A stretch of 64,000 nt of DNA, from assembly GCA_903906365.1 (NCBI GenBank), contig CAIVKC010000041.1, forward strand, positions 1 to 64,000, read 5' to 3'. This DNA is from an uncultured Bacteroidota bacterium. Its GTDB lineage: Bacteria; Bacteroidota; Bacteroidia; Chitinophagales; Chitinophagaceae. The position numbers and the translations under genes were made by a program. The notes under the pieces were generated by a model. The model was not told the origin of the DNA. It saw only the letters and a list, made by a program, of their open reading frames with translations, and did not search any database. Positions 1-64,000 of the stretch are shown here, in pieces (positions within the stretch are counted from its first letter, which is position 1; each line of letters begins with the position of its first letter).

Positions 1-386
1 AAATCCTTTACACGTTGTGCTCTTTCCGAGACATATTCCGTTACAATAGTTTGATATCGAAGGTCGATTTCCGCATTTGTTTGGTTAACAGCCAACTTCT
101 TTACATTTTGTGCTTTTACTAGTTGAATTTGTTCACACATGACTTTCGTAAAAACGTTCTTCATCATGGATTGGTACTTTGGTTGGTTTTTTGATGTCAT
201 TTGATTTAAAAACATTGCCGACTCGGTAATACTTTTACGTTCGTAGTTTTCCCAGGTTTTCCCGTGGTATTTCCGCGAGTCATGAGAAACTACGTACCCG
301 GTTGCTCGTAATGTTAATGGTTGAATTACAATAAATTTACGTTCGGTTTGCCGAATCTTTTTTGATATTTGATGAATTTCCGGACC
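1..386 (-). CDS. Unrecognised partial open frame at the window edge
   Basis: On the minus strand there is no stop for about 128 codons, from just after a TAA at 389-387 to the window edge, so the C-terminus is missing. The first in-frame ATG is at 215, giving about 71 codons; a longer form would need a non-ATG start. The translation is rich in Lys, Gln, Asn and Thr and repeats the tripeptide ERK about 34 residues apart (decamer TTTACGTTCG at 234-243 and 336-345 on the plus strand). Codon choice (many CAA, GTA, ATT) differs from the CAG- and CTG-preferring genes around it. I recognise no family. Random open frame, decayed gene or foreign DNA all remain possible. Confidence 0.35.
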
Positions 387-429
387 TTACATAAACCCAT
401 TACCCTTCATTTTTACAAACCAACTTGGT

Positions 430-1089
430 ATGACTGCTGAATTAGTAATCAAAGTAGCCATTGCAGATGATCACAAGATTTTCCGCGATGGCATCAGAAT
501 GGCCCTGAAAAACAAGGAATACCTCAAGATCCTGTGGGAGGCCGAAGACGGGCGCGATCTGATGCATAAAATGCAGATCAAACGACCCGATGTCCTGCTG
601 ATGGATATCCGGATGCCGGAAATTGACGGGATCAACGCGATCGGAATTCTGCGCAAAGAGTATGAGGAGGTGAAAATAATCGTGCTCACCATGTACGATG
701 ACCAGGAAATGATTTCAAAAATGATGGAACTCGGGGCCAATGCCTATCTGACCAAGACTACGGACCCGGAAGAAATATACCAGGCCATCCTGACCTGCAT
801 GAACGATGATTTTTATTTCAATGACCTGGTAAATAAGGCGGTACTCTCCAAACTTCAGACCAAAAGGCAGGTGCGGCAGTTCTATCCCAATCCTGTCAAG
901 TTTTCTGAAAAGGAGGTCCGGATTCTCAAATTGCTGGCCCAGGATAAGACCACCGAGGAAATTTCAAAGGAAGTCTTTCTCAGTCCCCGTACTATAGAAA
1001 CCATCAGACAGAATATGAAGACCAAAGTGGGGGCTAAGACCATCGCGGGGCTGATTATGTATGGTATGCGCAATAAACTCATTGACTAA
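430..1089 (+). CDS. NarL/FixJ-family response regulator (paralogue 1)
   Basis: Two-component response regulator of 219 residues. The N-terminal receiver domain (about 8-125) keeps the acidic pair D13/D14, the phospho-acceptor D59 (motif LLMDIRMP), T87 and K109. The C-terminal LuxR-type helix-turn-helix (about 157-216) contains SEKEVRILKLLA and SPRTIETIRQNMKTK. Phosphorylation would be expected to drive dimerisation and DNA binding. No histidine kinase is adjacent, so it is an orphan within this window. A close paralogue lies 0.7 kb downstream with the same architecture. The ATG start leaves the usual short lead before the first receiver strand. A strong intrinsic terminator follows, so it is probably monocistronic. 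Target genes cannot be read from the sequence. Confidence 0.9.
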   Translation: MTAELVIKVAIADDHKIFRDGIRMALKNKEYLKILWEAEDGRDLMHKMQIKRPDVLLMDIRMPEIDGINAIGILRKEYEEVKIIVLTMYDDQEMISKMMELGANAYLTKTTDPEEIYQAILTCMNDDFYFNDLVNKAVLSKLQTKRQVRQFYPNPVKFSEKEVRILKLLAQDKTTEEISKEVFLSPRTIETIRQNMKTKVGAKTIAGLIMYGMRNKLID

Positions 1090-1105
1090 AATAACCGGCA
1101 GGCTG

Positions 1106-1142
1106 AAAAAAAAGCGCATCCCCGGGGATGCGCTTTTTTTTT
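1106..1142 (+). terminator. Intrinsic terminator after first response regulator
   Basis: A perfect palindrome of 20 bases (1114-1133, centre CCCCGGGG) is flanked by eight A residues on the left and nine T residues on the right. It would terminate the upstream response regulator gene and could act in both directions. Confidence 0.9.
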
Positions 1143-1798
1143 GAAAGTGGTCCCGTGGTCAGGGACTGCGATTTCAGAGGATAAATGTTGTTGGGAATTA
1201 GGGTCAGCCAATCAGTTTTACAGCGGGTTGCGGCTTTTGTTTTCTAATAAGAACGGATAGGTTTGGGTTGTTTTAACTATAGGGTCAGTTTACTTACAAA
1301 CTGCGGCGGCCTGCAGTTTCCTTATTTTGGGGCGGCTTTTTCAGGGGACCGGATCTTTGGCTTTATTATTGTCATGCTGCCCTCGGCGGCACGGATATCA
1401 TATTCAAAAAGTTGTTTGACAATTGGACTTTACCTGGATTTCATAGCATATTGGAACTTCTTTCTGGACGGTAATACTTAGGACATTGGATGGTTGAGGC
1501 TGTTTACTCGTCAATCAACTTATGATACAAAAATAGGGGCGGGATCCATGGGCTCCAAGAGCATTACTGCCCTTTTTTAAGCATACAGTTTTTACTGACA
1601 GGATCGTATAAAAGCAGGAGATTATTACGGAAAAATACCCGAACAGGTTCGTATTTTCACCAAATTGAAATAGTTTTTAGTATAAGCCGAAAAAGAATAA
1701 TTTCGTAAATATCCTATGGTAACTTATGCAATTTTTCTTTTCTTTTGCAGTTAATTGAAAGTGATATCCATGAATTACAATCTGAAAAGTACAACCGT
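1143..1798. other. Gene-poor gap between the response regulators
   Basis: About 650 bases with no convincing gene. The only open frame of note (1263-1481, TTG start) has no recognisable domain and no promoter I can defend. A promoter-like TAATTTCG at 1698-1705, preceded by a T-run about 19 bases upstream, may drive the second regulator with a leader of roughly 85-90 bases. No tRNA or known RNA structure was seen. Confidence 0.4.
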
Positions 1799-2470
1799 AT
1801 GAAAAAACCCGAATTTGACAATGTCATAAAAGTGATCATTGCAGATGACCATGTTCTGTTCAGGGCAGGTGTCAAAACAGCCCTGTCCGTCAAAAAGGAT
1901 GTCGAACTGATTGCCGAGGCTGATAATGGCATGCAATTGTTGAACTTACTGAAGCATTTCGAACCCGATGTCATACTGCTGGATATTCAGATGCCCATCA
2001 TGGATGGCATCCAGACCCTTCCGGAGATCCGGAAATCCTACCCGCAGGTTAAGGTAATTATCCTTTCCATGCACAATGACCATTCCATGATATCCAAACT
2101 CATGGAAATAGGTGCAAACTCCTACCTTACCAAGAATTCGGACTCAGAAACCATTTATCAGGCCATCAAGACCTGCTATGAACAGGAGTTCTTCTTCAAT
2201 GAACTCACCAACAAAGCCCTGCTTACGGGATTAAGGACCAAGCGTTCCGATGTGGGTATGCCCCAGGACGTAAGCCTGACGGAAAAGGAACTGACGGTAC
2301 TTAAGCTGATGTGCGAGGAAAAGTCGACCAAGGAGATTGCAGATATCGTACTAATCAGCCCGCGTACCGTGGAGGCCATCCGCGACAAGCTCAAAACGAA
2401 AACGGGTTCCAAATCAATGGCCGGCCTGGTTATGTATGCAGTCAAAAACAGGATCATAGAACAACACTAA
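1799..2470 (+). CDS. NarL/FixJ-family response regulator (paralogue 2)
   Basis: Response regulator of 223 residues. The receiver domain carries D16/D17, phospho-acceptor D62 (motif ILLDIQMP), S90 and K112; the LuxR-type helix-turn-helix spans about 159-216 (TEKELTVLKLM, SPRTVEAIRDKLKTKTG). The frame continues upstream to a TTG at 1745, but the ATG at 1799 gives an N-terminus like the neighbouring paralogue, so I use it. The two regulators align along their whole length, indicating duplication, yet each has its own terminator and they are 0.7 kb apart, which suggests independent control. No partner kinase is nearby. Confidence 0.9.
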   Translation: MKKPEFDNVIKVIIADDHVLFRAGVKTALSVKKDVELIAEADNGMQLLNLLKHFEPDVILLDIQMPIMDGIQTLPEIRKSYPQVKVIILSMHNDHSMISKLMEIGANSYLTKNSDSETIYQAIKTCYEQEFFFNELTNKALLTGLRTKRSDVGMPQDVSLTEKELTVLKLMCEEKSTKEIADIVLISPRTVEAIRDKLKTKTGSKSMAGLVMYAVKNRIIEQH

Positions 2471-2492
2471 AAGCGCTGACATATTTTCCGCC

Positions 2493-2526
2493 AAAAAGCC
2501 CTGGTCAATCCGGGGCTTTTAATTTT
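2493..2526 (+). terminator. Intrinsic terminator after second response regulator
   Basis: Stem AAAAGCCC (2494-2501) pairs with GGGCTTTT (2513-2520) across an 11-base loop, followed by a T-rich stretch. Confidence 0.75.
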
Positions 2527-2548
2527 ACATAAAGCCAAATCAGGGGCC

Positions 2549-3394
2549 ATGACTCAGACCTATATAAACCACAACGGATCTGTCATAAAATCAGATCAGA
2601 CCATCGTCACAGCTGAAAACCGGGGATTGCGCTACGGGGACGGACTCTTTGAGACCATGCGGGTTTCAGAGGGGGTCATCAGGCTCGCATCCCTGCATTT
2701 TGAGCGGCTCCTGGAAGGCTGCCGCAGGCTTAAATTCGAGCTCCCGGCATTGTTTTCACCGGAAAACCTGGGTTCCCAAATCCTGGCACTTTGCCACAGG
2801 AATGGCCACCTCCGTTCTGCACGCGTGCGGCTGATGGTGTTCCGGGGAGAGGGCGGACTCTACGATCCCGTGTCCCTGCGTCCCCACTATGTCATCCAAA
2901 CCTGGGCGCTTCCTGTGGCAGGCAGGGATATTCACGAAAACGGGCTGGTGACGGCCATTTTTGAGGACGGAAGAAAGGCCTGCGACCAATTCAGCAACCT
3001 GAAATCCTCCAGCTTTTTACTCTACGCCATGGCAGCGCTCCATGCCCGGGAAAACAGGCTCAATGATGTCCTGATCCTCAATAGCCACGACCGGATCTGT
3101 GAATCCACCATCGCCAATATCTTTTGGGTGAAAGAGGGCCTGATTCATACCCCCCCGTTGACAGAGGGCTGCGTGGCCGGTGTCATGCGCAATTTCATAT
3201 TCCGCCTGGCTTCATCCCTGAACATCCCGATCTCAGAGGACATCCTGCATCCGGAGGACCTCTCGGGCGCTTCAGAAGTATTTCTGACCAATGCCATACA
3301 GGGCATCAGATGGATTTACCGGTTGGAGGACCATACATTTAGCAATCAATTCAGTCGTGACCTTTACCGCAAAGTCATGGAAAATATTTTCTGA
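2549..3394 (+). CDS. Class IV PLP aminotransferase
   Basis: Fold-type IV pyridoxal-phosphate enzyme of 281 residues, the family that includes branched-chain aminotransferase, D-amino-acid aminotransferase and aminodeoxychorismate lyase. The sequence shows the family N-terminal motif (GLRYGDGLFET, 26-36), the likely PLP lysine K152 in SNLKSSS, and the conserved ICESTIANIFW block at 183-193 with E185 behind the cofactor. Substrate cannot be assigned from sequence. The length and the GDGLFET motif fit either an IlvE-like or a PabC-like enzyme, but no pab or ilv gene is adjacent. The photolyase gene follows after 54 bases in the same direction and may be cotranscribed. Confidence 0.82.
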   Translation: MTQTYINHNGSVIKSDQTIVTAENRGLRYGDGLFETMRVSEGVIRLASLHFERLLEGCRRLKFELPALFSPENLGSQILALCHRNGHLRSARVRLMVFRGEGGLYDPVSLRPHYVIQTWALPVAGRDIHENGLVTAIFEDGRKACDQFSNLKSSSFLLYAMAALHARENRLNDVLILNSHDRICESTIANIFWVKEGLIHTPPLTEGCVAGVMRNFIFRLASSLNIPISEDILHPEDLSGASEVFLTNAIQGIRWIYRLEDHTFSNQFSRDLYRKVMENIF

Positions 3395-3448
3395 AACGGT
3401 CAACTTTAGGGAATCCCCGTTGTTTATCCGCTTTTAAAACAGGACAAG

Positions 3449-4756
3449 ATGCTTCCTTTGGTAAATATCTTCTGGTTTAGGAGAGATCTTCGCCTTCATG
3501 ATAACGCAGCCCTTTTTCAGGCGCTCCAAAGCGGTCGTCCCGTAGTACCGGTATTTATTTTTGACCCGGAAATACTTGACAGGCTTGAGGACAGGCAAGA
3601 CCGGCGGGTGGAATTCATTCATGCGGCCCTCGGGGAAATCCAGGCTGAACTGGCAGGGGTTGGGGCTTCCCTGGAAGTATTTCACGGTACCGTTCCCGGT
3701 GTGTTCTCCAACCTGCTGGGCAGGTATTCGGTTGACCGGGTGTTTGCCAACCATGACTATGAACCCTATGCCCGCACCAGGGACGCCGGGATAAACAAAC
3801 TGCTGTTATCCTCCGGGGCCGCACTGGTGACCTGTAAGGACCAGGTGATCTTTGAAAAGGAGGAAGTGGTTAAAGAGGATGGCCGGCCCTATACGGTATT
3901 TACCCCCTACAGCAAAAAATGGAAAAGCCAGCTGCAGGCCCCCATGCTTAAAAGATATCCAACCCGGGAATTGTTTGACCGCTTTTACAGGCAGCCTGCC
4001 AGACCGCTGCCTTCCCTGGCCGATATCGGATTCCAGGCAGTGGATAAGCCTTTTCCTTCCAGACAGCTCCGGGAAGACATCATCCGGAAATACGACAGGC
4101 AACGCGATTTTCCGGCCTTGGAAGGCACTTCAAAAATGGGGGTTCATCTCCGCTTTGGAACCGTCAGCATCAGGGAACTGGCAGAAAGGGCCCTGGCCCT
4201 GAATGCAGTCTATCTCAACGAACTGATTTGGCGCGATTTTTACCATGCCATTCTCTGGCATTTTCCCCAGGTAGGGGAGGGCAAATCATTCAAGCCGGAA
4301 TATGACTGGATCAAATGGCGAAACAATGAGGAGGAATTTGAGCGCTGGTGCCGGGGCAACACGGGATACCCGATCGTGGATGCAGGCATGCGGGAGCTCA
4401 ATGAAACCGGCTACATGCATAACCGGGTGAGGATGGTGGTAGCCTCCTTTCTTACCAAGCACCTGCTCATTGACTGGCGCTGGGGGGAAGCTTATTTTGC
4501 CAGGAAACTGCTGGATTTCGACCTGGCAGCCAATAACGGGGGCTGGCAGTGGGCAGCAGGAAGCGGCTGCGACGCCGCACCTTACTTCCGTATTTTCAAC
4601 CCCTACCTGCAGACGCAGAAATTTGATGCCGGGCTAAACTATATACGCAAGTGGGTGCCGGAACTGGAAACATTCGCTTATCCCGGACCAATGGTGGACC
4701 ATGATCTGGCCCGCAAGCGGGCCCTGGAGGTTTATGGTGCGGCGCTCAGGAAATGA
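3449..4756 (+). CDS. phrB: Deoxyribodipyrimidine photolyase (cryptochrome/photolyase family)
   Basis: Light-driven repair of cyclobutane pyrimidine dimers, with a C-terminal FAD domain and an N-terminal antenna-binding Rossmann domain. At 435 residues it is a little short of the classical enzyme. Visible signatures are the start FWFRRDLRLHDN (8-19), NELIWRDFYHAILW (257-270), HNRVRMVVASFLTKH (324-338) and the FAD block NNGGWQWAAGSGCDAAPYF (362-380). The usual STGT segment reads GSGC here, a variant I associate with several non-enterobacterial photolyases. W343 and W366 are candidates for the electron-transfer chain. It meets mqnD tail to tail with no gap. Repair activity is inferred; a cryptochrome-like signalling role cannot be excluded. 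Confidence 0.92.
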   Translation: MLPLVNIFWFRRDLRLHDNAALFQALQSGRPVVPVFIFDPEILDRLEDRQDRRVEFIHAALGEIQAELAGVGASLEVFHGTVPGVFSNLLGRYSVDRVFANHDYEPYARTRDAGINKLLLSSGAALVTCKDQVIFEKEEVVKEDGRPYTVFTPYSKKWKSQLQAPMLKRYPTRELFDRFYRQPARPLPSLADIGFQAVDKPFPSRQLREDIIRKYDRQRDFPALEGTSKMGVHLRFGTVSIRELAERALALNAVYLNELIWRDFYHAILWHFPQVGEGKSFKPEYDWIKWRNNEEEFERWCRGNTGYPIVDAGMRELNETGYMHNRVRMVVASFLTKHLLIDWRWGEAYFARKLLDFDLAANNGGWQWAAGSGCDAAPYFRIFNPYLQTQKFDAGLNYIRKWVPELETFAYPGPMVDHDLARKRALEVYGAALRK

Positions 4757-5587
4757 TCAGGCCATAAAAGATACGGCGGTTGTATTCTCCTGGGGATGCA
4801 GGTCGGCAAATACCTCCATGAGCTTTTGAACGGCTTTTCTGCCTTCCGGTCCCAGGGCAAGGGTGTAATTGTTTACATAGAGGTCAATATGCTGGCGCAT
4901 GACCCCTTCCTCCATTTCCTGCGCATGTTGGTGAACGTAAGGGGACAGTTCAGGATAGTTTGAAAAGGCAAACTCCACACTGGACCTTATCAGATCATTC
5001 ACCTTTTGGACCAGATCAGCCGGATGCCTTTGATGCATGATAATGCCGCCCAGCGGAATGGGACATCCCGTTTTTTCCTCCCAGTATTCACCCAGATCAG
5101 CCAGTTTGACAAGGCCTTTTTGCTGGTAAGTGAAACGATTTTCATGGATGATCACACCGCAATCCACGGCCCCGGACAGGACGGAGGCCTCAATGTCTGA
5201 AAAAACCATGAATTTCTTGGCTACCGCCCTGGGGTATGCCAGCGAGAAGAGCAGATGGGCCGTGGTGTTGACGCCCGGTATTGCAACCAGGCAATCTGCC
5301 ACCTTTTCTTCGGCAATGGGTTGGCCTGCGATGAGCAGGGGGCCCACTCCCTTGCCAAGTGCCCCCCCCGCTTCGAGCAGCCGGTAATGCCCGGTCACTT
5401 CGGGCAACACCCCGTAACTGATCTTGGTAATATCCAGGCGCTGGGCTACCGCCCACTGATTCAGGGTCTGGACGTCTTCCAGCTGCGCTTCAAACTCAAT
5501 GCCCGCCGTATCGATTTTCTGATTGACCAGGGCATCAAAAATAAAGGTATCATTTGGGCATGGGCTAAATCCTAAAGTCAGTTTCAT
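4757..5587 (-). CDS. mqnD: 1,4-dihydroxy-6-naphthoate synthase (MqnD)
   Basis: Enzyme of the futalosine route to menaquinone. It converts cyclic dehypoxanthine futalosine into 1,4-dihydroxy-6-naphthoate in the cytoplasm. The 276-residue protein has the periplasmic-binding-protein-like fold of the MqnA/MqnD family, with the characteristic start LGFSPCPNDTFIFDAL (5-20) followed by DITKISYGVLPEV, as expected for MqnD rather than MqnA. It is the downstream partner of mqnB and overlaps it by 23 bases, so the two are probably translated together. The other route enzymes are not in this window. Confidence 0.93.
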   Translation of the reverse strand: MKLTLGFSPCPNDTFIFDALVNQKIDTAGIEFEAQLEDVQTLNQWAVAQRLDITKISYGVLPEVTGHYRLLEAGGALGKGVGPLLIAGQPIAEEKVADCLVAIPGVNTTAHLLFSLAYPRAVAKKFMVFSDIEASVLSGAVDCGVIIHENRFTYQQKGLVKLADLGEYWEEKTGCPIPLGGIIMHQRHPADLVQKVNDLIRSSVEFAFSNYPELSPYVHQHAQEMEEGVMRQHIDLYVNNYTLALGPEGRKAVQKLMEVFADLHPQENTTAVSFMA

Positions 5588-6245
5588 CGAAAGGTTCCAG
5601 TAATTTGATGAGTGAAATAAGTTGTTCGTTCAGGTTCCCGACCGCCAGAGGAATATTCCATTGGGATTTGTCGCGCTGGCCCACCTCATTGGAGACGGCG
5701 CGCAGTTGCAAAAAAGGAAGTCCGCCCAGCAGGCATACATAGTGAAAGGCCGCGCCTTCCATGGATTCAATCACCGGATCAAAATGCTGCTTATACCAGC
5801 TGATTTTCTCCCGGCTTGTGGTGATTTCATTTACACTGGCTCCCCTTACAGACTCCAGGGGAAGAAGGGAGCGGAGCCGGGTATATGGATTGGGCAGGGC
5901 GCCTCCCAGGTAGGGAGCCTGGTCCGGGGCTGCAAAACCAAGGTCGAAAACGCTGCGGAATCCATGGTTCTCCCATACCCCCTGATCACCGATCCTGTCT
6001 TCTGCTACCTGGTAGACTGTGCCGGGCCGGCAGGAACGGAAACTGCCTGCTATCCCGGCCTGTATAAGGAGGTCCGGCCGGTTTTTGGCTGTCTCCGCCA
6101 TCAGTGAATGGGTGGTGGCTACCAGGCCAACCCCGGTTATCAGCCATTGTACCCTGTGCCTTCCCGGAGGAACCCCGCCTTTGCCGCACCAATCGATCAG
6201 GGGACGGATTTCCAGTTCCGTGGCGGCCGTAATAAGGATATGCAT
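5565..6245 (-). CDS. mqnB: Futalosine hydrolase (MqnB)
   Basis: Nucleoside hydrolase/phosphorylase-fold enzyme that removes hypoxanthine from futalosine in menaquinone synthesis. I start at the ATG at 6245, giving MHILITAATELEIRPL; the frame extends 42 codons upstream but that part does not look like protein. Family features include ITGVGLVATTHSL, LLIQAGIAGSF, the specificity and catalytic segment ESMEGAAFHYVC, and LRAVSNEVGQRD near the C-terminus. Length is 226 residues, normal for MqnB. The gene overlaps mqnD downstream and is divergent from the first PTPS gene; the 84 bases between them must hold both promoters. GATATTTG, close to the Bacteroidota -7 box, sits four bases before its ATG. 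Confidence 0.9.
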   Translation of the reverse strand: MHILITAATELEIRPLIDWCGKGGVPPGRHRVQWLITGVGLVATTHSLMAETAKNRPDLLIQAGIAGSFRSCRPGTVYQVAEDRIGDQGVWENHGFRSVFDLGFAAPDQAPYLGGALPNPYTRLRSLLPLESVRGASVNEITTSREKISWYKQHFDPVIESMEGAAFHYVCLLGGLPFLQLRAVSNEVGQRDKSQWNIPLAVGNLNEQLISLIKLLEPFDETDFRI

Positions 6246-6283
6246 CCTGCAAATATCAGTAATCCCCATTAATTCCGGCCTCC

Positions 6284-6313
6284 TTGACTTTACTGGGCGA
6301 AGCATTACCTTTG
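6284..6313 (+). promoter_or_regulatory. Bacteroidota-type promoter for first PTPS gene
   Basis: TTG at 6284-6286, a 19-base spacer and TACCTTTG at 6306-6313 match the Bacteroidota sigma-A promoter form. The expected start of transcription is about 10 bases before the ATG at 6330. Assigned by eye only. Confidence 0.55.
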
Positions 6314-6329
6314 CGGAAATTTTACCGTG

Positions 6330-6740
6330 ATGGTGTATCTGACGCGTGTCGAGCATTTCAACGCCGCACATAAGTTATACAACCCGGCCTGGAGCAGGGA
6401 AAAAAACGAACAGGTATTTGGGAAATGCGCCAATGAAAACTGGCATGGACATAACTATGAACTCTATGTCACCATCAAGGGCCAGCCCCATCCGGATACC
6501 GGGTTTCTTTTTGATGTCAAAAAGCTCGGGGAGATCATACGGGAAACCATTATAGAAAAACTGGACCATAAGAACCTGAATATGGATGTGGACTTCATGC
6601 AGGGCAGGATGTGCTCAACCGAAAACCTGGTAATGGGAATCTGGGGTGAGCTAAAGGCCTGCCTGCCTGCCGGAGTGCAGCTGCACGCCATTAAATTGTA
6701 CGAAACACCCCGAATCTACGTGGAGTATTTCGGGGAATAA
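6330..6740 (+). CDS. 6-pyruvoyl-tetrahydropterin synthase / QueD family protein (paralogue 1)
   Basis: Pterin enzyme that acts on 7,8-dihydroneopterin triphosphate: PTPS in biopterin synthesis, or QueD (6-carboxy-tetrahydropterin synthase) in queuosine synthesis. The 136-residue protein keeps the zinc histidines H14, H39 and H41 (FNAAHK and WHGHNY), the catalytic cysteine C33 in GKCANENWHGH, D79-H80 in LDHKNLN, and E125 in KLYET. A GTG three bases upstream is in frame, but the ATG at 6330 is preferred. A second homologue follows 184 bases downstream and then folE, whose product makes the shared substrate. Which branch (queuosine, biopterin or folate-related) it serves is open. Confidence 0.88.
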   Translation: MVYLTRVEHFNAAHKLYNPAWSREKNEQVFGKCANENWHGHNYELYVTIKGQPHPDTGFLFDVKKLGEIIRETIIEKLDHKNLNMDVDFMQGRMCSTENLVMGIWGELKACLPAGVQLHAIKLYETPRIYVEYFGE

Positions 6741-6924
6741 TTTACCCGGCAAAGAACAAATTCCATATTACCCTGTTATTATATCCCATTACCCTTTTTT
6801 GCAGTGCAGGACCTAGTTGGTGCCAAAGGACGGAGGATCCCTGTTACTGATTTCGGATCCCCTGCGGATGGGGAAGCAACAAAGAACCCGCGGAAAGCAG
6901 GTGGAATAGCGTTATTTTTCAGTT

Positions 6925-7341
6925 ATGAGCAACCATAAAGTAGCTGTTTTCAGGAAGGAACACTTTAATGCGGCACACCGGCTTTACAACCCTGCCTGGA
7001 CCGACGAGCAGAACAGGGAAGTTTTCGGAAAGTGCAGCAATCCCAATTACCATGGTCATAATTATGATCTGGAAGTCAGGGTTGCCGGGGTGCCGGATCC
7101 CCGGACCGGTTACGTGCTGGATATGAAGATACTTTCCGATATCATCGGGGAGTATGTGCTGGAGCCTTTTGATCACAAGAACCTGAACCTGGATACCGAT
7201 TATTTTAAAAACCTGAACCCCACCGCAGAAAATATTGTGGTCGTGATTTATGACATTCTGCGCGCAAGGATTGACCAGGCACTTGACCTGCGGGTCAGGC
7301 TTTATGAAACGGAAAGGAATTTCGTAGAATACCCGGCCTGA
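6925..7341 (+). CDS. 6-pyruvoyl-tetrahydropterin synthase / QueD family protein (paralogue 2)
   Basis: Second PTPS-family protein, 138 residues, with all catalytic features kept: zinc histidines H18, H43, H45 (FNAAHR, YHGHNY), C37 in GKCSNPNYHGH, D83-H84 in FDHKNLNLD and E128 in RLYETE. Its layout matches the upstream paralogue from end to end, pointing to tandem duplication. Retention of a complete active site in both argues for two distinct roles, for example one in queuosine and one in a reduced-pterin cofactor. TATTTTTC ends four bases before the ATG and resembles a -7 promoter box, so the message may be nearly leaderless. folE lies 95 bases downstream. Confidence 0.88.
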   Translation: MSNHKVAVFRKEHFNAAHRLYNPAWTDEQNREVFGKCSNPNYHGHNYDLEVRVAGVPDPRTGYVLDMKILSDIIGEYVLEPFDHKNLNLDTDYFKNLNPTAENIVVVIYDILRARIDQALDLRVRLYETERNFVEYPA

Positions 7342-7436
7342 TAAAAGGCATTAACCGTGCTGATGCACCTTGGCCTCAGACCGGATTTCCTGCAGCCGGA
7401 ACAACACAATTTTAAAATCAACAAACGCAAAGATTC

Positions 7437-8033
7437 ATGGCATATAAAAAAATAGAGCATTATGATGAAAAGGTGACTGCTGACCTTACCCTGAATTACA
7501 GGGACTGTCTCACCCTGCTTGGCGAAGACCCCCAGCGGGAGGGATTGCTCAAGACCCCGGAAAGGGTGGCAAAATCCATGCAGTTCCTCACCCAGGGCTA
7601 TTACCTGGATCCCAAATCCATTCTCAATGCAGCAAAATTCCACGAAGACGTCAATGAAATGGTCATCGTAAAGGATATCGAAATTTACAGCATGTGCGAA
7701 CATCACATGCTTCCTTTCTTCGGCAAGGCCCATGTGGCCTACATTCCCAATGGCTGGATCACCGGCCTGAGTAAAATTGCCCGGGTCGTGGATACCTATG
7801 CGCGCAGGCTCCAGGTGCAGGAAAGACTCACCACCCAGATCCTCGATATTATCAAAGAAACCCTTGATCCCCTGGGCGTCGCGGTGGTTATTGAAGCTTC
7901 TCACCTGTGTATGATGATGCGGGGGGTACAGAAGCAAAACTCGGTTACCACTACTTCTGCTTTTTGGGGGGAATTTGAAAAAAATGAAACACGCAGCGAG
8001 TTTACCAAACTGATTTCTTCCAGCCTGCACTGA
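7437..8033 (+). CDS. folE: GTP cyclohydrolase I (FolE)
   Basis: Converts GTP to 7,8-dihydroneopterin triphosphate, the entry step for folate, biopterin and queuosine and the substrate of the two PTPS-type enzymes encoded just upstream. The 198-residue protein shows the helical N-terminal half and the zinc and catalytic region [20 protein letters not shown] (85-104), with zinc ligands C87, H90 and C158 ([10 protein letters not shown]). [12 protein letters not shown] near the C-terminus is typical. The order PTPS-PTPS-folE forms a coherent pterin block. A hairpin with a T-run ends the unit before fabD. Confidence 0.95.
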
Positions 8034-8053
8034 TAATGTTTTCAGCGGGTAAA

Positions 8054-8108
8054 ATGCCACAAAGATTTTCTTTTTTGAATGAGGTCTTTGTGGCATATTT
8101 GTTTTTTT
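8054..8108 (+). terminator. Intrinsic terminator after folE
   Basis: A perfect 12-base stem (8054-8065 with 8085-8096, ATGCCACAAAGA) encloses a 19-base loop and is followed by ATTTG and seven T residues. It separates the pterin block from fabD, whose ATG follows within a few bases. Confidence 0.8.
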
Positions 8109-8110
8109 AA

Positions 8111-9013
8111 ATGCCTAGGTCTATGAAGCACGCTTACATTTTTCCGGGACAGGGCTCGCAATTCCCTGGAATGGGAAAGAGTTTTTATGACAACAGCGCC
8201 TTTGCCAAAAAATTGTTTGAACAGGCCAATGAGATACTGGGGTTCAGGATTTCAGATATCATGTTTGAAGGCAGTGAGGAGGATCTCAGGCAGACCAAAG
8301 TGACGCAACCGGCTGTATTCCTTCACTCGGTCATTGCCTTTAAAAGCATAGAGAATACCAAACCCGATATGGTGGCCGGTCATTCCCTGGGTGAGTTTTC
8401 CGCCCTGGTCGCCAATGGGGTACTTAGCTTTGAGGACGGACTTAGCCTGGTTTCTGTGCGGGCCCAGGCCATGCAGAAGGCATGCGAGTTAAATCCATCA
8501 ACCATGGCTGCGGTACTGGCACTTGATGATGCAAAAGTCGAAGCCATCTGCGAGGAAGTACGGCAGCAAACCGGAGAAGTCGTGGTGCCCGCCAATTATA
8601 ACTGCCCGGGGCAACTGGTCATCAGCGGATCAGTCAGGGGCGTGGAAATTGCCTGCGAAAAAATGAAGGCTGCCGGTGCCAAAAGGGCACTGATCCTTCC
8701 CGTTGGGGGCGCCTTCCATTCCCCCCTGATGGAACCTGCCAAAGAGGAACTTTCTGCTGCCATCAAAAGGATCACTTTTTATAACCCCACCGCCTCCATA
8801 TACCAGAACGTGGCCGCCAAGGCGGTCATGGATAAGGAAGAAATCAAAAAGAACCTGATCGAACAGCTCACCGGAGCCGTCCGGTGGACCCAGAGTGTAC
8901 AGGCCATGATAGGTGACGGCGCCTCCAAATTCACGGAAATCGGACCGGGCAAAGTGCTGCAGGGGCTCGTCCTGAAAATAAACAAGGAAATGCAGGTGGA
9001 AGGGGTAAATTGA
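8111..9013 (+). CDS. fabD: Malonyl-CoA:ACP transacylase (FabD)
   Basis: Moves malonyl groups from CoA to acyl carrier protein for fatty-acid elongation. The 300-residue protein opens with the FPGQGSQFPGMG motif; the nucleophile S92 lies in AGHSLGEFSALVA, R117 in VSVRAQAMQ and H203 in GGAFHSPLM, all standard for the family. There are two possible ATG starts, 8111 and 8123; the second gives MKHAYIFPGQG, the more usual N-terminus. It is not in a fab operon here; fabH is 6 kb away on the other strand. It converges with the AraC-type gene. Confidence 0.94.
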   Translation: MPRSMKHAYIFPGQGSQFPGMGKSFYDNSAFAKKLFEQANEILGFRISDIMFEGSEEDLRQTKVTQPAVFLHSVIAFKSIENTKPDMVAGHSLGEFSALVANGVLSFEDGLSLVSVRAQAMQKACELNPSTMAAVLALDDAKVEAICEEVRQQTGEVVVPANYNCPGQLVISGSVRGVEIACEKMKAAGAKRALILPVGGAFHSPLMEPAKEELSAAIKRITFYNPTASIYQNVAAKAVMDKEEIKKNLIEQLTGAVRWTQSVQAMIGDGASKFTEIGPGKVLQGLVLKINKEMQVEGVN

Positions 9014-9057
9014 TTCGACCGGTTCAGGGACATAGCCCTTGGATGCAATAGATCCGC

Positions 9058-9987
9058 TCAGGATCTTGCGAGGCAATGCTGGTAGGCCCCGGGTGTGATG
9101 CCCTCTATTTTACGGAACATCCTGACAAAATAATTTTCGTCGCTGAATCCGCATTGCAGGCTGATCTCCTTGATGCTTGACTTTTTGGAAGCAATCAGCT
9201 GCTTGGCCAGCTTTACACGTTCCTTATTGATATAATCAAGCGGCGTAATGCCAAATTGCTCCTTGAACCATTTGAAAAAGGCGTTCCGGCTCAGGTACGC
9301 CTTGGAGCAAAGCTCATTGACCGGTATCTTTTCGGTCAGGTTCTCGTGGATATAATGGAGGACAAACTGCATCCTGTCGTGATTATGCTCCTGGGTGATT
9401 TCCATGGATACCTGCCTTAAATGCTGGCTCTGCAACAACCGGATTAGCAGTTCCTTCAGGTTAAGGTCTGCGAAAATATTTTTTTTCCTGTCCTCGCTGC
9501 TGCACACCCTGATCAGTTTATTGATCAAACCGGTGACCTCTGCGTCATTATCAAAGTGATACTGGTTAAATTGAAGTTTCCAGTCATGGGATGAATCGGG
9601 ATCACTGTTGTAATACTGGTTGAGGTATTCCATGGTGTCATTGATGTACCGGGCATCCACCGCCAGGGCAATGCACTGTGTGGGGTTTTCGGGCATGGCC
9701 TCCGGAAAATCAATGACCATGGTTTCTTTGGCAGGGACGATGACGGTTTCTCCCGGAAGGTATTCAAAGGAAGGCTTGTCAAAAAGGTGCATGATTTTCT
9801 TTCCCCTGACCATGCTGGTGATGACAAAATCGTTGAAGGTCAGGGGAACCCGGTAGCTTTCCTGGTAGCTTTCAAAAATGTTGAGCTCGCAATTCTTCAG
9901 GTTGTAGATGCGCCTGTTTTCCACCAGCGTCTGCAAATACCTGGGCTGCGTAAGATCAATCTTTTGTAGAGGATTTCTGGCAGGCAT
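9058..9987 (-). CDS. AraC-family transcriptional regulator
   Basis: DNA-binding regulator of 309 residues. The N-terminal 190 or so residues form a sensing/dimerisation region resembling the AraC cupin-type N domain, with SFEYLPGETVIVPAKETM as the beta-barrel signature. The C-terminus carries two helix-turn-helix motifs of the AraC type (about 208-305), including LSRNAFFKWFKEQFGITP and CGFSDENYFVRMFRKIEG. It is transcribed divergently from the aldehyde dehydrogenase across a 151-base intergenic space. That arrangement, with the DUF779 gene, suggests it controls the dehydrogenase in response to an aldehyde or alcohol. The inducer is unknown. Confidence 0.88.
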   Translation of the reverse strand: MPARNPLQKIDLTQPRYLQTLVENRRIYNLKNCELNIFESYQESYRVPLTFNDFVITSMVRGKKIMHLFDKPSFEYLPGETVIVPAKETMVIDFPEAMPENPTQCIALAVDARYINDTMEYLNQYYNSDPDSSHDWKLQFNQYHFDNDAEVTGLINKLIRVCSSEDRKKNIFADLNLKELLIRLLQSQHLRQVSMEITQEHNHDRMQFVLHYIHENLTEKIPVNELCSKAYLSRNAFFKWFKEQFGITPLDYINKERVKLAKQLIASKKSSIKEISLQCGFSDENYFVRMFRKIEGITPGAYQHCLARS

Positions 9988-10138
9988 TCAATCTTTATTA
10001 CATAATGAATTTACACCCTTTTGAAATTCAGTTCAAACAAAAGGTACAATTGTGCTATATACGGGTACTATTTTGACCCTGATTTATCCCCAAAAAATAA
10101 AACTTTAGCCCATTATTTAACGATTAAATTGTTTCCAT

Positions 10139-11671
10139 ATGAGTACATCAACGATGACCGCCCCGAAATCCACGGTGGCAAGCCGGCCGAGGTTCAAAGA
10201 CCGCTATGATCATTATATCAACGGGAAATTCACCGCGCCGGCCAGTGGCCAATACTTCGACAATATATCCCCCATCGACGGCAAAGTGTTTACCCAGGCC
10301 GCTCGCGGAAATGCCCAGGATATTGACAGGGCCCTCGATGCGGCCTGGTCCGCCTTTCCTTCCTGGAGTAAGACCGCGGCCTCCCATCGCAGCAATCTGC
10401 TGCTGAAAATTGCCCAGGTTATTGAAGACAACCTGGAATACCTGGCCATTGTAGAAACCATTGACAATGGTAAGGCCATCCGGGAAACCCGGGCTGCCGA
10501 CCTTCCGCTGGTGATAGACCATTTCCGCTATTATGCCGGTGTGATCAGGGCTGAGGAAGGAACCCTCAGCGAACATGATGAAACTACCCTCAGCCTCCAG
10601 GTTCATGAACCCATTGGGGTAGTCGGCCAGATCATACCATGGAACTTTCCCCTGCTGATGGCTGCCTGGAAAATAGCGCCCGCCCTGGCTGCCGGCTGTT
10701 GCATTGTCGTAAAACCTGCCGAACAGACCCCTACCAGCATAATGTGCATGATGGAACTCATCGGCGATATCCTTCCCGCCGGTGTGCTGAATGTGGTTAC
10801 CGGCTTTGGCGTAGAGGCAGGCAAACCACTGGCAAGTTCCCCGAAGGCCAGTAAAGTGGCCTTTACCGGGGAAACAACCACAGGCCGCCTCATTATGCAG
10901 TATGCCGCTGAAAACCTCATCCCCGTCACCATGGAACTAGGCGGCAAGAGCCCCAACCAGTTTTTTGAATCCGTAGCAGATGCCGACGATGATTTCTTTG
11001 ACAAGGCCATAGAAGGAGCCGTCATGTTTGCCCTGAACCAGGGGGAGGTCTGTACCTGTCCGAGCCGTATCCTGGTTCATGAAAATATTTATGAAAAGTT
11101 CATGGACCGGGTCATTCAGCGCGCCAAGGCCATTCGCCTGGGAAACCCGCTGGATGCTGAAACCATGATGGGAGCCCAGGCAAGCGAAGACCAGTATAAC
11201 AAAATACTCAGCTATCTTGATATCGGCAAGCAGGAAGGCGCCACGGTCCTTTGCGGCGGCGAGGCGTTCCACCAGAACAGCGGACTGGAGCACGGTTATT
11301 ATATCAAACCCACCATATTCAAGGGGCATAATAAAATGCGCGTTTTCCAGGAGGAAATCTTCGGACCGGTCACCTGCGTGACGACCTTCAAAAGCACCGA
11401 GGAAGCCATTGCCATCGCCAATGACACCCTCTATGGACTGGGTGCAGGGGTTTGGACCAGGGATGCCCATGAACTCTACCAGGTGCCCCGTGCCATACAG
11501 GCAGGACGCGTATGGGTAAACTGTTACCATGCCTACCCGGCCCACGCACCCTTTGGCGGGTACAAAAAATCCGGATTCGGCAGGGAAACCCATAAAATGA
11601 TGCTCAATCATTACAGGCAAACAAAAAATATGCTGATATCCTACTCCAAGACAAAGCTGGGATTCTTTTGA
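10139..11671 (+). CDS. NAD(P)-dependent aldehyde dehydrogenase (acetaldehyde/AldB-like)
   Basis: Oxidises an aldehyde to its acid. All hallmarks of the superfamily are present in 510 residues: N169 in the PWNFP motif, K192 in VVKPAEQTP, the general base E266 in MELGGKSPN and the nucleophile C305 in [11 protein letters not shown]. The second cysteine two residues on (C307) is common in the AldB/ExaC group of acetaldehyde dehydrogenases, and the start [10 protein letters not shown] fits that group. A DUF779 gene downstream and a divergent AraC regulator complete a set seen beside this subgroup elsewhere. Substrate is inferred as a short aliphatic aldehyde. A hairpin lies between this gene and DUF779. 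Confidence 0.93.
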
Positions 11672-11683
11672 TCCAAATCCCTC

Positions 11684-11720
11684 AGCGGCAGCAGGCAATA
11701 AGTCCTGCTGCCGTTTATTT
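11684..11720 (+). terminator. Hairpin with T-rich tail between dehydrogenase and DUF779 gene
   Basis: A perfect 10-base stem (CGGCAGCAGG, 11686-11695, with 11704-11713), extendable by two pairs, has an 8-base loop and is followed by TTTATTTTAT. It looks like a terminator or attenuator placed inside an otherwise conserved gene pair. Confidence 0.75.
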
Positions 11721-11744
11721 TATGCAACTTATTTAAATAAAGAC

Positions 11745-12119
11745 ATGGAAATCCCCAGGGTAATTGCAACGGCCCGGGCCGTTGCCCTGATTGAACAACT
11801 CCGGCAAAGCCACGGGCCCCTTATGTTTCATCAAAGTGGCGGCTGTTGCGACGGATCCCAGCCCATGTGTTTTCCCGAAGGGGAATTCAGGCTAGGGGGC
11901 AGTGATGTCTGCCTGGGAACGGTCAATGGATGCAGATTCTATATGGGTGCAGACCAGTTCGAATACTGGAAACACACCCAGCTGGTACTGGACGTAACTC
12001 CCGGACGCGGAAGCAGTTTCTCCCTGGAAATACCGCTCGGCGTCCGGTTCCTGATTCAGTCCAGGCTTTTTACCGATTCAGAACTGACCCAGCTCTCCCC
12101 CCTGCAGGAAATTCCCTGA
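11745..12119 (+). CDS. DUF779 family protein
   Basis: Cytoplasmic protein of 124 residues with no signal peptide. I recognise the DUF779 family from the segment MFHQSGGCCDGSQPMC and from the position downstream of an aldehyde dehydrogenase. Five cysteines (34, 35, 42, 56, 63) and H29 are concentrated in the first half and could bind a metal or a reactive aldehyde; this is inference. The family has no established biochemical role that I know of. The terminator-like hairpin upstream suggests that its level is set separately from that of the dehydrogenase. Confidence 0.85.
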   Translation: MEIPRVIATARAVALIEQLRQSHGPLMFHQSGGCCDGSQPMCFPEGEFRLGGSDVCLGTVNGCRFYMGADQFEYWKHTQLVLDVTPGRGSSFSLEIPLGVRFLIQSRLFTDSELTQLSPLQEIP

Positions 12120-12142
12120 GGGTACCGGTGCAGGCCGGCCGC

Positions 12143-12592
12143 TTACACGTCGATGCTGCAGTTGACCCATTGAGGATCAAAAGCAGCCTGGTATTTTTCG
12201 TAAAAACGGATGGCCGGTTCATTCCATTCAAGGACCTGCCAAACGATGCCCTGTAATTTCCTTTCACGGGCTTCCAGGATGAGCCGGTCCAGCAGCAGCT
12301 TACCGAGTCCCTGGCCACGCATTTTTTCGGTCACCAGAATATCTTCCAGGTACATCCTTTGTCCCTTCCAGGTCGAGTACCGGATGTAGTACAGGGCGAA
12401 TCCTTCCACCCGCCCGTCCTGTTCGGCCACAAATGCCCACCATACCGGACTGGGTCCAAATCCGCTTTCCCGGAAATGTTCCAGGGTGACGGTGACTTCC
12501 TGGGGCGCCTTTTCATAGAGGGCCAGTTCCCTGATTAGTTCCAGCAGGCGGGGACAATCCTGCTCTACGGCCCTTCTTATTATAATTTCCAT
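12143..12592 (-). CDS. GNAT acetyltransferase, diamine/spermidine acetyltransferase-like
   Basis: Acetyl-CoA dependent N-acetyltransferase of 149 residues. The acetyl-CoA loop is RGQGLGKLLL, preceded by QRMYLEDILV and followed by WNEPAIRFYEK. These three blocks in this order, with TWKG before them, resemble spermidine/spermine N1-acetyltransferase (SSAT), so a polyamine or related amine is a fair guess at the substrate. The frame continues 12 codons upstream, but the ATG at 12592 begins with MEIIIRRAVEQD, typical of GNAT proteins. It lies 60 bases downstream of the transsulfuration gene on the same strand. Confidence 0.85.
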   Translation of the reverse strand: MEIIIRRAVEQDCPRLLELIRELALYEKAPQEVTVTLEHFRESGFGPSPVWWAFVAEQDGRVEGFALYYIRYSTWKGQRMYLEDILVTEKMRGQGLGKLLLDRLILEARERKLQGIVWQVLEWNEPAIRFYEKYQAAFDPQWVNCSIDV

Positions 12593-12652
12593 GTTCTGGT
12601 GGTTTTTTTTGGTTCGCCGGATGGGCATTGGGCTGCTATGGACCGAACACGG

Positions 12653-13882
12653 TCAGGACCCGAGTGCCTGCAGCAGGTCTGCGGTGATATCCTGTATGTT
12701 TTCCATTCCAACACTCATGCGGATGAGCCCGTCGGTGATGCCGTATTTTTCACGCAGCTCCCTGGGTACCCCAAAATGGGTCATGGAAGCCGGATGGCTC
12801 AGCAGGGTGTCACAGGTGCCCAGCGAAACGGTCCTGGTGCACATGGAGAGCCGGTTCATAAAGCTGATGCCTGCCTGCAGACCGCCTTTCAATTCAAAAC
12901 TCATCATGGCACCTGGCAGTCGCATCTGCCGGGAGGTTAGGGTATAGTCGGGATGGGAGGGCAGGCCATTGTAATTTACGGTTGCCACTCCGGGATTCCC
13001 GCTGAGGAGCCTGGCTACTTCGGCCGCATTCTGACAATGACGTTCCATGCGCACTTCCAGGGTTTTCATTCCATTGATCAGCAGGAAGGCATCGAAGGGA
13101 TTTCCATTGCCCCCCAGCAGCCGGTGGGTTTTGGTGGCCTTTGTCTGCATGAATTCGATGTCCTTTCCGATCAGCAGTCCGCCAATGGCGGTTCCATGAC
13201 CATTGAGGAATTTGGTGGTTGAATGAACCACAAAATCAACTTCATAGCGGAATGGCTGCTGCAGATAGGGTGTGGCAAAAGTATTGTCACAGGCTACGAT
13301 CAGGCCGTATTGCCTGGCCAGTTTCCCCAGTGCTTCAATATCCACACACTGGATGGTCGGATTGGCCGGTGTTTCCAGGTAGAGCATCCGTATGGAAGGA
13401 TCTGCCTTTAAAGCGGCTTCTGCCAGGCTCAGGTCCCGCAGGTCCGCAATGACGGCCTCAATGCCCAGGGAGGGAAGGGCCTTATGCAGCAGTTCTTCTG
13501 TTCCGCCGTAGAGTGAAAAATGGGTCAGTATCTTGTCTCCGGACTTCAGGTTCATCAGCATCAGCGTACTGATGGCTGCCATACCGGATGCATGCAGGAT
13601 GGCTTTCAGGGGCAGGGGGCCTCCTCCCGGCAACCGGATGCCAAAAGACTCCATGGCGGCGATTTTCTCCTCCGCCTCCGTGAAGGTGGGGTTCCCCCAG
13701 CGGGAATAGATATATCCCGGCTCCTCTCCGCTGAACCTGCGCATCCCCTGTTCGGCATCGTCATATACAAAAGTGCTGGTTGCATAGATAGGGGTCAGGT
13801 GGGCGTAGTTGGGATCCTGGTGGTGTCCCGCGTGGATGGCCAGTGAACTGAAACCGTTGTAATTGAAATTCTTGTCTGCCAT
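12653..13882 (-). CDS. Trans-sulfuration family PLP enzyme (Cys/Met metabolism)
   Basis: Fold-type I PLP enzyme of the cystathionine gamma-synthase / gamma-lyase / O-acylhomoserine sulfhydrylase / methionine gamma-lyase family, 409 residues. Visible features are Y59 and R61 in YSRWGNPT (phosphate binding from the neighbouring subunit), ASGMAA for the cofactor, D199 in ACDNTFATP, the PLP lysine K224 in VHSTTKFLNGHG, and SLGTCDTLLSHPASMTH near the C-terminus. These do not settle which of the four reactions it performs. An insertion with GGGPLP at 86-91 is slightly unusual. No met or cys gene is adjacent. Confidence 0.88.
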   Translation of the reverse strand: MADKNFNYNGFSSLAIHAGHHQDPNYAHLTPIYATSTFVYDDAEQGMRRFSGEEPGYIYSRWGNPTFTEAEEKIAAMESFGIRLPGGGPLPLKAILHASGMAAISTLMLMNLKSGDKILTHFSLYGGTEELLHKALPSLGIEAVIADLRDLSLAEAALKADPSIRMLYLETPANPTIQCVDIEALGKLARQYGLIVACDNTFATPYLQQPFRYEVDFVVHSTTKFLNGHGTAIGGLLIGKDIEFMQTKATKTHRLLGGNGNPFDAFLLINGMKTLEVRMERHCQNAAEVARLLSGNPGVATVNYNGLPSHPDYTLTSRQMRLPGAMMSFELKGGLQAGISFMNRLSMCTRTVSLGTCDTLLSHPASMTHFGVPRELREKYGITDGLIRMSVGMENIQDITADLLQALGS

Positions 13883-14018
13883 GGTCTGGTATTAAAATGA
13901 ATGGATGAAATTGGAGGGTTAAAAGTAATTCATAAAACGCAAAGACTTCTCAGCAGGGTGTGACCTTTCATTTTATGGAATATCATCCTGTTTGCATCTG
14001 GGATAGGTAAAAGCCTGG

Positions 14019-15056
14019 ATGACAATGAACCCTGCACCTGTTTACCGGATCCTTTTGACATGCCTGCTTATCTGGGCCAGATGTTATGGCCAGCCCTGCA
14101 GCGGGCAGGAGCCGCGCTGCGAACATGGTCCCCGTCAGTTGCTGGAAGAGGCCCTTGGATTCATGCAGCAGCATTACTACCGTAAATCCCAGGTCGACTG
14201 GGATTCCCTGGCATCCCAGGCGAGAAGGCGCCTGGAAAATACGGACCAGGATGATGCGGTGGGCCAGACGATCAGCTGGTGTTTTCAGCAGCTTCATGAA
14301 CCGCACAGTTTCCTCATGGGGCCGGACCTGGCAGCCAGGTACCGCTGCGGAGCAACAAGGGCGGTGGGAAAACCGGACCTCTCCGGGCTGATGGGCATGC
14401 TGGAAGGTGAGATACTGGACAGCGGCATCGCCTATCTGTCCGTGCCCTGGGTACATAGCTCCGATTCCATGATCTGCCTGCAGGTGGCTGACAGCATTCA
14501 GCGCCTGATTGCCAGGCTGGACGCACAGGGTCCTTCCCGCTGGATCATTGACCTGCGCGGTAATTCCGGGGGAAACTGCTGGCCCATGCTGGCGGGACTG
14601 GGGCCCCTGCTTGGAAACGGCATCTGTGGCTATTTTGTAAACCTGGGTGAAAAAATACCCATTGCTTATTGCGACGGGGCCGCCATGCAGGGTAAGAACA
14701 TACGATGTATGGTTTCCCGGCCCTACCAGACCAAATCGGCCCTGCATTCCATGGTGGTATTAACAGGAAATAGAACCGTCAGTGCGGGGGAGATCGTTGC
14801 CCTGGCCTTCAGGGGCAAGGAAGGGGTGCGGCTTTATGGGGAGCCAACGGCCGGCTATACCACCGCAAACGCCACCTACAGTCTTTCCGACAATTCCATG
14901 CTGGTGCTCTCTGTATGCCTGGAAGCGGACAGGAACGGATGCATATGCAGGGGTAAAGTCATACCCGATGCCCTGGTCACAACCCAAGACCCTGCGGTAA
15001 GGGATGATCTGGTCAGGAACTCCGCGATCCGGTGGCTCAGCGGGGGAAAACCCTGA
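14019..15056 (+). CDS. S41-family (tail-specific) peptidase-like protein, exported
   Basis: Protein of 345 residues with an N-terminal hydrophobic signal segment (about 9-24), so probably periplasmic or surface-exposed. The C-terminal two thirds resemble peptidase family S41: HEPHSFLMG (93-101) corresponds to the family's conserved histidine block, WIIDLRGNSGG (175-185) to the core strand and turn, and VSAGEIVALA (254-263) holds the likely nucleophile S255. Unlike CtpA-type proteases I see no PDZ domain. Cysteines are plentiful. It converges with fabH, leaving only three bases between stop codons. Substrate unknown. Confidence 0.75.
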   Translation: MTMNPAPVYRILLTCLLIWARCYGQPCSGQEPRCEHGPRQLLEEALGFMQQHYYRKSQVDWDSLASQARRRLENTDQDDAVGQTISWCFQQLHEPHSFLMGPDLAARYRCGATRAVGKPDLSGLMGMLEGEILDSGIAYLSVPWVHSSDSMICLQVADSIQRLIARLDAQGPSRWIIDLRGNSGGNCWPMLAGLGPLLGNGICGYFVNLGEKIPIAYCDGAAMQGKNIRCMVSRPYQTKSALHSMVVLTGNRTVSAGEIVALAFRGKEGVRLYGEPTAGYTTANATYSLSDNSMLVLSVCLEADRNGCICRGKVIPDALVTTQDPAVRDDLVRNSAIRWLSGGKP

Positions 15057-15059
15057 TTG

Positions 15060-16052
15060 TCAATGACCCCATTTTAGCCAGGTCGCGCCCCAGGTAAAGC
15101 CGCCGCCGAAGGCTGCCAGAACCAGGTTGTCCCCTTTTTTCAACTGGCTTTCCCAGTCCCAGAGGCAAAGGGGTATGGTGGCAGCGGTCGTGTTGCCGTA
15201 GCGCTGGATATTGATCATGACCTTTTCATGGGAAAGCCCCATGCGGTTTGCTGTGGCATCGATGATCCGCTTGTTGGCCTGGTGGGGCACCAGCCACGCA
15301 ATGTCTTCGGAGCGCAAATGGTTGCGTTCCATGAGCTCCGCACTGACATCGGCCATCCTTTTGACGGCAAACTTGAATACGGTCTGGCCCTCCTGGTATA
15401 TATAATGCTCCTTGTTGGCGACCGTTTCCATGGAGGCCGGGTGCAGGGAGCCGCCTCCTTTCATGTGAAGAAAATTACGACCGCTCCCGTCGCTGCGAAG
15501 GATGCTGTCCAGCACACCCAATCCTTCCAGGTTAGGTTCCAGCAGGACGGCCCCGGCACCATCCCCGAAAATGACGCAGGTGGTCCGGTCGCTGTAGTCG
15601 ACGATGGCACTCATTTTATCGGACCCCACCACCACTACCTTGCGGTAACGGCCGCTTTCAATGTACATGGCCCCTGTGGTAAGGGCATATAAAAACCCCG
15701 AACAGGCCGCACTCATGTCAAATCCCCAGGCGTTGGTGGCGCCAATCTTGTCGCATACTATGTTGGCCGTTGCCGGGAAATACATATCCGGGGTCACCGT
15801 GGCCACGATCATGCACTCGATCTCGGAAGGATCAATGCCTCTTTTTTGGCAAAGTTCCAGGACGGCCGGTACGCAGAGGTCCGAAGTTGCTTTTCCGGCC
15901 CCTTTGAGAATCCTTCGTTCTTCCACCCCTGTTCTGGTCCGGATCCATTCGTCATTGGTGTTCACCATTTTTTCCAAATCGGCATTGGTCAGTCTGTCTT
16001 CGGGCACATATCCACCAATGGCAGTAATGGCTGCTGTCAATTTCTGGCTCAT
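15060..16052 (-). CDS. fabH: 3-oxoacyl-ACP synthase III (FabH)
   Basis: Initiates fatty-acid synthesis by condensing an acyl-CoA with malonyl-ACP. The 330-residue thiolase-fold protein has the complete triad: C117 in [14 protein letters not shown]257 in [10 protein letters not shown] and N287 in [20 protein letters not shown] and [15 protein letters not shown] are also typical. In Bacteroidota the primer can be branched, which the sequence alone cannot show. Two or more FabH copies are common in this phylum, so this may not be the only one. A TAATTTTA element 14 bases before the ATG resembles the -7 box. Confidence 0.95.
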
Positions 16053-16168
16053 TAGATTCCTTTCGTTTAAAATTAGGGTCCTGTAGAAAAGGTGTAAAAG
16101 TACTATTTGAATCGCAAATTTAGGGATGGCCCTGATATCTAATCATTTTTCCGTTATTTTCGCGGCCT

Positions 16169-16753
16169 ATGATAGCCTTTCTCAGGGGAGATTTTGTATA
16201 CAAGACACCTGCCTGCGTCCACATCGATGTGCACGGGGTTGGGTATGAAGTTTCCATCAGCCTGCATACCTTTTCCAGGATACAGCACCTGGACAAAGGG
16301 ACTTTGCAGACCTATTTTCATGTCCGGGAAGACGGACAGACCCTGTACGGCTTTTTCGAAGCCGTGGAAAAAGAGATGTTTATCCAGCTCATCAGTGTCT
16401 CCGGGGTAGGTGCGTCCACAGCCAGGATGATGCTTTCCTCGATGAAACCGGAGGAAATTGCCAGGGCCATCCTGCAGGGCAATACCAGGCAACTGGAAAG
16501 CATCAAGGGAATAGGCCGCAAATCAGCCGAAAGGATCATACTCGAACTCCGCGACAAAGTAGGCAAAACCATCCCTGATTCAAATAATTCCACATTGATA
16601 AACAATACCTTGGAGCAAGATGCGTTAAATGCATTAATTGCACTTGGCATAGCCAGATCAGCTGCTGAACAAGCGATCAAAAAGGTGTTTGTTTCCGAAC
16701 CTGGATCTGATAGCGTTGAGGGCATCATTAAGAAAGCCTTAAAAACTTTGTAG
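16169..16753 (+). CDS. ruvA: Holliday junction branch-migration protein RuvA
   Basis: DNA-binding subunit of the RuvAB complex that recognises Holliday junctions and loads RuvB. The 194-residue protein shows the N-terminal OB fold (MIAFLRGDFVYKTPACVHID), two helix-hairpin-helix motifs (ISVSGVGASTARMMLS and IKGIGRKSAERIILELRDK) and the C-terminal RuvB-contact domain (DALNALIALGIARSAAEQAI). Length is normal. TATTTTCG ends six bases before the ATG. As in other Bacteroidota genomes that I recall, ruvA directly precedes sprA, here with 34 bases between them. Confidence 0.96.
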   Translation: MIAFLRGDFVYKTPACVHIDVHGVGYEVSISLHTFSRIQHLDKGTLQTYFHVREDGQTLYGFFEAVEKEMFIQLISVSGVGASTARMMLSSMKPEEIARAILQGNTRQLESIKGIGRKSAERIILELRDKVGKTIPDSNNSTLINNTLEQDALNALIALGIARSAAEQAIKKVFVSEPGSDSVEGIIKKALKTL

Positions 16754-16787
16754 CCTATCGGAACTGATTTCTACCTAACTAATTCTT

Positions 16788-19700
16788 GTGGAAAGTTTGG
16801 CCCGTACATTTCAGGTACTAATTTCAACGGTATTGTTAAGCGCCGTTTTGTGTGTGTTTTGCGCAAATGTATCGGCATTCCCCTATTTCAAAGCAGATAC
16901 GGTAGCACCCCTGAAAGCCCGAGACACGCTCAAATTTCCCATTACGGACCGCCGGTCTGATTTTTACAGCAACCCGGACAGGAATCCCTTCAATCTCAGG
17001 GATCCCAGGAACATCCGGGACTCCATCGAATACGACCCCAAGACAAAGCAGTATTATATCCTTGAAAAGGTAGGTACCCATTATTTCCGTAAACCAACCT
17101 ACCTCACCTTTGATGAATTTTCAAGGATCCAGGCCCAGCGGTCCGAGAGCGACTATTTCCGCAAGCGCGCCGATATACTCAGCAGCCTCAACCGTAAAAA
17201 GCCACAGCCAAAGTTTTTCCTGGGTGACAACCTGTTCAACCGTATTTTCGGAACAGGCAAGGTGGATATCAAGCCACAGGGCAATGTCGATATCACAGCC
17301 GGATACCAGGGACAGAACGTGCAGAATCCAACCCTGCCGGAAAGTGCCCGCAAGACGGGCGGTTTTGATTTTAACATGGATGCCAATGTGAATGTCCTGG
17401 GCAATATCGGCAGCAAGCTCAAGCTGCCCATTACCTATAACACGCAGGCTAATTTTGATTTCATGAACCAGCTCAAGCTGGATTATACGGGCGGACCCGA
17501 TGAGATCATCAAAAAAATCGAGGCGGGCAATACCTCTTTTTCCACCAAAAGCTCCCTGATTACCGGAGCCCAGTCCCTGTTCGGCATAAAAACCCAGCTG
17601 CAGTTCGGCAAACTGTCCATCACGGCCGTGCTCGCCAGCGAGCGCTCCCAGAACCAGTCCCTGGGTCTGCAGGGGGGCGCTGCCACCACCAATTTCCAGT
17701 TCAAGGCCGATGACTACGATGAAAACAGGCATTTCCTGCTGGCCCAGTATTTCCGCAGCAATTTTAACAAAGCCATGCAAAGACTGCCGGTGGTCACCTC
17801 GCAGGTACAGATTCTGCGCGTGGAGGTCTGGGTCACCAACCGAAACGGGGTAACCGGGCAGACACAGGCCAGGTCCATTATAGGATTAATGGATCTCGGG
17901 GAAGGAGCCCCCTATAACCCCAATATCCATTCCCAGACATCCCTGGCCTATCCTTTCAACGATGCCAACGACGAATACCGAAAGATACTCAGCAACCCCA
18001 ACAGCCGGAACTCCTCGCTCGCTTATGGTGCCCTCAATTCCCTGGGCCTCTCCCAGGTTCAGGATTTCGAGCAGGTCTATGCGCGCAAACTGGATTCCAC
18101 CGCCTATCAGTTCTACCCGCAGATCGGCTTTATTTCACTGACCCAGCAGCTGCAGCCCAATGATGTACTGGCCGTGGCCTACCAGTACAGTTACAACGGC
18201 CGCATTTACCAGGTAGGGGAATTTTCCCAGGACGTGCCACCCGATACCACCACCGGCAATTACGCTGGTTCTTCCAAAGTGCTTTACCTGAAACTGCTCA
18301 AGGCCACTTCACAAAGGACCAACCTGCCGCTGTGGAATCTGATGATGAAAAACATTTATTCCATCAAGACCTTGACCGGCAATATTCTCAGTAATATCCA
18401 GCAGCCGGGTTTTCAGCTCAATATCCTCTACGACGAACCCAGCAAGGGGCAGAAAAGGTATCTGCCGGCCGGTGACAAAATCGGGGTGCCCCTGCTGAGC
18501 GTCCTGAACCTCGACCGCCTGAACAGCCACAATGACCCGCAACCAGACGGGGTCTTCGATTATCTGGAGGGTTATACCATAGTTTCCAGCCAGGGCAGGA
18601 TTATATTTCCCGTATTGCAGCCCTTTGGTCGTGACCTGGATTCCCTGGCATTTCAGCATTCCCAGTCCATCGCCCCCAATTATGTATTTAACCAGTTGTA
18701 CGATACCATCAAACAGGTGGCCCAGACCTATGCCAGTGTGGACCGGTACATCATTAGCGGTACGGCCAAAGGGCAGGCCACTTCAGATATCCAGCTGGGG
18801 GCCCTCAATGTCCCCCCCGGGTCGGTGGTGGTCACCGCCGGCGGCCAGACGCTCAAGGAAAATGTAGACTATATTGTGGATTATAACCTGGGGACGGTCA
18901 AAGTCATTAACCAGGCCATTACCAATTCCGGTGTACCCGTCAACGTGAAATTTGAAAACAACGCCAGTTTTAATACGCAGCAACGAAGTTTCATGGGGGT
19001 CCGCCTGGACTATCTGGCCAAAAACACAGCCACCCAGTCTTTCAATATCGGGGGTACCATCGAGCGGCTCAATGAACGGCCCTTTTTTACCAAGACCAAT
19101 TATAACGAGGATCCTATCCGCAATACCATTTACGGCACGGACCTGAACTACCGCTCCCAGCTGCCGCAGCTGACCCGGCTCATGAATAAGTTATATCCCA
19201 CCAAGGAAATGAGCTCCATCACGGCCTATGGGGAAAGCGCCTTTCTCAAGCCGGGGCATCCCCCGCAAATCGGAAAGGGAAGCAGCGGCACCATATACAT
19301 AGATGATTTTGAAGGCTCCACCAGCAATATTGACCTTAGGTTTCCCCTGACCAGCTGGGCCCTGGCTTCCACCCCCCAGGGAAACCCGGGAAGCCCGCTG
19401 AACCTCTTTCCGGAAGCCACCCTGACGGACTCCCTGGATTATGGATTCAACCGCGCCAAAATGGCCTGGTATAATATTGAACCCACCCTCCAGGATAAAT
19501 CCAATTCCAATAACCCGGTAGCGGGTTATGAAAATTTCGGGGATCCCAGGATAGCACCCATCTCCGTTCAGCAGCTCTTCCCCCAGCAGACCCCGACCTT
19601 TGGTCAGGCCCAGCTGGTGACCTTTGATGTGGCCTATTATCCTACAGATAAAGGGCCCTATAATTTTGATGCCCGTCCGGGCAGCGTGGCCCCCAACGGA

Positions 19701-22700
19701 AAACTGCTTAACCCGCAGAAACGCTGGGGAGGTATCATGCGCGCCATCGACCAGACCGATTTTGAGACCAATAATATTCAGTACATCGAATTCTGGATGC
19801 AGAATCCCTTTATCCTCAACGGCGCCAGCAATGGCGGCCAGCTTTATTTTGACCTGGGCAGTGTATCGGAGGATATCGTCAAGGATGGCAAAAGGATGTA
19901 TGAAAACGGCCTGCCCACCCCCAACATCAATGCCGCTACAGACACTTCTGTCTGGGGAAAAGTGCCTTTGAATCCCATCCAGGTCACCAATGCTTTCAGC
20001 AATGACCCCACCGACCGCCCTTACCAGGATGTTGGGTTGGATGGTCTGGGTGATGACAGTGAAAGGATCCAGTTCAGAAATTACCTGGGCAAACTAGCCC
20101 TGATTACCGGTGGTACGGCTTCCACGGCATACCTGAGCGCCCTCAATGATCCCTCCAGCGATAATTTCACCAATTACCGGGATGCCTTCTATGACAAATC
20201 CAAAACAGGCATTCTGGGCCGTTATAAAAACATCAACAGCCCCCAGGGCAATTCACCCATTGCCACTACCGGTCAGCAGTATGTCAGCGCGGCCACCATG
20301 TATCCGGACCAGGAAGACCTCAACCACGACAACACGCTCAACCAGCTGGAGGCCTATTTTGAATACAAGGTCAATCTGGCACCGGGTGCCCTTGCGGTGG
20401 GAACCAACTTTATCACCGACAGCCGGACTTTTACCCCCTCGGGCGGGGTACAGCAGACCTGGTATCAGTTCCGTATACCGATCAACGCCTATTACCAGAA
20501 TGTCGGTCATATCCCGGATTTCAAATCCATCCAGTTCATGCGGATGTACCTGACGGGATTTTCCGATTCCATCGTATGCCGCTTTGCGGAACTGCAGCTG
20601 ATCAGGGACTCCTGGAGGAGCTTCAGTTATGTGCTGGATACCACGGGCAATTACACACTGCTTCCGGTCAACAGTACGACTACTTTCAATGTGACGGCCG
20701 TCAATATTGAACAGAACAGTACCCGCACCCCGGTACCCTATGTCATCCCTCCCGGCATCCAGCGCCAGCAGACCCTGAGTACCAACAATACCAATGTGCT
20801 CCTCAATGAACAGGCCATGAGCCTGCAGATATGCAACCTGCAGCAGGGCGATGCCAGGGGCGTTTATAAGACCGTTAACCTGGATCTGCGTAAATATGGC
20901 AAAATGGATATGTTCATCCATGCGGAATCAGCCGGTGGTAATAACAACTCCTTCAATAACAATGATCTTTATGCGGTTATCCGACTGGGCAGTGATTTCA
21001 TCAGCAACTATTATGAAATAAGGATTCCCCTGCTCAAAACCAACTGGAATTCCACCCTGGCCTCGGATGTATGGCCTGACTCCAATAACCTCAACCTGAG
21101 CCTGAGCCGTCTGGTGCAGCTCAAGGTGGACCGTAACAATGCGGTGGGCTCCAATGTGTACTACCGGGAATCGGATCCCAGCGGCCGCTCCTATGCCATC
21201 CTGGGTAATCCCAATCTGGGTCAAATTCAGGCATTCTTTGTGGGGGTGCAGAACCTCCGCCAGCCAAATCCCGTGTGTACGGAAATTTGGTATGATGAAC
21301 TGCGCCTTTCCGACATCAATGACCAGGGCGGATGGGCCGCCGTCGGAAGGGTGGATATCAAACTCGCGGACCTGGGAACCATCTATGTTTCAGGAAGCCA
21401 TAAATCCGCGGGCTTCGGAACCATTGACCAGCATATCAATGAAAGGTCTACCGACAATATTTCCCAGATGGATGCTGCCGCCAACGTGGAGCTGGGCAGG
21501 CTGCTTCCCAAAAAGACCGGGATATCCGTGCCTGTCTATGCCAGCATTTCCCAGACCACCAATACCCCGCAGTATGATCCCTTCGACCTGGATATCAAAC
21601 TGACCGACAAGGTCAGGGGGGCCCCTTCCGGCCAGCGGGATTCCATCAAAAGCCAGGCTACGGATGCCACCGTCATTAAGTCCCTGAACTTCACCAATGT
21701 CCGCAAAAACAATGTGGGCGGCAAGAAACTTAAATTGTGGAGCATTGAAAATTTTGATTTCAGTTATTCCTATACCAGGCTGGAGCACCATAATGCCATT
21801 GCCGTGGAGGATGAGCTCATCAATTATAAAGGAGGGCTCGGCTATAATTACAACCGGGCGGCCAAATTCCTGGAACCCTTCAAAAAGACCCTCAAATCCA
21901 AATCCCGCTGGCTGCAGCTATTCAGGGACGTGAACCTCAACCCCATGCCCACCGTGCTGAGTTTCCGGGGGGATGTAAACCGCCAGTTCGGGGCATACCG
22001 TTCCAGGAATATCGGTGGGCCAAAGGATATCCTGCCGGAGACCTATAACAAGTATTTCAATTTCAAACGGAACTATGTGCTTCGCTGGGACCTGACGCGT
22101 TCGCTGAACATCGATTACTCCGCCATCAATTTGTCGGCCATCGATGAAGACAGCGGAAGGCTCGACCAGAACGGGCGCCGGCATATGTGGAATAAGTTCT
22201 TCAAAGGCGGCAGGAACCTCTCCTACCAGCAGACAACGAATGTCACCTACAGCCTGCCAACCAATAAGGTCCCCCTGCTGGACTGGACAACCCTGCGGGT
22301 AGGCTACAGTGCCACCTACGGCTGGACAGCGGCTTCCCTGCTGGCAACGACCCTGGGTAATACCCTGCAGAATACGCAGCAAAAAAATGCCACCGGTGAA
22401 CTGGATTTCACACGCCTGTATAGCAAATGGAGGTGGATGCGGGCCCTGGATCCGCCCTCCTCCAAGGCCGGGGCTGCCAGGAATGCACCGCCCAAAGGAC
22501 CGCAGGATATCCGGTCGAACAAGTCCGATACTTCCAAGGGCAAGCAGGCCAAAAATCCCAACCAGCTGCCCGAACTCAACGGACTGGAAAAGGGACTGGG
22601 CAGACTGCTCACCTCCCTGAAGCGCATCAGCGTGAACTATTCGGAAAATTCGTCCTCCACCATTTACGGTTACCTGGACAGCACCCAGGCCCTTGGCATG

Positions 22701-24041
22701 GACCTAAGGACAGGGGAACCCGGCCTTGGATATATATTCGGTAAACAGCCCGGCAATCATTTTGTAGATAACCTGGCCCGGAAAGGACTCATCACCCATG
22801 ATTCGACGCTGAATTTTCAGAACCTGCAGAACTTCAACCAGCATTACAGCATCAACGCCCAGGTTCAGCCCGTCAGGGACCTGAGCATTGACGTGAATTT
22901 TGACAAAACCTTTGGCAAGACCTATTCCGAACTTTTCAAGGATACGACCGGCGGCGGCAATTTCGCGCATCTCAATCCCTATACCGGAGGAACTTTCAGC
23001 GTGAGTTTCATTTCCTTTCAAACCCTGTTTGAAAAAAACCGCGCAGACCAGGTTTCCACGACCTTCAAAAAATTTGAAGCATACCGGGAGATCGTATCCA
23101 GCAGGGTAGGCAATATCAATCCTTATTCCGGGGTAAAGGGCGACAACGGCTATTACAAAGGGTATGGACGATATTCGCAGGACGTGCTCATTCCCGCTTT
23201 CCTGGCGGCCTATACCGGGAAAAACCCCAGGTCCATTTCATTGATTAATGAAAACAATGCCAGCATCCGGACCAATCCCTTCTCAGGCTACCTGCCCCGT
23301 CCCAACTGGCGGATTGCCTATAACGGACTGAATAAGATACCCGGGTTTGACAAGATATTCACCAGTTTCAACCTGACCCATGCCTACTCCAGCACCTTGA
23401 GCATGGGTGGCTTTAACTCATCGTTGTTCTACCAGGATCCGCTGGGGATACGCTATCCGGGATTCATAGACACCACTTCGGGGAATTTTGTGCCTTATTT
23501 TGCGATACCCAACCTGACCATCACCGAACAATTTTCTCCCCTGTTAAATTTGGACATGCAGTTTGTGAACTCGCTGCAGGCCAGAATCGGTTTCAACAAA
23601 TCCAGGCAGCTGAGCCTGAGCCTGATTGACTACCAGATGACCGAAAGCCGTTCCACAGAAATCACCTTCGGCGGCGGCATTAAGAAAAAGGGCGTCAAAC
23701 TGCCCTTTAAATTAAAGATGCCCGGCCAGGCGGAGTCCTCCAAGAAACTGGACAATACCCTCAATTTCAGACTCGACGTCAGCGTGCGGGATGACCAGAC
23801 ATCCAATACCTACCTGGATCAAACGGCGGCCCTGCCCACCGGTGGACAAAAGGTGGTTACCATTTCCCCTTCACTGGACTATGTACTGAGTAATGCCATT
23901 AATATAAAATTCTATTTTGATGAAAGGAGGACTACCCCGAAAATTTCGTCCTCCCCGCCCATTACCACCACAAGGGCCGGCCTGATGATCCGCATTAACC
24001 TGGCTGCCGTAGCGGAAAACGGCGCTCCCAAAAAACCCTGA
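16788..24041 (+). CDS. sprA: T9SS outer-membrane translocon protein SprA/Sov
   Basis: Giant outer-membrane beta-barrel of 2417 residues that forms the conduit of the type IX secretion system. The start is GTG, followed by a signal peptide ending near residue 30. The rest is a chain of amphipathic beta segments. Family landmarks are the early block with GNVDITAGYQGQN and LKLPITYNTQANFDFMNQ, the IYIDDFEGSTSNIDLRFPL motif near residue 840, and a C-terminal barrel segment. Length matches the family. Position after ruvA is the arrangement I recall from other Bacteroidota. It would export the PKD protein encoded at 37.1-39.9 kb. No other T9SS core gene (gldK-N, porV) is in this window. Confidence 0.95.
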   Translation: MESLARTFQVLISTVLLSAVLCVFCANVSAFPYFKADTVAPLKARDTLKFPITDRRSDFYSNPDRNPFNLRDPRNIRDSIEYDPKTKQYYILEKVGTHYFRKPTYLTFDEFSRIQAQRSESDYFRKRADILSSLNRKKPQPKFFLGDNLFNRIFGTGKVDIKPQGNVDITAGYQGQNVQNPTLPESARKTGGFDFNMDANVNVLGNIGSKLKLPITYNTQANFDFMNQLKLDYTGGPDEIIKKIEAGNTSFSTKSSLITGAQSLFGIKTQLQFGKLSITAVLASERSQNQSLGLQGGAATTNFQFKADDYDENRHFLLAQYFRSNFNKAMQRLPVVTSQVQILRVEVWVTNRNGVTGQTQARSIIGLMDLGEGAPYNPNIHSQTSLAYPFNDANDEYRKILSNPNSRNSSLAYGALNSLGLSQVQDFEQVYARKLDSTAYQFYPQIGFISLTQQLQPNDVLAVAYQYSYNGRIYQVGEFSQDVPPDTTTGNYAGSSKVLYLKLLKATSQRTNLPLWNLMMKNIYSIKTLTGNILSNIQQPGFQLNILYDEPSKGQKRYLPAGDKIGVPLLSVLNLDRLNSHNDPQPDGVFDYLEGYTIVSSQGRIIFPVLQPFGRDLDSLAFQHSQSIAPNYVFNQLYDTIKQVAQTYASVDRYIISGTAKGQATSDIQLGALNVPPGSVVVTAGGQTLKENVDYIVDYNLGTVKVINQAITNSGVPVNVKFENNASFNTQQRSFMGVRLDYLAKNTATQSFNIGGTIERLNERPFFTKTNYNEDPIRNTIYGTDLNYRSQLPQLTRLMNKLYPTKEMSSITAYGESAFLKPGHPPQIGKGSSGTIYIDDFEGSTSNIDLRFPLTSWALASTPQGNPGSPLNLFPEATLTDSLDYGFNRAKMAWYNIEPTLQDKSNSNNPVAGYENFGDPRIAPISVQQLFPQQTPTFGQAQLVTFDVAYYPTDKGPYNFDARPGSVAPNGKLLNPQKRWGGIMRAIDQTDFETNNIQYIEFWMQNPFILNGASNGGQLYFDLGSVSEDIVKDGKRMYENGLPTPNINAATDTSVWGKVPLNPIQVTNAFSNDPTDRPYQDVGLDGLGDDSERIQFRNYLGKLALITGGTASTAYLSALNDPSSDNFTNYRDAFYDKSKTGILGRYKNINSPQGNSPIATTGQQYVSAATMYPDQEDLNHDNTLNQLEAYFEYKVNLAPGALAVGTNFITDSRTFTPSGGVQQTWYQFRIPINAYYQNVGHIPDFKSIQFMRMYLTGFSDSIVCRFAELQLIRDSWRSFSYVLDTTGNYTLLPVNSTTTFNVTAVNIEQNSTRTPVPYVIPPGIQRQQTLSTNNTNVLLNEQAMSLQICNLQQGDARGVYKTVNLDLRKYGKMDMFIHAESAGGNNNSFNNNDLYAVIRLGSDFISNYYEIRIPLLKTNWNSTLASDVWPDSNNLNLSLSRLVQLKVDRNNAVGSNVYYRESDPSGRSYAILGNPNLGQIQAFFVGVQNLRQPNPVCTEIWYDELRLSDINDQGGWAAVGRVDIKLADLGTIYVSGSHKSAGFGTIDQHINERSTDNISQMDAAANVELGRLLPKKTGISVPVYASISQTTNTPQYDPFDLDIKLTDKVRGAPSGQRDSIKSQATDATVIKSLNFTNVRKNNVGGKKLKLWSIENFDFSYSYTRLEHHNAIAVEDELINYKGGLGYNYNRAAKFLEPFKKTLKSKSRWLQLFRDVNLNPMPTVLSFRGDVNRQFGAYRSRNIGGPKDILPETYNKYFNFKRNYVLRWDLTRSLNIDYSAINLSAIDEDSGRLDQNGRRHMWNKFFKGGRNLSYQQTTNVTYSLPTNKVPLLDWTTLRVGYSATYGWTAASLLATTLGNTLQNTQQKNATGELDFTRLYSKWRWMRALDPPSSKAGAARNAPPKGPQDIRSNKSDTSKGKQAKNPNQLPELNGLEKGLGRLLTSLKRISVNYSENSSSTIYGYLDSTQALGMDLRTGEPGLGYIFGKQPGNHFVDNLARKGLITHDSTLNFQNLQNFNQHYSINAQVQPVRDLSIDVNFDKTFGKTYSELFKDTTGGGNFAHLNPYTGGTFSVSFISFQTLFEKNRADQVSTTFKKFEAYREIVSSRVGNINPYSGVKGDNGYYKGYGRYSQDVLIPAFLAAYTGKNPRSISLINENNASIRTNPFSGYLPRPNWRIAYNGLNKIPGFDKIFTSFNLTHAYSSTLSMGGFNSSLFYQDPLGIRYPGFIDTTSGNFVPYFAIPNLTITEQFSPLLNLDMQFVNSLQARIGFNKSRQLSLSLIDYQMTESRSTEITFGGGIKKKGVKLPFKLKMPGQAESSKKLDNTLNFRLDVSVRDDQTSNTYLDQTAALPTGGQKVVTISPSLDYVLSNAINIKFYFDERRTTPKISSSPPITTTRAGLMIRINLAAVAENGAPKKP

Positions 24042-24151
24042 CCGCCGCTGGATTTCAGCCGGCAAAACGGCCTGTTGGAATTACCGGGTTCAATTCCCCT
24101 CTGGTTTAGTTCGAATTGTTTTGGGAAACTGCCTTATTTTCGGGCTCTTAT

Positions 24152-25111
24152 ATGGAGTACCTGATCAGTATATGTATACCGGCTTACCGCAGAACGGCGT
24201 TCCTGAAACGACTGCTGGATTCACTGGTCATACAACGCTGGAAAAACTTTGAGGTGGTGATCACCGATGACAGCCCCGATGAACAGGTCAGGGACCTGTG
24301 CCTTCCCTATATGAGCAGGCTGTCCCTGTCTTATTCCAAAAACCCCATTGCCCTGGGAACACCCCAAAACTGGAATGAAGCCATACGGCTTGCCAAAGCT
24401 CCCTGGATCAAACTGATGCATGACGATGACTGGTTTGCCGATGAAAACAGCCTGGGATCTTTTGTAACGGCCCTGCAGCAAAACCCTGAAGCTGCATTCA
24501 TTTTTTCGGCCTACCGGAATGTGCAGCCTGACGGACGCCAGGGACCCTCTGTCCTGCTGTCGTCCTTCTGGTACAGGCAGCTTAAGCATAATGCGGCCGT
24601 GTTATTTTCCCACAATCTGATCGGCCCCCCCAGCGTGGTCCTGTTTAAAAGAAGGGACTCCCTGGAATTTGATGCCCGATTGAAATGGGTGGTGGATTTT
24701 GATTTCTACATTCGCTATCTGGCTGCAAACAAGCCCTTGTATATTCCGAAACCCCTGGTCCTGATCGGGATATCCGAATCCCAGGTGACCCGGGACAGCT
24801 TCATGAACCCGCAGGTGGAAGTGCCGGAAAATCTACTGCTGCTTTTAAAGACAGGCGAAGGCCAGCTCAAAAATATTTTTGTCTTTGATGCATTCTGGCG
24901 GTTGGTCAGAAACCTGGGACTGCGGGGGGAAGCTGATATCAGGCAGGCAGGGTATCGGGGCGCCATTCCTGCCCCAATAGCGGCCATGATGAGATTTCAA
25001 AACAGCATTCCCGCCTCCTTGAAAAGATGGGGACCCGCTTCCAAGTTTTTGATGGTCCTTTGTTATATTTTCTGCAGGGCCGCTTTGATGCAGCCAAAAT
25101 CCTTTTCTTAG
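24152..25111 (+). CDS. Glycosyltransferase family 2
   Basis: Inverting GT-A sugar transferase of 319 residues. The N-terminus ISICIPAYRRTAFLKRLLDS and the nucleotide-sugar segment VVITDDSPDE are typical of GT2, and the metal-binding triad appears in LMHDDDWF. The frame begins upstream at a TTG, but the ATG at 24152 gives the normal start. TTG at 24116-24118 and TATTTTCG at 24135-24142 with a 16-base spacer could be its promoter. The glycosyltransferases on the opposite strand downstream suggest a surface-polysaccharide or lipid-glycosylation role. Donor and acceptor are unknown. Confidence 0.87.
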   Translation: MEYLISICIPAYRRTAFLKRLLDSLVIQRWKNFEVVITDDSPDEQVRDLCLPYMSRLSLSYSKNPIALGTPQNWNEAIRLAKAPWIKLMHDDDWFADENSLGSFVTALQQNPEAAFIFSAYRNVQPDGRQGPSVLLSSFWYRQLKHNAAVLFSHNLIGPPSVVLFKRRDSLEFDARLKWVVDFDFYIRYLAANKPLYIPKPLVLIGISESQVTRDSFMNPQVEVPENLLLLLKTGEGQLKNIFVFDAFWRLVRNLGLRGEADIRQAGYRGAIPAPIAAMMRFQNSIPASLKRWGPASKFLMVLCYIFCRAALMQPKSFS

Positions 25112-25414
25112 TTAAGACCGTGGGCAGGCTGGCTCCTGCTTTTGCCGCTGCGGGGAGCCTAAATCCGGTGGTTCAGAGCCGGTTTAAGGCGATTGCCGGC
25201 TGATGGCCGAAAACCGATCCGGCTGCCAATTTGCTTTCCTTTCAAAGACCGGATTTCCTGGTAAATCATGTTTACCGCCTTGGTGCCCTTTATTTTCACC
25301 AGGTTTCAGGATATACTCTGCCGCCCGGAACCAGCGGTTTTCCTGCAGGACCTGGAAAAAAGGATTTTGCAGGTATTCAAGCCAGGTTCCGCAATGGGCG
25401 GTGTATAGGGGGGG
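25112..25414. other. Non-coding gap between convergent glycosyltransferase genes
   Basis: About 300 bases between the ends of a plus-strand and a minus-strand gene. Short open frames cross it but none has a recognisable domain, and no strong hairpin terminator was found. It may hold remnants of a lost gene; nothing specific can be supported. Confidence 0.3.
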
Positions 25415-26650
25415 TTATGGCGAATTCCTGTTGTGAATGGCAGGCAGGGGGAGGCTTTCCCCGGAAAGCAGCAGTTTTTGGTAGGCCGCCTCAAAAGCCG
25501 TTTTGGTAAAATGAAGGCTGGCATACTGATAGGCATGCCCGGACAGATATCGAAGCATATCCGGGTTTTCTGTTAGTCTCCCGATACATTCCAGTGCGGA
25601 AGCCACCACCTGGTCCTCAGGTTCTATGACAGAAATCAGCAGGGCATTTTCCCCGTCTTTGAGATGCATCCTGTTTCCGGGCAGCGGGGTAACCACCGGG
25701 ACACATCCGGCCGCCATTCCCTCCTTTATGAACATGGGGAAACCCTCATAGGCGGACACCAGCAGGATGATATCAGCCATGGCATAGAGGTTTTGCATCT
25801 CCGCCAGGCTGCTGATTTCCCCATGGATAATACATTGACCCTTCACCAGGTCACTGAGTTCGGAGGTCATGGAACCGGCAAAATGAAACTCCACCGGAAG
25901 CTGCAGGGAAAGGCTTTTTTCCACAATGCGGTTGAGCAGGTGGATTCTTTTTTGCGGGCCGCCCCTTCCTGCATACAGGATCCTGAGCGGCAGGTCAAAT
26001 CCTTTGACAGGAGGCGCCGGTATGTCCACTCCCGGTTCAATAAATAGGATCCGGTCCAAATATGTTGAGTCAACCTGGAATTGCCGGTACTGCTCCTTTA
26101 TATTGGAAAGGGTAAAGGAGTCATAGACGATCCGGATATCCAGATAGCGGTGATTGGCCAGACCAAAAAATTCCATGCCACGGCTGCCAAAAGTAAAATT
26201 ATGGAGCAACTCTATGGTAGTTGCTTTTGCTCCCAGGAAAGGCAATATGTCGTAGAAGAAGGTACTGTTGGCCCCCAGCACCCGGGCGTTTTTGTGCCGG
26301 TTGATATAAAAGCAGTAGTAATGCACCGTGAAGAGTCGGAAGAGCAGGTTGTCACACCATAGATGGATATCCCGGGACCGGGCGTGGGGGATGCTGTAAA
26401 ACTCCGTTTTCAGCCGGTCATTGGGGGATTTACGGGTAAAATAGACCTGCTTGGCGGCCTCCTGCACACTCCGGAGTATGTCGATATGTATGCGCTGGGC
26501 GCCGCCGATGGCATATCGGTCAAAAAAGAAAAAAAGACCATCCGGGTTTTTCTTTTTCAGCAAAGCCAGCGGGTAGAGCACAAGCAGGGAAAAAGGATAG
26601 GTTATCCTGAGCAGGATCCGGAAGAGGCTTATTTTGGTCAGGTTATGCAT
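25415..26650 (-). CDS. Glycosyltransferase family 4 (GT-B fold)
   Basis: Retaining GT-B sugar transferase of 411 residues. The C-terminal nucleotide-binding half is clear: ILYAGRGGPQKRIHLL opens it and the EX7E motif appears in YEGFPMFIKEGMAAG. The N-terminal half contains FFDRYAIGGAQRIHID, the acceptor-side glycine loop of the family. The frame extends 68 codons upstream through the neighbouring gene, but the ATG at 26650 gives a typical N-terminus (MHNLTKISLF) and overlaps the upstream stop codon by eight bases, indicating coupled translation. A hydrophobic stretch near the N-terminus suggests membrane contact. Sugar specificity is unknown. Confidence 0.85.
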   Translation of the reverse strand: MHNLTKISLFRILLRITYPFSLLVLYPLALLKKKNPDGLFFFFDRYAIGGAQRIHIDILRSVQEAAKQVYFTRKSPNDRLKTEFYSIPHARSRDIHLWCDNLLFRLFTVHYYCFYINRHKNARVLGANSTFFYDILPFLGAKATTIELLHNFTFGSRGMEFFGLANHRYLDIRIVYDSFTLSNIKEQYRQFQVDSTYLDRILFIEPGVDIPAPPVKGFDLPLRILYAGRGGPQKRIHLLNRIVEKSLSLQLPVEFHFAGSMTSELSDLVKGQCIIHGEISSLAEMQNLYAMADIILLVSAYEGFPMFIKEGMAAGCVPVVTPLPGNRMHLKDGENALLISVIEPEDQVVASALECIGRLTENPDMLRYLSGHAYQYASLHFTKTAFEAAYQKLLLSGESLPLPAIHNRNSP

Positions 26651-27755
26651 GTTCAATAAAAGCAGCCGCCTTTTTGGTGGTGAATCCCCAGTAGAAATGT
26701 TCAAAATAAACCGGAGGCATATCCGCCCGGTACCGGGCGGCCTGTTCCACGGCCTTTGCAAAGGCCTCCCAGTCACTGTCCTGGCAAAGAAATAATTTGC
26801 CGTTGCACCAGGCCGGTTCGATGCCGGTGGCACCCAGGGTAGTTGATACCGCATTGAGGTTGTAGCCCAGCGCTTCCACCAGTTTGGTTTTGATGCCCCC
26901 TCCCTGTGTGATGGGATTCAAAAATACATCTGCAGCCTTGAAATAAAGGCTGATATCATCCACAAAACCGGCAAAAATAATTCCGGGAAACTTTGCCTCG
27001 TTGAAATCAGGCGGGATGTCCCTGCCGCAGATGATGATCCTGCAGGGAAAATTCCGTTGCCGCAGGAGGGGATGGATCTGTTCGGCGATGACCCGAAGGG
27101 CTTCCAGATTGGGGCTGTAATTGAAGGCTCCGTTGAACAGCAGGACGGTTTCCGTGCTGCCTATTCCATAGAGGCCGCGAATGCGCTCCCTGCATGCCTG
27201 AATCTCCGGGGGCGCGGGTAATTGGTCCCATTCAATTCCATAGGTCATCGTCAGGCAGCGCGCCGGTTGGAGCCGAAAATGATCAATGGCATAATCCCGG
27301 TCATCGTCATGGATGAAAAAATTGAAGTCTGCCCGCCGGTGCGAGAACTTCTCATACCGCCACAAAACAGGCCACCACCATTTGCCCAGGGTCTTCCAGC
27401 GCAATCCTTCTATATTGTGTGAGTGAATGATCAGTTTGACGCCGCAGAGGTATTTTAACAACAGGCCCAGCCAGCCCAGGTAAGGATGCTCGATCAGCAG
27501 GAATTCCGCCTGGTTGGAACGAATCAGCTTTCGGAGGGTAAAAAAATAAAACAGGTTGATATAACGGAGGGGGGAGTTGGATAATATATTGAGGAGTTCA
27601 TAGCCCCTGGCCTCTGCCGGGTCATTTCGCCGGGTGGTTACGCATATGAGCCGGTGATATTTACCGAAATAGGTGTTGAACAGGGCAACGCCTTTCTGAC
27701 CGCCCACCCGGGCCGGTAAAAAAGGATAGGAAACGATGCTGATCACTGTGGCCAT
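26643..27755 (-). CDS. Glycosyltransferase (family 4-like, GT-B fold)
   Basis: Sugar transferase of 370 residues. The N-terminus MATVISIVSYPFLPARVGGQ is the GT4-type start with a glycine-rich acceptor loop; the C-terminal half has VLLFNGAFNYSPNLEALRVI, IIICGRDIPP and DVFLNPITQGGGIKTKLVEAL. The last shape (GGGIKTK in place of EX7E) is common in one large GT4 subgroup. An earlier in-frame ATG (27794) would place the start within the terminator of the preceding gene, so 27755 is preferred. It overlaps the next glycosyltransferase by eight bases. The pair probably acts in sequence on one glycan. Confidence 0.85.
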   Translation of the reverse strand: MATVISIVSYPFLPARVGGQKGVALFNTYFGKYHRLICVTTRRNDPAEARGYELLNILSNSPLRYINLFYFFTLRKLIRSNQAEFLLIEHPYLGWLGLLLKYLCGVKLIIHSHNIEGLRWKTLGKWWWPVLWRYEKFSHRRADFNFFIHDDDRDYAIDHFRLQPARCLTMTYGIEWDQLPAPPEIQACRERIRGLYGIGSTETVLLFNGAFNYSPNLEALRVIAEQIHPLLRQRNFPCRIIICGRDIPPDFNEAKFPGIIFAGFVDDISLYFKAADVFLNPITQGGGIKTKLVEALGYNLNAVSTTLGATGIEPAWCNGKLFLCQDSDWEAFAKAVEQAARYRADMPPVYFEHFYWGFTTKKAAAFIEHA

Positions 27756-27768
27756 AGTTGGGTCAATA

Positions 27769-27799
27769 TAAAAAAACCGTTGCTCCATGGCCAACGGTT
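27769..27799 (-). terminator. Intrinsic terminator after YfhO-like gene
   Basis: Read on the minus strand, AACCGTTG pairs with CAACGGTT (27775-27782 with 27792-27799) around a nine-base loop and runs into seven T residues. It separates the YfhO-like gene from the glycosyltransferase pair. Confidence 0.75.
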
Positions 27800-27819
27800 A
27801 ACCTGGGAGGGCCGGATGC

Positions 27820-30348
27820 TCAGACAGCCTGGCCTTTTCTGCGGTATACTGCCACCAGGGCTGCTATCAGCAGAAAATAGGCTGCCAGGGATGACCATAC
27901 CGTGATGGTATTTGCCATTTTGTACACGGCGGGTTCAAAACGGAATTCAATGGTATGGTCGCCGGCAGGGACCGCCATACCGCGCAGGATATAATTGACC
28001 CGGCAGTAGTCCGCCCTGGTACCGTCAATATAGGCATTCCAGCCCTTGTCATAATAGACCTCGCTGAAGACCGCGAACTGGTTGGTCCTGGCGGAGAACT
28101 TATAGGTAACGGTGTCATTATGGTTTTGCAGCAGGCTGATGGAGGCCGCAGTGTCAGGCTGGGGCAGGAATTTGATGTACTTTTCAAACTGCTGCTGTAC
28201 AATGGCCGTACTTTTGACATCGATGCTGTCGAGGGCCTTCATTTCTTCATTCCCGTCCTTGACATAATGGATGTTTTTTACCAGCCAGCAGGGCCCGAAA
28301 GCCTGAGGGTTGACCATGGCCTGGGGTTGCCCGTTGGAGGGGTTACGCTCGATAAAATATTTTGTATTGAGCATGTTAAAGACCATCATATTTCCCTTGC
28401 TCAGCTGGTTTTCGATGATATCCTGGTAAAGTCCCAGCTTTGCGGGAGAGTAACCGCCTACGGAATTGAAGTGATAGGAAACCCTTGAATCCTGGGACCA
28501 GCCCTGTTCGGCATTCCGGTCAAAAACGCGGAAATTATGATCCGGGTCCCTGGCGATCTGCAGGTCTGCAGGGGTGGGGTTGAAGGAAGACTCATAGTCA
28601 GCGGGTTCCAGAAAATTATCTTCATTGAGGTATTTGCGCCCCTCTGCCAGCAGGTCGTAGCCACTGAGTATCACCAGTGCCGCTATGACCACCCACGGAT
28701 TGGCCTTTCCTTTTACGAAGAGCCCGGTCAGCGCGCCTGCCAGCAGGATCAGCACCAGGGTCCTGACCAGGTCGGATCCGTAAATGGATTGCCGGTCGGA
28801 CTGCAATCCCTTCATCATACCATTGGTAATATCATTTGCCTGCTGCTGCATCTCCGGAGTGGGCTGCTTCCCGCGGGCCATCGATTGAAGGATCTGCCCA
28901 GAAAATCCTTCTTTGAGCCTGCTGTCGGAGGGCCCTTTGTAATCGGCCGTGAAATAAAAGGCCGCCAGCAACAGCAGGATACCAGCGGATATATAGGCCG
29001 TTAGACGGAATTTTTTCCACGATCCCTGCCGATCCTGCGGGGTGAACAGCAACTCCTGCAGTCCGAGTGCTGCCAGCAAAGGGAATACCAGTTGCGGCAT
29101 CACCAGGGCCATGGTGGGAGCGCGGAACTTATTGTAGAGGGGAAAGTGGTCAAACAGGAAATAGTTAAAGGAAGGCAGGTTCTTTCCCCAGGCCATCACA
29201 ATACCCAGTAAGGCGGCAGTAAGTATCCACCATTTATGCCAGCCTTTTACATAGACCATGCCCAGTACGAATAAAAAGCAAATGACCGCGCCCAGATACA
29301 CCGGCCCTGAAGTGGTGGGCTGGGTACCCCAGTAGGAGTAGGCATTGGCATATTGCAGGGCCATTTCCTCGGCCAGACCTATTTCTGCGGACTTTTCCGC
29401 GAATTTTGAATTTCCCGTGATCTCCCGGCCTGCGGTGCCTCCTCCGTAAATGCCCGGAACAATCAGGGTAAAGGTCTCGGGAATACCGTAGCTCCAGTTA
29501 AAAGCATAGTCCTTGTCCAGGCCACCCCCGGATTTGGTCTGGTTCTTTCCGGCCGGCTGGCTCAATTCGGTTTTACCTCCCCGCATGGTTTCTTTGGCAT
29601 ATTCCTGCAAAGGGAGCAGGCTGACAGCATAGGTGCCAAAACCCAGTGCACCGGCGGCCAGCGCCACCGCCATGGAAACCAGGGCCTGCCTGATCTTTTT
29701 TTGCCGGTAACTATAGACTAAAAAGGCAATGGTCATAAAGCCCAGCATCATGCCGGTATAATAGATCACCTGCACATGCTGTGTGGATACCTGGAATCCG
29801 AAGAAAATAGCCAGCAGGGCGGCTCCCAGCAGGTACTTTCTCTGGTAAATGAGCAGGACGCTGGCGACTACCGCAGGGGCATAGCCGATGGCATAGAGTT
29901 CGGTTTCATGTCCTACTGCCACCAGTATGGGATTGAAAGTGGCATATCCGTAAGAAAGGGCCGCCATGATTCCTATATAGGGGTTGATGGCCAGCACCTG
30001 GGTCAGTATATAAAAGCATATGCATGCCAGGAAAAAAAAGCAGATGGGCTTAGGCAGGCCAAAAGTAACCAGGTTGGCCAGGTAGCCGGTGGCAATCTTG
30101 GAAGTGGCATCCATGGCAATGGTATAGGTCGGCATGCCGCTGAAAGTGCTCTCCGTCCAGAGCGGGAAATGCCCATTTCTCTGTTTGTATTCAATGGATT
30201 GCTGGGCGGTGCCCTTCCAGCCCAGAACATCATGCTGGGATACCACTTTCCCGTCCAGGGCAGGCTTGCAATAGAGAACGGCTATGATCAGAAAAACAGC
30301 TATAGCAATCAGATGGGGAACTGTTTTTTTCAGCAAGGATGCATTCAT
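27820..30348 (-). CDS. YfhO-family polytopic membrane protein
   Basis: Large integral membrane protein, 842 residues from the ATG at 30348. The first two thirds hold about a dozen hydrophobic helices separated by short loops, and the last third is a soluble, probably extracytoplasmic region ending in one or two further helices. The pattern, with SQHDVLGWKGTA and HFPLWTESTFSGMPTYTIA in the first loop, is that of the YfhO family, which I associate with GT-C-like glycosyl transfer from lipid-linked sugars in cell-envelope modification. Adjacent glycosyltransferase genes fit this. The exact reaction is unknown. An upstream 26-codon extension of the frame is discounted. Confidence 0.85.
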   Translation of the reverse strand: MNASLLKKTVPHLIAIAVFLIIAVLYCKPALDGKVVSQHDVLGWKGTAQQSIEYKQRNGHFPLWTESTFSGMPTYTIAMDATSKIATGYLANLVTFGLPKPICFFFLACICFYILTQVLAINPYIGIMAALSYGYATFNPILVAVGHETELYAIGYAPAVVASVLLIYQRKYLLGAALLAIFFGFQVSTQHVQVIYYTGMMLGFMTIAFLVYSYRQKKIRQALVSMAVALAAGALGFGTYAVSLLPLQEYAKETMRGGKTELSQPAGKNQTKSGGGLDKDYAFNWSYGIPETFTLIVPGIYGGGTAGREITGNSKFAEKSAEIGLAEEMALQYANAYSYWGTQPTTSGPVYLGAVICFLFVLGMVYVKGWHKWWILTAALLGIVMAWGKNLPSFNYFLFDHFPLYNKFRAPTMALVMPQLVFPLLAALGLQELLFTPQDRQGSWKKFRLTAYISAGILLLLAAFYFTADYKGPSDSRLKEGFSGQILQSMARGKQPTPEMQQQANDITNGMMKGLQSDRQSIYGSDLVRTLVLILLAGALTGLFVKGKANPWVVIAALVILSGYDLLAEGRKYLNEDNFLEPADYESSFNPTPADLQIARDPDHNFRVFDRNAEQGWSQDSRVSYHFNSVGGYSPAKLGLYQDIIENQLSKGNMMVFNMLNTKYFIERNPSNGQPQAMVNPQAFGPCWLVKNIHYVKDGNEEMKALDSIDVKSTAIVQQQFEKYIKFLPQPDTAASISLLQNHNDTVTYKFSARTNQFAVFSEVYYDKGWNAYIDGTRADYCRVNYILRGMAVPAGDHTIEFRFEPAVYKMANTITVWSSLAAYFLLIAALVAVYRRKGQAV

Positions 30349-30505
30349 AAATAATTGGAATAATAATTCCCGGCAAATTAATGCCATTTTAAGCAAAATA
30401 GCTGATTTTTGATAAAAAAGGTCCATGCCCCGGGAGATGATTTCCGCCGCTGGCCCTCAGGCCACTGCCGGATTTGAGCAGAAGCCGGATGCCATAAGTT
30501 GTATT

Positions 30506-30784
30506 ATGAAAACCCTTTATTTCCTGAGTCGCCTGGCCTTTATCTGCAATCTGTGTTTCCTGGCAGCACTGCTATTCCAGACCATGCCCCATGCCCCGGA
30601 AGGGGAAATCATTTCCACGGTAATCATCCTGGGTTACGTGGTCGCCATCGTTTTAAATGTGGTGGTGAACATTTGGTATGTCTTTTTGTTAATTTCCCAT
30701 AAATCGTTCCGCCAGTTTATTCCGGTATGGCTGGTTGCGATGAATTTTCTGTTTCTCATCCCCCAACTGATAATTTTTTTATAA
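30506..30784 (+). CDS. Small three-helix membrane protein of unknown function
   Basis: A 92-residue hydrophobic protein starting MKTLYFLSRLAFICNLCFL, with three predicted membrane helices (about 3-24, 34-57 and 70-91) and a short positive loop (SHKSFRQF). I do not recognise a family. Its stop codon overlaps the start of the YhhQ-type transporter gene by one base (TAATG), so the two are translationally coupled. That arrangement suggests a role with the transporter, though this is inference. The frame continues upstream to 30425 but without protein-like sequence. Confidence 0.7.
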   Translation: MKTLYFLSRLAFICNLCFLAALLFQTMPHAPEGEIISTVIILGYVVAIVLNVVVNIWYVFLLISHKSFRQFIPVWLVAMNFLFLIPQLIIFL

Positions 30785-31560
30785 TGATTCACAGCATCCT
30801 AAAAGACCGATCCACCAAATTATTCCTGGGTTTCATGGCTTTTTTCTGCTGCAATGCCCTGATCGCAGAAGCCATTGGAACCAAGCTTTTTTCACTGGAA
30901 AAAATTTTCGGAATGCATCCCGTGAATTTTACCATGTTTGGCCAGAGCGGCCTGGCTTTTACCCTCACCTGCGGGGTATTGCTCTGGCCGCTGGAATTTG
31001 TGATAACGGATATCATCAATGAATTCTACGGCCCCAAGGCCGTACGCCGGATTTCCTATACTGCCGTGGCCCTGATTTCCTATGCCTTTCTGATCTATTA
31101 CCTGGCCATACAGGTGCCGCCCGCAGATGTATGGCTCGCCAGCAGCTCCAAACAGGGCGTAGACAATATCCAGAATTCCTTTAATGCCATTTTCGGTCAG
31201 AATATGCGCATCATCATTGGCAGCCTGGTGGCTTTCATGGTGAGCCAGGTGGTGGATGTGACCGTATTTCACCAGATCAAAAAGAAAACAGGCAATAAGC
31301 ATCTCTGGCTCAGGGCGACCGGCTCCACGCTTGTTTCCCAGCTCGTGGACAGTTACATCGTATTGTTTATCGCTTTTAGTTATACGTTCACCTGGCAACA
31401 GATACTGGCCATCGGAATGATGAATTATCTCTATAAGTTCACCGTGGCCATCATCCTTACTCCCCTCATCTATTTTGTGGAAAGAAGAATTGAGCGTTAT
31501 GTCGGCCATGAAATGGCCCATAAAATGAAACTCTCCGCCATGGGAGTGGAAAATCTCTGA
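30784..31560 (+). CDS. VUT/YhhQ-family queuosine-precursor transporter
   Basis: Inner-membrane protein of 258 residues with six or so hydrophobic helices. The block FVITDIINEFYGPKAVRRISY and the later RATGSTLVSQLVDSYIVLF are hallmarks of the VUT family (YhhQ, formerly DUF165), whose studied member imports queuosine precursors such as preQ0 or preQ1. The start overlaps the stop of the small membrane protein upstream by one base. PTPS/QueD-type enzymes are encoded 24 kb away in this window, so the cell may combine synthesis and salvage, if either of those enzymes is truly QueD. The substrate is inferred from the family. Confidence 0.87.
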   Translation: MIHSILKDRSTKLFLGFMAFFCCNALIAEAIGTKLFSLEKIFGMHPVNFTMFGQSGLAFTLTCGVLLWPLEFVITDIINEFYGPKAVRRISYTAVALISYAFLIYYLAIQVPPADVWLASSSKQGVDNIQNSFNAIFGQNMRIIIGSLVAFMVSQVVDVTVFHQIKKKTGNKHLWLRATGSTLVSQLVDSYIVLFIAFSYTFTWQQILAIGMMNYLYKFTVAIILTPLIYFVERRIERYVGHEMAHKMKLSAMGVENL

Positions 31561-31610
31561 GGGGTTCTTTGATCCATGCAGGAGCCCGTTTCTGGCCGGA
31601 CTCCCGGACC

Positions 31611-32114
31611 TCACCAGGTCAGTTCCATGATATAATCATTCATGAAATAGGTTGCGCCGATATCAATGTCCTCCTGGCCTGAGATACGGAACCCCAGTTT
31701 TTCATAGAAGCGACAGGCCGGGTTATGGCGGTTGACATTGAGTTGAAGCCTGGTAGCCCCCCTGCTCCGGATATCTTCCCTAATGAAATCCAGCAGGGCC
31801 CTTCCAAGCCCTTTGCCCTGCTGACCGGGCAATACATAGATTTTATGGAGTTTGAACAGGCCCGGTGTCGATGTCTGGGAATAGGAAGCGAAGCCTACCG
31901 GTTTTTCCCCTTCCTCCGCCATGAGGAACATATGCCCTTGCTCCATCATCTGCTTTCTCAGGGAAGCGGGACTGTAAAATAGTGTCAGCATGTAGGAGAG
32001 CTGACCGGCACTTAGGATGTCGCGGTATGTTTCCGGCCAGATCTGCTGGGCCAGGAATCCCACCGTATTGAGATCTTCGGGCGTTGCCTGCCGGATTGAA
32101 ATGGTTGATGACAT
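31611..32114 (-). CDS. GNAT-family N-acetyltransferase
   Basis: Acetyltransferase of 167 residues. The acetyl-CoA binding motif is GQQGKGLGRALLDF, preceded by KLHKIYVLP and followed by NVNRHNPACRFYEKLGF, the standard order of GNAT motifs A and B. Its N-terminus is SIRQATPEDLNTVGFLAQQIW. The substrate, small molecule or protein, cannot be read. It follows the PrsW-like gene by nine bases on the same strand and is probably the last gene of that unit. Confidence 0.88.
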   Translation of the reverse strand: MSSTISIRQATPEDLNTVGFLAQQIWPETYRDILSAGQLSYMLTLFYSPASLRKQMMEQGHMFLMAEEGEKPVGFASYSQTSTPGLFKLHKIYVLPGQQGKGLGRALLDFIREDIRSRGATRLQLNVNRHNPACRFYEKLGFRISGQEDIDIGATYFMNDYIMELTW

Positions 32115-32123
32115 AACAGGTAA

Positions 32124-32846
32124 TTAATCGGCAAAGTGATTGTTTTCAAAGGCTTTCCTGGAAATGGATTGCTGGCTTCTCAGGGAGCGCATGGCCAGTC
32201 GAAAGGATATATAAAAGGAAGCAAATGCCCCGAAGGAAAGCATACCGGTCGAAATATACCGGGTTACATGTTCATTGTCCTGCAGGAAAATGCAAAAGTC
32301 GAAGCTTCCATGAAAAAAAACAGCGATCAACAGTCCTTTGGCCATCAGCCAGAATGACCATCGGGGGGTAAATTTGGCACGACCGGTGTAATATCCCATC
32401 AGTACGGCAAAGGAGGCATGGGCCGGAACCGACAGGAAAAACCGGATGACCCCGGTCTGGACACCGTAATGAAGTACATATTCGATGTTTTCGACGGTCG
32501 CAAATCCCATGGCAACCATGACGGCATATACTATGCCGTCAAAGGGTTCATTGAATGATTTTTTTGGGTAGGCATATAGCCGGAGCATCAGGAACTTGCT
32601 CCCCTCTTCGCTTAAGGCCACTATAATGTAGGCGAAAAAGGCATAGGTGACTATGAAGTGACTGGTCGCATTTTCCCGGACATCACCGGCCAAAAATTGC
32701 ACGAGCAGCGCTGGAAATGTACTGAGCATGCCAAGCAGGAAGGATACCGCCAGGTATTTCTTTGGCTCCCTGTCATACCTGTCCTTAAAATAGATGAACA
32801 GGCAGATCGCAATTCCCGGTGCGATGGCCAGTGCAAGTAAAAACAT
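32124..32846 (-). CDS. PrsW-family intramembrane metalloprotease
   Basis: Polytopic membrane protein of 240 residues with about seven hydrophobic segments. The PrsW signatures are present: E80-E81 in ALSEEGSKF, E119 in GFATVENIEYV, H143 in PAHASFAVLMGYY and H179 with D183 in FFHGSFDF. In Bacillus subtilis PrsW cuts the anti-sigma factor RsiW. Here the gene follows an ECF sigma factor and an overlapping membrane protein on the same strand, which makes a similar regulatory role attractive. The frame begins 14 codons upstream, but the ATG at 32846 starts directly into the first helix. Activity is inferred from motif content. Confidence 0.85.
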   Translation of the reverse strand: MFLLALAIAPGIAICLFIYFKDRYDREPKKYLAVSFLLGMLSTFPALLVQFLAGDVRENATSHFIVTYAFFAYIIVALSEEGSKFLMLRLYAYPKKSFNEPFDGIVYAVMVAMGFATVENIEYVLHYGVQTGVIRFFLSVPAHASFAVLMGYYTGRAKFTPRWSFWLMAKGLLIAVFFHGSFDFCIFLQDNEHVTRYISTGMLSFGAFASFYISFRLAMRSLRSQQSISRKAFENNHFAD

Positions 32847-32941
32847 TCCTTCAAAAATAACAGTTTGCCTGCAACCCGTAAAATCCAATTGGCCCGCCAG
32901 CCTGGGACAGTCATTCCCTTACAGGAAGGTCCGGGGCCGCA

Positions 32942-33541
32942 TCAGTCCGGTTCGTTCAGGTCACGGCTGACCTTTTTTAGGTTTTCGATCAACTGCCCGA
33001 TTTCATCCCCTTTCTTTTTGATGATCCTGGGCCTGAAATAAAACCAGTTAAGGGCTATCCAGGCCGTTGTGATCCCATAGGCCAGCAAGGCACCGGCCAG
33101 GGACATGCGGCCGGCATATTCTATCATGTACAGGAATATGCCCAGACTCAGCAGGGCGAAATAGAAGGAAAGCATGGTCTTGTGCAGGAACTCCTGCTTC
33201 TTTTTTATTTCGATGAGCTGCCGGAGGTAATGGGTGTTACTGCTATCCATCGGGTTTACCCCCAGTAAGGGGATGATCCGGTTATAAGCCAGCAGGTAAC
33301 AGATAACCGCAATAATGACCAACAGTACCCCGATCTTGGTGGTAATCAGGCGGGGGTGTGCATTCAGGACCACCCATACAATGAAAGCGATGATGCCTGC
33401 TCCCAAAAGATTGGCACGGATCAATCCGTTTCTGGTTTTTTTCCGGAGTGTTTCGGCACGGCGAAAAACCTCTTCAGGCCCTGGAATTACAGCGCTTTCC
33501 TGCTTTTTCCAGAGGTCGTGGAATTCAGCGGGGTTATTCAT
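32942..33541 (-). CDS. Membrane protein partnered with ECF sigma factor (possible anti-sigma)
   Basis: A 199-residue protein with a cytoplasmic-looking, charged N-terminus of about 40 residues, four hydrophobic helices (about 42-60, 67-87, 122-142, 146-168) and a charged C-terminal tail. Its start overlaps the end of the ECF sigma gene by eight bases, the usual place for an anti-sigma factor in Bacteroidota. It lacks a recognisable zinc anti-sigma motif and is not FecR-like, so the anti-sigma role is an inference from position and topology. A PrsW-like protease gene follows 95 bases downstream. Confidence 0.7.
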   Translation of the reverse strand: MNNPAEFHDLWKKQESAVIPGPEEVFRRAETLRKKTRNGLIRANLLGAGIIAFIVWVVLNAHPRLITTKIGVLLVIIAVICYLLAYNRIIPLLGVNPMDSSNTHYLRQLIEIKKKQEFLHKTMLSFYFALLSLGIFLYMIEYAGRMSLAGALLAYGITTAWIALNWFYFRPRIIKKKGDEIGQLIENLKKVSRDLNEPD

Positions 33542-34001
33542 ACTGTTTAAATTTTTTTGTGAGCTTTTCCCTGATCCGGTGAATCTTTACCCGAACATGG
33601 GACTCCGAGATTCCGGTAATCTCCGCGATCTCCGCCTGTCTGATATCCTCCAGTTCCAGGGAGATGATGATACGGTCCATTTCACCCAGCTCGGAAATAC
33701 ATTTATACAGCAGTCTGATCCTGTGGTCATTGGAGGGTTCCGATCTATCTTCCAGTTCATCGGGCAGGTTGGTCCTGGGCGCCCGTTTATGGTTTTCCAT
33801 CTGCCGGAGGCAATGATTGGAGGCAATGCGGAATATCCAGGTGGAAATGGCCGATTCGTTCCTGAAAGCAGACAACTTCTGCCAAACGGTCAGGAATGTT
33901 TCCTGGGTGAGGTCCCTGGCCAGTTCATGGTCATTGACAAATCCCATGCAAAGCCGGTAGATCTTGTTCCAGTATGCCTGATATATTGTTTCAAATGTCA
34001 T
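33534..34001 (-). CDS. ECF-family RNA polymerase sigma factor
   Basis: Alternative sigma factor of 155 residues. Sigma region 2 spans about 1-65 (NDHELARDLTQETFLTVWQK and TWIFRIASNHCLRQ) and region 4 about 97-150 (LELEDIRQAEIAEITGISES followed by HVRVKIHRIREKL). Region 3 is absent, as expected for the extracytoplasmic-function group. The stop overlaps the downstream membrane-protein gene, indicating tight coupling. Only eight bases separate it from the alpha/beta hydrolase gene upstream, so all three probably share one transcript. No TonB-receptor pair adjoins it, unlike the polysaccharide-utilisation sigma factors of this phylum. Confidence 0.92.
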   Translation of the reverse strand: MTFETIYQAYWNKIYRLCMGFVNDHELARDLTQETFLTVWQKLSAFRNESAISTWIFRIASNHCLRQMENHKRAPRTNLPDELEDRSEPSNDHRIRLLYKCISELGEMDRIIISLELEDIRQAEIAEITGISESHVRVKIHRIREKLTKKFKQYE

Positions 34002-34009
34002 CTGGCGCT

Positions 34010-34852
34010 TTAAGGGTGGATGAAATTACTTAGTTTTTCTTCATACCAGCCCCAGTCATCATACATGATGAAATGAAGCCCTTTGGAGGCGTAGGCAAGC
34101 GTTGCCTGTTTAAGTTGACCATACTGCTGTTCAATGGCCGGCTTGATATTGGCAAAATAGGACTCCAGTAATATCAGGGCCGGACATTTGATGTTTGAGA
34201 GCTTTTCCCGCAGATCGGTGTTGGAGAAATCGCAATACAACTGGGCAAAAGTATTCCGGTCAGAGTGCATGGACCATTGCACCAGTTGCTCAATTCGGGC
34301 TGTATCGGTGACGAGCTGCTTGATGCCATTTCTTTGCATTTGGTAAAAACTTTCCGGGCTCATGGCACTGATCTGGGAGATCATGGCCGAACAGTCCGGT
34401 TTTTCAGTGGCCTTAAACGAGGGATTTCTCAGGGCCGCCAGACAGGGAAGGGCATCTACCACCACGATCCTTGATATAAGGTCCGGATAGTCCGCCGCCA
34501 GTGCCAGCACCAGGCCACCGCCCAGGCTGTGACCCACCAGCACAGGCTGGACGATATGCCGGGTCCGGATAAAATCAGCAATGGCATTTTCCCAGTTCTG
34601 AAAGGAGGCTCCGGACTGCGGCGCTGCGCCGGCAAATCCCGCCATGGTGAGTGTATAGCAGGTATACTGCTTGTCAAACAGGGCAGTCGTTTCATTCCAT
34701 ACATCACCCCCGCAGGCAAATCCGGGTATGAATATCAGGCTTTGTTTGGCGGAGCCGGAGATCTTCACCTCAAAGGGCCAGCGGCCGGCCGCTGGCAGGG
34801 GGTTATGTATCATGCAGGCAAGAAGCATCAGCAGGGCAGTAACTTTTTTCAT
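34010..34852 (-). CDS. Exported alpha/beta hydrolase
   Basis: Protein of 280 residues with a cleavable-looking signal peptide (MKKVTALLMLLACM to about residue 22). The alpha/beta-hydrolase core shows IFIPGFACGGDVWNE (oxyanion region), the nucleophile elbow VGHSLGGG with S109, and H259 in KGLHFIMYDD as the likely catalytic histidine. The acid would fall at E229 where Asp is usual. It heads the probable operon with the ECF sigma factor, eight bases upstream of it. Substrate unknown. A periplasmic enzyme in front of a sigma gene could be part of the regulated response, but this is speculative. Confidence 0.82.
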   Translation of the reverse strand: MKKVTALLMLLACMIHNPLPAAGRWPFEVKISGSAKQSLIFIPGFACGGDVWNETTALFDKQYTCYTLTMAGFAGAAPQSGASFQNWENAIADFIRTRHIVQPVLVGHSLGGGLVLALAADYPDLISRIVVVDALPCLAALRNPSFKATEKPDCSAMISQISAMSPESFYQMQRNGIKQLVTDTARIEQLVQWSMHSDRNTFAQLYCDFSNTDLREKLSNIKCPALILLESYFANIKPAIEQQYGQLKQATLAYASKGLHFIMYDDWGWYEEKLSNFIHP

Positions 34853-35029
34853 GTCGGAATTTTTAGCGTGTATCGGTTAATTTTACATTTAGATACGGGG
34901 AAGACTAAAATGTTACGCTCTTTAAAAAATAATGTGGTTTGGGAGGCATATCCGGCTGGTTTTTATATTTTTAACAAAAGCTTTGAGACCGGGAAGGGTA
35001 TTCCAGGTTCCATAATATTAATTTGAGTG

Positions 35030-35755
35030 ATGTTATTTCGTATCGCTGCTTATGTCTTGTTGATCTTCCTGGTGCCGGCCTGTTGTTTTAGCCAGCAATA
35101 TATAAAGGGGAAAATTTACAGTACCACCGGAGACGAAGTGGTGGCTTCCGTCACCGTGCAGAATATCTCGGCCAGGCGGTTTAATATCTCCGATGCCAGC
35201 GGTAATTTCAGGATACAGGCCGAAGAAGGCGATACCCTGGTGTTTTCCTCTGTGACCTATTTGGCAGACACGGTGGTGGTCAGTTTTTTCATGTTCAAGA
35301 CCGACTATGACATTTCCCTCAGACCCCATGTTGTAACCCTTTCTTCCGTTACCGTCGGCGGTCTGACCAATTACCAGATTGACTCCATCAACCGGCGTGA
35401 CTATTATAAGGACTTCTACAAAGGCTCTTTTTCCAAGGTAGCCATGGACAAGGGCACCAGGAAAGGGGATGGAGTAGGGGTCTCATTCAGCGGGCTCAAC
35501 TATTTCTCCACCGGGGAGAAGCAAAAAAGGGAATTGAAACACCAGCTCGAACAGGATGAAAAGGAAAAATACATCGACTCCAGGTTTTCTCCCCTGTATA
35601 TATCCAAGCTGACCCGTCTGCAGGGGGATTCCCTCAAGGAGTTCATGTTGCTTTACAGGCCTAATTACGCTTTTTGCCGAAAGGCTTCCAGTGAAGATAT
35701 GCTGCTGTACATAAATGACTCGGTCCGCAAATTCATGCACAAAAGCCCCGAATAA
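35030..35755 (+). CDS. Secreted CarboxypepD_reg-like domain protein
   Basis: Protein of 241 residues with a signal peptide ending near SQQ at 20-22. Residues about 24-100 form a carboxypeptidase regulatory-like (CNA-B/TonB-receptor N-terminal type) beta-sandwich: IKGKIYSTTGDEVVASVTVQ, ISDASGNFRIQAEEGDTLVFS. The C-terminal 130 residues are charged and I do not recognise them. Such stand-alone proteins are common in Bacteroidota and usually sit in the periplasm or outer membrane. A GTG lies three bases upstream, but ATG at 35030 is preferred. TTAATTTG, one mismatch from the -7 box, ends four bases before it. Confidence 0.75.
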   Translation: MLFRIAAYVLLIFLVPACCFSQQYIKGKIYSTTGDEVVASVTVQNISARRFNISDASGNFRIQAEEGDTLVFSSVTYLADTVVVSFFMFKTDYDISLRPHVVTLSSVTVGGLTNYQIDSINRRDYYKDFYKGSFSKVAMDKGTRKGDGVGVSFSGLNYFSTGEKQKRELKHQLEQDEKEKYIDSRFSPLYISKLTRLQGDSLKEFMLLYRPNYAFCRKASSEDMLLYINDSVRKFMHKSPE

Positions 35756-35781
35756 AAAATCCCGGCCTGCCGGGCCGGGAT
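35752..35781 (-). terminator. Intrinsic terminator downstream of sucC
   Basis: The nine-base stem ATCCCGGCC/GGCCGGGAT (35759-35767 with 35773-35781) has a five-base loop; on the minus strand it is followed by TTTTTTATT. It ends sucC transcription and touches the stop codon of the convergent gene. Confidence 0.8.
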
Positions 35782-35785
35782 CTGC

Positions 35786-35799
35786 TATATATATATATA
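35786..35799. repeat. Short TA dinucleotide repeat
   Basis: Seven TA units in a row between the sucC stop and its terminator. This is a simple repeat prone to length change, with no evident function. Confidence 0.8.
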
Positions 35800-35812
35800 A
35801 ATATTCATTTCA

Positions 35813-37024
35813 TCAGGCAACCGCCTTATTGACCAGGGCCGCAGCCTCGCTGAGCAGGATGGCAGATTGCACTTTAAGGCCGCTTTCATCAATGAGTTTT
35901 TTGGCCACATCCGCATTGGTGCCCTGCAATCTCACGATGATGGGAATGGTTATATTTCCAATGGAGTTATAGGCATCGATAACACCCTGGGCAACCCGGT
36001 CGCAGCGAACGATCCCGCCAAATATATTGATCAGGATGGCCTTCACTTTGGGATCCTTCAGAATGATCCGGAATCCTGCTTCCACGGTCTGTGCGTTGGC
36101 CGTACCGCCCACATCCAGAAAATTCGCCGGCTGGCCGCCACTGAGCTGGATCATGTCCATCGTGGCCATGGCAAGGCCTGCTCCATTGACCATGCAGCCC
36201 ACATTGCCGTCCAGCTTCACAAAATTGAGGTTGTATTTCCCCGCTTCCACTTCCGTGGGATCTTCTTCGGAGATGTCACGAAGTGCTTCCAAGTCCGCAT
36301 GCCGCATCAGGGCATTGTCATCGAGGTTCATCTTACAATCCACCGCAATGATTTTGTCATCACTGGTCTTAAATAGCGGGTTGATCTCGAGCATACTGCA
36401 ATCGAGTCCCACATAGGCGTTATACAGGTTGGTCACGAAACGTACGCAGTTCTTGAAGGATTCACCGCTGAGTCCCAGGTTAAAAGCGATCTTCCTGGCC
36501 TGGAATGGCTGGAGACCTCCACCCGGGTGCACCCATTCCTTGTAAATCTTATCGGGGGTATTATGGGCTACTTCTTCTATATCCATACCCCCTTCGGTAC
36601 TGTACATGAACACATTCTGGCCTTTGGCACGGTCCAGCAGGATGGACAGGTAAAACTCCCTGACCGGGTTTGCCCCCGGGTAGTATACATCCTGGGCTAC
36701 CAGTACTTTATTTACCCTTTTGCCGGCTGGTCCGGTCTGAATCGTTACCAGGGTACCACCCAGCAGGTTGGAGGCGATTTGTTTGATTTCCTCTGCATTT
36801 TTTCCCACGGCCACTCCGCGCTGTTCGGTGCCTTTGATCTTTCCCTTTCCGCGGCCACCGGCATGAATCTGGGCCTTTACCACCGCAAAGCTGTTGCCAA
36901 ACTGCACTTTAAGGTTTTTGTAGGCTTCTTCTGCGGCATCTGCCCGGTCCACCGGTATGCCTTCCTGCACCGGAACTTGGTATTTCTTCAATAATTCTTT
37001 GGCCTGGTACTCATGGAGATTCAT
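35813..37024 (-). CDS. sucC: Succinate-CoA ligase (ADP-forming) beta subunit
   Basis: TCA-cycle enzyme subunit that binds the nucleotide and forms succinate from succinyl-CoA with ATP production. The 403-residue ATP-grasp protein starts MNLHEYQAKELLKKY and has VVKAQIHAGGRGKGKIKGT, LEINPLF with the metal-binding residues, and KAILINIFGGIVRCDRVAQG near the C-terminus. Length is typical. The partner sucD is not adjacent, as is usual in Bacteroidota. TATTTTCG at 37048-37041, sixteen bases before the ATG, is a plausible -7 element. Confidence 0.96.
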   Translation of the reverse strand: MNLHEYQAKELLKKYQVPVQEGIPVDRADAAEEAYKNLKVQFGNSFAVVKAQIHAGGRGKGKIKGTEQRGVAVGKNAEEIKQIASNLLGGTLVTIQTGPAGKRVNKVLVAQDVYYPGANPVREFYLSILLDRAKGQNVFMYSTEGGMDIEEVAHNTPDKIYKEWVHPGGGLQPFQARKIAFNLGLSGESFKNCVRFVTNLYNAYVGLDCSMLEINPLFKTSDDKIIAVDCKMNLDDNALMRHADLEALRDISEEDPTEVEAGKYNLNFVKLDGNVGCMVNGAGLAMATMDMIQLSGGQPANFLDVGGTANAQTVEAGFRIILKDPKVKAILINIFGGIVRCDRVAQGVIDAYNSIGNITIPIIVRLQGTNADVAKKLIDESGLKVQSAILLSEAAALVNKAVA

Positions 37025-37137
37025 ACAGTAAAAATTTTAACGAAAATAGGCCAGAACGGGTGAATATAAAAAAGATGTTCTTCCCTGCATGAAAGCCGGT
37101 GCCCGCAGGGAGCGGTTGACATGGGCTGGCGGGCTAT

Positions 37138-39915
37138 TTACCGGAGGATGGTCACAGAACCATTCATCTGGGCACGACCGTTTTTGGGATTGATGATCCA
37201 GTAGTAGGTCGCTACGGGCAGGGGGTTTCCGTTCAGGGTCCCGTCCCAGGCCCTCGTATAGCCCAGGGAATGGAAGACCATCTGCCCGTACCGGTTAAAT
37301 ACACTAACCTCCGCCCCCGGGTAGGAATCCAGGTACTTGATCACCCAGGTATCGTTGATTCCGTCTCCGTTGGGAGAAAAAGCATTGGGGACAACCGGTT
37401 TTTTGAGCACGGTGACTTTCACCTGTGTGCTGTCTACGCAGCCATCCCCGGAAGTGACGATGAGCGTATAGAGAATATCCCCTGAGGGGGATACCCTCGG
37501 CATGGCAATATGGTTGTTGTCCATGTCTGAATCAGGAACCCACAAAAAGCGCAGGTTATTACCGCTGCCGCTGCCATCCAGCAATACAGACCCCCCTTCC
37601 AGGACCGTTATCTCCGGGCTGGCCGTAGCCGTTGGTTTGGGGTATATCAGTATCTCCTGTCCAATGCTGGCGGTGCACCCCTGCGTGGTTGTGAAGCGAA
37701 AACTCAGTGAATCCGTTCCGGGCGATACCATGGCCGGGTCAAAGAGCCCCTCTAAGGAAAGCCCGGTTCCGGAGAAAGTGCCGGTGCCCGCCAGTCCGGA
37801 TCCCTCCGTGGCCTGGGTGATCTGAAAGGCCGCGGCACCCTGGCAAACGGGGGGTATGTTGCCAAAAAGGAGTTGGGGACTGGGCTGGAGGGTTATATCC
37901 GAAGATACCTCGCTTACGCAATTAATGCCGGAGTACGCAACGTACCGGATCTGGTAGGTCCTGGCGGAGGGCCCTCCGAAATCCGGGTATAGATGACTGT
38001 ATTTTTTGCCCGGCGCGGGGTTGGGGTCGGTGATAAAGAGGGCCGGGCTGTTGGCATAATCCCAATAAATTTCCACCCGGGTGATGTTTCCAAAATCCAC
38101 CGTTGAACTGTCCGTGATGACCACCGGGCCATTACTGCACAAAGAGTCAGCCCGGTCAATGGTGAAGTGCGCTTTGGGGACAGCGCCGTTGACGGTGAAT
38201 GATAGGGTGGTATCACTGGAGCATCCACTGGCTGATGTCACCGTTAAATGCACCAGGTATACGCCCACCGCACGGTAACGGTGCTGCGGGTTCTGGCTGG
38301 TGGACACATTGGGATCGCCGGGCCCTGCGCCGGGGTCCCCGAAATCCCACAGCCAGCTGAAGGTGCCCTGGCTGTTGTCAGCAATCGTGGATGAATCCGT
38401 AAAGGCGGCGAAGGGATCGCTCAGACAAACCTTCGGGGTTCCGAAATAAGTCCGGGGCAGGGGGTGGATGGTCAGTTGTTCAGTCTGTATGCCCGACAGG
38501 CATCCTTTGTCATTTTGAACCTGCAGGCTGACCGGGTAGGTGCCTGAGGCCGCATAAATATGGGAGGGATTTTGGGAAAGCGCTCTGTCGCCGTCGCCGA
38601 AGTCCCAGCGCCATTTGACCAGTACCTCTGAATAGGACTTGGACTGGTCGGTAAAGTTGATGGTATTGTTCTGGCAGGCCGGGGCACTGCTGTTAAATTG
38701 GGAGGAGGGGTTGGGATAAACCAGGACGCTGGTGGAATCGGTATGGGAACAGGCGGCTTGGCTGGTAACCACCACGGTATATTTTCCCGAGGCCTGGACG
38801 GTGGTCCGGGTCAGGGTGTCGCTGGAACCACTGGCCACAAAGCCATTTGGCCCCGACCAGCTATAGGTCGATCCGCCGGTGGCCTGAAGCCGCAGCGGAA
38901 AGCCTTCGCATACAGGTCCGCTGTTAATGGCTGAAGTAACGGGATTTGGGTTCACGCTCACCCTAATGGGGTTGGAGGCAACCCGGCAGTTGGTCAGGCC
39001 GATATTTCCGGATTCCGCTACGGTCATCCGGTACTGATAGTTCCCCGGAGAGGTAGGCTGTCTCACATAAGAGCCGTTAATGGCCCCGGGTATATCCGAC
39101 CAACTTGCACCGCTGTCCGTACTCAGCTGCCACTGGAATGCCGGTGCTAAATAACCGGAAGATACCGACGAATTGAAATTCAGTACCCGTGGATCACCCT
39201 GGCAAAAGCCCACGGTCGTCAGACCTCCGTTTCCCGAAACAGAGGCTGTAACCAGCGGTCCGCAGGGCCTAAAAGTAATATCATCCAGTGCCAGGTCATT
39301 GCCGCATCCCCCGGGAGCATTGTTGGTCATTCGCAGCACCACATCGGAAATATTGGCCGGGGTGGATAAAAAGAATCCATACTGCACCCATGTACCAGAA
39401 TTGGTCATGGCAATATCACCGGTATTGTAACTTTTCAGTACGGTGCCTCCCGTGGTCTCTATCCGAAAGGTGATATTGGGCAGTATGCCCTGTCCCCCGC
39501 AGGCCGAGGGTACGAGCATATTGAGAATCCAGGCTGCAAATTCATAAGTGGTATTGGGGCATAGACCCTTTACGGTATCCAGGTAAAAATCATTGGGCTG
39601 TATGGAAGCATTGACCAGCATGAAATACCCGTTGGGGTTCCCGGTATGGTCATGTACCGTCTGCCAGGTATCAGTGAAACAGCCCGCAGTCAGGTTGGTT
39701 ATGGTATAGGAACCATCCGAGGGGCACTGGGAGCTTACGAACTGATAATTGGTAGTGGAAGCAGGAAGCGGGGGGCCGGGGTTGATACCAGAACCAAAGG
39801 TGATTTTCACCACCGGGTCTCCCAGGCTTCCGGTACATAACTGGGCCATGGCCAGGGGCATGCATCCGAACAGGAAGAAAAGCAGGCTTACAATGGGTTT
39901 CGGAGCAGGATTCAT
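37138..39915 (-). CDS. Secreted PKD-repeat protein with T9SS type B C-terminal domain
   Basis: Surface or secreted protein of 925 residues. A signal peptide ends near residue 24 (PLAMA-QLC). The N-terminal third contains a lectin-like beta domain (NGYFMLVNASIQPNDFYLD and ALDDITFRPCG). Immunoglobulin-like and PKD domains follow, with WRWDFGDGD and WLWDFGDPG as the PKD hallmarks. The last 85 residues (PNAFSPNGDGINDTWVIKYL through VFNRYGQMVF to GSVTILR) are the gliding-type, type B T9SS sorting domain. It should therefore leave the cell through the SprA translocon. Ligand and role, perhaps adhesion or matrix, are unknown. Confidence 0.9.
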   Translation of the reverse strand: MNPAPKPIVSLLFFLFGCMPLAMAQLCTGSLGDPVVKITFGSGINPGPPLPASTTNYQFVSSQCPSDGSYTITNLTAGCFTDTWQTVHDHTGNPNGYFMLVNASIQPNDFYLDTVKGLCPNTTYEFAAWILNMLVPSACGGQGILPNITFRIETTGGTVLKSYNTGDIAMTNSGTWVQYGFFLSTPANISDVVLRMTNNAPGGCGNDLALDDITFRPCGPLVTASVSGNGGLTTVGFCQGDPRVLNFNSSVSSGYLAPAFQWQLSTDSGASWSDIPGAINGSYVRQPTSPGNYQYRMTVAESGNIGLTNCRVASNPIRVSVNPNPVTSAINSGPVCEGFPLRLQATGGSTYSWSGPNGFVASGSSDTLTRTTVQASGKYTVVVTSQAACSHTDSTSVLVYPNPSSQFNSSAPACQNNTINFTDQSKSYSEVLVKWRWDFGDGDRALSQNPSHIYAASGTYPVSLQVQNDKGCLSGIQTEQLTIHPLPRTYFGTPKVCLSDPFAAFTDSSTIADNSQGTFSWLWDFGDPGAGPGDPNVSTSQNPQHRYRAVGVYLVHLTVTSASGCSSDTTLSFTVNGAVPKAHFTIDRADSLCSNGPVVITDSSTVDFGNITRVEIYWDYANSPALFITDPNPAPGKKYSHLYPDFGGPSARTYQIRYVAYSGINCVSEVSSDITLQPSPQLLFGNIPPVCQGAAAFQITQATEGSGLAGTGTFSGTGLSLEGLFDPAMVSPGTDSLSFRFTTTQGCTASIGQEILIYPKPTATASPEITVLEGGSVLLDGSGSGNNLRFLWVPDSDMDNNHIAMPRVSPSGDILYTLIVTSGDGCVDSTQVKVTVLKKPVVPNAFSPNGDGINDTWVIKYLDSYPGAEVSVFNRYGQMVFHSLGYTRAWDGTLNGNPLPVATYYWIINPKNGRAQMNGSVTILR

Positions 39916-40019
39916 CTGATGGGGGGCTGATGCATTTGATAGTCTGTAAAAATAATGATTTATAAGCGGTTTTCACGCGCTTTGGGCCGGTATTCACACG
40001 AAGGGCGGGCTGCTTTTCT

Positions 40020-40027
40020 TATATTTG
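40020..40027 (+). promoter_or_regulatory. Promoter -7 element upstream of purine nucleoside phosphorylase gene
   Basis: TATATTTG fits the Bacteroidota -7 consensus TAnnTTTG exactly, 39 bases before the ATG. No good -33 TTTG lies at the expected distance. Confidence 0.4.
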
Positions 40028-40066
40028 CTGCCTGTTATTAAGTACATCATATAATAACTATTGCAT

Positions 40067-40891
40067 ATGGCCCTGAGTCTTATCGGACAATTGCAGGAAA
40101 CGGCAGATTTTATCAGAAACAAGTATAATCATTCCCCGGGGATCGGCATCATTCTGGGAAGCGGGCTGGGAAACCTGACCGCCTGTATGGAAGTGGAACT
40201 GGAGATCGGCTATGAGCAGCTACCCCATTTTCCCGTTTCCACGGTAGAGGGACATGCCGGCAGGCTGATTTTCGGAAAGTTGGGCGGCAAACCGGTCGTG
40301 GCCATGGCAGGAAGGTTCCATTGTTATGAAGGCTATACGGCCCAGCAGGTAGTCTATCCCATCCGGGTCATGAAGTTGCTCGGAGTGAACCTGTTGCTGA
40401 TCTCCAATGCGGCAGGAGGCATGAATGAGGGCTTCCGGGTAGGTGATCTGATGATATTACGGGACCATATCAGCCTGTTTACGTCCAATCCCCTGCTTGG
40501 TGAAAATCCCGCCGCGCTGGGTCCCCGGTTTCCGGATATGAGCGAGCCTTACAGAAAGGAGCTTATTGTCAAAGCCCAAAGGATCGCTTCCCGGCTGAAT
40601 ATTCCGGTCAAAGAAGGGGTGTACGCCGGTGTCACCGGACCCAGTTTTGAAACAAGGGCTGAATACCGGCTCCTGCAACTGGGAGGGGCCGATGCCGTGG
40701 GGATGAGTACGGTTCAGGAAGTCATCGCTGCAGCCCATATGGGCATGGATGTATTTGCGGTCAGCATCATCACCGACATGGGTATACGCCAGGAGGATAA
40801 TACCATCACCCACCAGGAGGTACTGGAGGCTGCACGAAAGGCAGAACCCATGCTGACGGCTATTTTCCGGGAACTGGTGACAGAATTATAA
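40067..40891 (+). CDS. Purine nucleoside phosphorylase, class I
   Basis: Splits purine nucleosides with phosphate to give the free base and ribose-1-phosphate, for salvage. The 274-residue protein shows the PNP/MTAP family pattern: IGIILGSGLGNLT, the phosphate-binding VEGHAGRL and AGRFHCYEGY, SNAAGGMNEGFRVGDLMIL, VYAGVTGPSFETRAEYR, and GADAVGMSTVQEVIAA. The trimeric class I type is indicated by length and by these motifs. The ATG at 40067 is used; a TTG two codons earlier is in frame. A Porin_10-type gene follows after 35 bases on the same strand. Confidence 0.93.
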   Translation: MALSLIGQLQETADFIRNKYNHSPGIGIILGSGLGNLTACMEVELEIGYEQLPHFPVSTVEGHAGRLIFGKLGGKPVVAMAGRFHCYEGYTAQQVVYPIRVMKLLGVNLLLISNAAGGMNEGFRVGDLMILRDHISLFTSNPLLGENPAALGPRFPDMSEPYRKELIVKAQRIASRLNIPVKEGVYAGVTGPSFETRAEYRLLQLGGADAVGMSTVQEVIAAAHMGMDVFAVSIITDMGIRQEDNTITHQEVLEAARKAEPMLTAIFRELVTEL

Positions 40892-40926
40892 AATTAACTT
40901 TCCATTTAACCGCGCTGCGGACCTTA

Positions 40927-43002
40927 ATGACTACATTGTCGAGAATTTTTTCCATATTGAATAAGACCAGCATCATCCTGCTTATCCCGATTTGCTGTCT
41001 GCTTGTCCTAAGCGCAGAGGTCCGTGCCCAGAATCCCATGTCCAGGTTCAGCTCCATGGGCGGAGGGGCTAAAGGCGGCAAGGGGGATACCCTGTTAAAG
41101 CACCGGAATAACCTGGAGGATTCCATTACCCTCAATTTCCGGTACCTCGATTCCAGCCGGCTCCGTAAAATGGATTCCTCCGTCTTTGATTTTTATAGGA
41201 AATTTCCGGTACCATGGCACTATATAGACCTGGGGAATTTTGGGACTGCTTCCAGGGACCTGGTTTTTTCCCCGAACCTGCAGTCCGGATGGGACGAGGG
41301 ACTGCATGCCTACGACGTATATATGCTCCGGCCTGAGGACACCCGTTTCTACAATACGACCCGGCCCTACGCAGAAATGGGATACCTCATCGGGGGGAAG
41401 GCTGAACAGATGATCAACATCAATTTTACCCAGAATATAAAACCCAACTGGAACTACGCTTTTCAGTACCGGCTGATCAATTCGCCGGGTACTTTCAACA
41501 GCCAGAACACCAACCATAACAATTACCGGCTGAACTCCTGGTACCAGTCCCGAAACAAGCGCTATCAGTCTTTCCTGGTAGTCATAGCCAATAAACTGGG
41601 CTCCTCCGAAAACGGGGGCCTGAAAAATTTTCGCGACCTGGACTCCAGCACCCTGCTCAGGAACAACGTTCCCACGGAACTCAACAACAGCCAGACCAGC
41701 AGTAACCTGAACCTGTTTTCAAGCAGCATCCACACCGGCACCCAGTACACTACATTTACCTTTTTGTTCCGGCAACAATACGATATCATCGGCAAAAAAG
41801 ATTCCATTGTGACCGATTCGGCTGTCATTCCCCTGTTCTACCCCCAGTTTCGTGCCGAACACACCGTTCAGTACAATACCTACCAGTACAAATTTTTTGA
41901 CCAGAAACCGGATACCGGGTATTACCACAGCCATTACGGGATCATTTTTCCGGCCCCCTATATCATACAGCCCGGATTCTCCTCAGATACTTTTTACAAA
42001 AAAGATACCTGGAGGCAACTGGTCAACGATTTTTCCCTCTACCAGTTTCCCGATTCCAAAAATCCCCAGCAGTTCATCAAGGCCGGAGTGACGATGGAGA
42101 ATTTCCACGGCGACTTTGACAGCAGCAGCCGGGCATTCTATAACCTCTTTATCCATGGGGAGTACCGCAACAGGACTAAAAACCAGAAATGGGACATCGA
42201 GGCCTACGGAAAATTTTACCTGGGAGGGTATAATGCCGCTGATTATGATGCCTCCATCAGCCTGAAGCGATTCCTGGGCAAAAAGGTCGGATACCTGCAG
42301 GCCGGTTTCCAGAATGCCGACAGGACCCCTTCCTTTGTGTTTACCAGATCCAGCAGTTTCAGTTACGGAACCGACGTATATAAAAAGGAAAATAATACCC
42401 GCGTGTTTGCCACCCTGGAGCAACCCCTGCTGGACCTGAAAATCAATTTCAATTATTACCTGATCAGCAACTACACTTATTTTACGGCTTACTCCCACCA
42501 AAACCAACAGTCCGGTCTATTCAATGTACTGCAGGTGGGCGCAGAAAAACTGATCCACCTGAGCCGGCACTGGGTCTGGAGGGCTTCCCTGGAGCTCCAG
42601 CAAAAGGCGGGACCTGCGGCCGTAAATGTTCCGCTGCTGCTGACCCGTGACCAGATCGCCTACGAGGGGAACCTGGGGCTTTCCAACCTGCATATTGCAT
42701 TCGGGCTGGATTTCCGCTACTGGACCGGGTATAAAGCGGATGGATATGATCCGCTGACCGGCCAGTTTTTTACCCAAAACGACACGACCATCCGGTTACA
42801 CCTGCCCGATATTACACCTTATGTGAACTTCAGGATCCGGGGCTTTACCGCTTTTGTACGGGCCGAAAACATCAATACAGCCCAGGTCAGAACATCCAAC
42901 GGTTTTAATTTCGGGTTCACAAAATACAATTTCGTGGCCCCGGGTTATCCCAACACGGGCCTGCGCATAAGGGTGGGAATATTCTGGGGCTTTGTCAATT
43001 AG
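40927..43002 (+). CDS. Putative outer-membrane beta-barrel porin (Porin_10-like)
   Basis: Protein of 691 residues with a long N-terminal signal segment ending near residue 34 (SAEVRAQNP). After a linker of about 60 residues it consists of alternating amphipathic beta strands, ending in LRIRVGIFWGFVN, which fits an outer-membrane barrel. The motif set (VPWHYIDLGNFGTASRDLVF, RPEDTRFYNTTRPYAEMGYL) matches the Bacteroidota family called putative porin (PF14121, Porin_10) as I remember it. What passes through it is unknown. It lies just downstream of the nucleoside phosphorylase gene, so a link with nucleoside uptake is possible but unproven. Confidence 0.83.
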   Translation: MTTLSRIFSILNKTSIILLIPICCLLVLSAEVRAQNPMSRFSSMGGGAKGGKGDTLLKHRNNLEDSITLNFRYLDSSRLRKMDSSVFDFYRKFPVPWHYIDLGNFGTASRDLVFSPNLQSGWDEGLHAYDVYMLRPEDTRFYNTTRPYAEMGYLIGGKAEQMININFTQNIKPNWNYAFQYRLINSPGTFNSQNTNHNNYRLNSWYQSRNKRYQSFLVVIANKLGSSENGGLKNFRDLDSSTLLRNNVPTELNNSQTSSNLNLFSSSIHTGTQYTTFTFLFRQQYDIIGKKDSIVTDSAVIPLFYPQFRAEHTVQYNTYQYKFFDQKPDTGYYHSHYGIIFPAPYIIQPGFSSDTFYKKDTWRQLVNDFSLYQFPDSKNPQQFIKAGVTMENFHGDFDSSSRAFYNLFIHGEYRNRTKNQKWDIEAYGKFYLGGYNAADYDASISLKRFLGKKVGYLQAGFQNADRTPSFVFTRSSSFSYGTDVYKKENNTRVFATLEQPLLDLKINFNYYLISNYTYFTAYSHQNQQSGLFNVLQVGAEKLIHLSRHWVWRASLELQQKAGPAAVNVPLLLTRDQIAYEGNLGLSNLHIAFGLDFRYWTGYKADGYDPLTGQFFTQNDTTIRLHLPDITPYVNFRIRGFTAFVRAENINTAQVRTSNGFNFGFTKYNFVAPGYPNTGLRIRVGIFWGFVN

Positions 43003-43223
43003 CGGGCCCTGGGCAGGCTGAATCCCTTATCCAGGGGAGGGGGGATGGCTGCCGGCTGAGCCTGACCCGGTAGATAGCGTTGTTCAGCCCATTTAAGGAG
43101 GAAACCTCCCGCTGCTGAATGCTGGTCATGTATAATATTCGGATCAATGAAAAAACTAAATGACATCGCCCGGTACATGCTTAGAATCCTGCGGAGTCTT
43201 TTTGTAAAAAAAGACTGCTGCAA

Positions 43224-43706
43224 ATGAAAAAGCTATGCTTTTGGGTGACCTTTCTTGCCCTGTCGGGCAGCCTACATGGCCAGGTTAAGCGTGGTAAACC
43301 AGCCCCGCCGCTTTCGCTGCCTTCCCTGGAAGGGAAAACCGTACAGCTCATTGATTACCGCGGTAAGGTGGTCCTGTTGGATTTCTGGGCCAGCTGGTGC
43401 GGACCCTGCAGGAAGAATAATCCCCGGCTTGTCAGCCTCTACCAGGCATACAGGGACCAGGGTTTTGAAATCATCGGTATTTCTCTGGACCAGGACAGCC
43501 TGGATTGGAAACTGGCCGTTTCCAGGGACGGTCTTTCCTGGACGCAGTTAAGTGACCCGGGGGGAAGGCATGCCGCCCTGAGCTACGGGGTTAATGCGAT
43601 CCCCATGGCTTTCCTCATCGACAGGGAAGGAAATCTGCATGATATTGATCCGGGACAGCGGTCGCTGGAGGGTAAGATAAAATCATTGCTGCGCCAACGG
43701 CGCTGA
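43224..43706 (+). CDS. Exported TlpA-like thiol-disulfide oxidoreductase
   Basis: Thioredoxin-fold protein of 160 residues with a signal peptide (about 1-20). The active site is WCGPC (58-62; C59 and C62) in VLLDFWASWCGPCRKN. The cis-proline is in NAIPMAFLIDREG. It resembles TlpA/ResA proteins that reduce disulfides in the periplasm, for example in cytochrome c maturation. No cytochrome gene is adjacent. A small hairpin (stem AGTCTTTTT, 43195-43216) lies eight bases before the ATG and might affect translation. It converges with the metal transporter gene, nine bases apart. Confidence 0.88.
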   Translation: MKKLCFWVTFLALSGSLHGQVKRGKPAPPLSLPSLEGKTVQLIDYRGKVVLLDFWASWCGPCRKNNPRLVSLYQAYRDQGFEIIGISLDQDSLDWKLAVSRDGLSWTQLSDPGGRHAALSYGVNAIPMAFLIDREGNLHDIDPGQRSLEGKIKSLLRQRR

Positions 43707-43715
43707 CAGGGAGCC

Positions 43716-44678
43716 TCAGCAGTGTTGTAGGTCACAGGGTTGCGCCTCAGCTTCAATCTCCAGGGTTGCATGACGAATTTGGAGATGCTCCAGTTCATGC
43801 TTGACGGTTTTTTTCAACAGCTCAATACCCGCCATATCCGTGTTCCTGTCAACCACCAGGTGGCCGGTCAGCGCATTTTCATTGGTACTGATGGCCCAGA
43901 TATGAATGTGGTGGAAGTCCTTTACTCCCTTGAGTGAGGCAACCTTTTGTTTCACTTCTGCCAGGTCAATGCCTTCCGGTACGCCGTCCAGGGAAAGCCT
44001 GAGGCTGTTTTTGAGCAATTGCCAGGTGCTTAGCAGGATAATGACCGCGATGACGATGCTCAGCAGCGCATCAATCCAGTACAACTGGGTGTAAAAAATA
44101 ATAAAGCCTCCGATCACCAGGCCGGCAGAAACGATGGCATCAGAGAGCAGGTGCATGAAGGCACTCTTCACATTCAGGTCGCTTTCCTTACTGCGTAAAA
44201 ACAACAGGGCGGTTACTGTATTGATAACGATGCCAATGGCAGCCACCACCGATATGGTTCTTCCCGGGAGTGCCTGGTGCTCCTGCGATATCAGGCGATG
44301 CAGGGCCTCGTATCCGATAGCCCCGATGGAAAGAAGCAGCACCGCCGCATTGAATAAGGCGACGATGATGGTGGTCTTTTTATATCCGTACGTGAATTTT
44401 TCGTTTGATTTTACTTTCACCAGGCGGATGGCAATCAGGGAAAGGGCCAAGCTGGCCACATCGGCCAGGTTATGGCCGGCATCGGAGAGCAGGGAAAGGG
44501 AATGAATGCCCAATCCGACAACCACTTCGATAACCACAAAGGTGAAATTCAGGATGATTCCAATAATAAAGGCCCGGTTGACTTCCTTGAGGTCAATGTG
44601 ATGATGGTGATGATGGCCATGTGCATGGCCATGGGAATGGCTGTGCGTATGTGAATGGGAGTGTTCGTTTTGTTCCAT
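43716..44678 (-). CDS. Cation diffusion facilitator (CzcD/ZitB-like metal exporter)
   Basis: Proton-coupled exporter of zinc or related divalent metals, 320 residues. The N-terminal 27 residues are almost entirely alternating His with Ser, Thr or Gly, a likely metal buffer. Six membrane helices follow, with metal sites H69/D73 in SDAGHNLADV (helix 2) and H176/D180 in MHLLSDAIVS (helix 5). The C-terminal cytoplasmic domain (about 220-320) ends with two cysteines in CDLQHC, which could add a binding site. A cupin gene lies 95 bases upstream on the same strand. Metal preference cannot be told from sequence alone. Confidence 0.93.
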   Translation of the reverse strand: MEQNEHSHSHTHSHSHGHAHGHHHHHHIDLKEVNRAFIIGIILNFTFVVIEVVVGLGIHSLSLLSDAGHNLADVASLALSLIAIRLVKVKSNEKFTYGYKKTTIIVALFNAAVLLLSIGAIGYEALHRLISQEHQALPGRTISVVAAIGIVINTVTALLFLRSKESDLNVKSAFMHLLSDAIVSAGLVIGGFIIFYTQLYWIDALLSIVIAVIILLSTWQLLKNSLRLSLDGVPEGIDLAEVKQKVASLKGVKDFHHIHIWAISTNENALTGHLVVDRNTDMAGIELLKKTVKHELEHLQIRHATLEIEAEAQPCDLQHC

Positions 44679-44773
44679 GAAAGGGATGTAATTATCATAA
44701 AGGTACTGTTTCGTGCTTGCATTCCCGCCATGGCAGCCCGGACCCGGGATAGCCTGCTTTCCCCGCAGGCAGC

Positions 44774-45088
44774 TTAGCGGTAGTCGTCCCGGGCAGGAGC
44801 AAAGGCATCGATGACCTTGCAGTCGGTTACGGCCCTCGCGCTGTGGGGGACGTTGGAGGGGATCACATACACGCTCCCGGCAGAAAAGTGATGGGTTTTC
44901 CCCCCAATCGTCATGTCGATTTCCCCCTCCAGAATATGGGTTATCTGTTCATGGGGATGATGGTGTTCTTCCAAAACGCTTCCCCGCTTGATATCCCAGA
45001 AGGAGAGGGTGCATTTTTCCCCGTGGACCATTTTGCCAAAAAAGCCGGGCCTGATTTCCCGGGCGGCAAACTCACTTAAATGAGGCAT
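44774..45088 (-). CDS. Single-domain cupin protein
   Basis: Small cytoplasmic protein of 104 residues forming one cupin barrel. The first cupin motif is EEHHHPHEQITHILEGE (41-57), whose histidines with Q48 can bind a metal, and the second is GSVYVIPSNVPHSARA with H82. Such proteins range from sugar isomerases to metabolite sensors, so no reaction is assigned. It sits between the SDR gene upstream (35 bases) and the metal-exporter gene downstream on the same strand, possibly in one transcript. Confidence 0.83.
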   Translation of the reverse strand: MPHLSEFAAREIRPGFFGKMVHGEKCTLSFWDIKRGSVLEEHHHPHEQITHILEGEIDMTIGGKTHHFSAGSVYVIPSNVPHSARAVTDCKVIDAFAPARDDYR

Positions 45089-45123
45089 AACTGTCGATTA
45101 AGATTTGAATGAAATAAAACGCT

Positions 45124-45912
45124 TTAAAAAGGTGATTTTACAGCACCCCCGTCTACCTGTATGGTGGTACCTGTTATATAACCGGCCAGTGGGGAGGCCA
45201 GAAAGGTAATGAGGGCAGCCAGTTCCTGTGGCGTTCCCAGCCTGCGAACCGGGATTTCCCCTGCCCTTCGCTGCAGGGCCTGTTCCTGGGTCATCCCTGC
45301 CGGCAGGTCATGGAAAAGGGTTTCCCGGATGCGGTCAGTCAGGATGATCCCCGGAGCCACATTGTTCACGGTAATGTGATCGGGCCCCAGTTCGTTGGAA
45401 AGCATTTTAGCCATACCGGTTACTGCCAGCCGCAGGCTGGTGGACAGGACGGAATTTTCCAGGTAAGTCTTTGTGGACAGGCTGGTAATGTTGATAATGC
45501 GTCCGCTGCCCGAGCGCCGCAGGTAGGGTATGCACAACCGGATAAAACGCACGGCGCTCATCAGCGTAAGCTCAAAGGCCTGGTACCAGGCCTGGTCATC
45601 AAAGCTTTCAAATTTGCCAAAAGGGGGCCCCCCGGCATTGTTGACGAGGATATCGATTTTGCCAAAAGCACCGGCGGCTTCCTTCAGGAAGGCTTCCGCC
45701 TGGGCAGCCTGGCTGAGGTCCACAGCCAGGGCCACTACCCGGACCCCATAGAGGGAACGTATCTGCTCAGCGGTCTGTTGGAGGCTTTCCATATTCCGCG
45801 AGCCGATTACCAGATCGACTCCTTCTGCAGCCAGGGACATAGCCGCGGCCTTTCCCAGGCCCCGGCTGGCAGCCAGTACGATCGCTGTCTTCCCAGTGAG
45901 TTGTAGGTCCAT
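45124..45912 (-). CDS. Short-chain dehydrogenase/reductase with non-canonical active site
   Basis: Rossmann-fold oxidoreductase-like protein of 262 residues from the ATG at 45912. The cofactor loop is AASRGLGKA (14-22) and NNAGG (91-95) is intact. S144 in NITSLS fits the catalytic serine, but the expected Tyr and Lys of YxxxK, 13 and 17 residues later, are S157 and R161 (VLSTSLRLAV). A similar change occurs in a subgroup of SDR proteins annotated as 3-oxoacyl-ACP reductases, so this is probably an inherited trait and not damage. The reaction is unknown. TATATTTG at 45947-45940 may be its promoter. Confidence 0.85.
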   Translation of the reverse strand: MDLQLTGKTAIVLAASRGLGKAAAMSLAAEGVDLVIGSRNMESLQQTAEQIRSLYGVRVVALAVDLSQAAQAEAFLKEAAGAFGKIDILVNNAGGPPFGKFESFDDQAWYQAFELTLMSAVRFIRLCIPYLRRSGSGRIINITSLSTKTYLENSVLSTSLRLAVTGMAKMLSNELGPDHITVNNVAPGIILTDRIRETLFHDLPAGMTQEQALQRRAGEIPVRRLGTPQELAALITFLASPLAGYITGTTIQVDGGAVKSPF

Positions 45913-45939
45913 AATTGGTTGAATTTTACGGTTGACATG

Positions 45940-45947
45940 CAAATATA
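45940..45947 (-). promoter_or_regulatory. Promoter -7 element upstream of SDR gene
   Basis: On the minus strand the sequence reads TATATTTG, an exact TAnnTTTG match, 27 bases before the ATG. No clear TTTG was found about 19 bases further upstream. Confidence 0.35.
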
Positions 45948-46009
45948 AACCCTGCGGACATGGGGGAACCGGGAAAGGGCTTTTTTTACCCGTTGGATTG
46001 TCTAAGGGG

Positions 46010-46666
46010 TCAGTTAAACCTGCGCAGGATCCTGTCCAGTACCAGGGTCCGGGTTAACTGTTTGAGGATGGGTTTGTTCTGAATCCACCTGGCCATACCG
46101 GGGGATACTTTGTAATAGAAGGCAATGAAAAACCTGCCTGCCACGGATTGGGACAGGTAATGATCGCGTATCCGGTAAAACTGTTGTACCTCAGGGGTAT
46201 CCGCCCCGCCATATACGGCGGTGGCTATGAAACAGCCTTTCTTTTCATGGGTTTTTGTGATTCCGTGGTTCTTTTCCAGGACGCTGACCGAAACCAGGTT
46301 CATGCGCAATACGGAGTGACGGTGGAGGGTGGTGATGATTCCGGTGAGCTTCACCAGGTCATTTTTTTCCAGGGAGGCTTCGCCAATAAGCCGGGCCAGG
46401 TTTTCACCGGCGGCAAAGATAAAATAATGGCTTCCGATTAAATTCCGGGCGCCCAGATGGCTGTCTTCCTCCTCGGTGGGTTTATAGGTGGAAATGAGTT
46501 CGTTTTTGGGCAGGTTTATTTCACTGACTACAGCGGTCACCGTGATTTGTTTTCCTGCGTATTCCTTTTCCTTTTTTTGTAATTCCTCGTTGAGAATCGT
46601 GTCTTTCCCGTTTTCTTTCAAACCCTTGTACAACTCAAAATAAGGAACCAGGTCGTTTAAATTCAT
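46010..46666 (-). CDS. Protein with C-terminal CFI-box domain
   Basis: Protein of 218 residues without a signal peptide. Residues about 38-132 alternate beta strands and may form an OB-like fold (KQITVTAVVSEINLPKNE through LVKLTGIITTLHRHSVLRMN), though this is only a guess. The C-terminus starts with GCFIATAVYGG (144-154), then VQQFYRIRDHYLSQSVAGR and FYYKVSPGMARWI. This is the CFI-box (CFIATAxYG) C-terminal domain found attached to many unrelated bacterial proteins; its job is not established to my knowledge. C145 is the invariant cysteine. Confidence 0.7.
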   Translation of the reverse strand: MNLNDLVPYFELYKGLKENGKDTILNEELQKKEKEYAGKQITVTAVVSEINLPKNELISTYKPTEEEDSHLGARNLIGSHYFIFAAGENLARLIGEASLEKNDLVKLTGIITTLHRHSVLRMNLVSVSVLEKNHGITKTHEKKGCFIATAVYGGADTPEVQQFYRIRDHYLSQSVAGRFFIAFYYKVSPGMARWIQNKPILKQLTRTLVLDRILRRFN

Positions 46667-46685
46667 GTGAAGGAGAAAATTTTTG

Positions 46686-46693
46686 CAAAACTA
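46686..46693 (-). promoter_or_regulatory. Promoter -7 element upstream of CFI-box gene
   Basis: Minus-strand TAGTTTTG matches TAnnTTTG and lies 19 bases before the ATG at 46666. The -33 element is not evident. Confidence 0.3.
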
Positions 46694-46814
46694 TAGGTAA
46701 TTGGCCTTTCGGGGATATTTATTTTCCGGGAAAACCCGGGTCTGTGGACGACACGGGGCTTTGTATAAAAGAAGTCAGCTTTAAGCAGCCCTTGCCCAGA
46801 CCGGCCTTAAGGAG

Positions 46815-48014
46815 CTACCTTTCAAAATAACAGACATTGCCCCCCACCCATTCTTTGTCCTTGTTGTAGCGCACCCCAATCATCTTTCCCTTGCTGAGTC
46901 TGGACAGGTTGATGGCAAGCCTTGGGCGGCTTTCTTTGTCTTTCCACATATACATCATCCGGATTTCCACTTTGGCCGGGACGTCCGGTGTTACAATGGC
47001 ATCTGCGTATTTTACTTTACGCTGGAGGATCCAGTTATGGGGATCGCTGATGGCCTCGATATCGCCAGGGGTGAGGTCAATAACCACACCCTGACCCGCG
47101 AAGGAAAACAGGGGTTTCAGCACATAATTCTCCAGGTCCGGGGGCAGCTGTTTTACTTCATGCAGGAAGAAAGTGGGTGGAACATAGGGGTGGTGAATGA
47201 AGGGCAGCGTATACTTGCTGATGCGGTAAAACCAGTTAGGGTGAGGGATCCATTCCACGTCCAGCTCCTGGGTAATATCCACAAAATGACCCAGGCTGTC
47301 CTTTTGGGCATAGAGGTCATCAAAGATGATGCGGTTGTATATTCTGCTGACCCGGGTTTTCAGTCCGGTAAGTTCATTGACATAATAGAGCTTTTTTCCC
47401 TCCTGGATCAGTTCGGTAATGCATACCGGCTGGATACCCAGGTAATCCTGGGTGCAATAAAAATCGATCCTGGTCTTTTGCTGGTGCGGCTTGATTTCAA
47501 GCAGGATGACCTCTTCCACGGGTGCCTGGCCGATGATTACCTCCCGGAGGTCTTTGAGGTAGGTATCCCTGTTATACCCGTTGAGATACTGGCTGTAATT
47601 TTCCGGTATACTGAAATATTCCCGCAGCAGGTCGGGGTAAAATACCTGGAACCCAAACAGTGTTGGAAAGCCCTGCATCTCAATAAGTTGTGGCTCCAGT
47701 TCTCCTTCAGGGCCGATACAGACACCGAAATCCAGGGCGATGAAATGGGAATGGTCATTTTCCCCGGGAACACGGTCCTTGTCAGGGATGGCATTTTCAG
47801 TCAGTTTCCTGAACCCTGCGTCCGTAATGACATCTATAATCGCTTCGCAGGCCGCAATGACCTTTTGGCCGAATTCCCTGGAAATAAAGACCGGCGTTTC
47901 TGCAACCCGGAATTCAATAGCACCCGGATGGGGCTGATTGAGGGCAGTGAGAAAGGCTTCGTATTTCTCCCGGGTGAAGGATGCATTGAAGGCTTTTCTT
48001 AAGGAAGGAACCAT
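46815..48014 (-). CDS. ATP-grasp-like protein, divergent from amidotransferase gene
   Basis: Cytoplasmic protein of 399 residues. I read the C-terminal third as an ATP-grasp-like module: YVLKPLFSFAGQGVVIDL (297-314) with K300 for ATP, WILQRKVKY (328-336), VEIRMMYMW (349-357) with E350 and R352, and the metal-ligand type segment AINLSRLSKGKMIGV with N369. The N-terminal two thirds contain FIALDFGVC and QLIEMQGFPTLFGFQ, which I cannot place. The order of motifs might fit a permuted ATP-grasp fold. It would form an amide or similar bond at the cost of ATP. It is divergent from the amidotransferase-like gene, sharing 131 bases of promoter space. Confidence 0.55.
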   Translation of the reverse strand: MVPSLRKAFNASFTREKYEAFLTALNQPHPGAIEFRVAETPVFISREFGQKVIAACEAIIDVITDAGFRKLTENAIPDKDRVPGENDHSHFIALDFGVCIGPEGELEPQLIEMQGFPTLFGFQVFYPDLLREYFSIPENYSQYLNGYNRDTYLKDLREVIIGQAPVEEVILLEIKPHQQKTRIDFYCTQDYLGIQPVCITELIQEGKKLYYVNELTGLKTRVSRIYNRIIFDDLYAQKDSLGHFVDITQELDVEWIPHPNWFYRISKYTLPFIHHPYVPPTFFLHEVKQLPPDLENYVLKPLFSFAGQGVVIDLTPGDIEAISDPHNWILQRKVKYADAIVTPDVPAKVEIRMMYMWKDKESRPRLAINLSRLSKGKMIGVRYNKDKEWVGGNVCYFER

Positions 48015-48132
48015 GTAAGCAACAATTTATATGAGGAAGTTACTGAATGAATTGGTTGCGGCCAAACCGAAATGAACCGCCTGCCCGGGGCCGGGACAGA
48101 TGCCGGGGTTTTACCTTAACTCAAAAATTGAT

Positions 48133-48140
48133 TATGTTTG
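48133..48140 (+). promoter_or_regulatory. Promoter -7 element abutting the amidotransferase start
   Basis: TATGTTTG matches TAnnTTTG exactly and ends five bases before the ATG at 48146. TTTA lies 19 bases upstream. Transcription would begin at or next to the start codon, implying a leaderless message. Confidence 0.45.
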
Positions 48141-48145
48141 CAGTT

Positions 48146-48985
48146 ATGGAAAGTGGGAAAAAAATACGGGTTGCGATCCTGGATATGAATGAAGGACAGG
48201 CCAACCAGGGTATGCGGTGTCTGAGGGAGATTCTGGAACAATACCGGCTAAACCTTCAGCTGGACCTGGTCTATGATGAATTTGAGGTGCGCATCAGGCA
48301 GGAAATTCCTGATATGGGATACGATATCTACCTGTCCAGCGGCGGACCGGGCAGCCCCCTGGAAAGTGAAGGCAGTGAGTGGGAGTTAAAATATTTCCAA
48401 TGGCTTACCCACATTGAAAAATGGAACAATGACCCCGCAAGGCTCCACAAGAAATATGTATTCTTTATCTGCCACTCCTACCAGCTGGCCTGCCGGCATT
48501 ACAAAGTTGCCCATGTGACCAAGCGGCGTTCAACCGCCTTTGGCATATTCCCCATTCACCTGGTCAGGGATGGCAAGCAGGAACCAGTATTCGAGGGGTT
48601 GGCAGATCCCTTTTATGCCGTGGATAGCCGGGACTACCAGGTCATCCAGCCCAACCAGAACAGACTGAAGCAAATGGGCGCCCGGATACTGGGTATCGAA
48701 AAGGAAAGACCCCATGTAGCCCTTGAAAGGGCCATCATGACCATCCGCTTCAATGAATATATGATCGGCACCCAGTTCCATCCGGAAGCCGATGCCACCG
48801 GCATGACCATGTACCTGCAGCGGGAGGATAAGAAACAAACGGTCATCAACGGTTACGGGGAGGCCAAATGGCTCAGCATGTTAGAGCACCTCAACGATCC
48901 CGACAAGATAGGCTGGACCTATTCCCATGTGCTTCCCAATTTCCTGAACATTGCCGTGGAGCATATGCATTTGCAGCCTGTGTAA
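48146..48985 (+). CDS. Class I glutamine amidotransferase-like protein
   Basis: Protein of 279 residues with the triad class I glutamine amidotransferase fold: IYLSSGGPGSPLESEG (61-76), the nucleophile C109 in YVFFICHSYQLAC, and the GTQFHPEAD segment (208-216) with H212 and E214. The usual GxCxG around the nucleophile reads FICHSYQ, so the oxyanion region is altered while the Cys-His-Glu triad remains. It may release ammonia from glutamine for a partner, or cleave a gamma-glutamyl bond. An ATG at 48134 is possible; 48146 gives MESGKKIRVAILDMN. It is divergent from the ATP-grasp-like gene, a likely partner. Confidence 0.8.
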   Translation: MESGKKIRVAILDMNEGQANQGMRCLREILEQYRLNLQLDLVYDEFEVRIRQEIPDMGYDIYLSSGGPGSPLESEGSEWELKYFQWLTHIEKWNNDPARLHKKYVFFICHSYQLACRHYKVAHVTKRRSTAFGIFPIHLVRDGKQEPVFEGLADPFYAVDSRDYQVIQPNQNRLKQMGARILGIEKERPHVALERAIMTIRFNEYMIGTQFHPEADATGMTMYLQREDKKQTVINGYGEAKWLSMLEHLNDPDKIGWTYSHVLPNFLNIAVEHMHLQPV

Positions 48986-49275
48986 CGCTGATGTTGTCCG
49001 GTGAGGACCCCTTTAAGTAGAAAACATTTGTAGTTTAAATTCCCTAAAATATACTGATCTGTCTGACGGGCCTTTTATCCAAAGAGCCATCATGAATGAG
49101 CAGGGATCTCCTGCCTGATCCCGGGATTTGCCCAAGCCGGCGGCCCCCCCCAGGTCCCAGTGCCGGGGGAAAAGGGATGACCCGTGATATGGTCGAGCAA
49201 TTAATCACCCCACCCTTTACCCAACCAGGCCAACACTGCCCGGGACTGCTGGTATCATCCCATGGGGATTACCGG

Positions 49276-49815
49276 TCAGCGTATCATTCCATCCTCTTTT
49301 AGCTGATGGATTATTTTTTTTGCGGAGATTTCCGAAGCATGGTTTATGCCAAAATCCGAATCTGCCCTCAGGTTGGCCCGCCAGACCGGGTTTTCCTTGT
49401 CGGGAATAAAAAGCCTGATATCCAGGGTCAGGCCTGTCTCCAGTCTATTGGTAGTACTGCGGGAGCCGGAGTAAGCCCTTCTTTCAGTCTGACCGATCAA
49501 CATGACCAGGTCCGGGTGGTAGGCCTTGATTTTTTCTTCCACATCCTTTTCGGTGTCCAGGGATAGGGGGTCATAATAGTATGTAACAGCCTGTATGCCC
49601 GCTGAATCCAACGCTGCCTGCATATTGTCAGAGAGCCGTTTCATGTATTTTTGGGAGCTTCCTTTTACGGTAACATATATTTTTGAAACCGGCTGATGAA
49701 AGTCAGGGCTTTTGTTCGACTCGATTTTGGTATGAACGCAGCCGGAAACAAGCAGTGCCGCCGCGATAGCCAATGGCCCTTTGAAATAGGATGTAGTCAT
49801 AATAATGCGTTTCAT
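49276..49815 (-). CDS. Lipoprotein of unknown function
   Basis: Protein of 179 residues with a lipoprotein signal (ALLVSGC, lipid-attached C26). The mature part has KIYVTVKGSSQKYMKRLSDNMQAAL and a strand-rich C-terminus (GLTLDIRLFIPDKENPVWRA). The pattern of a flavodoxin-like alpha/beta half followed by a beta half recalls small Bacteroidota lipoproteins of unknown role. I recognise no named family. About 290 bases separate it from the amidotransferase-like gene on the other side, with nothing identifiable in between. Confidence 0.72.
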   Translation of the reverse strand: MKRIIMTTSYFKGPLAIAAALLVSGCVHTKIESNKSPDFHQPVSKIYVTVKGSSQKYMKRLSDNMQAALDSAGIQAVTYYYDPLSLDTEKDVEEKIKAYHPDLVMLIGQTERRAYSGSRSTTNRLETGLTLDIRLFIPDKENPVWRANLRADSDFGINHASEISAKKIIHQLKEDGMIR

Positions 49816-50061
49816 TTATTGGAGCATATTCCCATGATCACCCGAAAAGGAAAAGAGGATTGGACCTCTGAATCCGCTGAACATTGCGTATGCCCGGTGG
49901 TTAGCGTTTTTGCCGGACCTAAATTTAGCGCCATTTGGACGCTTGATGCCATTGGGCCCGGGCTATAACGGTTGATTAACCAAATGGAAAGGGGAAAGCC
50001 CGATTATACCTCCGCCAAGGGCTGCCATCGGATGGGATGAATCAGTAAGAGCCCTCAGGTA

Positions 50062-50946
50062 CTAGGAATTGATATCCACCATGGCGTAAAAATCTTCCTT
50101 GAAACTGTCGCCTACCGGTATGATTTTCTTGTCAATATAAATTTCGTTTCTGGCTATGGAGTCAATATGGCTGATGGAAACAATATAGGAGCGGTGTACG
50201 CGGATGAATTCCTCCGGGGGAAGTTTGGAGGCAAAGAGTTTGAGGTTATTGAGGGTCAGAATGGGTTCGGTCCTTCCTTTCAGGTAAACCTGGGTATAGT
50301 CTTTCATCCCTTCACAAAAAAGGATGTCCTCGAATTTTACCTTGATAATTTTGTATTCTGATTTGACGAAGATGAACTTATTGCTTTTTGCGTGATGGCT
50401 GTCTGCCGGAGTACTGAGGTGGTCCTTGATTCGGTTGACGACCAACAGAAAATGATCAAAGGAAAGCGGCCTGCCCAAAAAACTGAAAACGTCCTGGTCA
50501 AATTCCTTTTTTTCCAGTTCCGCCCGGGAGGATATGCAAATGATCAATGGGGAAAAACCCGCTTCCCGCAAAACCCGGATACTGTCGGATTCCATTACGC
50601 GTATATCCCAGAAAACAATGTCCACTTTTTGCAGGGAAGCCTGCTGGATAATTTCCAGGGCTGATTCGAACTTTCCCGCCAGGTGTAGTTTGGGCGTTTT
50701 GTTGATATAGTCCCGCAGGGAGGCCAGCGGCCTGTTTTTGGGTTCGGCGATCAGGCAATGGAGCAATCCGGAAGCCGCGGGCAGGGCCTTGACGTGATGT
50801 TTGCGGGAAGCATGCACAGCAGGCGGATGGTCCCGGGACGTCTTATGCTTGAATACTTTTTCCCTCCCGGAAGCGGCCGCATCAGGAATGGTTCCTTGAA
50901 CAGGACCTCTTAGGTGCTTGAGCAGGTTTGCTGACGGGGTTTTCAT
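50062..50946 (-). CDS. LytTR-type transcription regulator with degenerate receiver domain
   Basis: DNA-binding regulator of 294 residues. An unusual basic N-terminal tail of about 60 residues precedes a receiver-like domain (62-175). The acidic pair expected after the first strand is replaced by A67-E68-P69. The phospho-acceptor position keeps D114 (FWDIRV), and the conserved Lys-Pro near the end is G158-R159-P160. Phosphorylation is therefore doubtful. The LytTR domain (about 190-292) is complete, with KFEDILFCEGMKDYTQVYL and FIRVHRSYIVSISHID. No LytS-type kinase gene is adjacent. It may respond to a ligand or partner protein. The gene lies 25 bases downstream of an outer-membrane barrel gene. 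Confidence 0.85.
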   Translation of the reverse strand: MKTPSANLLKHLRGPVQGTIPDAAASGREKVFKHKTSRDHPPAVHASRKHHVKALPAASGLLHCLIAEPKNRPLASLRDYINKTPKLHLAGKFESALEIIQQASLQKVDIVFWDIRVMESDSIRVLREAGFSPLIICISSRAELEKKEFDQDVFSFLGRPLSFDHFLLVVNRIKDHLSTPADSHHAKSNKFIFVKSEYKIIKVKFEDILFCEGMKDYTQVYLKGRTEPILTLNNLKLFASKLPPEEFIRVHRSYIVSISHIDSIARNEIYIDKKIIPVGDSFKEDFYAMVDINS

Positions 50947-50971
50947 GATGCAATTCGTATCTGTTCAGAAT

Positions 50972-52222
50972 CTAGTTGTATCTAACCTTGCTCGTGTTCC
51001 ATATGTCACGATAGGAAATGGAGAAAGTGATGCTGGCATATTTCTCCTGGATAATCTGGGGGGAGGGCGTTCCTCTCACCCCGTACTGTACACTGATGGT
51101 ATAGGAAAGCAGATTCCGCTTGGAATTGATGCCCATCCCCAGGGTCCCGCCTATATCTTTGATCTGCTGGCCGTAGGATTTCAGATACAGGTAAGTCTGG
51201 TTGTAATAGAAACCGGCATGGAAAAATTTGGATTCCACCAGGGTATTGTAGTAATTCTTCTTTTTGGAAAATTCAAACCCCGCTGAAAAACGGTTACTGT
51301 TCTGCAGGGAGTAATTGTTGTAATCCGTATAATGAAGGGAGGACCAGTCCTGGTGCTTGAAATCAGCCAGGAAAGAATAGCGTTTGTCCCTGGTCACAGA
51401 GATCCCCAGGCCAAAAGAGGTGGGTATGGTAAAATATTTTTCCGCAATGGTCTCTCCGTTTACAGGGTAGAGGATGATAGAATCCGCTCCCCGGATGATC
51501 AGGGTACTCCTGGACAGCAGGTTGGTCCTGGCCGAATAAGTGCCTCCGATGGCAAAATCCCATCTCCTGCCTACGCGCCCGTAATACTGCAGACCATATT
51601 CGAGTAATCCGTTGGTGATATTTACTTTATTATCCTGGGAATAAAGTTCGCTGCCGTTGGCGTCCAGGCTGAATTTTTTTTGCTGGAGGGTGCCAAACAG
51701 GTAGGAAGCGTTGAGTCCGATGGAGAGGTGATGGAAGAATTCATAGGAATTACCCCAATAAACCCGGTTTACCCCGCCGTTTCCCTTGTAATAATCATTT
51801 CCCAGGGTGGCATCGGTGGCGGTAAATTCATAATTCTGGGTACTGAAAGGAACAAGACCCGCCGAGCTGCCCCAGTGGTTGGTAATCTTTGTGCCGACAA
51901 TTATTTTTTTGAAGGTGATGTCGGAGGACTGGTTATTGCTTAAGTCTACTCCCGTGCCGTAATAATTCATGACGGTACCCCTTATGCCGATTTCTGCGTT
52001 GAAGAGTTTGTTGGTCAGGGCACTGTAGGAGGCCGGGTTATTGTTGATCAGGAAGTTGTTGTTGCGGTAGGCAATGCCTGTATTGGCCATTCCGGAGGTA
52101 CGGTTGAAATAGCTGTCCTCGATGTCACCAATGCCCAAAATCGAATAGGGCGAATTATTTGACTGCGCAAATAGTGGCAAAGAGGACACCGTCAGCAGGA
52201 AGACACTCAGAAATAGTTTCAT
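50972..52222 (-). CDS. Outer-membrane beta-barrel protein of unknown function
   Basis: Protein of 416 residues with a signal peptide ending at about residue 20 (LPLFAQ-SNN). The mature N-terminus SPYSILGIGDIEDSYFNRTSGM is typical of a Bacteroidota outer-membrane family related to FadL/OmpP1 transporters. The rest alternates in a 10-14-strand barrel pattern, ending in a strand (ASITFSISYRDIWNTS). The transported compound is unknown. It lies 32 bases downstream of the DUF4270 gene on the same strand and 25 bases upstream of the LytTR gene, so the three may be one operon. Confidence 0.78.
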   Translation of the reverse strand: MKLFLSVFLLTVSSLPLFAQSNNSPYSILGIGDIEDSYFNRTSGMANTGIAYRNNNFLINNNPASYSALTNKLFNAEIGIRGTVMNYYGTGVDLSNNQSSDITFKKIIVGTKITNHWGSSAGLVPFSTQNYEFTATDATLGNDYYKGNGGVNRVYWGNSYEFFHHLSIGLNASYLFGTLQQKKFSLDANGSELYSQDNKVNITNGLLEYGLQYYGRVGRRWDFAIGGTYSARTNLLSRSTLIIRGADSIILYPVNGETIAEKYFTIPTSFGLGISVTRDKRYSFLADFKHQDWSSLHYTDYNNYSLQNSNRFSAGFEFSKKKNYYNTLVESKFFHAGFYYNQTYLYLKSYGQQIKDIGGTLGMGINSKRNLLSYTISVQYGVRGTPSPQIIQEKYASITFSISYRDIWNTSKVRYN

Positions 52223-52254
52223 TTATAAAATTTTACCATACCGTTTTTTGTTTT

Positions 52255-53652
52255 TTAACGGGGTAGGGATATATAATAGATAATCAACTTGGAACTGAAA
52301 TTCTTGTTTGTTTTATCTCCCAGAACCGCCCGGTTGAATGTCGTGTAGTTGGCGGGGCTCGGTATATTTAAAATCAATCCGTATTGGTTGGTCGGGATCG
52401 TCAGAAGCTCCTTGATATAATTGGTTACATCATAGGAGTACTGGGTGTTCTGTCCGGTGATATAATCGGTGATCAGGTTGCCGTACTGAATCTGGCCCGA
52501 AAGGGTCAGGGGGGCGCCGATCCCGTTATTGAGGTCGGTCTGGGAGGCGATCAGCTGCTTGGGCAGGGCCAGCAGGGGACTGTATGATCCCGGCTCCGGC
52601 TTTAAGATAAGCTGGGCCTTGAGTACCCCCACGAAGTCCGAGCGCTGGCTTAAGGTAAACACGGAAGGAAAATTAACTTTGGCCTGCAATCCCGACATAG
52701 ACTGGACATAGGCCGCGTGGTTGGTCAGGCCCGCAGGCACTTCGGTGGGGACATTGGGGTTTTTCCTATCCTGCTGAAACTGGGCCATCACCGAAAGGGG
52801 GGTACCCGTGCGGTCGATGGTGATCTGGTTAAAGGCTGTGGTGGCATTATTGATCGGAAAACTCACATTCACATAGCGGAAGGAAGCCCCCGGTTCATGG
52901 TAAACCAGCCGCAGGTAGACACTGTCCTTAAAACCAAAGATGACCCCCTTGCTGCTGTTGTCGGCATACAGACAGAGGCCTTTGAAATAATTGAGGAAGG
53001 CTGTATTATTGTTAACGATCTCAGACTTTACGTACAGAAGGTTCAGCAGGGACTTCCCCAGGGAATCCGGCAATCGGATCTGAATGGAGTCCTTGGTGGC
53101 GATACTGCTGGTAATCAATGCGGTTGGTTTAATGGTTACATCAGTAAAACCCAGCGGGGTGGGATTATAGGGGAAGTTGGTGTTATTATAAAAGGTTCGG
53201 GGAAGCGGGGGCAGGGGGAGCTGGTAATTGGTGTCCAGCTGGCTCACCATGATGTGCTGGGGTATAAGGGTATCTCCGTAATAGCTTTTATTAATCCGCA
53301 TGATCAGCGAAATGGAATCAAAAACGGCAAAAATACTAACCTGGGGTACCGAACTGGGTTTGGAGATCTGCAGAAAGGACCGGGAAGTGATATCCCCGAA
53401 ATAGGGATCCTTATAGGAACCTATCAGGATATTTCCCGTACCGGCGGTAGGGAAAGAATCCAGCAGCACCGTAGACAGATTGGTACTGAAGGTGTCAACA
53501 TATATGATGTTGGTATTGTTGTTGCTGACGAAGTTATTGGTATTAAGGTTGATATTGGGTTTGTCGCAGCCGGTAAACAGGGTCCCCGCCAGGGCTGTCA
53601 CTAACAGAAAGAGGCTGAACTTATTGCGCTGGTTATTCCTTTTCTCACTCAT
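52255..53652 (-). CDS. DUF4270 family lipoprotein
   Basis: Surface-type lipoprotein of 465 residues with lipobox FTGC (C29). The domain DUF4270 covers nearly all of the mature protein; landmarks are LLDSFPTAGTGNILIGSYKDPYFG near residue 64 and the C-terminal NYIKELLTIPTNQYGLILNI and AVLGDKTNKNFSSKLIIYY segments. It appears beta-rich. No function is established for the family as far as I know. It is divergent from a Kelch lipoprotein gene followed by DUF4907, a grouping I recall in other Bacteroidota. Confidence 0.88.
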   Translation of the reverse strand: MSEKRNNQRNKFSLFLLVTALAGTLFTGCDKPNINLNTNNFVSNNNTNIIYVDTFSTNLSTVLLDSFPTAGTGNILIGSYKDPYFGDITSRSFLQISKPSSVPQVSIFAVFDSISLIMRINKSYYGDTLIPQHIMVSQLDTNYQLPLPPLPRTFYNNTNFPYNPTPLGFTDVTIKPTALITSSIATKDSIQIRLPDSLGKSLLNLLYVKSEIVNNNTAFLNYFKGLCLYADNSSKGVIFGFKDSVYLRLVYHEPGASFRYVNVSFPINNATTAFNQITIDRTGTPLSVMAQFQQDRKNPNVPTEVPAGLTNHAAYVQSMSGLQAKVNFPSVFTLSQRSDFVGVLKAQLILKPEPGSYSPLLALPKQLIASQTDLNNGIGAPLTLSGQIQYGNLITDYITGQNTQYSYDVTNYIKELLTIPTNQYGLILNIPSPANYTTFNRAVLGDKTNKNFSSKLIIYYISLPR

Positions 53653-54046
53653 TAGCTGGCTTATTTCTAAATATTGATTTTCAAAATATTCTGACTCCCC
53701 GACCCATTATTGGCTGCAATAATAAGGGGTGCAACTGTTACTGTTTTGTTAGTATGTATAAGATTGTAAAAAAAAACGACAAATGTTTGAAATTTACCTA
53801 CCAACCAAAATGGTAAATTATCAAAATAGCCGCATTTAAACTTACAAAAGCTTAGTTTACTGTATTTTCTGCGCGAAAATAGCATACTTTCGCCAAAAGG
53901 AACATGGCAGAACGGATAAAGTTTATGTTAAAGATTATTTAGTCTATAAAATAAGCTATTTTGTAGTTTAATAATGCCGGAAAATACATTTTAACGATTT
54001 TGCTAGAGTGCCATAAAATACATTAGCGGAAAATATCGAAAAAATT
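53653..54046. other. AT-rich divergent promoter region
   Basis: 394 bases between the DUF4270 and Kelch genes, clearly richer in A and T than the genes. It should contain promoters for both directions. A plus-strand TACTTTCG at 53885-53892 is a weak -7 candidate. No open frame or hairpin worth naming was found. Confidence 0.45.
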
Positions 54047-55165
54047 ATGACTCGTTTTCACATTTCACTGTTGTCATTCGCAGCATTCTCTGTGGTTTTA
54101 TTTTCCTGTGGTAAAACTACCATTCCTGGCACCCAGGATGGAAACTGGTATAGAGAAGTGCCTCCTTTTCAGGGGCCTGCCCGGTCGCACGCCGTTTCGT
54201 TTGTGATTAATCAGGACGGCAATGGCAACGGTACCACAGCCTATGTGGGTACAGGTGTAGACAATTTCAATACAAAATACAACGACTTTTACCAGGCTAC
54301 CCCGACTTCGGACAGCTCCATTACCTGGACCCAGGTAACCAATATGCCCGGGGTTGGCAGAACCGATGCCGTGGCTTTTTCCGTGGGCAATAAGGGATAT
54401 GTGGGACTTGGACAGGATTCCGCCACCAATGTCCTCCGTGATTTTTACCAGTATGATTCCACCTCCAACAGCTGGACCCGGATTGCTGACTTTGCCGGCA
54501 ACGCCCGTTATCTGGCAGTTGGTTTCGGCATCCAGAATTTCGGCTATGTAGGCACTGGCTATGACGGAAGGTTCTACTACGGTGATTTCTGGAAATACGA
54601 TCCAACCTCAGGCAACTGGGAAGCAGCCCCCTCCTTTAAAGGGAACAAGCGGGCCTCTGCGGTAGCTTTTGTATACGGCAACAGGGCCTTTGTGGTGACC
54701 GGTATCGGTGAAAACGGCAGTCCGGTTAACGATTTCTATGTATACAGCCCCAATGCGGTGACAGTCACTACCATCAGTGGAACTTTCAACCAGACGGCTG
54801 AATCCTGGCTGAGGCTCAATCCCATTGCCAACATCAATACAGCCACTTTTGATGACGGGTACAGCAATATCATGCGTTCGCAGGCTGTGGCCTTTGTCAT
54901 GACCGGCGTGCAGACGGGAATAACCGGAACTGGCGGTGCCAAGGCATTCCTGACCTGCGGAACAGCCGGCAGTTCTACCTGGGAATATGATATCGCCAGG
55001 GACCTCTGGACCACCAGGACGGCTTTCGAATCTGCTTCCGTCAATTATGGGGTTGCATTTACCATCGAGAACCGCGGCTTTGTTACCACCGGTCTGGCCG
55101 GTGGAACGGGGGTGAGCGGAACCTCAGAATTCTTCCCTGACCAGGTTTACAACTCATTGGATTAA
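54047..55165 (+). CDS. Kelch-repeat lipoprotein
   Basis: Lipoprotein of 372 residues (lipobox LFSC, C21). The mature part is a beta-propeller made of Kelch-type repeats of about 50 residues, each with a Gly-rich strand and a W or F-Y pair: FYQYDSTSNSWTRI, FWKYDPTSGNWEAA, WEYDIARDLWTT. Five or six blades are visible. Such propellers bind proteins or sugars; here it likely sits on the outer membrane or in the periplasm. DUF4270 is encoded divergently and DUF4907 follows after six bases, which points to a joint role. Confidence 0.88.
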   Translation: MTRFHISLLSFAAFSVVLFSCGKTTIPGTQDGNWYREVPPFQGPARSHAVSFVINQDGNGNGTTAYVGTGVDNFNTKYNDFYQATPTSDSSITWTQVTNMPGVGRTDAVAFSVGNKGYVGLGQDSATNVLRDFYQYDSTSNSWTRIADFAGNARYLAVGFGIQNFGYVGTGYDGRFYYGDFWKYDPTSGNWEAAPSFKGNKRASAVAFVYGNRAFVVTGIGENGSPVNDFYVYSPNAVTVTTISGTFNQTAESWLRLNPIANINTATFDDGYSNIMRSQAVAFVMTGVQTGITGTGGAKAFLTCGTAGSSTWEYDIARDLWTTRTAFESASVNYGVAFTIENRGFVTTGLAGGTGVSGTSEFFPDQVYNSLD

Positions 55166-55171
55166 AGTTTA

Positions 55172-55549
55172 ATGTATAAACGGCTTTTTTTTGTGGGAAT
55201 GGCGGTCATACTGGCCGTATATTACCTGTTTTTCATCACCCAGCAGCGTCGGGAATTCATCAGCTCCCAGCTGGAAAAAGGCAATGTTTTCATCCAGGTC
55301 CTCCCCGTGCAGGGCCCCTTGGGATGGGGATATGACGTGATGGTCAACGGGAAAAAATATATACACCAGCCATTTATTCCTGCCATCAACGGCAGGAGGG
55401 GTTTTGAAAACGAGCAGGAGGCCCTGCTGGTCGGTAACCGGGTGGTTGCGAATATGACAGGAAAGAGAGCCTCACCCGCCGTGCACGTGAAAGACCTCCT
55501 GGAGCTGGGTATTCCCCTCAAAGAGTCAGACACCGTGGTTATAAAATGA
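55172..55549 (+). CDS. DUF4907 family protein
   Basis: Membrane-anchored or exported protein of 125 residues: one N-terminal hydrophobic helix (about 5-23) followed by a soluble domain with VQGPLGWGYDVMVNGKKYIH, QPFIPAINGRRGF and EAEALLVG-like segments. I recognise the DUF4907 family, which is small and of unknown function. It follows the Kelch lipoprotein gene by six bases on the same strand, so they are almost certainly cotranscribed. A strong two-way terminator closes the unit. Confidence 0.82.
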   Translation: MYKRLFFVGMAVILAVYYLFFITQQRREFISSQLEKGNVFIQVLPVQGPLGWGYDVMVNGKKYIHQPFIPAINGRRGFENEQEALLVGNRVVANMTGKRASPAVHVKDLLELGIPLKESDTVVIK

Positions 55550-55563
55550 TATTTTTTGCACTT

Positions 55564-55599
55564 AATCAAAAACCGCAGGACTCCCTGCGGTTTTTGATT
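55564..55599. terminator. Bidirectional intrinsic terminator
   Basis: A perfect 16-base stem (55564-55579 with 55584-55599, core CCGCAGG/CCTGCGG) encloses a four-base loop. A-runs and T-runs lie inside the stem, so it can work for the DUF4907 unit on the plus strand and for the carboxylate-amine ligase gene on the minus strand. Confidence 0.88.
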
Positions 55600-55644
55600 T
55601 AATAAGGTTTGGCGCCTTTGGCTTTTAGTTCCCCGCGGGTTGCA

Positions 55645-56757
55645 CTAGATTCCGTGGAGGAACTGGTCGTGGATATAATCCACCACAGCAGGAAGGCTGC
55701 CGGTCTGTTCAAATATTCTTAACTGGCGATCCGCCCCGGTCCCATTTTCCAGCATGGTGCTGACATAGCTGGTGGCATGGCGGCTGCCCAGCTGGTCGAC
55801 CACATCATCAATAAAATCGAGTAACTCGTAGATCAGCACACGCGTATTGACCTCCTCTTCCTTGCCAAAATCTATCAGATGGCCATCGATCCCGTAACGG
55901 CTGGCCCTCCATTTGTTTTCATTGATCAGGGCCCGCTGGTACATCATGAAGTTGAGGTTCTGGGACCTGAGCTTGTAAATCTTGACGCAGATGGCCTGGA
56001 ACAGGGCTGCAATGCAGATGGTTTCCTGCACCGTAAGGGGCACGTCGCAGATGCGGAATTCCACGGTGTTGAAAAAGGGATGCACCCGCAGGTCCCACCA
56101 GATCTTTTTGGCATTATCAATGCAGTTGGTCTTTACCAGGAGCTTGACATAATTTTCATAGGCCTCGATGCTTTCGAAATATTCGGGGATTCCGGTACGC
56201 GGAAACTTATCGAAGACCTTGGTGCGGTAGGATTTATACCCTGTTTTTCTGCCCTCCCAGAATGGGGAATTGGTACTGAGTGCATAAATATGGGGCAGGA
56301 AGTAACGGGTGGAATTGGCAATGTGGTTGGCCATTTCCCGGCTTTCCATACCGACATGCACATGCAGTCCGAATATCAGGTTACTTCTTGCCGCCTCCTG
56401 CAGTTCGTTGACGATTTCATTGTACCGCACGTGGTCGGTAATCAACTGACTTTCCCAGTGGCTGAAGGGGTGCGTTCCGGAGGCGCCCATCCAGAAGCCC
56501 AGGGAATCTGCAATTCCTGAAATGGTCTTACGGAGCAGGGCGACATCCTTAAAAGCCTCATCAATATTCTGGCAGATGTCCGTGCCCACTTCCACTACGG
56601 CCTGATGCATCTCGGCCTTCACTTTGTCTTTGATGATTTTTTGGCCCTCCTGAACAATCTTCTGCTCATGGCTCTTCAGTTCCCGGCTAGCCGGATCGAT
56701 TACCATATACTCTTCCTCTACCCCCAGCGTAAAATGTTTGTAACTGATATTTGCCAT
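55645..56757 (-). CDS. Carboxylate-amine ligase (YbdK / GCS2 family)
   Basis: ATP-dependent ligase of the glutamate-cysteine ligase 2 family, 370 residues. The defining GVEEEY sits at 12-17, HVHVG near 131-135, and DLRVHPFFNTVEFRICDVP in the middle third, all of which carry metal and ATP ligands. E. coli YbdK has only weak glutamate-cysteine ligase activity, so the real substrates of such proteins are unclear. Here an ATP-grasp gene lies 76 bases upstream and an esterase gene further upstream on the same strand, which favours a small biosynthetic unit over plain glutathione synthesis. Confidence 0.9.
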   Translation of the reverse strand: MANISYKHFTLGVEEEYMVIDPASRELKSHEQKIVQEGQKIIKDKVKAEMHQAVVEVGTDICQNIDEAFKDVALLRKTISGIADSLGFWMGASGTHPFSHWESQLITDHVRYNEIVNELQEAARSNLIFGLHVHVGMESREMANHIANSTRYFLPHIYALSTNSPFWEGRKTGYKSYRTKVFDKFPRTGIPEYFESIEAYENYVKLLVKTNCIDNAKKIWWDLRVHPFFNTVEFRICDVPLTVQETICIAALFQAICVKIYKLRSQNLNFMMYQRALINENKWRASRYGIDGHLIDFGKEEEVNTRVLIYELLDFIDDVVDQLGSRHATSYVSTMLENGTGADRQLRIFEQTGSLPAVVDYIHDQFLHGI

Positions 56758-56833
56758 GGTTTATTTGGTTATAACGGGTTGATAGTAATGCCGGCCGGCC
56801 GAATTCGCTGATTGGCAGCCGGATCAGCCTGAT

Positions 56834-57787
56834 TTAGATCAGGGCCTGCCTCGAAGAGCTGCGTTTGATGTATTCCCCCCAGGTCAGGTTATCTGACCCG
56901 TCCTGGTGCGCCTGCGCCCTTTCAATGGCATAGTTGGCCGCCGTCTCCACCACCCAGTTAAAATTTTCCTCCCCGACGCTGGTCTTTTCGGCATCCGGAG
57001 CCGGGTTGCAAAAATCAATGGCATAGGGAACCCCGTCACGAAGGGCCAGTTCTACGGTATTGAAATCGTAACCGAGGTATTGGTTAATGCGCAGCACTAT
57101 CTGCTCCATCTGGTGCAGCCTTTCAGGGGAAGGTGAAAAGTTGCTGGCATAGCGAAGGTGGTGGGGGTTGCGGGGCTCATAAGGCATGATGCGTGTGTAT
57201 TTTCCGCCGATGCAGTAACATCTGTAATATTCATCAAAAATAATCTCTTCCTGGAGCATCATGACAAGCTCCCCTGTTTCTGCGTGCTTCTGGAAAAAAT
57301 CATCGGCACTGTTGAGTTTATAGACATGCTTCCATCCGCCTCCGGCGAAAGGTTTCATATAGGCCGGAAATCCGATATAGTGGAAAATGCTTTCCCAGTC
57401 AAGGGGAAAGGCGAGGTTGGAAAAGGACTGGTCGTTGGTATCCGCCGGCAGGTCCCTGGAAGGAAGGATGACGGTCTTGGGAACCGGCACGTCAATCTTT
57501 GTGGCCAGGCAGTTGTTGAAAAACTTTTCATCGGCACTCCACCAGAACGGGTTGTTGATGACCGCTGTTCCGCAAAGGGCGGCATTTTTCAGGAAAGCAC
57601 GGTAAAAAGGCACATCCTGTGAAATACGGTCAATGATGACTGAGTAACCGCTCGATTCACCCTGGACCACTTTATCGATCCGAACGGGCTCTGCCGTGAT
57701 TCCGGGAATATTTTTGCTGTTAATCCTTTCTACAAATGCCATCGGGAAACTTCTTTCCTGCCCGAACAGAATACCGATCTTTTTCAT
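56834..57787 (-). CDS. RimK/GshB-like ATP-grasp ligase
   Basis: ATP-dependent carboxylate-amine or carboxylate-thiol ligase of 317 residues. ATP-grasp features visible are KFFNNCLATKIDVPVPKT (start of the central domain), AYMKPFAGGGWKHVYKL (142-158) with K145 and the Gly-rich loop, LMLQEEIIF-like segment at 176-184, and the metal site TVELALRDGVPYAIDFCNP (244-262) with E246, D258 and N261. Together with the neighbouring GCS2-type ligase it could add two building blocks in turn, as the two glutathione enzymes do. Its substrate is not known. The order on the minus strand is esterase, ATP-grasp, ligase. Confidence 0.87.
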   Translation of the reverse strand: MKKIGILFGQERSFPMAFVERINSKNIPGITAEPVRIDKVVQGESSGYSVIIDRISQDVPFYRAFLKNAALCGTAVINNPFWWSADEKFFNNCLATKIDVPVPKTVILPSRDLPADTNDQSFSNLAFPLDWESIFHYIGFPAYMKPFAGGGWKHVYKLNSADDFFQKHAETGELVMMLQEEIIFDEYYRCYCIGGKYTRIMPYEPRNPHHLRYASNFSPSPERLHQMEQIVLRINQYLGYDFNTVELALRDGVPYAIDFCNPAPDAEKTSVGEENFNWVVETAANYAIERAQAHQDGSDNLTWGEYIKRSSSRQALI

Positions 57788-57879
57788 GATTGAATGTTTA
57801 TCTCAAACCCTGTGGGTCCGAGCTTATTATTAAATGGATTTGAGCTAAGCTGTTTTTTTCTTGTCTTATTCCAAAGGAT

Positions 57880-58599
57880 CTACACGCTTACCATCCGTGA
57901 CAGGTAATGGGGGAACATTTCCCTCCAAACGGGCCAGTCATGGGTCGCATTTGGCCGGATATCAAGCCAGTGGCTGATTTCTTTGGCAGCCAGGATGCCC
58001 GAGAGTCTTTTATTATCCTCCAGGCAGAGGTCGTGTTCTGCCGTTCCCAGGACAATTCCCATATTCCAAAGTTCCGGATCATTTGCCCCCGGGATGAAAT
58101 CAACAGGGTTATTGTAATAGACATTGTCATCATAATAGCCCTCCAGGAACTGTCTGACATCGAAGGCGCCGCTCATCGAAAAACAATAACTGGTGAGACC
58201 GGGATGCCGGAAAGAAAAATTGACGGCATGGTAGCCGCCAAAACTGCACCCTGCCGCGGCCATTTTTGAATATCCGGTTTCGTGGCGGGCCCAGGGAACA
58301 ATTTCATCCTTGATCAGCCTGTCATAGCAGGTGTGGTTATAGGCCCGCACGGAAGGGGCCACGCTTTTATTATACCAGCTGTCCGCATCGATGGAGTCAG
58401 GGCAATAGATCTTAACAAGCCCATTTTCCAGGAACCATTGGGCCGCTTCAATGAGACCCTGGTCCTTGTTCTGGTAAAAAGACCCCTTGGAAGTGGGGAA
58501 AAGAATAACCGGCTGCCCGGCATGTCCGAAAACGAGCATTTCAAAATCCCTGCCGATGCTTGGGGAATGCCACCTGTGATATTGTTCCTGAATACTCAT
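57880..58599 (-). CDS. Esterase D / PHB-depolymerase-like serine hydrolase
   Basis: Alpha/beta hydrolase of 239 residues, cytoplasmic by lack of a signal peptide. The nucleophile S119 lies in AAGCSFGGYHA, the acid D190 in GTAEHDLCLEDN and the histidine H220 in NATHDWPVW, forming a complete triad in the usual order. The protein belongs to the esterase family related to EsD and Fes. It is the first gene of a minus-strand unit with the ATP-grasp and GCS2-type ligases, and is divergent from a second esterase gene. A clear promoter precedes it. Probable role: hydrolysis of an ester or peptide-like product of the cluster. Confidence 0.86.
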   Translation of the reverse strand: MSIQEQYHRWHSPSIGRDFEMLVFGHAGQPVILFPTSKGSFYQNKDQGLIEAAQWFLENGLVKIYCPDSIDADSWYNKSVAPSVRAYNHTCYDRLIKDEIVPWARHETGYSKMAAAGCSFGGYHAVNFSFRHPGLTSYCFSMSGAFDVRQFLEGYYDDNVYYNNPVDFIPGANDPELWNMGIVLGTAEHDLCLEDNKRLSGILAAKEISHWLDIRPNATHDWPVWREMFPHYLSRMVSV

Positions 58600-58619
58600 G
58601 GGAGAATGGATGCTTCAAT

Positions 58620-58651
58620 CAAATTTATTTTTAAAACAACAATAAACCAAA
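58620..58651 (-). promoter_or_regulatory. Bacteroidota-type promoter for the esterase/ligase unit
   Basis: On the minus strand TTTG (58651-58648), a 20-base spacer and TAAATTTG (58627-58620) match both promoter elements exactly. The ATG at 58599 is 20 bases beyond the -7 box. Confidence 0.6.
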
Positions 58652-58757
58652 TCAATATTACAGCGCTGCCCGGCTCCCCTTGGGCGGGGAAGACCAAAAA
58701 AACCGGCAGGCATGTCCCGGGTACCCTCTGGCCTTTTCTGGTTTATTTGTATTTCCC

Positions 58758-58765
58758 TATTTTTG
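58758..58765 (+). promoter_or_regulatory. Promoter -7 element abutting the second esterase start
   Basis: TATTTTTG fits TAnnTTTG and ends five bases before the ATG at 58771, the same spacing as at the amidotransferase gene. TTTC lies about 19 bases upstream. A leaderless message is predicted. Confidence 0.45.
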
Positions 58766-58770
58766 ACCTT

Positions 58771-59589
58771 ATGGAATTTAGAAGCGGCCAGGGAGTGATA
58801 AAGGAGCATACCAGGTTTCAATCGGCATTACTGGGGCGTCCGGTGGACATAGATTTTTATTTACCCACCCATGTGCCAGATCCTGCAGCAATGAGTCTGC
58901 TGTTGATTAATGATGGACAGGATCTGGAAAAGCTGGGCCTGCTGGGGATGCTGGAGGGATTATATAGTCATCACCACATCAGCCCCCTGCTTTGTGTAGG
59001 CATTCATGCGGGCCGGGAAAGGAAGATGGAATACGGAACGGCCCGGGTAGCGGACTACAAGGGGAGGGGTGCCAAGGCGCAGTTATACACGGATTTTATA
59101 TTCTCAGAACTGCTCCCCTTCATCCACACCCGTTTCCGGATAGAGCGGTTTCGGGAAAAGGCTTTCGCCGGCTTTTCCATGGGCGGGCTCAGCGCGGCGG
59201 ACATTGTTTGGAACCAGGCCCATGAATTCACGAAAGTGGGGGTTTTCTCTGGCTCCCTGTGGTGGCGAACCAGGGACAAAAATGACCTGGAATATTCCGA
59301 CGACACCGACCGCATCATGCATCAGCAGATCAAAAACGGCACCTACCGCCCATGGCTGAAATTCTTTTTTGAATGCGGGACCGCCGATGAAGAGGCCGAC
59401 CGTAACCACAACGGCATCATTGATTCCATTGACGATACCATGGACCTGATGCATGAACTGGTGCAAAAAGGCTATAGCCGGGAAAAGGATATCGAATACC
59501 TGGAAATCGAAGCCGGAAAACATGATGTGGCTACCTGGGCCAGGGCCATGCCCGTATTTCTCCGCTGGGGCTGGGGGAGGTCAAAATAA
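58771..59589 (+). CDS. Esterase family alpha/beta hydrolase
   Basis: Serine hydrolase of 272 residues without a signal peptide. Visible motifs are SLLLINDGQDLEKLG (Fes-type second strand), the nucleophile in FAGFSMGGLSAADIV, FFFECGTADEEADRN with the likely acid, and EAGKHDVATWARAMP with the catalytic histidine. It is related to enterochelin-esterase and PHB-depolymerase-like proteins but has no iron-siderophore context here. The frame extends far upstream, across the promoter region; the ATG at 58771 starts at the first protein-like sequence. It is divergent from the other esterase and ends at a two-way terminator. Confidence 0.85.
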   Translation: MEFRSGQGVIKEHTRFQSALLGRPVDIDFYLPTHVPDPAAMSLLLINDGQDLEKLGLLGMLEGLYSHHHISPLLCVGIHAGRERKMEYGTARVADYKGRGAKAQLYTDFIFSELLPFIHTRFRIERFREKAFAGFSMGGLSAADIVWNQAHEFTKVGVFSGSLWWRTRDKNDLEYSDDTDRIMHQQIKNGTYRPWLKFFFECGTADEEADRNHNGIIDSIDDTMDLMHELVQKGYSREKDIEYLEIEAGKHDVATWARAMPVFLRWGWGRSK

Positions 59590-59615
59590 ATAATGGCGCT
59601 AAAAAAAGCAGTTAT

Positions 59616-59651
59616 AAAAAAAGTCCTGAACATTGTTCAGGACTTTTTTTT
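59616..59651. terminator. Bidirectional intrinsic terminator
   Basis: Stem GTCCTGAAC/GTTCAGGAC (59623-59631 with 59635-59643), three-base loop, with an A-run before it and eight T residues after it. It serves the esterase gene on the plus strand and the receptor gene on the minus strand. Confidence 0.9.
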
Positions 59652-59667
59652 GGACGCACCCATTTTA

Positions 59668-62600
59668 TCAATTGAATAAATAACGTATTCCGATCTGGCC
59701 CTGCCAGTGGGACAGCGGATTGCTCACGTCATCCCGGTAGGCATTGGTATAAGGGGTCTGCGTTCCTGATACCTTGAAGGGGAAGGAGTAGGTGGGTGTT
59801 CCATTGACCATACCTTCAAAATTCAGGGGCGAAAGGGTAGAGAAAGTCTTGTAGACTCCCCAGTTGTTGCTCAGGAGGTTGCCCGCATTGAGGATATCGA
59901 AAGTAACTTTCAGGGTATGTTTGTTTTTGTTCTTGGAGCCTGAATAGAAGTAGATTTCCTCCGTTACATTGAAATCAAACCGGCTGAAGAAGGGAAGCAC
60001 TGCAGCATTCCGTTCAGCGTAGCTGCCGCGGTGTTTGCTTAAATAGTGATCCGAACTGATGAAAGCATCCAGCTGGCTCCAGATCTGGTCGGTAGTCCGG
60101 GGATCTTTCACCGGGTTATTACCGACGGGTACCAGGGCGATCTCTCCTTCATTTCTTGGGATATACATCAGCGTGAAATTACTGCTGCCGGTATTGACGT
60201 TGGTCGGGTCGCCGTTATAGGTATAGGAACCCACGCCTGCCGGCGCTGCTTCATAGATAACACCCACCGAGGTGGCAAAATACCTGGCATACTCCTTCCT
60301 GTAAAAGGCTGAAGCTATGATGCGGTGCGGCTGGTAGAAATTGGAATAGCCCAGTTCCGGGGAATTGGGGTCGCCGATCGTGGGGCGGCTGTTCCAGTTG
60401 GTTTGTGCAATGGAACCGCCGTCATTGATGGTCTTGGACTTGCTGTAGGTATAGGCAAGGTTCAGGTATATGTTTTTGAAATTCTTCTGTAACTGCAGGG
60501 TGGCTGTGTAGGCATACCCCTTGCCGTAATTTTTCATCAGGATGGCGTTGCTGATATTGGGGTTGGAGACGCTGGAGCCTCCCTGCCCGCGGTTGAGCTG
60601 ATTATAATCCCAGCGATAACGGTTGTCTGCCCCGTTGAACTGGACCAGTCCGGTATCGGGGAGATTCACATTTTCAAAATTCACCGCGTTGATATCCTTG
60701 GAATAGGTCAGCTCCAGGGTACCCACGACGCCCCAGGGCAATTTCTGGTCAACAGCCACGCTGCTTTTGAGCACCTGCGGGTATTTGAATTTAGGATCGG
60801 TAAACACGAGGTTATAGGAAGTATTGGCGGCTCCTGCCGTCGGGCGATATTTGTTGATGTCCGGGCTGAAAACCACCGGGGCCGTTGCGGGAGAACCCAG
60901 CGGACCCTGAACAAAGGAACCGAACTGCACCCCGTTATTACTGGCCTGGTTTGATATCCATACGAAGGGAGGAGGGCCTGCAAAGAGTCCTGCCCCGCCG
61001 CGAACCTGGGTGGTATGGTCTCCCTTCACATCCCAGTTGAATCCCACCCGGGGAGAGTACAGCGGATTGGTATTGGGTTTCTGCCCGGTGCTGTATTTTT
61101 TCCCGTCACGCCAGGTCAGGGCGTCGGCGTAGGGATTGTCCTGGAACTGGCTTTGGAATACGGGGACGTCAATGCGTAATCCGTAGGTCAGGGTGAAATT
61201 CTCCTGTACCCGCCATTTATCCTGGGCAAAAAATCCCAGTTCATAAACTCCTATTTTGGCATAGGGGAAGGATCCGTCTGAAGTGGCAGCATACTGCAGG
61301 TTATAGCGGACTGCGGTGGCTGCGCCGTTGATGGCACTGTTGTAAAAGTCCGTCAGGGTATTGAAGCGGTATACACCTTCATAATTGGGCGCAAAACCGT
61401 TCTTGAACTTTTTATAATAATCCTGCGTGCCGAAGGAGAGCTCATGACTGCCTTTGTAAACCGTAAAGATATCAGAGAGCTGGTAGATATCGGTGTTAAG
61501 CAGGTTGTGGTAAGTAAATGGTTCATATCCGAATGCAGTATAGGACTGCTTGGATCCGTTCATAATATCCACCAGGGGGAAATCGCCGGTGGCCTGGCTG
61601 GAGCGGAAATCCCGCAGGGCTGAATAACCCACCTGCAGTTTGTTGTTTGATTTATTGCTGAACCGTGTGTTGAGCTCGGCAATGAGGATGTTAAAATTAT
61701 TATTAATTGTATAGCCGCTGCCGCTGAAAGGCAGCCCTGTCAGGCTGGGCTGACGACCGCCGCTGGGGGATCCGCTGTTGGAGGCGGCGATATCCCTTAA
61801 GGATTTCAGGTAATTGTATTTGATGGTAAAGGTATTGCGGTCATCGATATTCCAGTCGATTTTGGCGGTAATCTTGTCGGATTGCGTCCGGTAGGAATAT
61901 CCCTGGAATTCTCCGGGATTATAATTATAGGTTTTGATCAAAAACTGCTTGAGGGCATTGAGGGTATCTGCATTGGCTGCAGATACATTAGAGCCGTTGG
62001 CCGGATTGCTGGCACTGGAAGCGACCAGACTGGTAGCCGGGTCCTTTCTGCGCTCCTGCTCATAGCTGATGAAGAAAAAGACTTTGTTGGGGATCAGGGC
62101 GCCTCCGAGGTTGGCCCCCCACTGATTATAGTTATAAGTCTGGTGTGGCAGCGTATTTCCGTCCACGTTATACCCCTGCAGGCCGGGGGTCTTGATATAG
62201 GTATAGACAGAACCCTTGTACTGGTTGGTACCACTGCGGGTCACCGAGTTGATGCCTGCGCCGGAGAAACCACCCTGACGCACATCGTATGGGGAGACAT
62301 TGACCTGGATCTGTTCAATGGCATCCAGGCTGATGGGCTGGGAATTGGTTTGCCCGCCCAGGGTTCCTGACAGACCAAACGCGTTGTTGAAATTGGCGCC
62401 GTCTACAGTCAGGTTGTTGTAGGCACTGCTTCTTCCCCCGAAGCTGAGCCCGTTGGCACTGGGGTCCAGCCGGGTGAAATCCTGCAGGGAACGGTTCAGG
62501 GTGGGCAGCCTGTCAATCTGCGCCCGGTTAATGACTTCCTGGCTTCCGTTGTGGCCGTTGTTGAAGACCTTGTCCTGCCGGCTGGAAGTAACCACTACTT

Positions 62601-62943
62601 CGGTAAGCTGCTTGGATTCTGCATTCATGGAAAAGTCCGCTTTGAAAACCTGGCCGAGCAGCAGCACGATATTTTCCTGTTTTTCTTCGGTGTACCCTAC
62701 ATAGGTAACCGTAACGGTGTAGGGCCCCCCGATACGCAGGTTGGGCAGGTTGAAACGCCCGTCCTTTCGGGTGGTGGTGGTATAACGGGTACCCGTAGGT
62801 ATATGCAGGGCGGCTACAGTGGCACCTGCCAGCCCTGTCTTTCCATCGGAGACGGTTCCCTGGATTTCAGAGGTGGTCTCCTGCGCAACAAGAAAACAAA
62901 AACTCATCACGCACAACGATAACAATAACAGTCGCTTAATCAT
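59668..62943 (-). CDS. Oar-like TonB-dependent outer-membrane receptor
   Basis: Outer-membrane receptor of 1091 residues. A signal peptide ends near residue 20; next comes a carboxypeptidase regulatory-like domain (QGTVSDGKTGLAGATVAAL, DGRFNLPNLRIGGPYTVTVT), then a plug domain (TEVVVTSSRQDKVFNN to DAIEQIQVNVSPYDVRQGGF) and a long beta-barrel ending in WQGQIGIRYLFN. The IQVNVSPYDVRQGGFSGAG region and the length match Oar-type receptors. No SusD partner is adjacent, so carbohydrate uptake is not implied. Oar homologues have been linked to protein or signal import. The start at 62943 is used, as the 16-codon upstream extension does not look like a signal peptide. Confidence 0.9.
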   Translation of the reverse strand: MIKRLLLLSLCVMSFCFLVAQETTSEIQGTVSDGKTGLAGATVAALHIPTGTRYTTTTRKDGRFNLPNLRIGGPYTVTVTYVGYTEEKQENIVLLLGQVFKADFSMNAESKQLTEVVVTSSRQDKVFNNGHNGSQEVINRAQIDRLPTLNRSLQDFTRLDPSANGLSFGGRSSAYNNLTVDGANFNNAFGLSGTLGGQTNSQPISLDAIEQIQVNVSPYDVRQGGFSGAGINSVTRSGTNQYKGSVYTYIKTPGLQGYNVDGNTLPHQTYNYNQWGANLGGALIPNKVFFFISYEQERRKDPATSLVASSASNPANGSNVSAANADTLNALKQFLIKTYNYNPGEFQGYSYRTQSDKITAKIDWNIDDRNTFTIKYNYLKSLRDIAASNSGSPSGGRQPSLTGLPFSGSGYTINNNFNILIAELNTRFSNKSNNKLQVGYSALRDFRSSQATGDFPLVDIMNGSKQSYTAFGYEPFTYHNLLNTDIYQLSDIFTVYKGSHELSFGTQDYYKKFKNGFAPNYEGVYRFNTLTDFYNSAINGAATAVRYNLQYAATSDGSFPYAKIGVYELGFFAQDKWRVQENFTLTYGLRIDVPVFQSQFQDNPYADALTWRDGKKYSTGQKPNTNPLYSPRVGFNWDVKGDHTTQVRGGAGLFAGPPPFVWISNQASNNGVQFGSFVQGPLGSPATAPVVFSPDINKYRPTAGAANTSYNLVFTDPKFKYPQVLKSSVAVDQKLPWGVVGTLELTYSKDINAVNFENVNLPDTGLVQFNGADNRYRWDYNQLNRGQGGSSVSNPNISNAILMKNYGKGYAYTATLQLQKNFKNIYLNLAYTYSKSKTINDGGSIAQTNWNSRPTIGDPNSPELGYSNFYQPHRIIASAFYRKEYARYFATSVGVIYEAAPAGVGSYTYNGDPTNVNTGSSNFTLMYIPRNEGEIALVPVGNNPVKDPRTTDQIWSQLDAFISSDHYLSKHRGSYAERNAAVLPFFSRFDFNVTEEIYFYSGSKNKNKHTLKVTFDILNAGNLLSNNWGVYKTFSTLSPLNFEGMVNGTPTYSFPFKVSGTQTPYTNAYRDDVSNPLSHWQGQIGIRYLFN

Positions 62944-63207
62944 AATCAAAAGGTTTTTGGTTTGCAAAGAAACAATTAATCTCAAGATCAAAATCAGTGA
63001 AAATCATTATGAAATTATGAACACATGGCAGACAGCCGGTACAGACCTGTACGTTGGGAAGCAAAAGGAAATAAGGGGAAATAATTACACGAGAAAATTA
63101 TTTCTTTTATTTCAGCAGTTTAAAATTGGTACGAATAAATTATATAATTAATTACTAATGTTTATTAGTGCAAATCATCAAATCAGGGTCCTGATAAAAA
63201 ATCTCAA

Positions 63208-63717
63208 TTATTTTTTTATATCAAAGGCAGCCAGTATTTTATCCATCTTCTGGTTGCCTTCAAAGGTTGTGATTAGGTTTCCTTTGCTGTCATAGAGGGC
63301 CAGATAGGGCAGATTCCTGATCCGGTAAAATGGCTGAAGTACATATTTTTCGTCCCGGCCCATTTTTATGTTCGGATGATCGGCGATTCGGTAATAATTG
63401 TAGAACTGCTTCATCTCCAAAAAAGGCTGGTAGGTGGCCATTACTATTTCCACCTCTTTGAGTTTATCTATGGATTCAAGCATGTCCTGGGTCTGGTGTT
63501 TGCAATGATCGCATTCCGGGCTGAAATACATGATCAGGGTCCGGTGGTGCTTTTTTAGGTCCTCCTTGGTATAATAAGTTGCGCTGTCCACCTTTAGTAT
63601 CTGAAAGGGTGGTACCGTCGGAAACCGAAGGTAAGGGGCCTGGTCCGGCGGGGTCTGCTGGGCGTGCAGGAACGAACAACTCATCACAAGCAGCAAAAGG
63701 ATACTTACATTTTTCAC
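63208..63717 (-). CDS. Exported thioredoxin-fold protein
   Basis: Protein of 169 residues from a GTG at 63717, which gives a normal signal peptide (MKNVSILLLLVMSCSFLHA). The core is LIMYFSPECDHCKHQTQDML with the CxxC pair C69/C72 in a CDHC context, and the cis-proline is in RNLPYLALYDSKGN. It resembles AhpC/TSA-type or TlpA-like periplasmic thiol proteins of Bacteroidota. An upstream ATG (63771) would add 18 residues before the signal. It lies 264 bases downstream of the receptor promoter region on the same strand as the receptor; separate transcription is likely. Confidence 0.8.
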   Translation of the reverse strand: MKNVSILLLLVMSCSFLHAQQTPPDQAPYLRFPTVPPFQILKVDSATYYTKEDLKKHHRTLIMYFSPECDHCKHQTQDMLESIDKLKEVEIVMATYQPFLEMKQFYNYYRIADHPNIKMGRDEKYVLQPFYRIRNLPYLALYDSKGNLITTFEGNQKMDKILAAFDIKK

Positions 63718-64000
63718 GGTTACTTTATTTTTAGTGACTGGGTGCTTTGCCGGACCGGCGAGCATGTGCAAAAATAATGAGATTTTATTTGTTTACCGGC
63801 CAACCCCTCCTGGATTGGCATAAAAAAGGCGCGGTGCTGGTGAGATGCCCGGCAAATCTGCAGCCAGGGCCGGCCCGCCCGCTGGCGGAGGGGCGGGGCC
63901 AAGGGGAAGCTATTTAGCGAAAACAGGGAAGACCCCGGCCCCTCCAAGCGGCCCAAAAGATCAGCCGGGGGCTCTAATAACGGCAATTCAGCCTTCAGGG

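Follow-up and report, generated by a model that had tools for sequence, protein, structure and literature searches.

Six genes lying in two halves of a 64,000-nt stretch of Bacteroidota DNA (hereafter the window) form one functional set, and we lean towards the view that they serve a single cytosolic pathway for the assembly and trimming of a small peptide-like metabolite with amide links, one product being suggested by their co-occurrence. The genes, designated A to F, were all found on the strands given in an earlier note on this DNA, with the second esterase divergent as it had stated (Table 1). Its inventory needed correction at two starts: F starts at about 58771 and not at 58282, which lies within E on the opposite strand, and B starts at an ATG at either 48134 or 48146.

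Table 1. Features of the six-gene set and its surroundings in the window.
Feature	Position	Strand	Basis
A: predicted GSS/GspS/YgiC-fold ATP-grasp ligase, 399 aa	46815..48014	-	AlphaFold2 model, Foldseek, 16-member alignment
B: class I GATase-fold cysteine hydrolase, probable peptidase	48146..48985	+	PF00117, structure model, Foldseek, invariant triad
Block of six other genes separating the halves: lipoprotein-like ORF, LytTR protein, BamG, BamH-like, kelch protein, DUF4907	49276..55549		
C: GCS2 / YbdK-type carboxylate-amine ligase, 370 aa	55645..56757	-	Pfam/NCBIfam models, YbdK 1r8g match
D: putative divergent ATP-grasp, 317 aa, constant member	56834..57787	-	weak profile matches, conserved residues
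E: PF00756 esterase, 239 aa	57880..58599	-	Pfam, nucleophile serine
Promoter-like TTTG-N20-TAAATTTG ahead of E-D-C	58620..58651	-	motif match
F: PF00756 Fes/IroE-like esterase, about 272 aa, divergent from E	58771..59589	+	Pfam, profile matches

In the window a distance of 6.7 kb, occupied by six other genes, separates the halves A-B and C-F; five of the six (LytTR, BamG, BamH-like, kelch and DUF4907) also lie between B and C in a second locus (L083). This arrangement is a broken-up version of the A-B-C-D-E operon of relatives, in which B has been inverted and the gene set kept. The motif TTTG-N20-TAAATTTG, which we take to be the Bacteroidota promoter consensus, lies about 20 nt before the E start. 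The window holds two matches against 0.81 expected, and at least two were obtained in 21 of 100 shuffles, so only the position of the motif ahead of E is telling.

The link between the two halves had been proposed in the earlier note, and it withstood the co-occurrence test named there when this was run on 149 genomes of the class. D was found in 22 of them (a 34% hit in one further genome, G035, was set aside), and these 22 genomes held B in 22 cases, A in 21, C in 20 (it is missing from G001 and G142), a close E in 18 and F in 16. At the thresholds used, none of A, B, C, close E or F was found in the 149 genomes outside these 22. For E, matches weaker than 1e-50 and those overlapping F were set aside; at a looser 1e-30, 26 of the 149 genomes match, four of them outside the 22 and all of family f44. 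Hypergeometric p values for co-occurrence with D range from 1.0e-19 (E) to 8.9e-27 (B), values that overstate the case since the genomes are not independent. A-B-C-D-E are contiguous (within 3 kb) in 12 of the 22 D genomes, with F divergent in 8 of these 12, and all six genes stand together in 8 of the 20 loci retrieved. The members co-occur even when they are unlinked, A lying 3.2 Mb from D in one genome (G110) and members lying on other contigs in three (G022, G066 and G129), which argues that the two halves belong together. When neighbouring ORFs of at least 90 aa were clustered, no further gene in the 45 largest clusters reached beyond 3 of the 19 class-level loci that lie outside the family of the window. 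A TonB-dependent receptor and a RibB-like gene recur within that family (46 and 37 loci, respectively); both occur in 0 of those 19 loci and were thus left out of the cassette.

Across the phylum the set changes gene by gene around a constant D. In a draw of 296 genomes, D was present in 108 (E <= 1e-60) and B in 70, 69 of them with D. An M29-type metallopeptidase, M, was present in six, all with D and none with B. By chance all six would land in the set with D and without B with a probability of 3.7e-6; if the restriction of M to D genomes is taken as given, its avoidance of B has a p value of 0.0017 (six M genomes). M takes the position of B, between A and C, in four loci, whereas the M gene of G338 is unlinked. 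Mapped on the D tree, M requires a minimum of two label changes, explicable as two gains or as one gain plus one loss. The M proteins (L141, L144, L148 and L150) reach the M29 aminopeptidase family PF02073 with 53-65 bits (cut-off 27), but differ from its known members in being 339-342 aa long, in matching no NCBIfam model and in having close relatives, within the 296-genome draw, only in D genomes. Of the 40 loci that contain A, 38 are in genomes with either B or M; in G149 and G153 A-C-D stands without either. A second exchange concerns A and C, whose slot can be taken by a permuted-ATP-grasp-like gene, X. All 15 X genomes have B and no X locus has A or C; this replacement is one at the level of the locus, a C relative being present elsewhere in three of the six X genomes tested (359-471 bits). 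Neither B nor M was found in 33 of the 108 D genomes. C occurs elsewhere in the genome in 24 of the 29 solo-D genomes tested, which suggests that there is also a simpler C+D system lacking these peptidases. C is absent from one genome (G308) and from two loci (G200 and G288), and in G284 B adjoins C with no D match. The genes that recur beside solo D in 30 loci are metallophosphoesterase-like (9 loci), histidine ammonia-lyase (8) and PanB-like (7) genes; only the lyase in L137 is named by Pfam, the other two being our own reading, and we do not count them as parts of the system because they look like the shared synteny of one lineage. That the six are unrelated housekeeping genes, adjacent by chance or general synteny, would fit the gap between the halves in the window. 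We regard this as very nearly excluded, since the genes are contiguous in over half of the D genomes of the class, co-present nearly throughout, absent elsewhere at the thresholds used and swapped one by one in place in the phylum loci; the co-occurrence in both genome samples rules out a chance cluster.

The ligases can be assigned with differing precision. Neither A nor D matched a Pfam family. The AlphaFold2 model of A (pLDDT 90.7) gave 27 Foldseek matches at E <= 0.001, all of the GSS/GspS type, among them yeast glutathione synthase (1m0w, E 7.5e-14), YgiC (2.4e-12) and Cp1B (1.4e-10). On this model A would be a GSS/GspS/YgiC-fold ATP-grasp, which bears out its earlier description as ATP-grasp-like. 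The fold is common to enzymes that use ATP to couple an acid with an amino acid or polyamine, but the identity of A to them is only 10-16% in the fold matches. Cp1B is a proven amino-acid ligase and YgiC/YjfC are called peptidylpolyamine synthetases (PMC12568646). C matches GCS2 (PF04107, 195 bits) and passes both PRK13515, a YbdK-type model (526.3 bits, cut-off 371), and TIGR02050 (296 bits, cut-off 176.4). It is a nearly full-length relative of YbdK (1r8g, E 1.7e-63), from which it is set apart by its place in the PRK13515 branch and its membership of a fixed cassette. The earlier note had raised the possibility of a plain glutathione enzyme; C is not one, as it lies far below both glutathione models, with 53.5 of 249 bits for TIGR02048 and 19.9 of 463 bits for TIGR01436.

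To judge from its conserved residues, D is a divergent ATP-grasp. K145, presumably the ATP lysine, is kept in 118 of 118 sequences, and E246 (117), D258 (118) and N261 (117) are taken by us to be Mg ligands; biotin carboxylase and D-Ala ligase profiles match weakly (E about 0.003). The earlier label of RimK/GshB-like is loose, D reaching 22 of 275.6 bits for LysX (TIGR02144) and 18.9 of 143.4 for RimK (TIGR00768), both far under the cut-offs. No match to D was found in 72,556 plasmid records, and a mobile plasmid cassette was rejected on that search. The two serine esterases were confirmed as such: E and F pass PF00756 with 34.2 and 81.2 bits (cut-off 22), and the G-x-S-x-G serine is invariant in 16 members for E and 10 for F. 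They are the less constant members of the set.

The assignment of B deserves closer attention. It passes PF00117 (32.6 bits, cut-off 22.8) and its Cys/His/Glu triad is invariant in 55 of 55 sequences, so that the fold of a class I amidotransferase, as first proposed, stands. A true glutamine amidotransferase would hydrolyse glutamine and pass the ammonia to a ligase, making the product a primary amide. Foldseek with the structure model (pLDDT 91.6) gave 119 matches at E <= 0.001, many true amidotransferases among them, including tm1158, DnfC and the glutaminase parts of aminodeoxychorismate, CTP and GMP synthases, together with SMU.1228c, plant gamma-glutamyl peptidase 1 and MetA. With a peptidase, amidotransferases and MetA all among the matches, fold similarity by itself cannot tell a peptidase from an amidotransferase here. 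B shares fold and triad with these enzymes, but its identity to the best matches is about 15-17%. Amidotransferases usually carry a G-x-C-x-G elbow around the nucleophile; this elbow is absent from all 55 B sequences checked, which have I/V-C-H/Y-S (I-C-H-S) instead. A homoserine succinyltransferase of the MetA type was rejected, B lying under both models (PF04204, 20 of 27 bits; TIGR01001, 22.4 of 495). B also stands away from the A locus in ten genomes that have one. In other lineages the metallopeptidase M takes the place of B in the operon, and no genome of the 296 has both; B is therefore more likely a peptidase in vivo than an ammonia-supplying amidotransferase, a role that we consider unlikely.

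In the pathway that we favour, C would convert glutamate at its gamma-carboxylate, or another acid, to an acyl phosphate and couple this to an amine, and the ATP-grasps D and A would attach more units, either amino acids or amines, the step of A being of the glutathione-synthase or peptidyl-polyamine-synthetase type. B, as a Cys-His-Glu hydrolase, would cut a peptide or isopeptide bond, probably freeing a gamma-glutamyl or N-terminal residue, and the serine esterases E and F may have the product, or some side form, as their substrate. Substrates, step order and cytosolic location are all inferred. It is conceivable, with the balance somewhat against it, that this is an unnamed and widespread Bacteroidota pathway, in which modular stand-alone ligases build a peptide on a transient handle, gamma-glutamyl or the like, the handle is removed by a peptidase exchanged, apparently more than once, between the cysteine hydrolase B and M29, and the product is a widely kept metabolite.

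Two other functions would use the same enzymes differently. The set could modify proteins or nucleoid-bound targets, with D adding amino acids in the manner of RimK and B or M, E and F removing the marks. The weak RimK/LysX likeness of D points that way, as do the basic, lysine-rich or AT-hook-like C-terminal tails carried by D in many class-level relatives, a strict filter for which was passed by 0 of 257 other ORFs of those loci. However, only 3 of 19 D proteins passed this filter, and 10 of 97 a looser one (the core end being recognised in only 39); the window D has no tail, 0 of 78 D proteins in loci of its family extend more than 28 residues past the core, and no substrate protein recurs nearby among ORFs of at least 90 aa. 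We think this function improbable, and slightly more so a glutathione-like low-molecular-weight thiol pathway, in which C would be GshA, A would be GSS, B a gamma-glutamyl peptidase like that of glutathione turnover in plants, and E and F thioester hydrolases. Its attraction lies in the best fold match of A (the yeast synthase), the match of B to gamma-glutamyl peptidase 1, the S-formylglutathione hydrolases among the profile matches of F and a weak alignment of C with plant glutamate-cysteine ligase (E 2e-4). Against it, C is YbdK-like by its model scores, and D and X are left unexplained. Nor is a replacement thiol supported by BshC, of bacillithiol synthesis, which is present in 22 of 22 cassette genomes, a weak test because BshC occurs in 140 of the 149 genomes.

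The amide-linked metabolite pathway can be set beside known systems. Iyer et al. 2009 reportedly described amidoligase neighbourhoods that combine ATP-grasp and glutamine-synthetase-like (GCS2) ligases with peptidases and hydrolases in predicted peptide-metabolite operons, a combination of enzyme classes that the six-gene set has in common. Outside that work, our literature search yielded no title that we recognised as describing the cassette. A GCS2-sized ligase family is encoded next to a GATase-like thiol peptidase in proteobacteria or a gamma-glutamyl cyclotransferase in firmicutes, giving a ligase with an exchangeable trimming enzyme as here; this family is distinct from GCS2 proper, and the part of the paper available to us describes no ATP-grasp, M29 or esterase partner (PMC2588565). 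Graspetide loci in Bacteroidota likewise hold clustered ATP-grasp ligases, in some cases together with alpha/beta hydrolases (PMC8939145), whereas no precursor-peptide gene was recognised in our loci among ORFs of at least 90 aa. The six proteins gave 0 matches to PADLOC anti-phage defence models (E <= 0.01), so no known defence system was recognised.

The exchange of B for M29 turns a vague amidotransferase label into a testable claim of peptidase activity. The window's family has lost the operon arrangement but retained the gene set, an argument for function. If the pathway is real, it would, given the presence of D in more than a third of the phylum genomes drawn, be common across Bacteroidota, and it would include two ligase families, A and D, without a Pfam match.

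The earlier note had placed the ligase, the ATP-grasp enzyme and one esterase on one strand, with the second esterase divergent, and the six cassette genes, lying at 46.8-59.6 kb of the window, are so arranged. E, D and C run head to tail with intergenic gaps of 92 and 76 bases, preceded by a promoter-like TTTG-N20-TAAATTTG site (two such matches in the window vs 0.81 expected). Six other genes separate B from C, including two outer-membrane assembly accessories, BamG (299.5 bits) and a BamH-like gene matched in its N-terminal part alone (27.9 of 420 bits), which are adjoined by a LytTR-domain protein.

Cassette genes and their neighbours in the window
Gene	Position	Strand	Match
A, ATP-grasp (GSS/YgiC fold)	46815-48014	-	no Pfam family matched
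B, class I GATase fold	48134 or 48146 to 48985	+	class I GATase, 32.6 bits (Pfam)
LytTR-domain protein, BamG, BamH-like gene	50062-53652
Kelch/N-acetylneuraminate-epimerase-like protein, then DUF4907 protein	54047-55549
C, ligase	55645-56757	-	GCS2, YbdK type (Pfam, NCBIfam)
D, divergent ATP-grasp	56834-57787	-	no Pfam family matched
E, esterase	57880-58599	-	PF00756
F, divergent esterase	about 58771-59589	+	PF00756
Large TonB-dependent receptor	59668-62991

Each cassette protein was searched against one shared draw of 149 genomes of the class. D matched in 23, of which G035 (34% identity) was set aside; among the remaining 22, G119 shows just 140 D residues. B matched in exactly these 22 genomes, A in 21 (missing from G118), C in 20 (missing from G001 and G142), a close E (E-value < 1e-50) in 18 and F in 16, and at the thresholds used none of these five was found in the rest of the 149. 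Weaker E relatives (30-39% identity) occur in further genomes, four of which, all belonging to family f44, are not among the 22. A-B-C-D-E falls inside 3 kb in 12 of the 22 genomes, and eight of 20 fetched loci hold all six genes, with F divergent from a same-strand A-B-C-D-E run; in G022, G066, G110 and G129 the members are retained although separated or placed on different contigs. The co-occurrence p values (1.0e-19 to 8.9e-27) are inflated by shared descent, and the conclusion that the two halves, A-B and C-D-E-F, belong together stands on more than these values alone. The earlier proposal that they form one set is thus borne out by co-occurrence, by contiguity and by retention of unlinked members.

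When GTDB genomes were scanned with the D alignment, at least 597 stretches matched, 571 of those listed encoding a relative; the best 80 of the 571, whose titles mainly give Chitinophagaceae, Chitinophagales, a genus of that family or simply Bacteroidetes, were kept and read as the window's family. Among these 80 loci D is adjoined by F in 79 and by C in 77, and the fetched flanks, many ended by contig ends, hold A in 13, B in 15 and E in five (matches overlapping F left out). L083 has the window's order, B-LytTR-BamG-BamH-kelch-DUF4907-C-D-E-F, with B, inverted in the window, on the strand of D. These loci indicate that the operon came apart in the window's family and the gene set was retained. 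A relative of the TonB-dependent receptor is present in 48 of the 80 loci, mostly directly beside F.

Across the phylum, D (E <= 1e-60) was called in 108 of 296 genomes. A census of 97 D loci new to the analysis, one per genome, gave A-B-C-D (E and F optional) in 22; X-D (B and E optional) in 15; A-C-D(-E) in 12; A-M-C-D(-E) in four; A-B-D-E in two; D alone in 30; and other parts in 12. X, a permuted-ATP-grasp-like protein that scores under the cut-off of each of two Pfam models (28.8 against 32 bits, 19.8 against 23.1), occupies the position where A and C would be; neither was found in the 15 X loci, and a C relative lies elsewhere in three of six X genomes tested. M, located between A and C, is an M29 metallopeptidase (PF02073, 53-65 bits), and the six residues taken as M29 metal ligands are invariant in the four M proteins. 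B occurs in 70 of the 296 genomes, 69 of them with D (in the exception, G284, it is next to C), while M occurs in six, all with D and none with B; M abuts C in G379 and is unlinked in G338. B or M is present in 38 of 40 genomes with A at the locus, B lying away from that locus in ten of the 38. In the tree of D the X loci group into a single clade. The M label, with M-bearing G379 left unlabelled, requires no fewer than two changes across well-supported branches; these may represent two separate gains, or one gain plus one loss. B and M are both absent from 33 of the 108 D genomes, and C lies elsewhere in 24 of 29 genomes tested in which D stands alone at its locus (34 of 42 over all genomes given to the search); a C+D core without these peptidases therefore probably exists. 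In one set of eight loci with D alone, genes resembling histidine ammonia-lyase and metallophosphoesterase accompany D in a common block. Many class-level relatives, those of eight loci among them, have basic C-terminal tails on D, with six AT-hook-like cores in L027, 11 in L032 and histone-H1-like K/A/P composition in others; none was seen in the window's family.

These exchanges bear on B, which the earlier note had called an amidotransferase. The family and the fold stand, and the ammonia-supplying role is the less likely one, since it is hardly plausible that two unrelated enzymes filling the same slot both supply ammonia. The B model (pLDDT 91.6) matched SMU.1228c, plant gamma-glutamyl peptidase 1, tm1158, MetA and DnfC (E 1.5e-12 to 8e-12), with many true amidotransferases lower in the list, a mixture from which fold alone cannot separate the two roles. 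A peptidase role would fit both B and M. In a published precedent (PMC2588565), a GCS2-sized ligase is paired with either of two trimming enzymes, a GATase-like thiol peptidase or, among firmicutes, a gamma-glutamyl cyclotransferase, much as with B or M here.

The A model (pLDDT 90.7) matched glutathione synthases, YgiC, glutathionylspermidine synthases and Cp1B (best E 7.5e-14; Cp1B 1.4e-10); by sequence, YgiC was the sole hit (E 0.42). According to PMC12568646, Cp1B couples epoxysuccinate with amino acids; the same paper terms YgiC/YjfC peptidylpolyamine synthetases. C, a YbdK relative, scores far below the glutathione models, which argues against the plain glutathione enzyme that the earlier note had weighed. 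Substitution for bacillithiol was not supported, BshC being present in all 22 cassette genomes, a weak test as it occurs in 140 of the 149. E is closest to bacterial esterases and F to enterochelin-type, IroE-like and ferulic acid esterases. A D-R-N-x-N-G-x-I-D-x-I-D-D stretch of F, strongly conserved and invariant at most positions in 10 members, resembles an EF-hand-type calcium loop.

Systems of this general kind were reportedly described earlier by Iyer et al. in 2009. The general kind is already known, with a precedent in PMC2588565; what may be new is the M29 swap, together with the X variant, going by the open-access literature, which cannot prove novelty. The cassette is a real, conserved and modular amide-ligase system whose trimming enzyme can be exchanged, and is best read as a predicted pathway for a small peptide-like metabolite.
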